Assembly: GCF_048128805.1 (NCBI RefSeq)
Contig: NC_135997.1
Location: 22,739,815-22,803,814 of the forward strand
Length of the DNA: 64,000 nucleotides
Direction of reading: 5' to 3'
From: Centroberyx gerrardi
Lineage: Eukaryota; Chordata; Actinopteri; Beryciformes; Berycidae
The position numbers and the translations under genes are program-made. The notes below the pieces were generated by a model. It was given only the letters and a program-made list of their open reading frames with translations, was not told the origin of the DNA and did no database searches. This document shows positions 1 through 64,000 of this stretch, piece by piece; position 1 is the first letter of the stretch; the number at the start of each line of letters is the position of its first letter.

Positions 1-1012
1 CTGCAGAAATCAAACCGATGTAAGCTCAGAATTTAGTCACTTGCTTGTCAACTGTTTGCCACACCTTTTGCTTCATCTCTTTTAGCCAACAATCTTTAAT
101 AAATTCATCATCAATCCAGAGAGCCACAACAGTTTTTACTGTTTGTTTTTTCACTGGTGTATGTTTGTTAATAATGGGGAGAAGAAATGTATCAAAAGCT
201 GTTTTGATTGCCATATCCACAGTCCAGCAAATATGATTCCAAGGGATCTCTTGTAGACCATCTTAGGTGTCGCCTTGGGTACTTTTGCTTTTCTTGTTAT
301 GGCCAATATGTTATGGTCATTACACCCAATGGGAAGTGATGCTCCCTTAGCAGAGCTCTATAGCGTCCATAAAATTAGCAGGTTGATGTCACATTTCCAA
401 CACTATTAACACAGACTCATGTCAGCTGATTAATAACCTGAGTTAGATGACATGCATTAGCTACAGAAGTTTACTCTTCAGCGGACAGTCCAGTGACAGC
501 CAATCAATACCGAGATCTCCCATCAAATAATTTCATTTCTAGCATCTCACACATCATCGAGCATTTCACACATGATGTCGAAATAGGCTTCCTATGAATA
601 GAGGTTTAACTCTATGTTTATGTGGGGGTGAAGCTGCACTTCAATGTTTCTTGGCAAGAGGTCACACCTTATTTTTGCTGGGATGTGGCTATGCATGTAT
701 TTGTCAACTCCCCTCCATGGATGTTCCTGTCCTTCCAGTAAATATTATACCCTTGTAGATTTAGGGCACTAACTTTCACATTCAAGGAAACACTGTTTTT
801 GCATATATAGCATATGTCCAACAGCTCTTACTTCACATTAAACACTTCACCGAAAAGTTGTAACCAATTTCCATGACATTTCCAAAACATTTTGGATATG
901 CATCAATTTCCATTTCATTTTGCAGGCCGGGAAAACAATTTTCCCCAGTCTTGTATGACTGTAGGAACCCTGCAGCTATTTTCATGCCCAGGTTTGTGTC
1001 TGATAGACTTAC
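1..1012. other. amfr intron 9 (partial)
   Basis: No coding signal was recognised on either strand here. The sequence expected in the next amfr exon, after the glycine codon split at 1013, does not occur, so this stretch is read as intron running past the left edge. Confidence 0.6.
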
Positions 1013-4000
1013 CATCAAAGTGGAAGAAGTGGTTGTGTTGGTTGATATGTGGTCTGGCATCTACTGCAGCTCCTCCAGGGCCCATGTTGTCTTCCAAGCC
1101 CCCTCCCTGCTGCTGGCCTCCCGCCTGGCCCCCATCGCCGCTGATGTTCAGGGACATCCTGCAGGTGGGACACGAGGTGTCCTGCTCTAGCCAGGAGCGC
1201 AAACAGGAGCTGCAGAAACACATAATAGCACACATAATAGCATACATACAAACGCAAATAAGTCACAAACTCATTAAATTCTTCTCTGAATTTTCACCGA
1301 GCTACTCTAACTTCTTGGGAAGTTAGAGAACAAATGTCAAATTTCTAATTTGACATTTGTATTACAAGAGCCAACAGTTGTTCCTTGTTCAAGTTTACCA
1401 CAAAAACTATACCCTTGTATGCAGGATTTTGAGCACTAGCCCATTAAGGATACTGCACACAAGCCTGGCATGTCTAGTTGCCTGCCATCCCTCTCCATTA
1501 GCCATCTTGATTCGGGCTAGGGAAGACAAACTTGCACTGGGCAGAACAATACAAGCCACAGGCTGGTGGCACCAATAAAATTTCCATCCCTGTATCGTGC
1601 ATAGCAGCAATTCCTGTTGATTGGAAAGTCACTCTTTACTTGTGAAAGAGATGGCCGCAGGGTAGTTTGCGTGCTGTCATCATGGCATCCCAGCAGATGG
1701 CACAGTCATCATCGTTAGCTGCCAGCTCCTCTGCAGTAGCAACAGCAAACCTGCAAACAAAACACAAAGTACACAAAGTTCATGGTACAATACTGTATAA
1801 CACCCCCCACACACACACACAGCAAAAATGTGCCTTTATAGATGATGATATTATGAAGGAGACACAAATAATAATGGCAGGAAAATAATAGGATAGGATA
1901 TCTACAAACTCCATTAGAAATAATTTATCTAGTTAGTTATTTTATTGACACAAAAGGTTGAAACATTTGGGTCCAAACAATATACAAAAAAAAAATCATA
2001 TATACAAAAAACCCATAAGTTAAAATATTATAAGGTAATACAATTAACAACACAAAATCCCATCACTCAGAAACAAAGAAACCAAAAACCCTGAAGGAAA
2101 AGAAAGAAAAATCTACCTGGCCTCCATGTTGTTGATGACACGAAGATAGTTCTTGTGGCGGCGGACGCGGCGCTGGACCTCATGGAATAGATAGCGCAGT
2201 TGCATGAAGATAACCAAGCTTGCCATGGATAGCCAGATGTTACCAAAAAGCTAATGAAAGAAATATGGACAAAGAAAGAGCAAGAGCAATAGAGGGAGCA
2301 GAGAGAGGAGAGAGTGAGAGAGGATAGGCCAAGGATTAAACTGCAGATCAAATACAGGTCAAACTGAGCTCATATTTTCAAGAATTAAGAAAAACTGACT
2401 GCAATTTAAATGAGTTTCAGAGACTCCATGGTCAAGAATATTACTTAACACATCAATGCTGTTTAAACTTTCACATGAAGCAAACAAAATACCAAAATTA
2501 AAAAAGAGTTATGAGACTTTCACCAAACAGAAGTGGGCATTCCTTATTATTAGTATACTGCACAGGCCTGCCCAGAGGGGCCACTCTGTCATTTCTGTCA
2601 TGTCTCACCAGCATGTGGATATGGTGCATGAGGTCCAGGAAGAGCATAGCCAGCTCCATGATGAAGTCTGTGTAGTAGACATATGTTCCCTTACTCTCCC
2701 AAGTCCCTGGGTGGTTCAGATCCCACAGGTGGATGGAGTACCTAGAGGGAGACACACAGCTCTTTAAGGCCATTAAACATGGGCAATATACGGACAGAAT
2801 GGTGGTGGGCAATATTGCTCTCAGCTTAATTGGGAAATGGAAAATGAGGCAAAATGAATACATACAAAATAATATAAAAAGACTATAGGGCATAATTGCT
2901 GGTAAATTTGCTCAACTACACTGCCTTAAAAAGTTCCCTGTGTGGCACAGCCTTCATTTCCGGATGCTCAGATCAGTTCAGTTTTAATACAAAGACGATG
3001 ATACATGGGAAACATTTTGAGGCAATGTTGCCTTCAGCAGGAATAGATAGCAATAGATTGGCAAATGGAACTAAATCCATTTGGATAGCATAAACAAGGA
3101 TAGGGAATATAAGTATAGTGAAAAAATATGATTGGTCAAAGCTGCCCATCTTCCATTTCCACGTAATTGTATATAATGGCTTTAAGCCAACATGCCTGGT
3201 TAAAAAAGGCCACAAATGGTAGAAATAGTCCCAGGCTGCTGAACCTTCATCTACTATGTGTACTAAACACAGAATAAACACAAGCTAAGGGCTTCACATG
3301 AACCACTCAGTCATTCACTGTTACAGTACAGGGCAATGGGTTTCCGCAAACGCAATTCTGCTATGTATTAAGCTAACAGCGCTTCATTTTACAATAGTTT
3401 ACAAGTGTTAGTTTTAGGCTAAACCCATTAATGAGTGCCTCCCTTGATTAGAGTTTTTGTTGCTAGCCTAATCCTGATCTCCCCTCTTTGGGACAAAGAA
3501 GCCTTTCAAACTGGTGCTCATGGCAACAGAGGAAAAACAAATGGTGGTGCTAATATTAGCCCCTGAACCATTCTAAATCTGCAGAGGCCATGTCAGTGCT
3601 GCTGTGGTGTGTGTCTGAGAGTGCGTGTGCGTGTGGAGGGGGCTTTAAAGGCACTTACCGCATGATGACATGCCCCGTGCGTACAGTCACCAGCAGACAC
3701 TGAAAAAAGATTATATATCAGTTAATACACAGGTGAATATGATGTAATTCTTGCACTTTCATCTTTCCATAAAAACAAATACCAAATATGACATTACAGG
3801 TAATAGAGTGCGACTGCAAAATACTAACAGTATCCGAGTGAAATGGCAGACAATTGCTTTGTACTTAAAATGGTACAGTAATGGTTTGTGAGCTTATCAA
3901 GCTCATCCTCTCTTGAAAATGATGTATTCCCTTTTGAGGACAGCTTCTAGTCTGATAAATTAAATGAAGTGCACCTGAAGGACATAGGCATATTATTTGA

Positions 4001-7000
4001 AATCTTTATCTAATACATGGGCCTAACCAAAAGCTTGTGTGATTTTGTACCTACTGATTAATAGAGATTGCTCTGCATCTGCATTAATAATTCTGTGTAG
4101 CCTACTTTGTGTAAGTGTTGTCAGCACTGTCCAAATTCCAATTCAATAAGCAGGGATAAAAAAGGAAATAAACATAACACACAGGCATTTTAAGTATACT
4201 CATTTTTGGAGAAAATTTGTCCACATAACCATTTTCTGATCAGGTATACTTAAAAACAAAAAGATCTTTTTGCAGAGCAGATGTCCATTTTCACCCAATT
4301 GTGGTGCCTGGCTCTCACCTCCGCTGCCATAAAGGAGAGGGTGTGCAAGCCATGGGCAGCACCCAGCAGACCGCAGACCACAGCCAGACCACAGCAGTCC
4401 AGCAGCAGGGAGACCAGCAGAGACAGCACTCGCACATGGCTGTTCATGGGAGTGGAGGGGGAGAATGATAGCTGTATGGGGGAAAACATGATATACATTT
4501 AAACAGATTGAAAATGGACTGCAGGGTAGGTCCAATAATTAATTCAACTGCAAGAGGAGGGAGGGTTTTGAGCATGCATGCATGCACACACACAAACACA
4601 CACCCCTACAGCCTTGCACTACTGGCCAGCACTAAGCAGCATCACTGGTTGGTTCAGTACCTTACTAAAGGGGTGTTTCTACAGCAGTTGTTGAGAGATG
4701 AGAAAGTGCTTCAATTTCCCTTGCCCTTCCAGATTTTACTCAACCAGTCCATGTTTTCAAACCTCAGTCACAAGCTTCCTTCTCTAACTCGTTGGCTCCC
4801 TCCTCCCAAACAAAAATGTTTGTGACTGACTGCTAACATTGTCCCCAGTGTATAGAACACATTTTACAACCCCAGGACTAAGTGTAAAAAAAAAAGTGTC
4901 TAAAAAGTCAAAAATACAACTGAGACAGAAAAGTTAACTCTTTGAAAATACCACAAGATTAGTCCAGGACACTGATATTACCCTATTCCTGTAACCTCAG
5001 GCAGTTCAACCAACACTTGTGATTATTAACCCAAAGCTAGAAACCAGAGGAACAGGCCCCTATTCTGTGACATCATCAAGATGCACAGCTCTTTATAGGA
5101 GTGGTGGGAGAGGACGACGGCTCGGGTGACACATTAACCAAGTACTGACAGACTGCTAACCTATAGACCTACAGCCAGAGCTGCACGTGGTGAGAGTGCC
5201 ACAAGACATTCATACACCAGCGGATATGCACTGATACAAACATTTTACAGCTGGGCTGGCAGAAATGACCTGCTGGTACACTTGACACCCAGTCAGCATT
5301 ACATCACAGATAACATACAAACCTGATACCCCTTTCAAATGTCATTACTTGTAAGGAGGTGATTAACTCTGATATTTTGTTTTTTCCAACATGCAGAACA
5401 TAATCTGATACAGGGAGGGTAATGTCAATGATGCGGCTGAAACAGTATCAGTAGCCAAACATGCAAGCACAAGGTACTATTAATAGATCCAGACCTGAAA
5501 ACAGTACTGTATGATCATGCTCAGTCTGCAGACCTACAAACAGCAGCAGTGCTAAAACAGTCACAGAAAAAGTAGGTCTGGCCCTATCATGTTTACTCTG
5601 TAGCCTGAACAGGAACAGGCTCATCTAGACCTATTAAATGGAATGGAACAAGGTCTACAAAGTCTGACAGCAATGATGCATGGGCAACATTTTGAGGTAT
5701 TGTAGATGGGCAATTATGCCAATAATTATAACCAAGAGGTTTTTTTTGTTATCCATGTTGATTGTGCTTAACCCTACCCCTGCTTAAGGCAATACTGGCT
5801 ATTTCCATTGCCTCATGTTTCATCACGTTTGCATCTACTTAAGCATGGTAATATGATAATCCATTCAAAAGAACCTTTATGTACTGTTTGCAACTAACAT
5901 TTCTGAACTCATGTGTATCCTACCCTCACAAGTAAGAGCTTAAAACAGCCTGGAGGCGCTATAGCAGAAAATTATAACTTCCCATCACCAGGGCCCCATG
6001 ACAACAGTGTGCTTTACTCTGAGGCAGTGTTTCCTTCACCCTTCACTCCTTTCTTTCCAGGAAAGACAGGCTTGATTGAGTGGCCCATCCAATCAATTCA
6101 ATGGTAGGCTATACATTGTTGCACAGTTTTGTACATATAGTAAAGTATTTATATAGTCAGTAAATTATTCTAAATTACTCATAACTAATTATTAACTAAT
6201 TATTATTTAGTTATTAGTGGGTTATTATAATGTCTCTACAACTAGCCTTTACAACATAAAGCACACTTGGGTAGTAAATTACTAGTGTAAAAACAGCATA
6301 TCTTGGTAACATGCTACATATACCATTTGATGCATGTTTTTATCCAAAGCGCCTTACAGTACCATGAATGCGTACATTTTTGGCATGGATGGCCCCAGTG
6401 GGAATGGAACCCCTAACTCTGGAAATGTTAGCACCATGCTCTACCTGTTGTTGCTACATAGAAGATTGTCTTACAAAGCATCCATAAAATAAGCTCTGGG
6501 TCATAGCAAAAGAGTGAAAATGACTATGTAGTTTATAAAACCTACATATTCAAAGCGGTCTTTGCAGAGCTGGACCATGAGGTGTAGAAAGACCAGGGCA
6601 GAGAACCACAGACACCACATGACCACCTCCTCCACTGTCTGCACGTTCAGTACGCCAAAGATGAAGATGAACTTGTAGAAGATGAAGTTCCAGAACTTAT
6701 CTTTCAGGTGCTGAGGGATGAACACAGAGCAAACTGAGGTGTCAGACATATCAAGCTGTAATAAGTGTAAGGCTATATCCAACAGTGAAGGTTAGGTTTG
6801 TGTTATAACAGTATTTCAAAAAGATACAAGTTGGGACCCAACTGAGCTCATAGGCCTGTTTCCTGATGGGTCGACACTTAACAAGAGCTGCAATGCATAT
6901 TTTCAGGAGCCTGGGTCCCTGCGTTCTCATTTGGGCCTTGTTTGCAAGAGGTTAATAATATAAAATAGATACGATCAGCTTTATCGTAACACTGTTGTGA

Positions 7001-7463
7001 CTACACAACTCACCTGCTTCTCACTGACTCTCAGGGGCCCAAACACCACACACTGGATCATCTTAGCGATTAACATCAAAGAGCAGCAAAACGTGTTGAC
7101 TAACACCTGGGGAGGGACAAAGAAGAAAGAAACATTATTGTTTTGGTAAACAAACAAACAATACTATCTTATCAGACAATACAAAGTCCTATATTGTATA
7201 AAACTCACCCATACAAAAAGACTGTCAGTGACGAGATACCACAGGACAGCAGTTGCCAATTCTGTGTCCCCAATATCATTACTTAGATGTTCAAGATCAA
7301 CTTCAGAGGGAGTAGGTGTTTCATCTGTCTCCAAGGTCCCAAAGCCCTGGTCAGTCACAGTGGTATAGGCACTGAAGATGCTGCCAGCGAGCAGAGCCAC
7401 ACTCAGCGCTGTGTAGGTCTGCAGGCTAGGCCAAGGAAACCTCTCCAAGAACAGTAGAGGCAT
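1013..7463 (-). CDS. amfr: Amfr/gp78-like ER membrane E3 ubiquitin ligase (5' part, nine coding exons)
   Basis: AMFR (gp78) is a polytopic ER ubiquitin ligase acting in ER-associated degradation. Coding exons on the minus strand, in transcript order, are 7463-7209, 7106-7014, 6710-6546, 4471-4319, 3699-3659, 2741-2609, 2250-2117, 1750-1640 and 1209-1013. All are joined by GT-AG sites with matching phases and give about 427 codons. The protein starts MPLLFLERFPWPSLQTYTAL, as in mammalian AMFR. Hydrophobic membrane segments fill roughly residues 15-300. The RING-H2 domain is at about 341-380: CAIC in exon 8, then CGHLFHNSCLRSW split across exons 8 and 9, then CPTC. The last exon ends in NQHNHFFHFDG. 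The remaining exons, expected to encode the CUE, p97-binding and E2-binding regions of the family, are not in the window and should lie to the left. The gene is divergent from the receptor pair. Teleosts may carry two amfr copies; I cannot say which this is. Confidence 0.93.
1303..1365. repeat. Two adjacent short perfect hairpins in amfr intron 8
   Basis: CTAACTTC and GAAGTTAG flank a TGG-type centre. Immediately after, ACAAATGTCAAAT pairs with ATTTGACATTTGT around a few bases. The intron separates the two halves of the RING domain. They could be a tiny MITE remnant; no function is implied. Confidence 0.5.
6320..6460 (-). repeat. tRNA-derived SINE fragment (degenerate)
   Basis: Read on the minus strand the segment has an A-box-like TAGAGCATGGTGC and a B-box-like GGTTCCATTCC at tRNA spacing. 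They are followed by a tail containing the TTATCCAAAGCGCCTTACAG motif (written on the plus strand), common in dispersed teleost repeats. It sits in an amfr intron and is too degenerate to be a working tRNA. Confidence 0.55.
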
Positions 7464-7550
7464 TGCAATGTTGAGGCTCTACTTCTCACACCACCAAACT
7501 TGGGAAATTAGCGTATAATGATCCCCGAGCTGAATGAACTCTGCAAACAA

Positions 7551-8260
7551 CCTGTGAAGGCAGAATGTGTGTATAAATAATAGAAAAGTAGCTGTAACAG
7601 TTAGGTGATTTACAATTTGTTAGACTTGCAGTTAACGTAAATGTTAATTACATTAATGCAAACGTTACCTGATCATTGCTAATGGTAACTAACCAGTGTT
7701 GTGTAAATGAGTTTTCAACAGTCTTATAATTGAGACAAGATTCAAGGCGAGATCTTTTGGCTAACATTAAGACAGAGTGCAGCTAACGTCGTTAGCCTGT
7801 TATCGTTACCCAGTAAGTTAGCGTTAGTTAATGTCAATGTTACCAAGTGAAGCTACGTTAGCCAAATAACGTTAGACAGTTGGTAACGGTGCAAAATACT
7901 TACTGATACGACTGTCTTTAGCTAAGTGCGTTAATTTAATTCTGCTGCTGGATAACGATTATAACCCGAGTAGTTAAATAATGGGAGTTCACGCCCCTAA
8001 CATAACCTGTTTAGCTATTTACCCAGCTAGCTACATTAGCTAACACTAGCTCGCTAGTTAGCTACGTAGCTAACTGTTTGCTAGCCCCAATAGATACCAA
8101 GCTCGTAAACCTTGACTTACAGTTTGTCAATATTCCAGTTATATCGGATAGCCAACGCCCCTTGTTGTATTCAATCCTTTACTTTTGATGTTTTAATATG
8201 AAGATCGAAGTTGACAGCCTCGTCATGTTTATTTTCGACTAGCAAGCAGTAGGTTATGTG
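7551..8260 (-). promoter_or_regulatory. amfr: amfr 5'UTR intron and probable non-coding first exon / promoter
   Basis: Upstream of the amfr ATG the minus strand has an acceptor-like CTTCACAG ending at 7552. A strong donor (AACT followed by GTAAGT) has its last exonic base at 8121. This suggests a 5'UTR intron of about 570 bp (8120-7552) and a non-coding exon 1 from 8121 to somewhere near 8250. No TATA box is evident. The start of transcription is inferred, not seen. The intron carries many GCTAAC/GTTAGC motifs, described in the findings. Confidence 0.5.
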
Positions 8261-8307
8261 AGAGGAGACTTTCTTTTGCGCATCATAACAACGTCATCAT
8301 AACAACT

Positions 8308-8980
8308 TTAAAGTCACAATGATATGAAAAACGTTATCCCACCTCGTCAGCAAATTCTCCTTATCTTAATGTACATCTACTTGTCAATATATGCCTAAAA
8401 ATACCAAATTTTATTTTCTCGTATTTTTGTATCAAATCCCATTACTTTTACTTCCTGGAAAACGTTGTATGTTTAGTGTTGGCGTCATGTCGTACCGTGT
8501 CGTACCCGTAGCGGCGTACATTAAAAGAAAAAATATTCTTCTTCTTCTTTGTGTTTATAGGGGGTCGCAAATCAGCTTAAATAGGTGCATACCGCCACCT
8601 ACTATACCGGAGTGTGTAGAATCAAGGCTCTAATCCACTATATCCTACATGTAAGTGTGTGTCTGTGAGTGTGTCTCTAATCTTGTTTCTACTACAAAAG
8701 TCCCATTCCTTGTATTGTTATCTACACGCAATAATCCTTTCAAACCAGTCCCTTATTCATTCCATGATTATTCACTGAATCGCTCGACAAAATCTGAAGA
8801 GTGGGCGGGACGTGATTCAGGAGTCTGGAACCAGGCTACCCTCTGTAACCTTAGCACAAAATCTTTCCCTGTCTAAATTATATTTATTACAGTAAAAATG
8901 TACATACTCTACATTTTCTATTTCATTATACCAATAATACCATCACAAATTTTTGAACCCCCACTACCTGTCCCATTATA
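8308..8980. repeat. TTAA-ended MITE copy 1, interrupted by other sequence
   Basis: It begins TTAAAGTCACAATGA, like the copies at 32336 and 62672. It shares their internal CATTACTTTTACTTCCTGGA block and the GTCGTACC...GGCGTACAT block up to about 8522. Homology resumes near 8931 with CCATCACA(A/G)ATTTTTGAAC. The roughly 400 bp between is absent from the other copies. It starts with a TTCTTCTTCTT run and contains CATACCGCCACCTACTATAC, so it looks like another element inserted into the MITE. The 3' inverted terminus was not found. Confidence 0.6.
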
Positions 8981-9803
8981 AAACCTGCAACTTCACAAAT
9001 GGCATTAGTGGTAATGTGGTCGTAAGGCAGTGTATTTTTTGTTGAGGTCCCGGTGGCTGGAATTGATTAATTTTGAAGAATATGGAATTTGTGACACCTC
9101 AGGATTATAGACTCTATCACACTTTTTTTGTAATTTCGTGATCAGAGGTACAAAGCACCAGTGCAGCTGCGGCACAATTGTAAAATGAGTTGGATTTGCA
9201 GGAATATATTATCAATCCAATCAGCTCCTCTTATTCCCTTTAAAAGCAGTGTGTTTCCAGCCATGGTGCACAGACAGTTTTGTAATGAATGAGAGTCCAG
9301 ACCGGCTGCGCCAAAAAAAAGAGAGGAAAAAGAGGAAACTGATGTACTCGTTCAGGAGGGGCAGAGTTGCAAGGCACTGATGTGGAATTTATGTTTCTGG
9401 AGATAATGAAATTCCTGTCGCTATGCTTTCCATGCACATCGACAGCTTTATGTTGCAAGACAATGATTCACACAATCTTCACATGTGCATAAAACCTAAC
9501 TATATTAAGCTATGGTCTGAACTATAACATGAAAAAAGCACTAAAGCACTAGAATTAAGAAAAATGACCAATGCCTCTTCTTCTTGACTGCCTAAGAATA
9601 GAATAACGAGTAGAGAAAAAACATCTAAATGAACCTTGAACTTTTCCCCACTATTATCTTCAGAATGATAGGCGGGTAGGCTATCCACTTTATTGTGATT
9701 TCATGCATCCCATTGGTTTTGGGGCTTCAATCTTTAATCTGACACTCATTTCCCAGGCTTCCACAGTCTATGATTTCATTTGGGTAATAATAATTTGAGC
9801 AAT
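8981..9803. other. Intergenic spacer between amfr and receptor copy 1
   Basis: No gene was recognised. It is moderately AT-rich, with a purine run near 9315-9345. An inverted CCAAT box (CCATTGG) lies near 9711, upstream of the receptor TATA box. Confidence 0.5.
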
Positions 9804-9810
9804 TATAAAA
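9804..9810 (+). promoter_or_regulatory. TATA box for leukotriene receptor copy 1
   Basis: TATAAAA lies about 120 bp before the chosen ATG, predicting a start near 9835 and a roughly 95-nt leader. The leader is open in the receptor frame but contains no in-frame ATG before 9930. Confidence 0.5.
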
Positions 9811-9929
9811 GACCTTTGACTTGTTTATTCGTCACGCAAGGTAAATCATTACATGGCCATCAAATTATCTCAGTTACTTTCAGTTCTAACCTGTTGTGTT
9901 ATAGAGAAGTGAAGGCTAAAAATACAAAA

Positions 9930-10958
9930 ATGAGCATCTCGTACACTTCAGAGAATGCTACAGGCTTAGCGGTAGATCAGCGGTCTGCTGTAGGTGGTCC
10001 AGTTTCCAGTGTGATCCTGGGCCTGTCCTTCCTGGTGGGGGTTCCGGGGAACCTGCTGGTGATCTGGACTATCCTGAGACATGTCACGCAGCGCTCCCAC
10101 ACCGTGGTGCTCATCCTTCACCTGGCTGCCGCTGACCTGCTGGTGCTCATCACCCTGCCTCTGTGGATCTACTCCCTGGCGTACTCCTGGGTCTTCGGAG
10201 AGGCCTCCTGCAAGGCCATGGTGTACATCATCAAAGTCTGCATGTTCAGCAGCGTCTTCTTCATCACCCTCATGAGTGTGGAGCGCTTTCTGTTCATCCG
10301 GTATCCTTTTGAGATGCTGGCATGGAAGGACACGGCCATTATGGACACATTTCTGGGAGTCATGTGGCTCCTGGCTTTCCTTTTGGGAGTTCCTGCCATA
10401 CTGACCCAGCGTGTGGATACAATTGATGGGACTGAGCAGTGTCTTGAAATGGAGTACAGCTCTGTGGCACAAGAGATGATTTGCTTATGCCTGGACACTT
10501 TGGGGGGCTTTGTAGCTCCCTTCACCATCCTTGGTATCTGTTACTGTCTAGTAGCTGCCCAGCTCAAGGGCATGCATCTCCAACACAAACAGAAATCCAT
10601 GGTTCTCATCAGCAGTGTGGTGATAGCCTTCACACTGTGTTGGTTGCCTTACCATATCATCAACATTATTGATCTGGTTTGCATCCTAACACGGGACACA
10701 AATGATGGAGCTAGATGTGCGCCGGAGAGTTTAATCTTCATCTCTGGGGCCCTTACCTTCATTAGCAGCTCAGTGAATCCTGTGCTGTACGCCCTCATTG
10801 CTAAGAATTTCCAAGGGAGTCTCCAGGAGACCCGATTGGTCAGGCTGTTCCAGGAAGTGGCCACTCACACCAACAAACTTAGAGAACAAGTAGTACAGTA
10901 TCAGATTGGCAAGAGAGCAACAAAACCACAGACAGAGCAGATGTCTGACATTGTGTGA
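9930..10958 (+). CDS. ltb4r-like: Leukotriene B4 receptor-like GPCR, copy 1
   Basis: A single-exon class A GPCR of 342 aa. LTB4 receptors are Gi-type chemoattractant receptors on leukocytes. The extracellular N-terminus has an N-glycosylation site (N9-A-T). TM1 carries GVPGN (N41), TM2 carries AAADLL (D69), and C94 is the TM3 disulfide cysteine. The TM3 end is ERF (118-120) in place of DRY. TM6 has CWLPYH, as in BLT1 (WLPYHVVN). TM7 has SSSVNPVLYA. The start at 9930 is the first in-frame ATG; the open frame extends upstream only with non-ATG codons. Codons 28-98 are nearly identical in DNA to copy 2 while the rest is much more diverged and less GC-rich. Its nearest relatives are BLT1/BLT2; which subtype is unresolved. 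Confidence 0.82.
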   Translation: MSISYTSENATGLAVDQRSAVGGPVSSVILGLSFLVGVPGNLLVIWTILRHVTQRSHTVVLILHLAAADLLVLITLPLWIYSLAYSWVFGEASCKAMVYIIKVCMFSSVFFITLMSVERFLFIRYPFEMLAWKDTAIMDTFLGVMWLLAFLLGVPAILTQRVDTIDGTEQCLEMEYSSVAQEMICLCLDTLGGFVAPFTILGICYCLVAAQLKGMHLQHKQKSMVLISSVVIAFTLCWLPYHIINIIDLVCILTRDTNDGARCAPESLIFISGALTFISSSVNPVLYALIAKNFQGSLQETRLVRLFQEVATHTNKLREQVVQYQIGKRATKPQTEQMSDIV

Positions 10959-12786
10959 GAAAAAAGTGTGAAACTGTCACTGTGACAGTGTGAAACTGTG
11001 ACTGTGACTTTTTTTTTTCTCAACAATGCTTGGTTAGTTCAATATAATAGGAAAACTAGGGAGGAATGTTGTTTTCCCTCAGCTTTAGCTCAATTCTGTA
11101 GTTAATTAAGGGAATAGATTTCATAATGGAGGCCTTCATATGAACAACAACATAGGTCTGATTTAAGGTTTTGGCTGACTGTTTACAAATATCACTATCC
11201 TAAGACTGCACATTGCAATATTGCACTGACTCATAAAGACAGCAGAGGTTGTATCTGGTGATGCATAGCGTTCACACTCCAAATTATGTAGGTTGAATAG
11301 AAAACTGAGCATATTAGCTGTTACCAGAGTTGTTTGGCTCTTTGTCTTAAGACGTCAGTTATTTTCCAGGGGAATACCATATCCTCCCATCCTTTTTTCA
11401 AATACACCCCTAGATGTCACTGATGAATACATATGATTATGATGTATATGTTTCTCTAAATGGGAATGATAGTTGTGATCGTCTTAAGTTTTAAATGTGA
11501 TATTCTGCACTATATGTCATATTTTTTGAGGACCTCATGGTTTATATTGTCCAAGTGACAAAATGCTAAAATACTAACCTTCAAATGGTGAGGCCTCTGT
11601 CTTTTTTAGTTGAGAAATGAAATGAAATACCTCACTTAATGTTGACTTAATGTTTTGAAAACTGATAAAATTGTTTCATTTTGAATTATTTTGCACATTA
11701 GTAAAACTTGATCAGAGTAACCCAGATTTTGAAGTAGGACTGTTCTACATGATGTAGTTTCTTGCCTGTTTGTGTGAAAGAAGAAATGTCTAAATAATGT
11801 ATTGTTCTTTGGAGCTGATATTTCAGTTGAATCATTATCAGTTGTATCATATTGGTGATATTAGTTTCAAATGATCTATCGCAGTTCCAAGTAAATAGAA
11901 TAAATAAATAATTGTCTATGGGCTCCAACAATGTTTTCTGTGTTTTGATAAAGTGAATCTGTGTCCTATAAGAAACATGGCAAAAATCAGGATTCTAAGA
12001 GACATTAAATTACAATAGATGCTGAGGTGAAATAATATCATTAGAAGTCATTCATAATCCAGGCTTCCAGGCATGAGGTTAGACTTACTCCTGTGACAAT
12101 GAAATGTTGGAAGAGCTTGTTAAACACAGAACCATGGAGGGCATCAAGGTTGGACCCTTCGTGGTTTACTTATGGGGTGGACAGTCCCATTGGGGCTTTA
12201 TTAAATCTGATCTATGAATACATTACTTTCTGGTTGGAAATCTATTCTATTTATGAGTCGATTATGCATTACCATCAAGAGGCAAAACCTGAAGCTGTTT
12301 AGTTTACAAGTAACTGCAGATTAACTTTGTGAACTGACAGAATGTTTGAATTTTTACATCTAAATGAATCATGGTAGTGCTAGAAGCGCTGTTTTATAAA
12401 ATATGATGCATATAAACACAAAGTTGCTCCCCCAGTTGAGATCACTGGTATAACATATTGGTGTAAGATATGTAAATTCTGTTTTCGGGTGGATTTTTTT
12501 TATTCATTTAATGTCCTTGACTATATCACTTGGACCACATTTCACAGAGCAACTTCATTTCCTTTAACACCCTAATCCAAGATCTCAGCTCTAAAACTTG
12601 ACTTGCTCATTGTCTCTCGTGACACAAGGGCCAGATGGATGAATCATCTCTCCGTCGCTCAGATGGCCCTGTGAGAAACCCCTTTCCTGTTCACTCTACA
12701 CTTAAAGGGAAGTGAAGGCTTGCTTGTGCAGCACTTTTTTTTTTTCTCTTCATGAGGACACCACTGGCAGCACACACGCATGCAGC
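10959..12786. other. 3'UTR of receptor copy 1 and spacer before copy 2
   Basis: AT-rich and without convincing coding sequence. Two overlapping AATAAA signals at 11899-11908 are the likely poly(A) signals for copy 1, giving a 3'UTR near 950 nt. A short GAAGTGAAGGCT block at about 12709 also occurs just before the ATG of copy 1 (about 9906), consistent with tandem duplication including 5' sequence. Confidence 0.5.
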
Positions 12787-13872
12787 ATGAACCTCTCAGT
12801 GGATCTGCCTTCTTCCGAAGACATGGCCCCTGAGGAGTTTGCCGGCGGGACAGCGGTGTCTTGTGTGATCCTGGGCCTGTCCTTCCTGGCGGGGGCTCCA
12901 GGGAACCTGCTGGTGATCTGGACTATCCTGAGACACGTCACGCAGCGCTCCCACACCGTGGTGCTCATCCTGCACCTGGCTGCCGCTGACCTGCTGGTGC
13001 TCATCACCCTGCCTCTGTGGATCTACTCCCTGGCGTACTCCTGGGTCTTCGGAGAGGCCTCCTGTAAGGTCATGGTGTTCGTCATCTACGCCTGTATGTA
13101 CAGCAGCGTCTTCCTCATCACCCTCATGAGCGTGGAGCGCTTTGTGGCCGTGCGACACCCGTTTGCCTCAGTCGACTGGAGGAGAAAAAAAGCCCTGAAT
13201 AAAGTGCTGCTGGCCCTGTGGGCTGCAGCGTTCCTGTTCAGCATACCTGTCATCCCGACCCAGATGGTGGACGGACCCAGCGGGGAGGAGCAATGTCTGT
13301 ACCGGCTGTACACCTCAGACATCCAGGAGATGGTGTGTGTGCTGCTGGAGACTCTAGTGGGCTACATCGTGCCCCTCTCCATCCTGGTGGTTTGCTACGG
13401 CTGCCTGTGCAGCCGTATCACTCAGATGACCTTCAAGTCCAAGCGCAAGTCCACGGTCCTGATCGCCAGCGTGGTGGTGGTGTTCGCCGTGTGTTGGACG
13501 CCGCATCATGTGGGCAACGTCCTCTCACTCGTCTACCTGGCCATTAAAGACTCCCACCGCGATGCAGCAGATAATGTGGAGAGTGCGAGGAACACCATGA
13601 CCATTATCGCTGGAGCCATGGTCTTCATCAGCAGCACCGTCAACCCCATCCTCTACATGTTTGCGGCACGCTCGTTCCGCAGCTCGCTGCGGGACACAGG
13701 GATCCAGAAGCTCTTCCGCCACATCTCCAGCACCTCCCCAGGTGAGGGCAATAGAGAGTTGTCCTTTGTGTCCAAGAGACAGAGCCATCAGACCAACAGT
13801 TCTCAGTGTCTATCTGAGTCCAAAGACCAAATGGATGTTCTAATAAACATGTGTGAAAATGGTCCATCTTGA
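12787..13872 (+). CDS. ltb4r-like: Leukotriene B4 receptor-like GPCR, copy 2
   Basis: A single-exon class A GPCR of 361 aa, in tandem and the same orientation as copy 1 about 1.8 kb upstream. An N-linked site is at N2-L-S. TM1 has GAPGN (N40), D68 is in TM2, C93 is at TM3, and the ERF motif is at 117-119, followed by VAVRHPF, closer to typical chemoattractant receptors than copy 1. TM6 has CWTPHH and TM7 has SSTVNPILYMF. The Ser/Thr-rich C-tail is longer than in copy 1, suggesting phosphorylation-dependent desensitisation (inference). The start at 12787 is the first in-frame ATG; M13 is an alternative. The gene is GC-rich throughout. The family assignment rests on overall similarity to BLT1, including the SARNTM...VFISSTVNP stretch; the ligand is inferred. 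Confidence 0.83.
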   Translation: MNLSVDLPSSEDMAPEEFAGGTAVSCVILGLSFLAGAPGNLLVIWTILRHVTQRSHTVVLILHLAAADLLVLITLPLWIYSLAYSWVFGEASCKVMVFVIYACMYSSVFLITLMSVERFVAVRHPFASVDWRRKKALNKVLLALWAAAFLFSIPVIPTQMVDGPSGEEQCLYRLYTSDIQEMVCVLLETLVGYIVPLSILVVCYGCLCSRITQMTFKSKRKSTVLIASVVVVFAVCWTPHHVGNVLSLVYLAIKDSHRDAADNVESARNTMTIIAGAMVFISSTVNPILYMFAARSFRSSLRDTGIQKLFRHISSTSPGEGNRELSFVSKRQSHQTNSSQCLSESKDQMDVLINMCENGPS

Positions 13873-13956
13873 CGTTGTAAATGTATGGGTTGGTGTCTAT
13901 TTGGTGTGTCTTGTAGATATTTTTGTATTATATATTTTCACACAAAGCAATTTTAA

Positions 13957-14566
13957 GTAACACTTTATTTTCCAGGTCTGTAATTTCCTAATAATTTCCT
14001 AGAAAAGAGTTGATATGTAACTGTCAACTTCTTGGGAAGTTTCCTGGAAAGAACCATTTTGTACTAATTATCAGGAAAATGGGGAAGAGTTTAATTGGTC
14101 AATTGGTAGGTTTGGTCATTTCTTTAGAAATGACCAAATCTATACCAATTAAACTCTTCCCCCATTTTCCCGAGGTGGAACCACCTAAAGTTTAGGTGGT
14201 TCCAAGAAGGAACCATGATATTATGTAGTGAAAATGGAAGAGGTCAGTTTGGTGGATAAGAAACTTAATTTCTAAAAATAAATAAAAGAGCTTGATTTAG
14301 AAACCCAAGTAATTATTCACTTATACAGAAATTAGAGGAAGCAATTATCTTTGGTATTTGTTGAATTATTTACTTATCTGTAATTTAGAACCTTACAGGA
14401 AGACAGACATAACAGTTTTTGCCTGTTCAGCTGACATGTTGACCAACTCTTTTAGAAATTAACAATATCTTATCAACTCCACCAAACTGACCTCTTTCAT
14501 CTTCTATGTTTTTTTTTTTAAAGAAATTAACAGCTACATATCAGCTCCAGGAAAATAAAGTGTTAC
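13957..14566. repeat. Inverted-repeat DNA element (MITE) with GTAACACTTTATTTTCC ends
   Basis: The left end GTAACACTTTATTTTCC (13957) is matched by its reverse complement GGAAAATAAAGTGTTAC ending at 14566. Internal arms also pair, for example the GGGGAAGAGTTTAATTGGT region near 14080 with ACCAATTAAACTCTTCCCCC near 14137. There is no coding sequence. It lies 85 bp after the stop of receptor copy 2 and contains AATAAA at 14277-14286, which may serve as that gene's poly(A) signal. Confidence 0.75.
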
Positions 14567-17500
14567 CCAATTTGACCTTAAATTAGGCCACTTTTGTTGA
14601 ATTAAAACACAGACAATTACATGATGTTAGTTACATGATGAAATGTGTCCCACTTTGTAAATGACCTAGACAAAATACTGTAATGTTGTTTGTTATTGTG
14701 ACTGTAGAGAATATATTTATAATTATACTATTAATGCAAGCATTAGAACTACTTACATTTATTTCCCATAATATGCACTAATAGCATAATAAATGGTACC
14801 ATATGCATGAAATGAAACGTTTTTGTTTTTTATTATTTTGTTGAAGCCATACAAAGGCTGTAATTAATTGTTTGCTTGTATCATTGATTACTTTTCCAAA
14901 GTTTTGGGAACATAATTAGCACAGTGTGTTTTCAGCTAGTTACCTTGTGGCTGTGTCTCCCTCTATTTATTTTTGACCCCTCTGCCACAGACAGTTCATA
15001 TTTTACACTGCTTTGGTTGTCATGATGGATGATGGAAACAACAAATTTTCAATATTCCAAAACCTTTCTGTTTTAGGGAAGTGTGCTGTCTCTGGAATAC
15101 CCTTGTTATGATTGTGAGATGATTAACTTACGTAACATATTTTGTACAAAACTCCCAGTATTATTTCTTATTCAATGTAAAAAAACAAAAAAAACAAATA
15201 AGAATGACTACTGTTGTAAAATAATGATTTTGCACTGCTGGTGACAAGTCTAAATCTGTCATGGTTCACGACAGCAACACTCATGCTTTCAACTTCCTCC
15301 CTATCCGGAGATTGCAAAATGAAAAACTGCATGTGTTCCCTCTGGGGAGCAGTAAAAAGCGGAATCATGTCTTACTGTTTGCCACAGTCGTATAGAAATT
15401 AAACCCACAATGTTTTTGCAAGGGGCTTTAGTGTCAGCTAAATCTATGATATTTTTAAAAGCGAGGTACAGATGTGTATATATAATGTTCTGTTGTAAAA
15501 GCAAACTGAGTTTGTTTGTTGCCATGACCACATAACAGTTGTCCTCACCATTAGGTGGCAGTGTCAGCACTGTATTTCAATGAAGGAACTTTGATACATT
15601 CTCTGTGCAGCTTCATAATGGTAACATGTATCCCTATTTGACTTTGTTATTGTGTGTTTTTATTTTAACCTTTATTTAACCAGGGAAGGGTTTTGTCGGG
15701 CACAGATTCTCTTTTTCATCCCCACCCTGCTTTCTCATCACTGACTGCCTCGCCTCACACAGCTTACACACACTCACAGTGGGTGCCTGTTATGCTAAAG
15801 GGCCCTTGAAGAAGGGAAGAAGCCCAGAAGACTTTCTTTCTATACATTTAACTGACTGACAAAATGATTTATATATGAGCTGACTAAGCACCCGAGTCTC
15901 TGTCTTAGCCTGTTCTTATAAACTTTGTTCTGTGCGCCACACCTTCGTCCAACATACAACACTTTCACACTGCACACATAGTCACAAAAACACGCATGTT
16001 TAACCACGGTGGTTGGATTTCTGTGCTCATAGTGTGAGAATACCTGGCAGAGATGCAGGGAGGCTTGTGTCAACACGACCCAATCACATGAGCACACTGC
16101 AGGTTTTGTATGTTGTTGTTCACCTGCCTCCAGTACAGTACATTTGGATGTATTACAAGTGGGTCTGTTATAATATCGTATAATTACTGTGACTCCAACA
16201 AATACTTCACAAGTTTTGGATGTATCACAGCATATTATATGATATTATGATTATAATATGGGTTACTATATGCTACTATGTATACTTATGATGCATTACA
16301 ATTCTTAATCTTAACATTAAGCGACCATGGCTCACATCTTTTCTGGGAAACACAAAGTAGATTGGACTGTTGTTGTACTTAACTTAGGGAGGATGATTCA
16401 ATTGTCCAGTACACAGACCTGAAAAAAGATATGATCTTAAACATTTGGAACCAGTTGATGTGTGCTTTATTATTTTTTTCTCTATAAAACTCCCACAAAC
16501 TCAAAAAATGAACACCTCATTAGTATGTTGTGTTAAATTCCATGACATGATAATTGTCCTGCCAGGATAAATGAAATAATATAAGTTGCTTCTTATTTTT
16601 CTAAACATATCAGTATCACAAATCATGGGTCTGATTTGTGATACTGGTTGGAGCAGAAAGTTGAATAAACCAGAGTGATAGTGCTCATCACCTTGGGGCT
16701 TTTGATTAATGGTGAGTCAGGATTAGTGTAACTGTGATAGTGGAAAAATACAGTGAGTAAATGGTGTGACACAAATTACGTGCAGGGAGCGGTCACACAA
16801 GAAAACATAGCTGACTCTGAGACATGAACGGCCTCTTCTACCAGAATGAGGAAGCAACCATCTGTGTGTGAGACGAGATCAGCAGTGTGGGATATGTCTG
16901 ATATATACCCCTCCCTTCATTACTGGAGTATACCCAGAGTATACTTACATTTACAGAATACCTAGATCTATTAGGCATATCAGAATTTAACTACTGTTAT
17001 TGTGTGTGAAATCAATTTTATTTTTCTTGAAGGGATGCATTGTCCTTTATGCTCTGAATGGTTTTCAGCATTGTATGGCCAATGAAAACCAGTCAAACAC
17101 CACTGTGGAGTTTCAAAAAAGCAAGCAAGGGCAATAGCAGCTGCTCATCCATCTGCTTAACTGCCGTTGGCACACATGAATCTTGGGGTCACAGTGTATG
17201 TCGACTTTTAGCAGTATACAAACATCTATCAGTTGTGAGTAGAAAGGTCCCTTTCACAATGTTACTTATTATCTGCTTAAAAATGTAATCAGTCATGTAA
17301 TCTGGAAGACTATTCAAGATCAGTAATGTAATCAGAGAAGTTTTGATTACCTTTCCTCTGAATGAAGTAAAACAATGTATTCCGATTTACAGGCAGTAAC
17401 TTATTATTATCATCTGCAACATCATCAACCATTATCTTAGGATGTGTGAAAATGTATCTTTTTGTAAATATGATCTCAAGATGAAAAGTCTTTTTTCCCT

Positions 17501-18818
17501 TCAAACATGCCTCTGAGTAATCCTACAAGCAATATTTTTTTTCATATTTGTAGTATGATCACTGAATTTTTTTTTTTGTTATCATTCATTTTTTGTAATC
17601 AGATTACTGTAATCCCTTTAAATGTCCCCAACCCTGCCATCAATACAGTGACAGCACACAACAGGACAAGACCACTAAGTGGGTGTTGGAGTTGTGAATC
17701 TTGGCCATCTCTCAACTTCATTCACAATTGCTGATTGCCACAATTCACTCCTATTTTTTATTGTTGGAAGAGTGGAAGACATCTGAACAGCAACAAATAA
17801 AATATTTTCTAGGCATGGTGGCTTCTCAATGGTACGGGTTCTCACCAGTTACACCTGCTGAAGGAAGCACTCAGCATGTTGGCACAGTGCCACAGAGAGA
17901 CAACAAGCATAAGCATGTCTACGATATGGTGCCATGTAGATAAGTGTTCTTTGTTGTTGTTGTTGTTGTTGTTGTTGTTGCATACGGTTGGTAATAGTCT
18001 AGGTTTTCAGCCGAAGTATCTCCCTGTGTGTGTCTCCCTCTACTTCTCACACAGGCTCAGCTGGGAGGAACGACGAGTCACAAATTCTCAAGAAAGACTC
18101 TGTGAATGAGTGTTCGGGGTGGGGGACTTAAACGAGTGAAAGGAGGTGAACAGACAAAAAGCCTTCCACTCACTATCATCTCTTGGCCCATAGCTACCTA
18201 CACAGCAGGAAAGGGAGTGTCAGGCGCAACAAAACACGGCATTCTGGGAACCAGGCCAGAGACTAGACTAGTGAAAACTCCAAACAGGCCAGTAGGGACC
18301 TGTTAAGTTTTGTTGTTTTTGTATTTTGTTTACAAAGTTATTGTAAATTCTAGGTGGTATATAACTGTTCTTATGAAAGCAATGGCATGTTTTTAATACC
18401 AACAGCTGTTCCAGTGCCTACATATAAATATACTCATGCATAGTTTTGCAAGAGAAACTTCACACATGTGGCCATACAAACCCCTCCACAAAGACATATT
18501 AGTTTTTATTTTTACCACATGATCTTGTATTCACTTTGAGTGATGTTATATATCACTGTGTGAGTGTGAAGCATGGCAGTGCTAAAAAGGAGCATGAACG
18601 CTCGCTCTGCCAATTTCAATTGGAATGATTTAAGGTTAAATTGAAGGTTGAATTAAGGTGTGTGTGTGTGTGTGTTGTTTCTGTGGCTTTATGGAGGTAA
18701 TGTATAATATCGTAATTTGATGTGAAATTTCTATCCACACTGCCTCAAAATGTTGCCCATGTATCATTGTGTTAAGACAGTGTATCTACATACAGTAGTT
18801 TAATCCTCTGTTCTCCAG
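14567..18818. other. Intergenic region, no gene recognised
   Basis: AT-rich. It contains a 14-bp-arm hairpin at 16612-16645 (AGTATCACAAATCA pairing with TGATTTGTGATACT), a (TTG)n run at about 17949-17980 and a (TG)n run near 18660. Open frames here are short and resemble no family I know. Confidence 0.5.
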
Positions 18819-20076
18819 GTGTTGGATGTTGGCCATCTCTGGAGGCATTAAGGAGTTAAGGAGCTTGTCAGTATGAAATGAGAGCTGGTGGTGTTGTTGC
18901 ATGTTGGCCTGCATTCTCCTGCTGCACTTGGAGAATTGTCAGAACCACTGGCAGTGTCAGTAAAACAGCCAGCTGGGTGTTGCTGGTGAGAGGTTTGACG
19001 ATACGTAGAGCCTGGGAAAGGGGTCGTATCCAGTCAGATCCAGGCCATCTGGCAGATCCATGTGTATGGCCTTTATAATTTCACTTTCATTTTGTGATGT
19101 GAACATATAGACTTGAAAAAGGCATCCGCATACTGCAAATCTGTGCAAAAATCATTTATTGCAAGCTTTCTGTCCGCAGGCTTCTTCAAGGTATGAATTC
19201 AAGGCATTCGATGCCTTGAAGAAGGTCTCCTGACCGAAAGCTCGCAATAAATGATTTTTGCACATGCAGATTTGCAGTGTGCAGATGCCTTTTTCAAGCC
19301 TATAATTCTCTCTAAATCTCTTTAAAGATTTTGGAGTCAAAGTAATCACATAATGATCACTTCCATGTGTCTTTGCGCCTCTGTGGTTCCCAAAAGTAAT
19401 AGAAAGCAATTATATTACATTTCTAAATGCTAAATTGCTGATTTAAATTTTTAGCATGCAATTTGTCAATCGCTCTGTAATAGATTAGATTTAGACTCTC
19501 TTTTTAAATATTTACTCTATTTGGATCACAGGCTGAAGACATTTAAGAATCCATGAATCAGAAGTTACTTCCTCTCATGTGCAATGCTAATTCCACTGTG
19601 CTTCCCTTCTCCCAAGGGACATTAGGCACACAGTGTTGTGGCCGGCCTTGATGTGTTTTCTGCAGATGGTATCACAACACAGATGTAAGGTGTATCTATT
19701 GATCTGGAGTCAGGTACAGCTCCTCCTCCCTCTGGCTCTATATTTTCTGTTTCACAGCAGAGAATCATCATTGTCATATTTGTATATGAATGTGTTTGTG
19801 ATGTTTTTCCATCAGTACTGGTTGATCCTTCATATTCATTATGGCCACCAAGGTCCACTTTTGTCATTCATTGTGTTCCCTCATGCTACAGCCATGATGC
19901 ACCTGCCTCAGTTCTGGGCTGTCTGCTTCACCATGCTGTTTCTCCAGGGGTTGAACTCTGGGCATCTCAACATATTACAATATCTTACATACAATGGCAC
20001 CCATCATAGAAGTCTCTATCTATCATATATTCGTGCAACAGTAGATGACTTTCCTTTTTTAAATGTTGCAATCTAG
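18819..20076 (+). pseudogene. Decayed SLC6-family sodium/neurotransmitter transporter pseudogene
   Basis: Two separated segments match SLC6 transporters in the right order. The first, about 18819-19030, follows an intact acceptor (TTCTCCAG). It reads GGIKEL, a frameshift or stop, then VACWPAF, WRIVRTTGSVS and LLVRGLTI, corresponding to the TM4-TM5 region with its W-K-G-V-x-T-T-G-K-V and L-V-R-G-x-T-L signatures. The second, about 19690-20076, reads GPLLSFIVFPHATAMMHLPQ, then FWAVCF and ML-LQGLNS, then ATVDDFP. This matches the TM7-TM8 signature GPGLAFIVYPEA, the M-P-L FW MLL-LGLDS block and the DEFP motif. Frame breaks, missing stretches and a palindromic element (19106-19305) between the segments indicate a pseudogene. 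The subtype is unclear. A poorer similarity may continue to about 20540. Confidence 0.72.
19106..19305. repeat. 200-bp palindromic element (long hairpin)
   Basis: The arms run from TATAGACTTGAAAAAGGCAT (about 19106) to CTTCTTCAAGG and, reversed, from CCTTGAAGAAGG to ATGCCTTTTTCAAGCCTATA. They are near-perfect complements of about 85 nt with a short centre. There is no coding capacity. It lies between the two surviving segments of the SLC6 pseudogene and is read as a fold-back MITE. Confidence 0.75.
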
Positions 20077-22070
20077 AACTCAAAACTTGTGTCTTGCATT
20101 GCCATTCCTTGAGCTTTCTGTTACTTGAAATTTTAATTTCCAGCAATTCCTATTGAGGACAGTATTGCAGTAGGAATTCAGTACTACTCGTGCAGTAAAA
20201 AGTTAGGCTTCTATGATGACTAAATCTCTAATGTGCATTGCCAACAGGTAATACTCTGCTATCATCACTCTCCATTTTCTCAAATGATGCCCCTAGCTTC
20301 CATAAATAGAGACTGATGCTACAAAGAAGCAGAATGATGGAAGCTCTTTTGGGCTTCATATATCATCTGGGTTTGGTGGATGTCAATTTCCCTTACATTA
20401 GTGGTGTAGAGGATATATACACAGGTGTACATGATATGGCCCTCTTTTTATGGGTATTCAAAGTGTACTCACTTATCAGCCTAATAACCACTAAAATGTA
20501 CAAGATAGTGGGATTACAGTATATCTACCTCACCTAAGCAGTATACCCATCTCCTAAACTATTTATTGCCTTACTTGGAAACAAAACACATCCTCATTTC
20601 AACTCTGCTCATATCTGCAGGGAAGGATCTGTGTTCCAGCTTATATCCTTGCAGTGGTGCCTGTAAATTCATTGTGTCTGTTTTTGAGGGTCTGAAAAAT
20701 ATTCCATTAACTTCAGTAAAATCTAATGGGCTCTGCCTGATGTTAATATAATTTGGTCCACTGCAATCAGATGTTTATATTTTATTTTTCCTCTTTTATG
20801 GCAAAAGTGACACCATGGCAGACACCATGCTTTCACTTTTAACTGTGCTGGTGTTTCCTCACACCACTGATGTCTCTGGTGAGTGTGACAAGCGCACCAC
20901 AAAACCTAATCATTACGACCACTTTAGGTATTCCCAGGCCCAGGACAAAACTTGACATTCAGGCCCTACATATGACTTATGAATGCAACCACACTATCAC
21001 TGATTTTCCTGAAAGGGACCTGGGACTGTTGTCCTGGTTGTCCCACCCGCTGCAGCTTATCACGAAATTAAACTAAATGTATCTATTTTTGCACACATCA
21101 CCCCATGCTATGTGTTGGGCTATGGCAATGTCCTCAGCCCTAATGGTGCCAGTGTTGGGGAGTAGAAAGATGTTTTCTGGTACACATAGCCTGAAGCAGG
21201 TCAGTGTCCATACAGAAACCAATCCCTTATCTTGAAATTGTATGTAACTGTATGTGCACCCACACTCCATAATCTGTGATGCATTACATTAGAGTGTGGA
21301 GTTTCAGAAAGGTGGTCAGCATTTCTAACTCATTTGCACAGAAGAATACTTTTGACTATGCAATAATTTGCTAGCATTTGCCAGGTGCCTCACATCAAAT
21401 GAATTAAGATTATACACAAGAATTTCACTCTGCAAAATATATAGTTGTAGCTGCAGTTGTATATTAACCTGCAGAAACAACCATTATTATTATGGCTTCA
21501 ATACAAAAGCTACAACGGTCTCAACTGGTGGTTCCTATATTGGATGGTCGGCAGAGGCACGAGCATACAGAAAATTCTTCTGTATTCATTTGAAAGTTAA
21601 AATACTACAAATAGTTTATACAAGGGCAGAGATGAAGAGAAGCACAGGATGAAACCAGAACACATATTCTTCAAGGATATGAATACATAGAGACTTATTC
21701 CCACTGTGATCCTTTAATGTGCAAAAGAACATAAAACACACAACTGGCAAAAACACCGGACAAGTGGTACAGGACCAGGACAAGAAATCTACACAAAAGT
21801 CACACCCCACCCCCACTCATTTTATCTCAGTCTTCTTGCACTGACCCCAGATAATGTCTATATGTTGTTAAAAAAAAGTATGAACTCCCTCTTATAACAC
21901 ATATTTTTAAGATCATGATTTGATGTAGACCTGGAGATACCTTAGTGCAGGACTACTTTGAATAGAGAATATTAAGAATTGCCTTAAATGTATTTAAAAT
22001 TGATAGGTAAAGCCTATCACAAATCACAACAGTATACAAGCCTACTGCTGCTTCCTCTTTCAACGGACCT
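20077..22070. other. Intergenic region upstream of esrp2
   Basis: No gene was recognised. A weak continuation of the SLC6 pseudogene is possible at 20316-20537. A T-to-A-rich stretch precedes the esrp2 promoter. Confidence 0.4.
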
Positions 22071-22072
22071 GA

Positions 22073-22131
22073 CCAATGAGATTAGAGTATACACCTCCGC
22101 GTCCCGCCCTCACCTTTGCAAAGCAGCCAAT
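22073..22131 (+). promoter_or_regulatory. esrp2: Probable esrp2 core promoter: two CCAAT boxes and a GC-rich motif
   Basis: CCAAT occurs at 22073-22077 and 22127-22131, with a CCCGCCC motif (22103-22109) between, about 380-440 bp before the esrp2 ATG. No TATA box was seen. A minimal upstream ORF (ATG GAG TTC GTG TGA) is at 22231-22245 in the presumed leader. The exact start site is unknown. Confidence 0.5.
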
Positions 22132-22510
22132 AGAAAAGACCCGTGAGACTTCACTCCAGCAGAGGCTGAGCCATACAGGTAACTCAGAAAAAATAGAAGG
22201 GAGAGAAAAAAAATCCCTCCAGGGCTTGTTATGGAGTTCGTGTGAAAGAAACACGGATTTCCAACCTTCTTTACCAGTTAAACCAGTATCTCTGGATAGA
22301 ACACACTCAAGTACTGGAACAGGTAGAGTCTTTGACCGCAAACTCTTTCGTGTTTCCTCTGAAAATAATCTCCTTTTTCTGTCTCCGTTTACCTCAATTG
22401 AGTTTCCAGATCTTTTGTTCGCTCTTCTTATCACTTGGAAAAAGGTGAACCCTCGTGTTATTTTTATTTGATCTTTGCTTTAATTGTAGTTTTTACCCTT
22501 GTGGTCCCTG

Positions 22511-25500
22511 ATGGCTTCGCACAGTGATACTCTGGTGGTGTTCTTTGGGGCAACAGCTGGTGCAAATGGGGGTAAACTGGGTTCGGATGAGAGGGAAATA
22601 ATTCTCTTGGTGTGGCAAATTGTGGATCTACATGAGAAAAAGGTACGAACCTTTCTGACCCGTTGTAAGGTTTCTTATGTAGCCAAAGTGTTTGTGGCAC
22701 AGTGTCTACCTGTAGTGGAATAGTAGTATGTTTGACAGCTGACATTTAAATCAACAAGGTGTGCTCTCTAAACCGTCCGTACTGTGTCCCCAGTGCTAGC
22801 TACATCAGTTCAAACACGCTAATTCAAACCGTCTCGTTAGCTCACCTTTTTCAGGTGTGCAACCAAAATTTTTACAAGCAGGTGAGGAGGCTGTAACGTA
22901 ATGGGGGGGAAAGCACACCTTTTTGGTTACATGTCAACTTCTCGACATAAACAACAACGCTTTATTGACAATTAAGTGCTTTTGCAACTACATTGTCAAT
23001 TGTTTGACTGTTTTTGTTAGAGTTCATTGCCTAAATTGGGGGTCGGCTATATGAAAAGTCTTAAAGGGATATATGAATGTGAAAATGAGTAGCCTTCTCT
23101 GCGCCATGAAACGCTAATTCCCTTCACAGGTCGGGAAGCTTCATAGATGTCTTGTCAAGCCAGACACTTTGGAGTTGACAGACCAGTGTAAAGAAGAGAC
23201 TGGACTGGAACTGGACGAGATCCTCAAAGCAGAGCCTCTGGACGAAGTTCTGCAACAGGTGAGACTCACTGGTTGTTAAATGGTGAGGGTGATTTCAATC
23301 ACGGATCAAAAGTGAATCTTTCAAGTCGTCTTTCCTCTTAAACTGGCCTTAAATACCCTGGTGCTCAGCTTCACACACACTATGAAATCTCTGAGCGTCA
23401 CTTAATTCAGACACATTGCAAATCCAGATAGCTCATTAAATAAGAAATCTCTAATGTCATTATAGGGAACTCTGGCAACTATACAAAACGAGATGAGACA
23501 AGCTTGACTCTGTGTAAAGCTTTAAATTAATGCAAGGTGTGTCAAGTTTCTCAGTGATGACCTTTTTGAAAAGCTATATTCCACCCGGTGGGCTATGTCA
23601 GCCGTTTGGCCCGACAGTTAAACTCTGCTGACAGTTTAGAGAGGTTTAGTAGCTAGGATGGGCAGAGCCTGGGGCTGCTGGAGATAAGGAGGGGGAAGAG
23701 GAGTCGCAGGTCTAGTCTTGTTTCAGACTGATGCATGCTGCAGACATCTGGAAGACGGAATGTTTACCTGGGAACACAGGAGGGCAGACAGGAGGGAGGG
23801 AGCCGAGCGGACTGATGTGGATGGGCTTTGAGAGCCTGGGCTTCAAGCACAGCAGCTGGTTTCAGCGGCTCATTGGGGAGGGTAGGCCATCTATTTATGA
23901 CCAAGACATGAATTTGCTTTCTGGTGCCTCCCTTTCAGTAGGTATGTTTTGACAAAAGCGCTTATGTTGTCAAACGTGTTTTTCAACCACCCTGACAAGA
24001 GTATTTGTTTGCACTTGGTGCACCCTTTCCCGCCCCCTGCAGTATTTCATAGTCTGAAAGCCTCCTATTATCATGCTGGACTAGTTGATGTTAGTGCTGC
24101 TCTGTCTCTTAATGTCACACAAGCACAAGCAGGTTGGTTGAGGTAATCAATCCAAAATGGGTTTGTTTTCTTTGGAAGCCTCTTTGGTTGGACAGTGATG
24201 ATGCTGCTGTGGTTATGACACCGAAAGCACAGACTAAGATAATTCCCATTGCATGGCAGCTTTGCCTGAATGCTGAAGTCATTTGTCTCTCACACAGGCC
24301 TAGGAAGGCTTTTCAATTCCAGTGCAAGTTAGTTTGTGTGCTGAGCCTTCAAATATTAACCCAAGCAATCAGTTCTTACTTTTCATACCTTTGTCTGGCT
24401 GTCTACTTTTTCTTGCCATTGGGCAGGCTAAATTTAATCCTTACTGATTTAAAGCAGGGAAGGAATGAAAATGGCAATATTCCAGACTGTTTGAGTCACT
24501 GCATCATACTACAGTTGTGAAGCATTTGGCTTCATAGCAGTTCTCCTCCCAGTAATTTATTTTTATTTTTTTTATCTCTGCTGACACAGCCTTTTTAGAT
24601 AACCCATTTCCACTTAAACCAATACAAATTAATTTCTGGTAAGCAGAGTGGGAACTCCTTTAGGTGGGATGGTCAGCCACCTTATTCAGTGGAATGTAGG
24701 TGTAGAGCAGAAGCCGTATCTCTCACTGATGGGCTTGTCAGTGTCGACTTATGTGGCCAGGGCCCCCAAGGACGTCTGTTTGTTTTGGTGAAAGATTTAT
24801 TAAGCCAGGGAAGGCTGGAGAGATTAGGACTGACTTTTAACACAGACTTGCATACAATCTGACAGCTACTCCATGGTATTGTGATTTTAAATGCATAATA
24901 TTTAGAGGGTAAAACAATATTTTACTTGGTATATAAGCAAGCCAGTAACTTCCACAGACCCGGGCGGCCAATCAAACCTACAGTATATGTACATTGTCAG
25001 AATAGTAGGATGGGAAAGATGATGGCGATGGATGGTGTGTGAGTATCTGAGCATGCTTTATGACTGTAGCTGTTGGCACTTTATCACATTATGTTGTGCA
25101 CTTCACACCTGCAGTGTGGTTCCTGGAAGTGGGCTGTTTCTGTACAAGCTTGGCTTTAGGCTGGGAGAGTGACAGCATGTTACAGCCTGTGGAGTGATGC
25201 ACCTGATCTGCAGCCCTACTCTGCCACTTAGTCATAGCATTCTCATATACAATATCTAATGAATGCCACGAATGCTGACTACTGGCTTTGGCTGTCAACT
25301 TGATTAACACTTGCCTCTTGCCTACCAAGACAGCCATATTGTGACAGTGAAATATGATGAATCCCATCCCAGGGCTAACCTGGATTTTAGCCTAAAGGCT
25401 GGATAGAGTAGACAGACATGATCTGACCTTTTTTAACTCTGGATAATCACTGAACAACCATCACATTTCCTCCAATATATGGTGAAGTCACTTTCATGTT

Positions 25501-28500
25501 TGTCTGTCAGGGTCAAGCCAGCCTAAAAATCTGTATTAGCATTGTGTGAATGCTTCTTGTCTGGTTCACACAAACAAGCAGGTGTTTATCTTCTTGACCG
25601 ACCTTTGAAGATCCCTAAGACCACAATGTCAGTTTTAATGCCACAGTAAAAGGATTAGCTTTTAATGGTGAAACTGTTGTGCCTGGTAGCTCCGCTGCCC
25701 CTGTTGTTTGAGCACAAACTTTTTTCCTCATCACACTCACTATTTTATCCACAATTTTTGCAAGTAGTACTCTCAGTTGCGTCAAATGGTGACCCATGAG
25801 GACTGCGCTGGCACTCCCCGCTGCTCTTATCATAGCCAGCCTCAGCCACCACCACCCTACCTTGCCTCTGCATGCAAACAGTCCAGCTCTGCTGGAGAGA
25901 AAACTCTGATATGACCACGTTCAAAGGCCACTTCCTCCCCCTCACCTATTAATGCCTTTCAGAGAGTAGGGTGAGACCCAGTGTTGGATTAAAATGGGTC
26001 CTGAAATTATTTTACAGAAACTGGTGTTGGTGTTTTCTAGAGACTAGTGTTAAGTCATAGCCTTGTCCCATCAATGTTACACAAGTTAAATAAAATATTG
26101 TAGGCTATTTACCAAAATATTGCAATTTATTCTAAAATATTAGGTTATTTTAAAAATGGGTTAAGTGGGTTCAATTTTATTAGATTCATTTACTCAATTC
26201 CAATTGAGTAAATGAGTAAATTGAGTAAAAAAAAAAACAATAGTTCTGAATTCTGAAAATGTTTTTCCCTCTGAGAAAAAGTTGGTGCTGTCAATCAGAA
26301 AATGAAACCTGGTTTATTAACATCATAACTGGTAAGGAGTGGCTGCTTTTTGAGCACAGAGCCAAGTGTGACTTGCTAAGAAGATCAAGGCATGAACAAA
26401 ATGTTGCTATCATGGAATTAAGAGTTGTTCATTTTAAGGCTATAGTGCAGCTGGCGGTTCATCTTTTCTGGCAGCAAATTGCAAAAATAAAAGAGAAAAC
26501 TTTTTAGTGGAAGCAGAAGTAAGAATAGATAGTAAGCCTTGCTTTAAGCTGATGTTGTTAGATTGTTCGCAGCATTACACAGGAACACAAGTAAAAGCCT
26601 CTGATGTAAAGGACTGCATTTCAGATCATGCACATTTGAAATTGATTCATTGTAGCTCAGTGAAGTGTGAAATTTAAGGTGAAGGCACTCAGTTTACCTT
26701 TTCCCATTACCCACTCATGTGGGAGTGCTTAAGGGCCTGTTGTCTCTACATATCTGCTCTCATTGCTAGATTTGTCTACTCTTTGGCTTGTTTGCTCAAT
26801 TAAACGTTGGTTTTGGCACAGAGGAGAGAGGGACAGGGTGTGCCACCACCTCCTTTAAACCATTTGCTTTTCTCTCACTAATCCGGCTATAGTAATTGTT
26901 CAAGGTGGGGCTGCATGCACAGTTATGAGCAAACATCAGTCCTGTTCCCACAGCCAACATGAAATTGTGCTCTATGGCTATGTCTCAAATATGCCTGTGA
27001 ATGAATCTACTGAATTTTATAGAGAAGCATAGTTTTGGATTTTACTGCTTAGTATCAACTCAATGAAAGCAACATTTGCCTTCATGGGTATTCAATTTCA
27101 AAATGTTCTACTGCTATAAGTTGGTATACAGAAAATACCTAGTGTGTAGTGTGAGCTTTCAGACGCATACATCCCCTCGGGGAGAAATGGAGTGAGGGAG
27201 ATTGGGAGTACAACACTCTCAGCTATGGAGTTCAGGTGACATGGTGCACAGTTGTGATCTCTCATGCATGTGGAGAATGTGGTCCTGCCAGGTCCATTGA
27301 AGGAGGTTTATGGCATTCACCTTTTGAAGACTTTGGATTTCCACAGCTGTAACTTTTTTTACTTCATCTTTTGCAACTTTCTGTGGCATTCACAAACCCA
27401 TCCATGGCTATAGTGCTCCAGTCTTTCTGCTATTACTTGTATGGGGCTTGCAGTTCAGGGGCCTATACTACGAAGCAGGATTTGGGGTTAGCGAGCTAGC
27501 TTTGCGTTTAACCCTGGCTTTTCGGTCTCACGAAGGTGGTTCACTTTTAACCGGGGTAGATCACCATGGTAACTTATGCTGGACGTCTAACCTGCTCCGG
27601 AGCAGGTTCAGTTCAGGGTATCGGATCAAAACGTATGAAAGGCCCGCCTTCTGACCAATCAGCTCTCTGGAAACAGGGAGTCACCGTTCCTACAGGATCC
27701 CGATATGGACAAATATACAAATGAAAATCACAATAAAAAACTGAAACCTGTTATTTTTGAATGAGCAGACAGTAAGAAGTGCTGTTCGCAGGGCGACGTG
27801 TTTACAGACCAGTAGAATCACGTTGTCTTCCATGATAACTTACTATATCGGAGATATAGCAGGTAGGCTACTTAATTGACCATATTATTGATGGATTAAA
27901 GTTACTGTTGCATATATTAATTGCGCTGACTTTATTTAAGTTGTTTCCAACAGTGTTTGGTTCAATGTCGGCTATTCATATTCCATTACCGCAGCCCCGA
28001 AGAACATGAGGCCGACTTTATGAATAGAAAGTCTTTTTACAGCCTCAATGTGTCTACAAACTATTTTATCAATGAAAAATATGCCCACTGTGTCCTAATG
28101 ACGGGGCAGTTCCTCCAGTAATCCTCTCTAGCCTTGGAAGCAGAAACAACTTACTTTTCGCGGTTATGTTTTGTAATGCTGACAGTTATTCATTATAAGA
28201 CTTTGTTCTTCTTGAGAGAAGAACCCAATGTTAGTAGCTATCCATTTCTTTCCGATACCCATGTGTTGAAAATGTCAGCAGGAAATATTAGGGCTTATAT
28301 CGTCCTATAATTAGGTCTATTGTTTATGGCTTTTATTGTTTGATTAGCCTATTTTATTATTTTCGCCTATTTTTAGGCTATTACTTATTTTTATAGTTTT
28401 GCGCTTATATTCTATGTCCTTTTCCCCACTGAATCATATTACTTTTGCTGCACAACTATCTAATTTCCCCACGGGGATCAGTAGTTTCATCTTATTTTAT

Positions 28501-31500
28501 CCGAATTGTCTGATCTGGATCTGTCCATGTTGCAAGTGATTGGCTATTTGTTACAAACCCCGCCTCTTTCATGTGAACGCGCTCATAGCTGGATAGGTAA
28601 ATCCTGGGTTGACAGAGCCAGTTGATAACCAGCTACGTGAGACCGGTTATCAGGATCGCCAATGTTAGGTTTAGTGAAGCCGGCTAACTCAAACATACCC
28701 TGACTTTGTTGAACTTGCTTCGTAGTATAGGCCCCAGGTGGCATATTGATGCTGTGGTTTGATGTCATAGGACCATTTGTTGAATTTAGCGATGCAATTG
28801 TTGAACTTGACTCAAGATTAGATCAGAAAGGAAGGTGCAATGAAAACAAAGTTGCTTATGATGGAACAAGCTCAGGCTAGGCTATCTGGATTTAGTCTTA
28901 TCAGATTATGGGTACAATTTGTATCACAAATTGTTTTTGAGCTCCACACTGTCCATTGTGACTTTTTTAGTTAGGGTATGATGATATTGTTTTTACGTGT
29001 ACTGTTGATCATGTCATACACCCTTTTAATCACATTTTACCTGTTGACCTGTTTTTACCTGCAGAGTTGATCATGGCAGCCTCTAATCAAGAAGTCATTT
29101 AGGGTGGGGATTGGGATACCAAGCAATACAGGTCTTATTTTGTCGTATTGTGGATCTGTCACCCAATCGCCCGGCTGTGTTTTATCTATGCTGATGATGA
29201 CCGGAATGTTATCGCAGTTGAAATGTAGAGCAGGCCATAAACGGCCTCCGCCTGCATGCTTCCACATGGGAGGATGGCCCTGTCAAACAATAACCTCTGG
29301 ATCAGATTCTGGTCACCATGGCAACGCTGCTATCTCACTTATCTGATAGCTCTTGGACAGAGAGATGAGTGTCCCCGCTATCTTTCGTGCCCTTGAACGT
29401 GTGATATGGGAGTAATTCACCCTACAGAGGACATCATTAGTCACTACCACTGTACTTCCTCGAGTCTCAAATTGAATGAAGAGAAGGATGGTATTTCTAG
29501 CAGAGGAGTGAATTTAACTAACTTCTTCCTCTCCGTTACAAATGCACAGTAGCAGCTGAGAGGCACTGAATTAAAAGTTTTATAAAATGTACAGTTTTGA
29601 GTTGACATCAAGAAACTTTTCAGTTGTCACACATGCTGCTGTGGTTGGAAGTTCAGTTGCCAATGATGTTTTAGAGGTCTGTTAGTATTTATGGGCCGGT
29701 GTAATGGAATAGATATCCCCAAGTATGTTTTATTGTTTCAGATCCATGATTCTTCTGTCTCTCTCTCCAGTATTTCTTTTCTTGTCTCTTTTTTTTCTTA
29801 AGTCTTTCTTGATCACCCTACCCCCCACCTCCACCCCACACACACATACACACACACACACCCAAGTAATTAGTTCCTTCATCAGCAGCTGGTTGGGGTT
29901 GCTGAATAGCCCTGCATTTCTCTCCTGTCTGTTAAGGAGCACGCCCCAACACGTACCTCTAATACTCTCTCACTGTCTGAAGATCTGTCATAAATAGCCA
30001 GTGGCCATGTGAAACTGTCCTCCTCCAGTCAATCACTGGGACCAAGGTATAAGATCCCCTGGACAGATACCGCATACCCCCGCCCCCTCTCCAAAACCTC
30101 CTTAAAGAACAATGCTAGACCTTAATGGATTAATTTGGTGTCTGATCCCTGCATGCTGGAGAGTGAAGGCAAAAAGACGGGTGGTGGTTGTTAGATTTGT
30201 TTTTCTAGAACAAGGTTTTCCAATATCCGGGGGATGCAGGATGCAAAGATGAATCGCAAGAAGATTAAAATGGGTTCCCCAAATTTTGCTAAAGACATTT
30301 GATTTATATTATTAACTATGTTATGTTTCCAATGCCCTTCCAAGTCCAAGCATAGTAAAGTGGTCTGATTCAAACACTGTTGGGTAGTATATAAATTAGT
30401 GGCCTAAAATAATGTCAATTCTGTCAGATTAGCCTACACAGTATCCAAGGAAGTATGTTGTAAATGTAAAATCACTCCTCCAGAAGATAATTTAGCACAT
30501 TCTGGGAGGTACTATACTCAAATCAACAAGAAGGTCACTGGGTCTCTGTGACAGAACGACTCAGGAAGCAGTTTTGTGAAGGTTGATATTGAGGTGATGG
30601 CTGCTGTTGACAGTTAAACGCCACCAGCAGGTTTACACAACAACGGTAATGGGGCCCAATAAATGTGCAAGTTATGAATAAACACAGGTGGGTATGTGGG
30701 AGCCACTGGTACTGGGGTTGAGCTAATTTAGCCAACAGTGTTTACGGAAAGTGGAGACGGACAGGTTTGTCTCGAACGGGTTGTTTTTCCTCTTGTCTGT
30801 GTCTGGTGGTCTCACTAAGTGAAAACCTTGATCCAGGTGATTAGTGCTGTGATCATCCCCCTCTCTCTTGTCCGCTCCTTCACTCACTAGGCAAACACAA
30901 AAACCTGTCAGACGAGACTCGTTCCTAATGGGAAACACACACAGAGACGGTCAAATGTCAAACGTGACACCCTCGTCACCCGTTTTGAGTCCACTGTGTA
31001 AACCCTCACTTTTCACACTGTGGATGGTGTTTTGCACAACAGATATTTGACCCAGATCTTTTATAAAGACAGATAATGTGTGCCAATTTTCTCCCCAAAG
31101 ATATTTTGACATTTGATGTATTTAATATGCAAAGTCCTGCTTTCACATGATTTGTTTTGTTTTAGTTCTCTGCCTGCTAAGTTGTTCTGATCACATCCAT
31201 GTTTCCTTTTTGCTCCTCTGTGGTTCTTTGTGCAGTTCCAACAATCAGTGTCATCAGAAGTGAAAGCCCTTGACAGGAACTCCTACACACTTTGTGTCAA
31301 CGGTCCCCTGGTCATTCGACAGGCCCTCCACCCCGAGGCCTCCAAAAAGGTACTGGTTCCCCACTAAGTTTTCTGTGTCCTGCAGAAACCCTGTATGCCC
31401 AAAAAGTCACATTTTTAGGAATTGAGAGACGCTGTTCCATTGATTCCCATGAAATTTTGACATTTTGCAGTGCGTTTTCAATTGTTTGGCTTGTTCCCAA

Positions 31501-34500
31501 ACATTGTTTTAAATGGGAGAAAATGTCGTCAAATTAGTTGAAAGAAAAACAGTTTAGGTAGGTTTTTACAGATGCAAAGTGCATGCTTCCATGTTTGACC
31601 TGTTAGCCACATGTATTTCTGCCAAGCGTGGCTCCACTATTTGCTTTTGCGTATTGCTGAGCAGTAACATGTCGTAATCTGCACCGGAATGTCAGCTATC
31701 CACACTGAATCATACAGACAGACATGGCTTCCTCTGTTCACGGCTCTGGGTAGAAGGGAAAGGCCTTTCTGCTTGTCTTGCCTACAAAAACTGTAGTATG
31801 TGAGAAGCCACAAGAAAAACATTAAACTAGCTCATGAACCATTCTAGAAATTTGCCAGCATTAAAATGTTCTAAGCTACGAAGATATGATTTTTTTTTTC
31901 TCAGATGTAGGCACGGAGACCCTTTTCATTTGTAATAAATTACTGGATTCCCACCTTTTCCTGCTTTTTATGTTTCTGATCACATCCCTGAAACTACTTC
32001 TCAAAATGCCTGCTACATAGTTGTCTGTTTGCTGTTTCTTCTGACTATTAGTCTGCTCACCTCCTGGTGTATGAGCTACTGCCTCACTGATTCCCTTGTT
32101 TCTTGTCTCTCCTCTTTAGAACCTTGTCCTCCCCGAATGTTTCTTCTCATTTGTGGACGTGAGGAAGGAGTTTCACAAATGCTGCCCCAATGCCGGCCCT
32201 GTGCAGAAGCTTGCACTGTCCTCCATGTTAGAATGTATCCTTCTGTGCTGACATGTAGTTCCTATGTCATTCATTAGAATTACCATATTTGTCCCATTCA
32301 TATGTAATAAATAACCTTTTTTTTAAGTGTAGACTTTAAAGTCACAATGAAATGAAAAATTACTTTTTCATCTTGTTAGCTATTTTTCTATGTCATAATA
32401 TGCTTCCTGGAAAACGGTGAATCTTGAGTGGTTACTTCATGTCGTACCGGGAGGCGTACATAAAAATCCCAACCAATAAAACCATCACAGATTTTTGAAC
32501 AATTCCATCCCTCTGCTCTTCCCATCAATTAAAACTGTCTTTCTCTCTCTAACTGATATCCCATTGGTTTACACTTTGGAAAGATCCCTCCCTGCGTTAT
32601 GTCCTGCCCCAGTATCCTGTTTCAACAGGACATGTATCAAATTACAGAAAAAAAGGTGCTGTCAAAATGCGGTTTCATTGTGACTTTAAGGAAAATGCAA
32701 GGGGAAACTTACTCACACCCTGTTTTTGTTAAAACTGAACTAACCTTGCATTGTTTTTCAGAATTTGTTAGAACTTTATTCATCCTCTTGCCAATTCATA
32801 AAGGCAATTCAGTCATGTAAAAAGACATACACACATAATCAATGGACAGAATCAGGACACATCAACAAGTAGTACAAAGTGCAAAAACAATAGACGGCTA
32901 CCAATGGAAAAATTCTTTAACTGCTTGTGTGCAGATGTTGGTCTTCCTCCCATATCAGAGCAGGTGATAGGGGTGACAGAGGTGAGGAGCATGGTGCAGC
33001 TGACGCTCCACATCCTGGCTGAGCCCTACAGTAAGTATCGGCCAGACCTGGGTCAAAAAGTGAACTGAATCCCTAGCAGATCCTGGGGTGCTTTTCTGTA
33101 GCTGACCCTGCACTCTGACAACCCTGTGGAGAGGGTGAAAGCAAGAGAATTTCCTTAGGGAGATCAGTGAAGTTACTATTATTAAATGATTCTGTTTGTC
33201 TTTAGCTACTTTGACTACCAGATGGTTGGGATTTACCGTATCAGCACTATGCCTGCAAAACTGATTAATCACCCCTTTGTCCTGCGTGGGTCTTGCGTGG
33301 GTGTATTTTTATGGAAAACTTAAGGAAACAGCTCTTGGCACTGGAGCAAAACCCCAAACGTATAGAAAGCACACTGGTACCTGGAAGCTACAGTAGCTAC
33401 AGAAAATTCAATATCTTTGTTTTCTCTGGGTTTTTTCAGTGCACACAGGTCTTGAATATCTGTGTTTAATAGCAGCAAAACCTTTTATTGTGTACATTCA
33501 CCATTAGATGTTTCACTGGGATATACTGTAGATAGATTGTGTCCATGTAAGATGACTCCACTGATGTTGCAGAGCAAGTAAATCAAACTGAATCAAAATG
33601 AATCAGGTATTTTCCATCTGACTGTGGCAGTCCCTTTTGGCTTACCCCCTCATTAACTGCCTAGCCCATCTTTCTTTTTGGGTGTGATAACTAATAGGAA
33701 TGCAGAGTGCTGAAAACACAGGCTGCTTGGCTGGGCTAACCTGTTTAGTGCAGACAGACAGGAGACAACATTGTTTTGAATCTGAGAACCAAACAACACA
33801 CATTATATAATCAGCTTCCTACTTATCATTTGTGTATAATTTTAATATTTTCTTGTTTTTTTTTTTTAGATCACAAATTCTCCTGCTTTGAAACAGTGAA
33901 GTACAAGTTTGAATCTGGCACATGGTATGTATGGACTTCAGCTGTTCTCCCCTGTATAGGAACTTATCTTATTCTATCGTTGTGCACTGTCCTGCCACAC
34001 CTATTAGGCAGGACTGTTGTTTAGTGTTCTTGCTCATGCCTGACTGACAATCCCCTCCATGTTCAGACCTCAGGCTCTTAGCATTGATTACAGCAACAAG
34101 GAAACCACAAGTGTGTAATTAAAGCTGTCCAACTTTGCCATCAAGCGCTTACCTGGCTATCTAGTAGCAGAGCACCAAATCCTGCCGTTCTCAGACAGCC
34201 AATAGCCTATAACCCTGACAACCCCTGACATTTAATCGCGGTGGGGGTGTTACTGTGTTAAGCACTTACTGTGAGTGGCCTCTGTGCCTGAGCTCGGTGG
34301 ACAATTTGTTCAAAGTTAACAAGAGGGATGGTGTTGGGAAGGTAAATTCATCATTATTTTCTCTAGAAGCTATAGACAGGAGGGAGATGCATTTAATAAT
34401 TTGTGCCAACAAGGAAAATTCATTCCCATTCACACACAGTTCAGATTTCTCCCAGCTTATGCTAACCCTTGTTTGTTCTCTCCCCATGGTGTGCTGTGCA

Positions 34501-37500
34501 GCAGTAAGACGGAGCCAGTAGACAGTGAGACAGTGATCAGAGCGCGGGGCCTCCCATGGCAGTCCTCAGACCAGGACATTGCTCGCTTCTTTAAAGGCCT
34601 CAACATTGCCAAGTATGTTGGACCTTAACGGCAACTTCCAGTAGCCTCATTACCCCATTCAACTTTCTGAACTTCTGTTACAACAGTCCAAGTGATTTGT
34701 GTGACTGTCTCTCATCTGGAAAAAATGTGGATGTTTTTAAATTATTTTCACTAGGTTTTGGTACACTATAAGCAAAACACTGATGGTCAGATATCCCCTG
34801 TTTCCCATTGGCTGCAACTGTTTGCAAGACAATCATCATCAGTGTCCAAACTATGAAAATATAGTGACATTCTACAGGTTCTTCTTAACCTGTAGAATGT
34901 CACTATATTTTCATATTCTACAGGTTAAGAAGAACCTGTAGAATGTCACGGTATTTTCATAGTTTGGACACTTACTAAGCGAGAATGTACAGTGTGTTGT
35001 CACTAGCATTTACAGTCATTTTCAGTCACTCTGAGCTCAATAATTGATGAAATTTAAAAAACGTATAATAGAATTGTTTGCCCATGTCTGACAATGCAGT
35101 ATTGCAATTTTGGTTTACTTTGATCAAAAGTTGTGGGAGGAATTCGACTTAATTCGTTTTACAGTTTATGAAAAACAAAAAGGTGATGAACTTCATAATT
35201 TCCACACAAAAGGTTCCCATTGCACAGGCCTACATCCTCTGAAAATTGTACTCCTGTAGCATATAAGGCTGATTTTTAATTAATTTCCAAAGTTTTAAAC
35301 TTTGGATGGTTGCTATTGCGCCACCATCAGAAAGAATAGCCCTGTATTACAGTATGTGTCTAGTTTTAGTCAGAACAAATGAAGACAGAAAGATATAAAG
35401 AACAAATAATAGGCTGCCTGGCTGCCTAATGAGGTTCAGGTGTGCAGCATCTGAATCAGGGTGGGGATTTGTAACTGGGCCTCTTTCAATTGGCAGGAAA
35501 CACTTGGTACTCCCACTTTTGCTCTTGAAACCAGTGATGTGCTTGCAGAGTCTGTTTGAAATTCTCATTGTTTGACACTCTTTTGCAGCTGGGTCTGATG
35601 GGACTTGCTAGGATCAGGACCCAAATGGTTAGAACTTGGGATCAAAGGCACTAGTCATTCATTTGACATGGTAGCCCAGCTGATGAGTCAACTCCTGTCA
35701 ACAAAATGTCAGTCAGGAAAATTTGTTTGAGGAGAAATTGACTGACATGATTAGGCTCTGGCCAACCTTACTTGACCCAGCTCTGATAACCATGCTGTCA
35801 GGAGTATCTTGTTGAAGTAGAGCTGTGACTTCTCCAGCGGACTCTGTGTGTTCATGTGCACGCCTGCATGTGTGTGTGTGTGTGTATCTAGGGGTGGTGT
35901 GGCCCTATGTCTGAACGCCCAGGGCAGGAGGAACGGCGAGGCCCTAGTTCGCTTCATCAACCCAGAGCACAGAGACCTGGCCCTGGAGCGCCACAAGCAC
36001 CACATGGGCAGCCGCTACATCGAGGTTAATTTCCTGACATTTTACTTCTTTCACTCATACTGTAATTGTGAATTGTGTTCCACAGATTCAAAGTTAATTT
36101 GAAATTTGCCCTTAGCTGAATGCCAGTCCCTTTATCAAGTCCTTAGCCAATCAATTTGAGTGTGTAAAATGCCTTCAGTCAAATTGAATGGCCATAAAGG
36201 CATCTTGGGGTCATGCTGCTGCAAAAGGTGATGTTGTAATACCTTTTTCAATTAGGCTTTTAATGAATTCCCTGGTTAAAGGCTCAATATCAGTTTAACA
36301 AAATCAGTTTAACACCACCTGTGGCACCAAGATCGCCCCACTACTGATTTTGTTTGTTTACTACTATCTTTATTTTGTTTACTGGATTAAAGCTCTGTCG
36401 TTTTTGACTTTCAACTTGAGTGCAGTATATATGACATGTTGCCCCTGCATGGTTTTGAGTTGCTGGTAATTGCTATAGATGGTTTTCCTTTCGTCCTCTC
36501 AGGTCTACAAGGCCACGGGGGAGGAATTCCTCAAGATCGCTGGAGGTCAGATTTCAGATGTGTTTTTTTTTTTTCTCCTTTTCCCTCTCTTCTCATCTCT
36601 CTTCCTATGAAGACTCATGTTGAAAGGCTTTCTGTCAGTGTGTGCAAGCTTTCCATTTCATGGCTTTACTGCATCTTTGAGGAAAAACTAGACCCCCTTC
36701 ACCCTCCCACATCCGTAAAAGAGCAGCTCTTCAGTGACTGTAAAGAAGGACTCTCTCCCTCACTCGCTCTCTTGCTCTCTGTCTCTCCTCTTACCTGTGT
36801 CTTTGCCTCATCCCATCGACTCCGGCAGCTTATCTTGGGCTAATGAAAGACGCTTTGTGAGTAGCACCCCCGCTCCCCCCATCCCTTCCTCACCTCCCCG
36901 TCTCCTGCCCAACCCTCAGAGGCCAGTTGGAGAGAAACTTTACTCTTGGCTAACAGCAGCTCACCTGTTCACTCCGGCCCCGAGCCCCACTCCCGGGAGG
37001 GAGAGTGGGCCGTCGGCCGGTGTAAAGACCAGCTCAGAGCCCGTACAAAGGGGGTGTGAAGAGACAAAGGCAGGGCCCAGGGCCTCTGGACCGTGGAGCA
37101 GCAGGCAGCAGTAACACAGAACAGAGATACGAGAGAGGCAGGAGACAGAGACACGGTGTCAGTTGTAGCAGATAACTGACAGTGGACTGTGGACTTTACT
37201 CAGATGAGTTGAGATCAATACAGATAGACAACACGTCAGCAAATAGTTCAGGCAGATGAGACAGAGCTGCATTTATCAAGGGAAATTAAGGCAGTTCACA
37301 GTAAACATTAATAATATGTACTGTAAAACATTCAGTTCAACTGTCAATTACAATGCTGTTTCTTTCAAATAAATTTGATATGCATGTTGTTTGATTCGAA
37401 TAAGTTGTGTTTGAGTAGCTTGTAGCATTCCAGTTATACAAATGGTGATAAATGAGGCCCATTGGCCCGTGTCTCCTGTCTGGTGTAGATATTGGGACAT

Positions 37501-40500
37501 GACTGCAGTCAGCCATGTTCATAGCTTTACTCAGTTGAGATCCATTCTAGCTAGTAAGTAAAAATGTGCTCTGCCCTGAGCAGGAAGTTACAAACCATGG
37601 GCTATAGTGAAATTTATATCTATAATTTAGTCTATTTCCATGATCATAAGATGACAAGTAATCACATCTTGGGATAGTTCATGAAAATGAGAAACAGACA
37701 GCAGACAATTTTTGTTGTATTTATTCAACACTTTTCTACAGTTTGGCAATGCAGAGATGACAGAACTAGGGCCAAAGGAAAAGTTCATGACATAATCAAA
37801 GTCACTATTGTTTACTTGAAACCTTTGCCTAACTGACAAAATCAACAAGATACAAAAAATGCACAAATTTTGTTTCTAGGACAGAATGAGTGACAATGGG
37901 AAAGAGTAAGCCTCGTTTGGCCCAGCAGTGGAAGGTCTTTGATCAGCGGGTCTTTGATCATAATTGTGTTCTGACACCAGGCACGTCCAATGAGGTGGCC
38001 CAGTTCCTGTCCAAAGAGAACCAGGTGATTATCCGTATGCGGGGGCTGCCATTCACCGCCACGCCCCAGGACGTGCTGGCCTTCCTGGGTCCTGAGAGCC
38101 CCGTCACAGACGCCACTGAGGGCCTGCTCTTTGTCAAGTATCCTGACGGACGGCCCACCGGCGACGCCTTTGTGCTCTTCTCTTGTGAAGAGTATGCCCA
38201 GAATGCCCTGAAGAAGCACAAGCAGATCCTGGGGAAGCGATATATTGAGCTGTTCCGGAGTACTGCTGCTGAGGTGCAACAGGTAAATGCTTGTAGACAT
38301 ATGGGCTAAACGTGGGCTCTACTAGCCGTAAACATCCCCATTGTAACATGAAAAAACAAATCACATTAACCAGGATGTCATAGAACACTGTTGTGCAGAC
38401 AAGCTCTGCAGGCTGCAAAACTGTCACTTTATATATTTAGATATCAATAGAAGTAGAAAAAAATGTACATTAAATGTGCATTATTACTAAATATCTATAT
38501 AGATTATGTATGGTGTGGGTTTTATCTAATCACAATTGGGGGGGTTGTATCCCTATGAAATGTGTGAAATGTTTCAGGTGAACATTAAGATTGGTAAGGG
38601 GAGGAGGGGAAACCAAACTCTTTTAGATGGAAAGATGGATACATACATGCATAATTTATCCCCTGGAAGGAATTTGAGTGCTGTCAGCCACATAATAAAT
38701 GAAAGCATATTAAAGATCCATGCTTTTCATTTGGTTGCAATCAAGGCTCTTGAGAAAGACTCCTTGTAATTATTGAACAGTCAAGAAAGTCCCTTCCTAT
38801 CTCTGACATCCATCAGTTGGGCTGAGGCCCGCAGCAGCGGCTTCACATGAGAGAGGTTGCACAAGAACTGATGTCATGACAGTGTAGAAAAGTGAACAAA
38901 CACAGGAATGAAAGCGTGTGACAAATTAGTCTGGGGTTCCAATAACTCAGATGATGGTGGGTGGTTGCAACACTGGAAGTAACCCTCATACTATTGCACA
39001 ATTTATTTCAATTTTTATGACCTTGAGAAGTCAATGTCAACATTTTGACCTCTGCCTCAGTACTTGGCTGTGGAAAGTTAATGACAAGTGTACAGAATTA
39101 CCTTTTTTTTTTTTTTTTTATTCCAATATGTTTTTCCATGGAAAAATCTTGTATTTATCTGTGCAACTGATGATATCAAGCACATGTAGAAAATATTCTG
39201 TGAGTCCACCCATTGACAATGCATTGTCAAAGGTCATTTGGGGTCAAATGAACCTTTCTATCCTAAATTCTTGAGAAAGTTGACTTTTAAGAGATACAAG
39301 GTATCCACAGGACATTAAAAATAATGTGTGTGATTTATCAGTGCGCCTTTCTCTTTCCTGTTTGCCAGGTCTTGAACCGCTACATGTCCACCCCTCTGAT
39401 CTCCACGCTGCCCCCTCCACCCATTGTGCCTGTCCCGGTCCTCGCCACGCCTCCCTTCCTTCCAACAGCCAACAGCACACGGGACTGTGTCCGCCTGCGG
39501 GGCCTGCCCTACACCGCTGCCATCGAAGACATCCTGGAGTTCATGGGAGAGCACACCATCGACATCAAACCCCACGGAGTCCACATGGTCCTCAACCAGC
39601 AGGTCAGACTGAGGAGTCGTGGCGGCTCAGTGGGCTTAGGCACTTAACGTGTACTTGTTAAGCTGTGGGTTTGAATCAAGCTCACAACCTATATCAAATA
39701 TCATCCCCACTCAGAAAAGTATTTGAAGCACATCTACATTATTTTGATTGTGTAAATACAGCAAAAAATAGAAGGCACTCGGCAGAGCGCAAACTTTTAT
39801 GTTTGTTTGTTGACAAACAACAAACAAACATAAAGCGTTATGGAGGCTGCAGCTTTGCAAGTCTGAGAATTGTTCAGCATTGGTGGAAGTTTGCGCTCTG
39901 CCGAGTGCCAGTTTGTTTTTCTGCCAGAATAGCATGTAAATGCAATGCTGTTCAGCAGCTTATTTGGAAGTCCTGGATGTCGGACTTGTCTTCCAGCACA
40001 TGAACGCAGCATAATAGTTATGACTAAAAAACAAGAAAACGTGTAATGGGGGAATCCCAGATTTGGATCACCATCAAAATCTAATCAACCGATCCTTGGG
40101 CCAATGGCTAGGCTAGCTGTCCACCAAAATTCAGCCACATCTGTTTGTAACTTTTTGAGATATCTTGCCAACAAACAGACGGGTGAAAATGTAACCTCCT
40201 TCCAACTTTGTTGGCTGAGGTAACCAGCGGTCAGTTTTCCATCAAGTAACTCAAAAGCTGTGGTTTGCACTTGGCGAAGCACCTTCAAATGATGGTTTAT
40301 AAGGGTTTCTGGATATCTCTCTCTCCCTCTCATTTAATGCAAATATACTTTACAGTACTGACATTGTACACTATTCATATGTATGCCCTATCATGATATG
40401 TTATATTATTATTATAGCACTATTTGTACTTTGTCCTGTAACTGATAGCTGGCTGCTCGTATATTCAAGGGTTTTTATGCAAAACAAACTTCTAATGTAA

Positions 40501-43500
40501 TCTTGTGCTCAGCCTCTCTTGTTCTCTCTGCCCATTTCTTCCTCTCTCTGTTCTCCAGGGCCGGCCCTCTGGTGATGCCTTCATCCAAATGAAGTCATCT
40601 GACAAGGCCTTTATGGTGGCCCAGAAGTGCCATAAAAAGACGATGAAGGACCGTTACGTGGAGGTGTTCCAGTGCTCCACAGAGGAGATGAGCATTGTCC
40701 TGATGGGAGGAACCCTCAACCGCAGTGGCCTCTCCCCTCCACCCTGCAAACTTCCCTGTAAGTTGCATCAGCAAGAGTTTCAGTGCTGTAGAACCTGATC
40801 TACCCAAACATCAGACTTCTGAAACAAACAAGTCAACATAACGGGTAGTAAATGTCTGCTGAGAAAATGTATCTGTGCAGACTGTGCTTGATTGTTGCAC
40901 TTTAAGTGATTAAACTTGATTAAAATTGAGCTATTAAATTGACAAATCTCTTACTGCCTTTACTAATATAGACAGCTATGCTTCTATCTGCCTCTGAAAC
41001 CAAGGTGCCACTTTGCACTGAGCTGAATGGTGCTCTTCTTACTCTGCACTTTGCTCTGTTGAGGCTCATATCTCTCATTTGCGCTGGAGATTAGATTTGG
41101 ACTTATCAGCCACTAGGCAGCACCTTCCAGTTTCACCACTGGTGTTTTTGACGGCCACACATTACCATTTTCTTTCCCCTTTTTGCCCTATACTTTAATA
41201 AACTTGCATTTTCACCCATATCTGTAACCTTACTGGAATTGTTGTTTAGGTAATTTCATTTGCCATGTATTGTCACCCTAACTAACCTGGAAACCCTCAA
41301 CCTCCACAAGGTCAGCAGTGCTGTATGTTGGCTGGTTGGCATGGAGGTTACCCACAGCCCCGCACTGATACTGGCTGTTTATATGTAAATATAGTACATC
41401 TATACTTCCAACTGTGTTTGTTTACATTGTAATGACGACAGCCTTAAGGACAGAGTAGGCTTTGCGACTAAAATACCTTGCATACTGAGGGCTTTTTAGG
41501 GTTTCCAGAGTCTGACTTAGGTGGTTGTTTAAGTTGAACATGTTTACAAATTCACCCGGCCCATTAATTGGTCCTGTGGAGTAGTAATGGTGTGTGGAGG
41601 TTTTTAGAAAAATGTATGATGAGTTATGTTATCACTTTACATGTTATTGCTAATTATTCTGCCTTTATGAACTACTCCAATTGCTGGGAGAAAAATGAAA
41701 GCATTCAGCCACACTTGGAACAAATTTTTGAATGGGTTAAAATGAGTATATTTCAGCTGCTGAACCTTCATCAGGATCAGGAACTGAACCGTTAAGGCTT
41801 GAACAGATGAGATGCGTTCTTTTTTTTCAGTAGAATCAAAGTATTTCTTTAGTTTACTTGTTCTCCATTTGTGGCTTAATGTTTGCTTTTTTCAGTTGAC
41901 CTGCTAAAACTGATACCTTGACAGCATTGGGCCCCATAATGACTCATGGTCCTTTTGCTGATAAGTCTCTACTTTACAAGATTGGAGATAATGACTCGGG
42001 TATATGGGGCAAGTGGATAAATGATTTGTCCCCCAAGTTGAAGAACCTGGCCTACCAGTGGTAGTACTGCTGTGATGGTATATCCTTACCCAGACATCCC
42101 TTGAGAACATCAGCAAAGTACCAAGTGGATATCAATAAAGTAAAACTTTAGTGGTGGTAAAAACGAAGCAATCATAGAAAATGACAATGTGATGCTGGAC
42201 ACGTCAGTCTTTGAGCTTCAGTACAGTTGTATTTACCATGTTGAAATTGCTGTGCAGCATGTTGAAGAAATTTTACATATGCTTAATACTACAGTGTACT
42301 TTTAGCATACTATTAGGATTGTGCATCTACCAAACAAAATTAAGATGTAATGACCAGAACTGGGGTATGTCTCTCTCTCTTCCCCCAGGTCTGTCTCCCC
42401 CGACGGCCTACGCTGCCTTCCCTGCCCCGGCCGCCATGCTCTCTGAGGCCGCCCTCTACCAGCCCCCCCTGCTGGCCACCCCCCGACCCCCCCAGCCCGC
42501 CACACACAGCCCGGCTCACACCCTGGCCTACTACCCCCCACAGCCTCACCTCTACATGAACATGAACATGAACTACACTGCTTACTACCCCAGGTTAGTA
42601 CGGTGTCCTAGGTTAGCATGAAGGCTACATAGCATGATTTTGTGAGTCAATGTGTATTAGGCAACATGTGTACACTGTATATTATCCCAACTTGGTGTGT
42701 AAACTTTGTAGTATATTGCCCATTTTCTGTGCCATTAAGAATGACTAAATAATACTCTTGATATGGCTCTGTACCCACTGTACATGACAAAATACTCTCT
42801 CTTCCAATCTCTCTTCCTCCTCCTTTTTCCAACCTCTCTTCCTCCTCCTTTCCCCTCCCTTATGTCTCTCTTTTCTTCTTTCCCTCCTCTCCAGCCCCCC
42901 AGTCTCTCCTTCCACAGTCAGCTACTTTGCAGCCCCACCGGGTGCAGTGGCGGCAGCGGTTGCAGCACAGCCCCACCCTGCCGCAGCCGCCGCCTCTCCC
43001 ATGCTGCCCCAACACGGCGCCCTGGTCCGGATGCAGGGCCTACCTTACAATACTGGTGTCAAGGACATCCTCAGCTTCTTCCAGGGCTACCAGGTGAGGA
43101 TATGTAGCGCTAAAGTGTAGGCACAGAGATAAAAAGCTGTTTTGTACCAGTACACTGAAGAACGTAGGGATCGTGCAAAGATGACTGGTGTGATGATTTG
43201 CAGCCACATAAAAGTTTGTTGCCAGTCATAAATGATACATCAGGGTGATTCTTATTTTATTGCCATGCAGGGCTTTTTGCATGTGAAATCATCCTGGGTG
43301 TGGAAGAGTTTTTAATCTTATGACTACGAATGAAAGACATTTTTTTACCTGTTGCTGAAATGCTCATATACTTTGATTATAGCTGCATTAGAATGCACAA
43401 AGCGGGGTTATCAGATTTTTGCCAAGCATCCATAGCAGCCACTTCAAAAGATCTTAAAACATAAGTTGCTTCTGTGAATAGAATCCTGTTTCCCCCTGAA

Positions 43501-44223
43501 TTTTTCGAGTTGTTGCCACAGATGCTGAGCTCTGCCTCGCATGATCAGGCACCATGATGAATTTCTTGTTTTTGTTTGTAGTGTGAATGAGACTGCTGAT
43601 AGATAGAATTATTAATTTTCATTGTGGTAAAATATATTTGCAATGATGGTAAAATGAGTGCTGACCAGGACAACTAACTGTGTAAACGCCTCTAGTGTAT
43701 TTTGTCGGTTGTGGACACTTCCCACACTGCTGCCATTGAATAGTCAGGCATTTTTACCACAGTCCCACCTGATTAAAGCCTCTAGCTATCGGGCCACTGA
43801 GCTTTTTACTCTGCTGGTAGATTACCCATACCTTTAGTGCTTTTTATTACACCACAATAGTGGTATTCAATAAAGGGACGTGTGTGCACTTGTGCTCTCC
43901 CCCTTCTCTGCACTTCCATCTCATTGGCTGCCAGCCCAAAGTAGGTGGAATCTTCTGAGGCAGGTATGAATCCTGACAGGTGTGGCTTGGGAGGGTCTGA
44001 CTAGTAGAGGGAGGAGGGGGTGAACTGAGTTTGTGTTGTGGCAAATGGTTTTGGGTCTGCTTTTTGTCTTTATGGCTCAATTCATATAGATAAAGTAGAG
44101 CAGCAACACTTAGAATCGTGTGTGTGAGCATGCCTTACTGTTGGACTATCTAGCAACAAATTCACACCATATAAGAACATCGGTCGAGCTGCGCACTGTA
44201 GAACTTCTTGTGCTGAAGGCTAA

Positions 44224-44265
<42 letters not shown>

Positions 44266-46544
44266 GTTGGTGAGAAAAGCTGACTCCAATCTTGACTGTT
44301 GGCTGAACTACAGTAATTTTATCCTTAGCGGAGTGAGTGTGTGTATGAGAGAGTTTCTTAGTGTTCCTCTGGCTGCGGTAGGTTCTCTCACACAGGCTCT
44401 GGGTGACAAACTAGTTCCCACACCAGCAGCACCGGTGTCCTTTACAACACACACCCCATGCATACGCACCGAGTGGTTCAAATCAAGCCGGTTTAGGCAG
44501 GGTTTGGTGTGTGTGTTTGTGTGTGTGTGTCTGTTTTTGTGTGCTGATGTTTGTTTGAAAAGGCCTGGGTATTTTTCCGAGCACATGCGTCTGTATTACT
44601 GTGTAACCCAAAACTGTATTGTCATATGTGCAACAATGTGGAGGCTCCCATCCTGACTGTGCGTTCGTATTATGCTGTCTGTAGTACGCCCCTGACGACT
44701 ACAGCGGCGTGGTTCAGATGAGCGAACAGGCCAGGAGTCTGATTCAGCCCAAAGAATGGCTCTGTCTTTAGGGACTCGCCCCAAGGTAAGAAGAGCCTCC
44801 TGACAGAGAGCTGGGGTGGACAGAGAGGGCATTTCCTTCTGTACCACAAGGTCTATATGTTGAGACACAATGTACAGAAATGAACAGCTGATGGACTAAC
44901 ATTGGATGGTGTTCTTCTGGACCTATTGCTGGTCCCACAGCCAAACCTCCAAGTTTTCATCAAGGAAACATGATTGCTTGGCTGCTGTTGTAATCTATAG
45001 ACCTTGTTGGAACACAGTAACTTACTGAAAATGGCTACTGTGGAATTTTGGATAATGTTCTCATAGAAATGAGCATCGTTTCATACATGCATGGGACTCA
45101 GAATCCTGGAATATTAAACACGGCTGCTGCTTCAGTGGCCAAACTTTGCCTTTTACCATGGTAACAAATCAGCTCATGCACTAAAATGCTCATTTTTTTC
45201 CACATTATCAAACATTCTATGTCAGCCATTTTACATGTACCAGTCAAATTACAATTTGAGAGGATTATGAGTGGGAATGCCCAATCTAGCCATTAAAGTT
45301 CTGAGCTCCTAACCCCAGCATGTCAACCTGCCTGCTTCCCAACCAAATCTGGGCCTGTATTCACAAAGTATCTCAAAGTATTAGGAGTGCTGATTCTGGA
45401 TTCCTGACACCCAGTTAAGTCCTACTGAATATATATACATACAATGAATGGGGACTCATCGTGCACTTCAAGAAAAGTGCTTCATGAAAAGTACGGTGCC
45501 TCTCTCCCTTGTTGATACAAATAATTAAATTCTAATTAAAGTTGGCTATAGAATTTAGGCAGTATGATGCAAAACAAGTTTACCTGCCCCCTCTTATCCA
45601 TATTAAACTTGAACAAATGACCCATTGTTTAAAACCATGCACTACCTACTGAACTACACAGGAAAAACTGAACTTAGATCAGTATTATTGCTGTGAGACA
45701 CTTACATAAAGCCTCTACAAACAGTCTTACTGATTAACGTCACTATGACTTAGTCTCTATTCAGCACTCCTACTGTAAGTCGCCTTATGAATCTGGTTTC
45801 TAAATGGCCCAACCCTCACTAACCCTTATATGAACAGTGTAGCCTGCCCCAGATGGTACACTCTCTTTTGACCATTTCCAGTGGAGGGTGTCCTGATCGC
45901 GGATGTCAACTCAGATTAACATCTCGGTTGCGCTCTTCTCTATCTCTCTCTCATGGTCTAACATCTATTTCTCTGTTCTCTAACATGCAGTCTTTCTGGG
46001 TTTTACTTACCTAACTTGATCATTGAGTTGATTTCATATCTCTGCATGTCTTCAGAGTGTTGATTTTGGACTTAAGATGTGGAAGCATGCAAGCTAACAT
46101 TCAGTCAGTGAATGGGTGTGTGTGGGCTTCTTCCCTGTGTGGGCTTCAAATTTAGGGTCCTCTGGGAACAGCATGTGCTTTTGCCATTGATCCGGCTCTG
46201 CCCATTAATCGTTTTCTACCTAACTGTGGACCGGTTTGATCGGCTTCCTAGGACCTCGCCGTTCCTCCTCAGCCCTGCTGGCTCCCCCTGGTGTTTGGAT
46301 GGTGCAGTTGCATGAAGCCAAAGTGACCCTGTGTGCCTCTTGTCTCTGTGTGTGTCTGTCTTCTGTCTCTCTCTCTCTACAGCTCCAGCCAGACGCCGTT
46401 ATCGTCTTGTACAACCTCAGCGGCCAGTGCAGCGGCGAGGCCCTGGTCACCTTCCCCAGCGAGGAGATCGCCAGGCGGGCCGTGGCCGAGCGCTCCAACC
46501 ACCCCTTCTACGGCCAGCAGGTCCGCTTGGCGTTCTGTAACTGA
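22511..46544 (+). CDS. esrp2: Epithelial splicing regulatory protein 2
   Basis: Nuclear RNA-binding protein that binds GU/UGG-rich RNA and enforces epithelial splice choices (family targets include FGFR2, CD44 and CTNND1). Common coding exons: 22511-22642, 23130-23258, 31236-31349, 32120-32234, 32935-33030, 33870-33924, 34502-34612, 35892-36024, 36503-36545, 37981-38282, 39369-39602, 40559-40757, 42389-42593, 42895-43093. These total 2067 nt, all phases consistent, 689 codons. The N-terminus ([20 protein letters not shown]) is the DnaQ-like domain typical of ESRPs. RRM1 is about 225-300, RRM2 about 325-402 and RRM3 about 451-535. A Pro/Ala-rich linker leads to a half RRM (about 665-689, [17 protein letters not shown]). 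Two alternative ends give 717 aa (exon 15a) or 742 aa (exon 15b). [10 protein letters not shown] and the Ala/Pro-rich C-terminal region favour ESRP2 over ESRP1. Confidence 0.95.
23259..31235 (+). other. esrp2 intron 2 (about 8 kb)
   Basis: The largest intron of the gene. No coding exons were recognised. It contains the Harbinger-like element at 27459-28734, a short hairpin near 26190-26230 (TTTACTCAATT pairing with AATTGAGTAAA) and a (CA)n run near 29840. Confidence 0.7.
27459..28734. mobile_element. Non-autonomous PIF/Harbinger-like DNA transposon
   Basis: The terminal inverted repeats are GGGCCTATACTACGAAGCA at 27459 and its reverse complement TGCTTCGTAGTATAGGCCC ending at 28734. The element is flanked by a 3-bp direct duplication, CAG at 27456-27458 and CAG at 28735-28737. 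A 3-bp target duplication with such ends fits PIF/Harbinger. At about 1.28 kb it has no transposase-sized frame, so it is non-autonomous. Confidence 0.8.
32336..32689. mobile_element. TTAA-ended MITE copy 2 (complete)
   Basis: It starts TTAAAGTCACAATGAAA and ends with the inverse TTTCATTGTGACTTTAA. TTAA at each edge could be a piggyBac-type target site. The 354-bp body contains ACTTCATGTCGTACC, CCAACCAATAAAACCATCAC and CCTGTTTCAACAGGA, all shared with the copy at 62672. It lies in esrp2 intron 4. Confidence 0.75.
34841..34972. repeat. Nested perfect inverted repeat in esrp2 intron 7
   Basis: AGTGTCCAAACTATGAAAAT (34841) pairs with its reverse complement ending at 34972. Within the arms, ATTCTACAGGTT, CTTCTT and AACCTGTAGAAT form smaller hairpins, repeated in opposite order. 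The arms are nearly 58 nt with few mismatches and a short centre. It lies between exons 7 and 8, which encode the two halves of RRM1. Confidence 0.8.
35869..35885 (+). repeat. (TG)n run directly abutting the esrp2 exon 8 acceptor
   Basis: Eight to nine TG units occupy the place of the polypyrimidine tract, followed by TATCTAG and the exon at 35892. See findings. Confidence 0.85.
39774..39909. repeat. Short inverted-repeat element in esrp2 intron 11
   Basis: GGCACTCGGCAGAGCGCAAA (39774) is matched by its exact reverse complement ending at 39909. Inside, TTTATGTTTGTTTGTTG pairs with CAACAAACAAACATAAA. The 136-bp fold-back has no coding sequence and is read as a miniature transposon. Confidence 0.8.
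40030..40300. repeat. Dispersed-repeat fragment in esrp2 intron 11
   Basis: It contains ACAAACAGACGGGTGAAAAT followed by GTAACCTCCTTCC, a tail seen in many dispersed retroelement fragments of fish. The class is not certain. Confidence 0.35.
44231..44550 (+). repeat. UG-rich tracts upstream of esrp2 exon 15a
   Basis: (TG)n at 44231-44257 and a second GGTTTGGTGTGTGTGTTTGT-type run at about 44500-44545 lie 140-450 nt upstream of the alternative exon. GU/UGG-rich RNA is the kind of sequence ESRP, CELF and TDP-43 proteins bind. Confidence 0.6.
44685..44785 (+). CDS. esrp2: esrp2 alternative exon 15a (stop-containing, canonical C-terminus)
   Basis: Phase-0 exon after a weak acceptor (TGCTGTCTGTAG). 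It encodes YAPDDYSG then a tail ending PKEWLCL with TAG at 44769-44771. Mammalian ESRPs end in PKEWVC(I/L), so this is the usual vertebrate end. The exon closes with a strong donor, CCAAG then GTAAG at 44786, 14 nt after the stop. It can therefore be spliced on to exon 15b as 3'UTR, and the stop is too close to that junction to be expected to trigger nonsense-mediated decay. Its length of 101 nt is not a multiple of three. Confidence 0.85.
46383..46544 (+). CDS. esrp2: esrp2 alternative terminal exon 15b (completes RRM4)
   Basis: Phase-0 start after a strong polypyrimidine acceptor (CTCTCTCTCTACAG). It encodes 53 residues: [24 protein letters not shown], an acidic then basic helix ([12 protein letters not shown]), and YGQQVRLAF before [14 protein letters not shown] matches the RNP1 strands of the same protein's RRM1 ([11 protein letters not shown]) and RRM2 ([11 protein letters not shown]). 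Joined to exon 14 it supplies the beta2-beta4 half of a fourth RRM. When exon 15a is included, this exon becomes 3'UTR. Confidence 0.85.
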   Translation, partial: LQPDAVIVLYNLSGQCSGEALVTFPSEEIARRAVAERSNHPFYGQQVRLAFCN

Positions 46545-47990
46545 CCAGTCCCACATATCACTCACCTGCCACCTCTCTCCTCCTTCCTTCATCTGCTACA
46601 ACGACTAAGGCTCCAGTAGTTCCCATCATCGTGAAAGAGTGTTTCATTAGCTATTGAACGCTCTCCCTTTTCCATGATCTGCTATTACTAATAGTTCCCC
46701 TGACGCTGCTGGCCTGCAACACTATGGAGTCATTGTTTAAAGAGTTTGGACATTGCTGTTGCCATGTCAGCTTCACTATCCTCCACAGGTCACGCTGAAG
46801 TATGCCAGTGTCCGGCATCTCACTTTGCAGATGTTATGTATGGCGTTATCGTGCATTTGCAGCTAATACTTGATTGTGAAGAGGTGGCAACATGGTGCCC
46901 ATAGTGCAGCCTGGACAAACTCCATCAGTGGCTTTGCACACACCGGTGCAGTCTGCCTTTGTATATTCATATATGTGCATTCCCTATGTGGTTGTATGTC
47001 TAAATAAGTGTATAGTTGTTCCTCCTGAAATGCTTGAGAGGTTGCCCCCACCTGACAAAAGCACAAAACCACTTCTACCCCCAACTTTTTTCTGTATATT
47101 TTTGAATTTTCTCTCTTGAACACTACACAAGATTTTTCACTTTTAGTTGGTTAGTAATCCTTTATTTTTTCCCGTCTGCAAACATAGATGTATGTACGTA
47201 TGTGCTCAACACTTTTTGATGTGCCTTCTGGCTGTGCAGTGTCGCCAATGTAAAAAAAAAAAAAAAAAGAAAACCAAAAAAAAGCCATAAAGACTGTCTT
47301 AACCTTTAATACTACTGAAACGGACAGCAGAGGGAATCTTCAACTGGCATGGCTTGATGAGATCTAGGCTCGAGCTGCAGGGACTGCTAGTTAACTCTAC
47401 AGCAACATCACAGATGTGCCTTTGTATCGACTACTTTTTTGTTTTTCTATAAAAAGCATTTATGTATGACATAATGTCATCCTATTTAGACTATGTCCAA
47501 GCACTGTAGATTTATTTCTTGTTGCTCCAATCAGAGTTAAGGACCCATGCGTGTCTTGAACAGACTAGCATGTCAGGTTGATTCTATTTTTATTAATCAC
47601 ATTTCCTCACAAAAGTGGAGATTTTGTTATTTAATGTGAAAGAACGGAGGCATATTCTGAAACCTTTTAAAATGATCGACCTCAGCTATCTCCTTAGTTC
47701 TTGTTTCCAGACTATTTATAAGGAATCGGTCTGTAGCATGCTTTAATTCTCTCCTGTTTTAGACCGGAACACTGTGTAAAGCTTGCATGAGTTCCTTTTC
47801 CTGTGACAGGTTTGGTTTTTTGTCTTTGCTGTGCCTACAATACCCAGAGTGCAATACTGGCCCAGATGAGGCTAGGTCAACCTCTGGTGGCAGAGGAGAT
47901 GTTTGTTTCTTTTGTTGCAAGTTTGAGACTTGTATGAATTTAGAACTGTGTATATGACTAAACAATAAAGATGTTGATATTGATCCATGT
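46545..47990 (+). other. esrp2: esrp2 3'UTR with poly(A) signal
   Basis: About 1.4 kb without coding potential. It ends near a canonical AATAAA at 47964-47969, so cleavage is expected around 47985. It contains an internal A-run at about 47253-47283. Confidence 0.7.
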
Positions 47991-49044
47991 GTCAGTTGAC
48001 CTCAATTTAGTTGTTGGACTCATCTGAATCGTCTATTAAATATATCGATTGGTTGATATTAACAAATGTTTGATTTGGTGTGAGCAATACCAGCATTACT
48101 TCACTAAAACTTTATTTCGATAGTCAACTGTTGACTCTACAATATGTCAGTTGACTGTCTAGATTTTTCTCAACAGACGAGTAATGTATTGAAGCATCTA
48201 GTCGACTATAAGAGGCATCGCAACTGCTGATTAGCAGACATCAACTGAGTATCTGTTGACTATCAGCTAGGGAGAAACACATTCCTACATATGAAATTGT
48301 TTCATGAGTAAATTTCCTTACTGTCCTGTAACCCCAATTTAACGTTTTTGTGCCTAACCCATTCCTTTCATGTGCCAAAACTTAACTTTAACCAAAGCTG
48401 TTGACTGTGCCAGCAGTCTGTTGATAGTAATTTGAGCAGATGTAATTGACAGTCAACTTATAGGGAGTTGACATAAATTGTAGATAGTTTGTTGTACATT
48501 TGATAGTCAACTGAAAATATAGTAGTAAACATAGTTCAACAGCTGATACACTGTTGAATATCTACTAATACATTGTTGAGAATCAATAGTGGACTATCCA
48601 AAGAAAAAACATTACAGTGACACATAACACATCTCCAAAATGTGACCAATGAAGGTGTGAAGAGTCCTGAAACGATGAGCTGATCCTGCATTTCCAGCAC
48701 ATGCTTTTCTCTGAAGTCCATCAAAGTGACGACATCTTTCTACATTGTTGAAACGATTATTGTAACCTTTACCTCCGGTGGGTTTGGTGAGCATGCATGC
48801 TCATTCAGCAACGCCCTGCTTCTCATCACTCAGCCGGGGGTTAAATTCCTTGATGACAAACACCTTGACAGCAGTTGTGGAGGGAGAGGAGGATGGAACT
48901 CGGGTTTTCCTACAATAAGGGATTTGTAATGGTTTTCCTTCTCGTCACAAGTCCACTTCTCTAACCTTAACCCTTTGACTCCATCTGTAGTCTCCAATCT
49001 GGTGCACAGTACATAATGATGACACGAAGCAGTGGCTGAGTATT
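47991..49044. other. Spacer between convergent esrp2 and nfatc3
   Basis: No gene was recognised. A stretch at about 48100-48560 repeats short TTGACT/AGTCAAC motifs (for example GTCAACTG, CAGTTGACTG, TAGTCAACTG). Confidence 0.5.
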
Positions 49045-49932
49045 TTCCTTTTTATTGATACACTACTTAAGAGCCTATGATGCAAGGTATTCCCTTTGAA
49101 TAATTTCAAAAAGCACTGCAGTCTTAAAAATTACAAAATTTTTAAAATACAAAATGTACAAGAAATGACAATACAAGGCTCGGTAAACATCAGCTAAACC
49201 TGTATTTCCCTTTTATTTTACAAAACATATTTATATATTTTTATATATATATATTTATATATATTTAAATGTCCCCAACGTTTTAGGAATGACATCCATT
49301 TCAAACAAAGTATCAAAAATAGAGTTCTACAGTCTCTGTTTCCTTACCATAATGTAAAATGGGAACATATTGTTCGGTCTTTGGTTGTGACAGAAGAGGA
49401 CGGCAGCGAGAGCTTACTGTGAATGCTGGTTTTGTTTTTGTTTTGTTTTTTTGTTGACTCCTGAAGTCTTTCAAGCCACAGGACCAGAACCAGCCTTATA
49501 TCCAAATAGCCACCTCCCTCCTCCCACCCAACCCTCAATTTACACCCTGTGCCCCAAAAAACAAACAAAAATAGTTATTGACATATTCCTGGAAAAAAAG
49601 ATAAATCAACTCCAAAAAAGCATACAGACACACCGACAAATTGGTATTCAAACAGGAGTTAAGGCATCCTAATAGTTTACATAGTCAAATAGTCACATGA
49701 TATTCTCACTATTTGGAAGTTCAGTTTTTTTACATGCAGTGAAGTTCATGAGCCATATTACAAATACTTTATAATCTCATTATTCGTATTTGATGTCAAA
49801 TCTCACATCATTTGCTGCTGTCATGGTTTGCATAGCCTAAATACATGTGTGTGCTTCTGTTGTTGAAAGGAAAAGAGGACTGTCAACATGCCTGTCTTCT
49901 GTACAGCATATTTGGTACAAACACCCCCCAAA

Positions 49933-49979
<47 letters not shown>

Positions 49980-50674
49980 TAACCTATTAAGACGCTTGCA
50001 CTGTGTCCTTTACAAGGCAGATTGACTGATGGAGAAATCCAAGACGCTCGCTATCTTTAGGTAACAGAACCAATCAAGCATCTACAAGTCTACAGTCTAC
50101 TTCTATAGGCATCAAGGTCTTTTTTTTGTTTTTTTTTCTCATTTTAAAGGCATTAGGCAGAGTTTTAGTGCATAGCAGAATTTAATTTCCACCTGGAAAC
50201 TGACTGAAAACTGTCATTAGTAACACCCCCCTCCCCCAAAAAAAGAAATAAAGTAAAGTAAAACATGCAATCATTGTCAAAGAGAAGCTTAAGGCAAAGA
50301 GCCAATGAAAATCTTCAAACCAGAATGACAAATCTATCCAGCATTCAGAATCAGCCTCTGTGCACATCCAGACCATATTTGACTAGAAAGTCGCTTTAAA
50401 AACACTCAATGTTTTCTATTTCTGTACGCTAGTTTAACTTTCCAGACTTTTTGTTTTATTGCTGCCATACATCCACTGCATATCTCTCAAAATGGGCACT
50501 ATTACCTAATACATTGTCTTGTATAGATACCATTCTGTAGAAAATTTTGGAAAATTACTTGATTGTGAACTGCAAACTCAACATTGATTGTTGCCACAGT
50601 ATGCAAACAGGGGATGTGGGATATCCAGATGCTGTTCTCTGAACTTAGGGACTGTTCCTTGTTCATTACAGAGG

Positions 50675-50717
<43 letters not shown>

Positions 50718-53381
50718 GGGGGTTACATACAATATATGTAGACATCATTATGTATAAAATATAAAACACTTTTGAAAGAACTGTCAGATTATTTCCAATA
50801 GGATGTGGCCCAGGCTGTCGTACCAGTGGAGTTGTGGTGGCTGTTGGGAAGTGGAAGGCACGCGAGGGTCGCCGGGACGCCGGGGGAGTTATTGCATGAC
50901 AAAGCTGAGAGGGGCGCAGGTCCGTCTGTAGATCATTCAAACACCACTTTCCAACTGGACTCCAATACTTCGACGGGCGTATTCAAATAGGTTAGAAATG
51001 CTAAAAAATTCTCAAGAGGGCTGCCTCAGTCCTGAGCTCATCCCTTGTGTTGGAACCTGCTGCAAAACCACCAGGTTCCTTGAAATCATATCCACTGACC
51101 CAAGTCATAAATCTATTTCCTAAAAATTACAGTCAAACTCAAAGCCGGCTGTGCAAAACAACAACAAAAAGCTTTCGCTACCATTCAAAGCTGCTAAATG
51201 TTAATAAGGCATTTGTTCAACTTGAAGATGAAGGAACATGGGAGAGGGAGGACAAAAAGATGAAGGTTAGAGGGAATTAATGTACAGATATCTACATGGC
51301 TGGAAGGTCACTAGAAGTTGTGGAATGTTGCATATTGCAGATCCCAGTCCAGCGCCAGAGGAGGAGCCCCCTCCCTGCCAGGCCCAGCACTCCACACCTG
51401 AGTGGGGTTACGCTTTAGAAGGGAAAAAAGCAAGGAGCGGACAGTGTCATCATCACTCAGCCGGGAGCGCAGAGCTGGGAGAGCGCCACATGCTCCGTAA
51501 CGTTTTTACCCACTTAGTGCGAAAGAAAGGTTCAGTTCAGTTTTTCAAAAGTTCTCCGGTAGAATTTCAGTCAGTGATGTTTGAGATTCTGTTCATTCAG
51601 GCTGAGATTTGGATTGGCTGATCCGATCCTACCTTCAATCACGCTTAAATAGTTTTTCTGGGGAGAGGCAGACATTAGGATAGTTTCGATGCCAACAATC
51701 GATATAAATTTGATCCCAGTGGAAGGGTGGATTCAGGGTGGTTTCAAAGACCTGAAGGGCTTTATATATAACCAAGAAATTGTGATGTAACTGTTATGGA
51801 TGTGGGGAAAATACAATAATGAATGAAAACAGTTTGCAGAGGAAAGTTCTGTTTTGAATTATTTTTTGCCATCCAACGAGTTTGAATTTTGTCTTTAAGT
51901 TCTTGTGCATTCTATATTTGTGCAGATAAGTGAATAAAAGTAAAATACCATCAGTCTTTTTTTCATGTGGTGACATTACTTGTCAAGATAGAGGTCTATT
52001 ATTAAAGACTGCAAATCTGGATTCCTTATCTTGTGATATCTGGGTCAGAACAATCCTATCTCTTTTTTTTAACTGGCTCAAAATCAGTCTAATCCTGGTT
52101 TGGAAATCTATTTCATTCTGATTTTTTTCAGATTCAAAGTTTTAAAAAACTGGGCCCAGATTATTCTCGCCCGCTGTGTCCAAATTATGTTCGGTACATA
52201 AAAATGTTTAATAGTATACTATCCTCACTGTACATTGTGGACTACAATCCAATTTCAACGTACTTGATTCAAAACCCGAAGGCTTGCGTGTGTCCAGATG
52301 TTGTTGTTTTCTGTGGTTGAGGAATCGTGTCACATCATGCCACTTTATTTTGGGATAGTTTTTATTCTGCTTATTTCCAGTTAGTTATTTGCTGATGTCT
52401 GCTCAGTCAAACCCAGAAAGCAGAATAGCATCCTGGAATTTTCAGTATGCTGATGTTGGTGAGGAATGTGCCAACGAAAGCCTTTTAACTTCAGTTTACT
52501 GACAATGTTTTTTTTTTGATTTACCACTTCTGATCAGCTGATACGCAATCTGGTAAGGGAAGTGGCGCTGCATCCCAGTTCTGGCTCCCAGGCTGTGGCA
52601 GCACTGCGCTCTCCTGTGTGTTTCTCATTGGGCTGCGCTGGGTTGCAGGCCGGTCTCAAGACCGCTTCACAACCCCAGCCACAATGAGCTGTCTTCATCC
52701 ATGAAGGACAATGCTGGTGAGATAGAGGAGAACACACGCATTGTATTTGTATTCCTCTACCAAAAGTTATTCAGACCGTGAGTATCCCAAACTGACCTGA
52801 CTGACTGACTGGCTCTCTGTCCAAGCAAACTGCAGACAGTTGAATTGTCGGTAAAAGAGAGCAGTGCTTTGATTGGTCAGGCTAGATTGCCTAAAGCGAA
52901 TAGAAACCCCTTGTCAGTGTCAGAGGGGCGGGTCCTATCTGCATCATCTAAGATGTGAGCACAGGCCTGAGAACTAACAGACAGCTGTGGAGCAGTGGAG
53001 AACATTTTCATAACTCATCATCATCATAATACTATTTTGCCCCTGCTGTGACTCAACATGGCTGTATTCTCCTGCTTGCTTTTCCGTTTTATCTGTGCGC
53101 CGTGCACAAGTAAGAGAAAAAGTACTTAAACGTGTGCGTTAGTTTTTATACACAAGTCAGGCTACACATGTAAGAGTGTCTGCTTGTCGGTCTGGTGGTC
53201 TAGCAGGTCCATGAGGCATTGGAGAGTCTCAAACCATATTCTGTCCTAGACCGTGTTGTGTCTCTTCCCGCCCTCTTGTCCTGTCGGAGGCAGGACCGGG
53301 ACGGGGGTCGGCGGTGGAGCTGGGGGCTTGCAGGAGTGCGGGCTGGAGAGGACAGTGCAGAAGAAGAAGGCGAGGCAGGAG
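49045..53381 (-). other. nfatc3: Probable nfatc3 3'UTR (long)
   Basis: Downstream of the nfatc3 stop on the minus strand the sequence is AT-rich and non-coding. Minus-strand AATAAA signals occur at 52366-52361, 52349-52344, 50460-50455 and, last, 49056-49051, so several 3' ends are possible. It includes TA/AT-rich sequence around 49230-49270 resembling AU-rich elements, and (CA)n/(GT)n microsatellites at 49936-49976 and 50679-50715. The full extent is inferred; no splice or transcript evidence was available. Confidence 0.5.
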
Positions 53382-53458
53382 CTACGACTGGCTGTGTGCT
53401 GCCGGAGGACCGTGTGCGCCGGGGGACTGGGACATGTCTCTGCCGATGATCTCATTCA
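53382..53458 (-). CDS. nfatc3: nfatc3 last coding exon
   Basis: NFATC3 is a calcineurin-regulated Rel-homology transcription factor. On the minus strand an acceptor (TTTCCTTCACAG) precedes a phase-1 exon. It completes a valine codon and reads NEIIGRDMSQ, the signature of the NFATC3 C-terminal end (human DDVNEIIGRDMSQ). It then runs SPGAHGPPAAHSQS to a TAG at 53384-53382. The 14 residues after DMSQ do not resemble the mammalian tail. No upstream exon was found between 53459 and the right edge, so the preceding intron exceeds 10 kb. Tail-to-tail placement with esrp2 matches the human ESRP2-NFATC3 arrangement and supports the call. Confidence 0.82.
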
Positions 53459-56400
53459 CTGTGAAGGAAAGACAAAGACAAACACTGTTCCTTTAGCTTT
53501 ACTCTACAATTTACTAACATTTGCTTTTCTTGTGCAATGCATTTTAGATTAGTTTGCATGGAATTCAGCAATGGATGAGGAACTGAATACATATTTGCTG
53601 CCAGCAGAGGGCGATGTTGTACCGCTCTCTGGGTTCCTTACAAGGCTGAACGATCAAACAGGTTAAATTCAAACTGCCAAGAGCTCGGGGTGGAAAAACT
53701 CAAATGAGACTGAGACTGGCACACCCAAAGGTCACAAAGTCATAGTTTTGACGTGAGATATAATCACCACTGACATAACAAATGAGAGAAACTATTCCAT
53801 TGACTGCATGTGTAAGTCCTGACCTTTGTCTGCGTCCAAGAAATGTTACCATTTACCACAGCACATTGACTCCTATAAACACAATCCTCCATGGCTAGCC
53901 AACCAGCACAGGCTGTCCGTTACTTCATTAGAGCTTTAATGGTGGCTGAGTACATTTCCTCAGGCCTGTTATTGGGGTTTGTGAGCGTGGCAAAGGGGCT
54001 GTATAAAACCAATCCATTGTTAAAAACATGTTGTCAAGCCTGGAGAGGCACTCAGGCACAGAGAAGTTAATTACTCTGCCAACTCTGTTAGAGCCTGATC
54101 TTAAATAAATAACAGATAACTATTGCTCTGCACTCCTGTCTGTTTTTACCCAGCGTGCCTCCAACAGAGGGCTGATTGTTTTAGATATGCTGTGTCCATT
54201 TAATGTTCACACCGGGCCCACAGGCCACACAGCAGGCAGCCAGTAAAAACTACAGCCGTAAAGTAAATCAACTCAAATACTTTGATGGGGAGAGGAAGAC
54301 AGAAGGAGAGAGAGGGAGAAAGATAGAGAGAGAACATGTGTCAAAGAGAGAAGACTTTCATTCGTTTGGTATTTGTGGAAAAAGTGATAAAATATTTTTT
54401 TCCACAGTAGCGATGTGCAGCTTCTCAAATTCAAGCAACTGTTCAGTTTGTATACAGTGACTTCCTAATGTGGTTTGTGTAGGTGTTTACACAGTGATGC
54501 TGACAGGTCAGAAACACAGAGGGCAGGAGGAGGGCTTGGCAAACCGGTCTGGGAGGCAGCAGCGGAGACGAGACCTCTGGCCCAGTTTGACACTGGGACA
54601 TATACGAGCAGACCGGTCCGTTCACGACAGTCAGAACAGCAGCTCCACTCCTCTCAACCTATTACTGGCCACTTGTGCAGCTGTGTTATAAATCGCACAT
54701 TCCCCAGGCCACGAATGTACTCATTACTGTAACTCAATACCTGATGAAAAAGGTGGTTGGGGGGCAACTCAATCAATCGTCACCAAATGAGCCTGATCAA
54801 GCCTCCATTTCATGAGGAGAAATCATATTTAAATTTGATGATATACAGAGCAAAACAATGTGCAAAATTAACTTTAGATTTTTGAGATTAAATTACTTCA
54901 ACAAATCTATCAAGAAAACAACTTCAACTTGTTGTGAAGTTGTAAATAAAATCTGATGTAAATACCATAAAAATCTGATGCAATGAAATCACCCCTCTTA
55001 AAAGCTAAGTAAATAAATAAAATAAAATAAAATATTCACTGACTGAATCAACACATTGCATTCATGAATTTAATAACATTTCATTAAAATCCTCATCTCT
55101 GCATTGCTACCTTCCTATCCGTGTTTTGAAACAAAATCTAAAATTTTGCATTTTAGCATCTTTAACTCATAAACTACATTCCTATTCAGCATGCTAACAT
55201 TTTCCCATAAGATTTGGGCAACACCTCATTTCTTTCAAAGTCCTTTCCATGGAGAACGAACAGTTAAAGGTTTTAATCTGTGCCATGGTGTACATTCTGT
55301 TGTTTTATTTGTGTTTTCTGCTGCTATAGCTTTTGTGTCTGGCCACCATCACTCACATCATCCTGTTAGCGTGGGAGGCTCTTCCTCTCCCATGTCAACC
55401 AGCTTCACACACACATACACACACACAGACACACTCACACAAACACACACACACACACTGCACACTACACACTACTAAGACAACAATGTGTCTATCACTG
55501 CAAACATTACCTTTTGCCAGTATAATATCAAAGCGTAATATAAAAGTATGAGCCACACAGATCCACTGGTGAAATAAAATTGAGATGCAGGACTACAATT
55601 CTCCTTTAAGAGGACAAATGGTGTAAGAGTGCTCAGAATAAATGGCACATGTTTTGGGTATTATGTCAATCTCAGAGCGGTAAAAGGGCTGTCAGACCAG
55701 CGTAGCAGATGTATCGATAAAATAACAAAGCTATGCCCAACACTAATAATTTTGCTTTGTTTTTGCCAGCTCCTCATTGACATTTCATTAAAATGTATCA
55801 AATAATTTTTTAATCTTATGACTTAACATTAACCCCAAACCTAACCAGACCAAATGCATGAACTACATCAATTTAGTCTAAACTTACCATCCAAAAATGA
55901 TCATGGACTTTAAAACGGGCATAAGTAAAGGCTCAAATTAAAACATACTACTAAAGTATTATAGTATTATATAAGTATTATATAAGTAGTATTAGAGGGC
56001 CTATTATTCTACTACAATAGCTCAAGCCTATCTGCACAACTGCATTATTATGTGGAAAAAACTGTAACAATGTTGATTCATGTGAGTGAACCTTCTCTAA
56101 CAACACAGGAATATGAGCAACCTAGTGTGAAGTGCGACAGACCAACATCAAGTGGGCGTCTGCAAAAACATCTCACTTTCCGCTATACTGTTTAGATTGT
56201 TGCAGGAGCGAACATTAATCTATCTATCGACTGATAAATAAGTCATGAGATAGAGACCAAGGTCAATTTGTATTCAACAGTCTGAAACTATGACTTGATC
56301 AAGTGCGACCTTAGACTAATTCTTTTCAATTTGAGTCATATGGTTTTCTCATGAAAAAAGGTGTCGGATGATGGCTTGCCCAGATAATTTGTCAGAATCA

Positions 56401-59400
56401 TTTACTTCAAGCTTCACTCTCGATATTGCAGCTGCACTTATGTAAATCTGGATAGGATCATTTTGGGCATCTGAAAAAAAAGACTGAACTTATTTTGGAA
56501 GTGAATTTCCATGTGAGTCTCACAACAGATCAACTCACAAATAGACATACGCATATGGCATAACCATGGGGAATTGGCTCTGAATACACACACGCGCGTG
56601 CACACACAAAACACACACATTTAAGAGCATGCAAAATCTGTCATGTCCATCGGATATTCATCAGAACAAGTGAGAAGGCTGCTGAGTGAAACCTTTTGTT
56701 TTTTCTTCTTCTCCTTCTGATTGGAAGCCAACAGTCAACCGACACTGGAATCAATTTTATAAGAACAGCTGGAATGTATGGACTACAAACTGAGAATGTA
56801 CAGTGGATTTACAAAATTAATGATAATAATCTATGAGGGTTTACCTCTGAGGGGAAGAATTGAAACCATACAAAACTGCTGAAGCTCTACAAGTTTTGAT
56901 AAATCAAACAGTAGATAAACAAGAAATAATTACAAGTATTTCACACAACACAATAGTTTAATCATCTGAGATCAATAAGCACGATAATCTACACTTCAAA
57001 CACATTTAATTCCAGATCGAGCCACACCCACAAACGATCCAGAAGTGAAAGACAGGTTTGATTCGCGCACGGCCTCCGAGGAGTTTCATTTGCTGATACC
57101 GTGCTCTCAGATTTACTGGTATTGTTCATGATAGCGTAACAGAAAGCCAGTGATTCAGCGCTGCCGTAGTAACTGTAAGTCTGAATGGCTCAGCAGGAGG
57201 GAGATCCTCTTCAGATGACTGGGAGGGGGGCTCCCTAGTCAAAATACACATCTACAGTCAACAGACTCCACTACTGCTTCTCAGCTATGCTTACATCAAA
57301 GTTAATTTAAATATCATCAAGTACACGGAGAACATTATGATATCAAACATGTTTAACCACAATATACTGTGGAACAATTAGGCTATGCATATACAGCACT
57401 TAGGCTTAGTACATTATTTGCAATGGGAATTACAAAACAACAAATTAAGTTGAGTTATTATATTCACTTTCATTTAAAAACTTTCATCTATCAGCACAAG
57501 CTTGAGCGTCAATTCAAAAGAGCTATCCAGTCCCTTTCTGTTCATCAGCTATACTGTATGATTCATTGGTTTGTGAGTAAAGCGTGCCAGGCGGAAACTC
57601 TGCCTGATTCCCTTACACACGGCAGTCACCTCTCAGCAGTGCTTTCTGTCATTTTATGTAGCAGTGGTGTTTAGGTGTGTATTACTTTTGGTTCCACATC
57701 CAACCCTGTTTTGATCCCAGTTATGGTTCTGGTACAGGTTGCGGTTCTAGAAATCGATCTACTTTCTGTGCTTCTGCACCACTGCTGCAAGAATACAGAG
57801 GAACCACTGTGAGTGTAGGGGAGAGAGGGGAAGACTACAGTCAGATGTAGAATCCCCCTCTAGAGCACCATTGTTGTGTGACTGGCTGTAGGCATCAGTT
57901 TGTGAAGAGTGAAGAGTCTAAAAGTGGTGGGGGTGTGTGTGTGTGTGGGGGGTTTGGGGGCTCAGATTAATCACACTCAAAATGTGCTAGGGAAAGATAT
58001 GACCCCTCGCACCCTGAAGTAAGCACCGTGCCAAAATGTCAGTGGCCAGTAAATGTCACACAAATGAGAGTGAGCAGCTTTTTTCACTTTTACTCTACAG
58101 ATACTGTAAGTCTGTTGTCAAATCTGCATATGATGAGTGAATGCGGTTCCTGGCTGAGATTCTTTAATTTCCCAAAAAGAAGGTTTTGCATCTATAGTCT
58201 AGAGCGCGCTGTGAATGGTTAAAGTCACGTCTCCATTTCTGAAGTGCATGTCAAAGGAGACGTATCGAAAAGCGTTCCATAATGCGAAACAGAAGTGAAA
58301 TGGGCAGATGGACATTCGGTACGATAAACATGTCTACTGTCGAAATGGAAAATGAGTAATTATCATAACCTTCTATGACACGTTCAAAAAAGTTCCCTGA
58401 CCCAGGCAGAAAAAACATTACTCTGGCAGACCGGCTTAAGCAAATAAGAAGATTGAGTGATTATTCAGTCCAGCAAATGAAGACAACATGCTACAATGGA
58501 AAACACTTGCGCAAAGGGAACAGGCAAGAAAAAAGCAAGACTTGGTTTGCCTGCAAAGGGGAATATCAAAGCGCACTGTTTCCACTTAGCAGAGCCGTGT
58601 AATGACATGCACACGTCTTCACAAAGCCCCGGGTATGAGAGAAAACGTGTGGCGTTCACTGAGTGAAATCTGCTGAGCGATTGCACTCATTGGAAATAGA
58701 TGGTCATTTAATGGAAATTCTATTGAAATCTTCCAGGGCTGCTAAGCGAAGGTTTCTCTGATTTAATCTTTTATCTCTCCTGCTCCTCTGCGTTCCTTTT
58801 TCTTTTTTCACTGGAGGAGTAAGTCAGCGAGAGAGTAAACGAGGGCACAGAGTACACCGGAGAAGTTCGTTAAAAAGTTAGTTTCACAAAAAGTCACTCA
58901 TCTCTGTGAATCATCGGTGCATTTCCCATTTGATCTGCCTGTAAGTGATTCACAAGACTCCTGCCTTTGATCCAGGCCACAGAATGGTGGCTACACTCAC
59001 CAGATGACCACAGCACTGGGCTTTAGAAAGGAAACCGCTGGAGCCCAAATGGCCGCCTGGGGAGATCAGCAAAACCCTCTTCACAATGGCAAATACTGCG
59101 TAGGACGTCTCAGCAGAGAGCATCAAGTTCACAGGTCCCTGGTGTCAGCTGCATTTCAAAACCATAATTACACTAAAGCTTTCCCTACCTTTTAATAGGT
59201 GGAGAGAGGGCCAAGTGACCAAGAGGAGCTGCCAACCCATCTAAACAAAATGGAATTTGTTTTCGTTTTGGTGTGACTTTGCCTAGATGCTGTTTCCCTT
59301 TCCACAAGGACAATATGCTGGGGGAAACACTGACCTGCACAGTGTTTCTTTAAAGCCCGCTTTCCAAAATAGTGAAATAACAGTCAGTATTGACAGAACT

Positions 59401-59568
59401 TAGTACCAGTAAATTAAAGGAACAATTTTGCAGTGTTTATCAAATTGTGTTTTCAGCACTGTAGTGATAATGTGACTGACACACAGGACACGGTGGCATG
59501 TGGACTAGATGACAGCAGGGTAAGGTGACTCACCAAAAACTCACAGAAAAACTTACTGTTAATGCACA

Positions 59569-59572
<4 letters not shown>

Positions 59573-59630
<58 letters not shown>
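59573..59630. repeat. (CA)n microsatellite
   Basis: Uninterrupted CA repeats of about 58 bp. Other CA/GT runs in this part lie at about 55410-55458, 61104-61140, 63386-63409 and 63483-63502. Confidence 0.9.
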
Positions 59631-59631
<1 letters not shown>

Positions 59632-61101
59632 TTCAGCAGCTCTTATATGCTACATTTAATAGGGGGAATAAAATTGACTTCACCACGCTCTGTTTGTCAA
59701 GTCCTCGCTTGTGTGCTATAAGAAATGCGGTGACTAACATTCATTTTCCAGTCAATCAGCAGCAGTCTACTGAGGCTGTCAACTGACAAGCACAAATCAA
59801 AACTGACACTCAGGAAGCGCAATACAACCAACAATGCAACAACACAGGAGAGTTCATTGTCTAGACTCTTTGCAAAATCCACTGTATAGACAGCAATTTT
59901 CAAAACATGGCAAGCACACGCACAAAGTCATAATTTAGTGTGTGTGTGCGCGTGTATTCCAGAAACATGAAATAAGAGCAGTGTCTTTCCATTTCCTGAA
60001 CTAGAATCAACATGTTGCTCTCATCCCAACTGAGGGATTTCCAGGCTTTCCCTCCTCCTGCCCAAAGAAGAAGGCAGCACTGGCACTGCCTGTGCACCAG
60101 GCCTCGGCCTCTGCCAAGACCTCTGCATTACACTCTCTAAGACCTTAATTGTATGGAAAGATGACACAGAAAGCCCGTTTCCACTTGTTTCAGGGGGAAA
60201 GACCAGCAAATGTTTGCCATTGTTTTTAACGAGCAGCAGCATTTGGTGGAAACGCATTTTCCTACCGCTGTTACTTTTTCCTCCCACTGAATGAGGAGTT
60301 CTGTGTTATTAATCTGCCAGGCTTGGTTAATGGCAGCAAGCAGCCTCTGACTGGGATGGGTCCCACACACACATATGCATGAGCACACATACAAACATGG
60401 ATCATTTATTTCTGCTCATATCAATAACCAAATCACAGGGGAAAAAAACAACAGAAATAATTACCATTCTTACCAGTTATATACACATTAAAACACACAA
60501 AACACATCAGAAGGCAAGAAACATTTAAAATCTATAGATTACAGAATAGATTTGCTTGACACAATTCTATTAGTTCTATTTGCCGAGGTGGAGCTTTGTT
60601 GTCAAGTATATACAAGCACAGTTGTACCATAGCTGTGTTGCTACTCAGTGATGGGGCCTATAGATTTTTGGCACTAGCCCTGTGGTGCTATTAGTTGCCA
60701 TAGCCATGCCATCTCCATTAGCCCTCATTAAAAATCTGCAAACGTGAGGTCAATTTTACACTATCCCATGGGCATGGGCTAGTGGGTTGCTGAAATTTTC
60801 ATCACTATTACTATTCCAGCTACCTTAGTCCTAATCAGTCCTAATCAGAAACTTTTTCCTGAGAATCTGGGAGGGTACACTGATGTAACCGACAACCAGT
60901 CAGTATGAACCTGGTTTTGATAGAGCTGTTCCCCGCAGCTCATGTTTGCTGATATAATTCGGCTGTCACTCCCCCAGCTGAGATGACCGGACAACAACTG
61001 CCAGTGTTTGCATTTAATTTATTTACCTACCAGTTATAAAGATCAAGCTTTGAGCAGAATATGATTGGGATAAATTATGTATGTATTTGGGTGGGTGTAT
61101 G

Positions 61102-61103
<2 letters not shown>

Positions 61104-61140
<37 letters not shown>
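61104..61140. repeat. (GT)n microsatellite followed by a G-run
   Basis: About 18 GT units, then TATGTGTGGGTGGGGATT and a run of ten or more G near 61160-61170. Confidence 0.85.
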
Positions 61141-61148
<8 letters not shown>

Positions 61149-62671
61149 GGTGGGGATTGGGGGGGGGGGGCAGTCCAGTGACAGCTGTGCTACTTTCAGA
61201 AGCCTTAGTAACAGAGCCTGATTAGCCAATGCCTTAAATTTAGAAACGGGAGTGTGCATGCATGGAAGTTTCTTGCATGTAAGCTTATGAATGTGTCTGT
61301 TTATACATACAGTGAGTGGTGAGTAAAAAGTTCCACTGAGAAATTAAAATGTCTACAGTATATGTGGAAGTATTCTACTGTACAATGTGTATTGCCATAA
61401 CTTATTTAATAACAACTGATGGGAGTTTCTATATTTGTTTCAATGCAATCTGTATCCTTGTAATGATAGAAAGATAGATGCATAACATGGTCAACAGACA
61501 CTGCCTCGCATCTTTGTTTACTATGGAATAGCGTGCATCTCTCCCTGTGTATGTTTGTGTGTGTGTGCATATGTGTCATTAGTGTGTCAGCGTCTCTCCC
61601 AAGGAGTGCGGGCAGCAGGCCTCTGACTATTATTAACCCACAATGCCATGCTCACAGTTTGAGGCAGCTGTGCACTTGGGCAGGGGACAGCGAACAAAAG
61701 ACGCAGGCTTTTGCTGTGAACACACATGGTACACAATATCGACACTTACCATTTACCCACACACACAGACGCACACACACACATGCACACACACACGCCA
61801 TCCCTTCCCATCCATGCTCTGTAAACATAGGAGCCGTCATGTGCTGATTAATTAGTTAAACTCACGGGTCGGCACCGCGATGGCTTCAAAGTCTGTCACC
61901 ATGACGGCTGTAATCACCCTCGTAGGAGGGCTCATTCTCCCAGGCACTACTGACTTAATGGAGTAGCCAAAATCATAGATTTTTTAGCAGCTTGGCAAAC
62001 CTAGTTGAAAGTCACGTTGGGGCTAGACTCTTTAAGAAATAGGTTGAGAAACGGAAAGAAAAAGATCAAGATTTTTCTAAGCTCTGTCTTTTAAGCAGTA
62101 ACAGGAAGAAAGCGGATGAAACTTGTATTTGTTAGTGGACTACACCAGAGGTTAGGACAGGGTCAAGTTTCTTTGACAACAATGTTTGGATGCTGGTGAT
62201 TGCACTGTAATTATTTTATTGCTGACCTGTTTTGATTAAAACATCAAAGCAGGAGAATTGAAAGTTGCACATTTTGTCATGAAAGGAAACCTGTGGTACA
62301 TTTAAACATTACTATTAAAACATCATGAATTTTGTTTCCCACATTCCTTGTTTGTGAAAGGCAGTTATAGAAAAAAGGACATTGCGGAAAAAATTAAGCC
62401 TCGCATTGGCTTCGGACTTTCCTCATCCGGTTCATTGCGTTGTTCATTGTTTATATCTCCGTTCTAACATTTTGTGCTAAACTCTCCGTCTTGCCTCTTG
62501 GTTTGATTTAGTGGATGAGCACACCATCTCTTTTTTGTTCATCTTTTCTGTTTTTACAGCGCAAGATTTAATGAAAATAAATCCTCATATTCCCTCAGAC
62601 GATTTTTCACCGCAGCCACTGCCATTTAGGGTTTCACTCTCAGTTCTGACATTTAGGTTACAGTTGCCTCT

Positions 62672-63004
62672 TTAAAGTCACACTGAAATGAAAAATGTAA
62701 TTGAAACTCTCATACCATACACCGATTTGACAATTTCTGCACCAAAAATTTGTATTTTCTTCTATTGTTTTTATAAAAATGTCATTACTTTTACTTCCTG
62801 GAAAACGGAAAATCTTTAGTGGTGACCTCACTGTGTACCAGGAGGCCACATAAAAATTCCAACCAATAAAACCATCACAGAGTTTTGATTCCCATTGGTT
62901 TACACTTTTGAATGATCCCTCCCCACGTTATGTCCCACCTCAATATCCTGTTTCAACAGGAATTACATCACATTAAGGAAAATGCAGTTACATTGTGACT
63001 TTAA
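62672..63004. mobile_element. TTAA-ended MITE copy 3
   Basis: It begins TTAAAGTCACACTGAAATGA and ends CATTGTGACTTTAA. The 333-bp body shares CATTACTTTTACTTCCTGGA with copy 1, and CCAACCAATAAAACCATCAC and TCCTGTTTCAACAGGA with copy 2. It has one mismatch in the left terminus. Confidence 0.75.
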
Positions 63005-64000
63005 TCCTCATGCACTCCCCCACTGGCGTTGAGTGTAAATAAACAAACACAACAAAGCCGCGGTGAGTATACACAAATTTGTATGCGTCATTTGTATTGT
63101 CTGTGTTTCTATTTTGGGCAAGTTCAACTTCATTGTAAGTATACTGCCTCCTTTAGTCAACTTCCCTGGTTAAATAAGTCTTAAAACTCTACTTATTAGA
63201 ATAACCTTAAAATACTGTTAGTAACACCAGAAGCACACCTTACTTTAATCTCAGATGCCAAGTATATTTCAGATTGTGTGTCTCGGCTGAGAGACCCTGC
63301 GGCGGGATTGGATCCTGAACTTGTCTGTCCATCTGTCTGTCAGTCTGTCTTCTCACCTCCTGTGTCCCCTCCCTTGCGCGTGCACACACACACACACACA
63401 CACACACTAACATTCACCAACACACACACGCACAACACCACAACATCAAACTGATGCTCACAAACACAATACACCGACACTGACACACACACACACACAC
63501 ACCAAGACACGCACCTCTCAAGCATGCTCTGGTGTACGTCACAGGGGCCATCTGCTAGCTAACCACAGCAGTTTTCTACACACTGACATTTGTATTCCCT
63601 CTCATGCTGCTGACACAAGTCTGTGAAGGTGATACTACTGCAGTTGTCAATTTCATGTATAAAGTAAGTATGACACCATACAAAATAATACTTCTAAATC
63701 ATCTTTCTAAAGGTCACGATACACAGGAATCATTTTCAGGACCATTTTGCCAAAAAATATTGGGTTTTATTACTTGGATTTGTTGATATTATTTTATTAA
63801 TATTATTTGATAGCGTTTATGCTTTATTAGGAAGAATAGAGCGGAGTGTGGCAAGAAAGACAGGAGAAAGCAAGAGGATGGCAAATTCATGAGGGAGCGA
63901 GGAAGCCTCATCATCAAATTTCTAAAGCCCATGTTAGAAAAACTTACATTTTGATGACAATTTTACTGAATTGTAGGACTAGAAGGTTGTTTTTCCCTTT

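Follow-up and report, generated by a model that had tools for sequence, protein, structure and literature searches.

The reference ending of vertebrate ESRPs is the peptide PKEWVCI/L. In the esrp2 gene of Centroberyx gerrardi, which lies within the 64,000-nucleotide stretch of DNA analyzed here (the window), the exon for this ending carries a stop codon and sits between two exons that each code for half an RRM. The locus raises the question of whether the protein stops within a half domain, in a complete fourth RRM (RRM4) or, depending on splicing, in either. We consider it likely that three exons at the 3′ end of esrp2 form a switch in which a stop-containing cassette with a weak acceptor, exon 15a, toggles between a half and a complete RRM4. 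Were 15a included, the protein would end with the first half of RRM4 and a PKEWLCL tail, and the next exon, 15b, would be 3′UTR; were 15a skipped, exon 14 would join 15b in phase to give a complete C-terminal RRM4. Both mRNAs are presumably made, the second of them through a 43093-46383 junction. The splicing programme of epithelia is set by ESRPs. Should one product of esrp2 carry a chemically different fourth RRM, one-protein cDNA constructs and knockouts would miss a domain-level switch.

The esrp2 gene and its terminal exons

The gene runs along the plus strand. A probable first coding exon (22511-22642) has no Pfam match and was assigned from its resemblance to ESRP N-termini. RRM1 spans 34524-36024, with two exons located (34524-34613 and 35893-36024), the located part of the RRM2 exon covers 37980-38282, and RRM3 (39477-40757) is split between an exon at 39477-39602 and one at 40559-40757, where the latter ends in a CKLP peptide. 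All three qRRMs carry the R-G-L-P-aromatic and R-Y-(I/V)-E signatures of the Esrp/Fusilli family. Among the best candidates scored, the genome holds at least two Esrp genes, one on the contig with the window (C1) and one on contig C12; we take the former to be esrp2 and the latter esrp1, both by resemblance.

Exon 14 (42895-43093, in the numbering of a first-pass annotation made from the sequence alone) encodes a linker and the first half of RRM4 and ends in phase 0 at the donor CAG/gtgagg. Exon 15a (44685-44785, 101 nt) supplies the peptide end PKEWLCL, and its stop codon lies 14 nt before the donor AAG/gtaaga. The coding part of exon 15b (46383-46544) opens in phase 0 at 46383 and runs for 53 residues, the second half of RRM4, to a stop at 46544. 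A probable shared 3′UTR follows (46545-47990), its extent estimated from a hexamer scan that placed TATAAA at 47448 and AATAAA at 47964. The first-pass annotation had given the three exons with coordinates, phases and peptides that proved correct to the base. A stop codon close to the last exon junction usually escapes NMD. The 15a stop lies near enough to the last junction for this, so that the 15a-included mRNA should be stable, in agreement with the first-pass annotation.

Splice sites were scored with a consensus matrix and ranked against all AGs (acceptors) or GTs (donors) of the window. The acceptors of exons 14 and 15b scored 12.54 (99.9th percentile) and 9.40 (99.8th percentile), and the donors of exons 14 (score 7.31) and 15a each reached the 99.9th percentile. 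The acceptor of 15a, at -0.15 (85.4th percentile), scored lower than either of these and is flanked by the strong exon 14 donor and the strong 15b acceptor; the pairing of a weak acceptor with a strong donor that had been noted for 15a was thus borne out. We suggest that this acceptor may be the regulated site. With the same anatomy, the four-RRM form could instead be the default and 15a rarer or limited to some tissues, the switch serving mainly to remove a domain; the weak acceptor between strong sites and the good preservation of RRM4 speak for this arrangement, whereas the standing of PKEWVCI/L as the vertebrate reference ending and the presence of the 15a peptide in both Esrp genes of the fish (42% identity) speak against it. 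We regard it as a serious contender, albeit one with somewhat worse than even chances.

Alternatively, 15a could be a terminal exon formed through polyadenylation in the 15a-15b intron, which would leave the gene with two last exons and no cassette. The intron does contain ATTAAA at 45113, 45292, 45524, 45535 and 45602, but the hexamer scan listed no AATAAA there, the 15a donor ranks among the best in the window, and PMC5478600 presents the mouse Esrp1 counterparts as cassettes that precede a further exon, 16. We consider this arrangement unlikely and retain the cassette reading.

Exons 14 and 15b together encode an RRM

The first-pass annotation had proposed that 15b completes the domain begun in exon 14, and profile searches bear this out. 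The joined 14+15b peptide matched Pfam RRM_1 (PF00076) with 26.6 bits (E 5.4e-6), a whole-domain match that takes in profile positions 2-69 of 70, and scored 28.4 bits when trimmed to the domain; the curated cut-off of the profile is 20.7 bits. RRM1, RRM2 and RRM3 of the same protein scored 21.3, 25.4 and 17.9 bits, respectively, RRM3 falling below the cut-off. Exon 15b by itself reached 19.5 bits, just short of it. Up to E 1, no RRM_1 match appeared in exon 14 without a follower or in 14+15a. When the profile was run exon by exon against the fish's own genome, no window locus was among the matches listed.

We also built an HMM whose only input was RRM1-3 from the window and C12 genes, and ran it on exon 14 joined to each of 1,548 acceptor frames of at least 25 residues, drawn from the plus strand 3′ of exon 14 and from the whole reverse complement of the window. 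Acceptor 46383 ranked first of the 1,548 with 45.1 bits, compared with 27.3 bits for the best frame that shares no sequence with 15b and 22.4 bits for exon 14 alone. Read in frame 0, 15b has a third-position GC content of 0.943; its two alternative frames give 0.615 and 0.442, and the value drops to 0.47 in the 200 bases that follow the exon. Because 14+15b matches RRM_1, 46383 is the best acceptor frame and GC3 is so high in frame 0, exon 15b is a real coding exon.

A phmmer search of PDB sequences with 14+15b retrieved 42 distinct sequences at E ≤ 0.1. Of the 77 query residues, 1-74 aligned to the RRM of RBM12 (chains 2cqp, E 1.9e-12, and 2ek1, E 2.3e-12) and 2-61 to hnRNP H (chain 6dhs, the second of its RRMs to match), in each case with no gap at the exon junction. 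By analogy to other RRMs, this junction presumably comes after the first helix of RRM4 and before its second strand. In collections of prokaryotic and viral contigs, the 15b peptide had no relative.

Possible ligands of RRM4 and the second Esrp gene

For human ESRP1 qRRM2, whose crystal structure is described in PMC10853802, GGU binding is lost when F335, R397 or Y398 is mutated to alanine and is much weaker in the R331A and E400A mutants. The residues of RRM4 that correspond to R331, F335, R397, Y398 and E400 are Q, Y, Q, Q and R, so that the aromatic residue at 335 is kept and four of the five are replaced; shifting the alignment of the C-terminal strand by one column would put V and L at the equivalents of 398 and 400 and leave the outcome unchanged. 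RRM1-3 of the fish protein keep all five positions in kind. RRM4 also departs from the RNP1 consensus in having none of the usual aromatics. It has the sequence of an RRM fold and, with four of five GGU-binding side chains replaced, is probably not a GGU clamp or fourth GGU reader. On this point the first-pass annotation, which had treated it as simply another RNA-binding domain of the Esrp kind, needs correction. RRM4 might instead act through protein contacts or another RNA. Within the compared set of structures (7wrn, 6dhs, 2cqp and 2ek1), its likeness is to the RBM12 and hnRNP H domains and its difference from ESRP1 qRRM2 lies in those four side chains; unlike the qRRMs of ESRP1 and hnRNP H/F and the RRM of RBM12, RRM4 would be formed by one splice choice only.

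The Esrp gene on C12 offers a comparison. Compared with the window gene, its RRM1 exons are 96% and 86% identical, RRM2 is 71% identical and the RRM3 exons are 65% and 52% identical; identity falls to 39% for exon 14 and 42% for 15a. The counterpart of 15a ends in PKEWVCI and a stop, with 21 nt from the stop to a good donor, and its acceptor scores 4.88 against -0.15 for that of the window gene. No 15b was recognised by tblastn in ~40 kb at the C12 gene, where the matches were RRM1 (E 0.001) and three weaker ones (E 0.019, 3.4 and 4.8), none of them downstream of 15a on the strand of the gene; we count this absence against the switch as we propose it. Exon 14 of C12 joined to either possible follower gave 3.8 and 3.1 bits with the custom HMM, compared with 22.4 bits for exon 14 of the window gene alone, and no Pfam RRM. 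From these scores the RRM4 half of the C12 gene appears to have decayed. In this single comparison of two genes, the intact RRM4 goes with the weak 15a acceptor and the decayed one with the better acceptor.

A candidate for the last coding exon of the C12 gene (L025, C12:14297315-14297184, minus strand, phase 0) encodes SPAESVPLLSSSLIGQSSGGDAPLMSLPLMTKPGGQYLDLTLL followed by a stop. It was picked out by eye, follows a strong acceptor and is comparable with 15b in position only. We rejected it as a 15b counterpart: 358 of 2000 shuffles reached its score against 15b, 150 of 958 window frames (a 15b fragment and RRM1 among the 150) scored as high, other downstream frames scored higher, and joining it to C12 exon 14 produced no RRM.

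The state of the C12 gene could be taken to mean that 15b, too, is now 3′UTR only, an untranslated relic of an older fourth RRM, since the RRM4 of C12 looks like one. A relic in esrp2 should then resemble the C12 gene; what is found instead is an intact 53-codon frame with its GC3 signature, an RRM score no worse than those of the constitutive domains and a strong, in-phase acceptor. We give this reading very little credence and keep to a 15b that is translated when 15a is skipped. More tentatively, and with rather more doubt than confidence, we speculate that the vertebrate Esrp ancestor had four RRMs, the last switched by a stop cassette, and that the duplicates divided the switches between them. 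On that scheme esrp2 would have retained a working RRM4 with a weak, regulated stop exon, and esrp1 a stronger stop exon, a decayed RRM4 and the tandem GT donors of exon 12, while RRM4 would be a non-GGU module that alters the choice of partners or targets by Esrp2.

The donors named in that scheme lie at the end of the CKLP exon. In the window gene (40740-40765) the distal donor reads CCCT/GTAAGT, and 12 nt upstream, at the place where splicing would drop CKLP, stands CCCT/GCAAAC, a GC and not a GT site; at this exon end the C12 gene offers a pair of GT donors separated by 12 nt. Tandem donors in mouse Esrp1 exon 12 switch the protein between nuclear and cytoplasmic locations. The window gene may be restricted to the form with CKLP, which is nuclear in mouse.

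Relation to the published Esrp1 cassettes and regulation of 15a

The exon toggle has a published counterpart, because Yang and Carstens (2017) describe exons 14 (151 nt) and 15 (72 nt) of Esrp1 as cassettes conserved between human and mouse; transcripts may contain both, neither or one without the other, and the stop codon falls in exon 15 with both in and in exon 16 with both out (PMC5478600). The splicing switch as such is thus already known in Esrp1. The first-pass annotation took the half domain to be where canonical vertebrate ESRPs stop, which is too simple, since these mouse and human exons can be skipped, one at a time or both at once (PMC5478600).

The two systems belong to one family and agree, as far as the excerpts of PMC5478600 describe Esrp1, in that both cassettes lie downstream of RRM3 and the CKLP exon, the first cassette has a length of 1 mod 3 (151 nt in Esrp1, 199 nt in the fish), the stop codon is in the second cassette and translation can also end one exon later. 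They differ in the second exon (72 nt in Esrp1, 101 nt in the fish), in the gene, which in the fish is apparently esrp2, and in the product: the joined exons of the fish complete an RRM, whereas the Esrp1 account concerns three RRMs and tests of localisation. No effect of mouse exons 14 and 15 on localisation was seen in the same excerpts (PMC5478600), which we count against our preferred explanation. Splicing of exon 13 straight to 15b, the equivalent of the published mouse form that lacks both cassettes, would bring into use frame 1 of exon 15b, which is open for ~74 codons (46384-46608).

In the excerpts consulted, ESRPs are described as three-RRM proteins (PMC5478600, PMC4566030 and PMC10853802), and those of PMC5478600 make no statement on the product of Esrp1 exon 14 joined straight to exon 16. 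We found no description of a fourth ESRP RRM in a search of the open-access literature, nor any mention of one in the excerpts of PMC5478600, PMC5703972, PMC4566030, PMC7774891, PMC6357513, PMC12838563 and PMC5342015; a fourth RRM gained by skipping of a stop exon was likewise not found described there. Melanoma transcripts that hold only exons 13-16 of ESRP1 are cited in the excerpts of PMC5342015.

UG-rich tracts upstream of 15a had been read in the first-pass annotation as a sign of feedback by Esrp or CELF. We counted motifs against 200 first-order Markov sequences in each of 24 region-by-motif tests, uncorrected. In intron 14, before 15a, GGT was at background (27 occurrences, 27.8 expected) and TGTGTG in excess (22, 4.0 expected; reached in 0/200 simulations). 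Much of that excess sits in two TG microsatellites, a 28-base run at 44230-44257 and a 12-base run at 44518-44529, of a type common in the window, which holds 16 TG/GT/CA/AC runs of at least 12 bases. With GGU at background and the UG excess largely in such repeats, the proposed feedback is unsupported. The 15a-15b intron contains TGTGTG six times (1.2 expected; 1/200 simulations) and the Rbfox-like GCATG six times (1.7 expected; 3/200 simulations), both modestly high but uncorrected for the number of tests, and we base no conclusion on either excess.

Elsewhere in the window, two adjoining single-frame genes on the plus strand (9774-10955 and 12706-13869) encode GPCRs of the rhodopsin family (7tm_1, E 2.1e-50 and 4.3e-51). 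On the minus strand, exons at 918-7478 resemble those of a RING E3 ligase, with TPR_SYVN1_N at 24.6 bits and zf-RING_2 at 19 bits, both below their Pfam cut-offs; these exons may belong to amfr/gp78.
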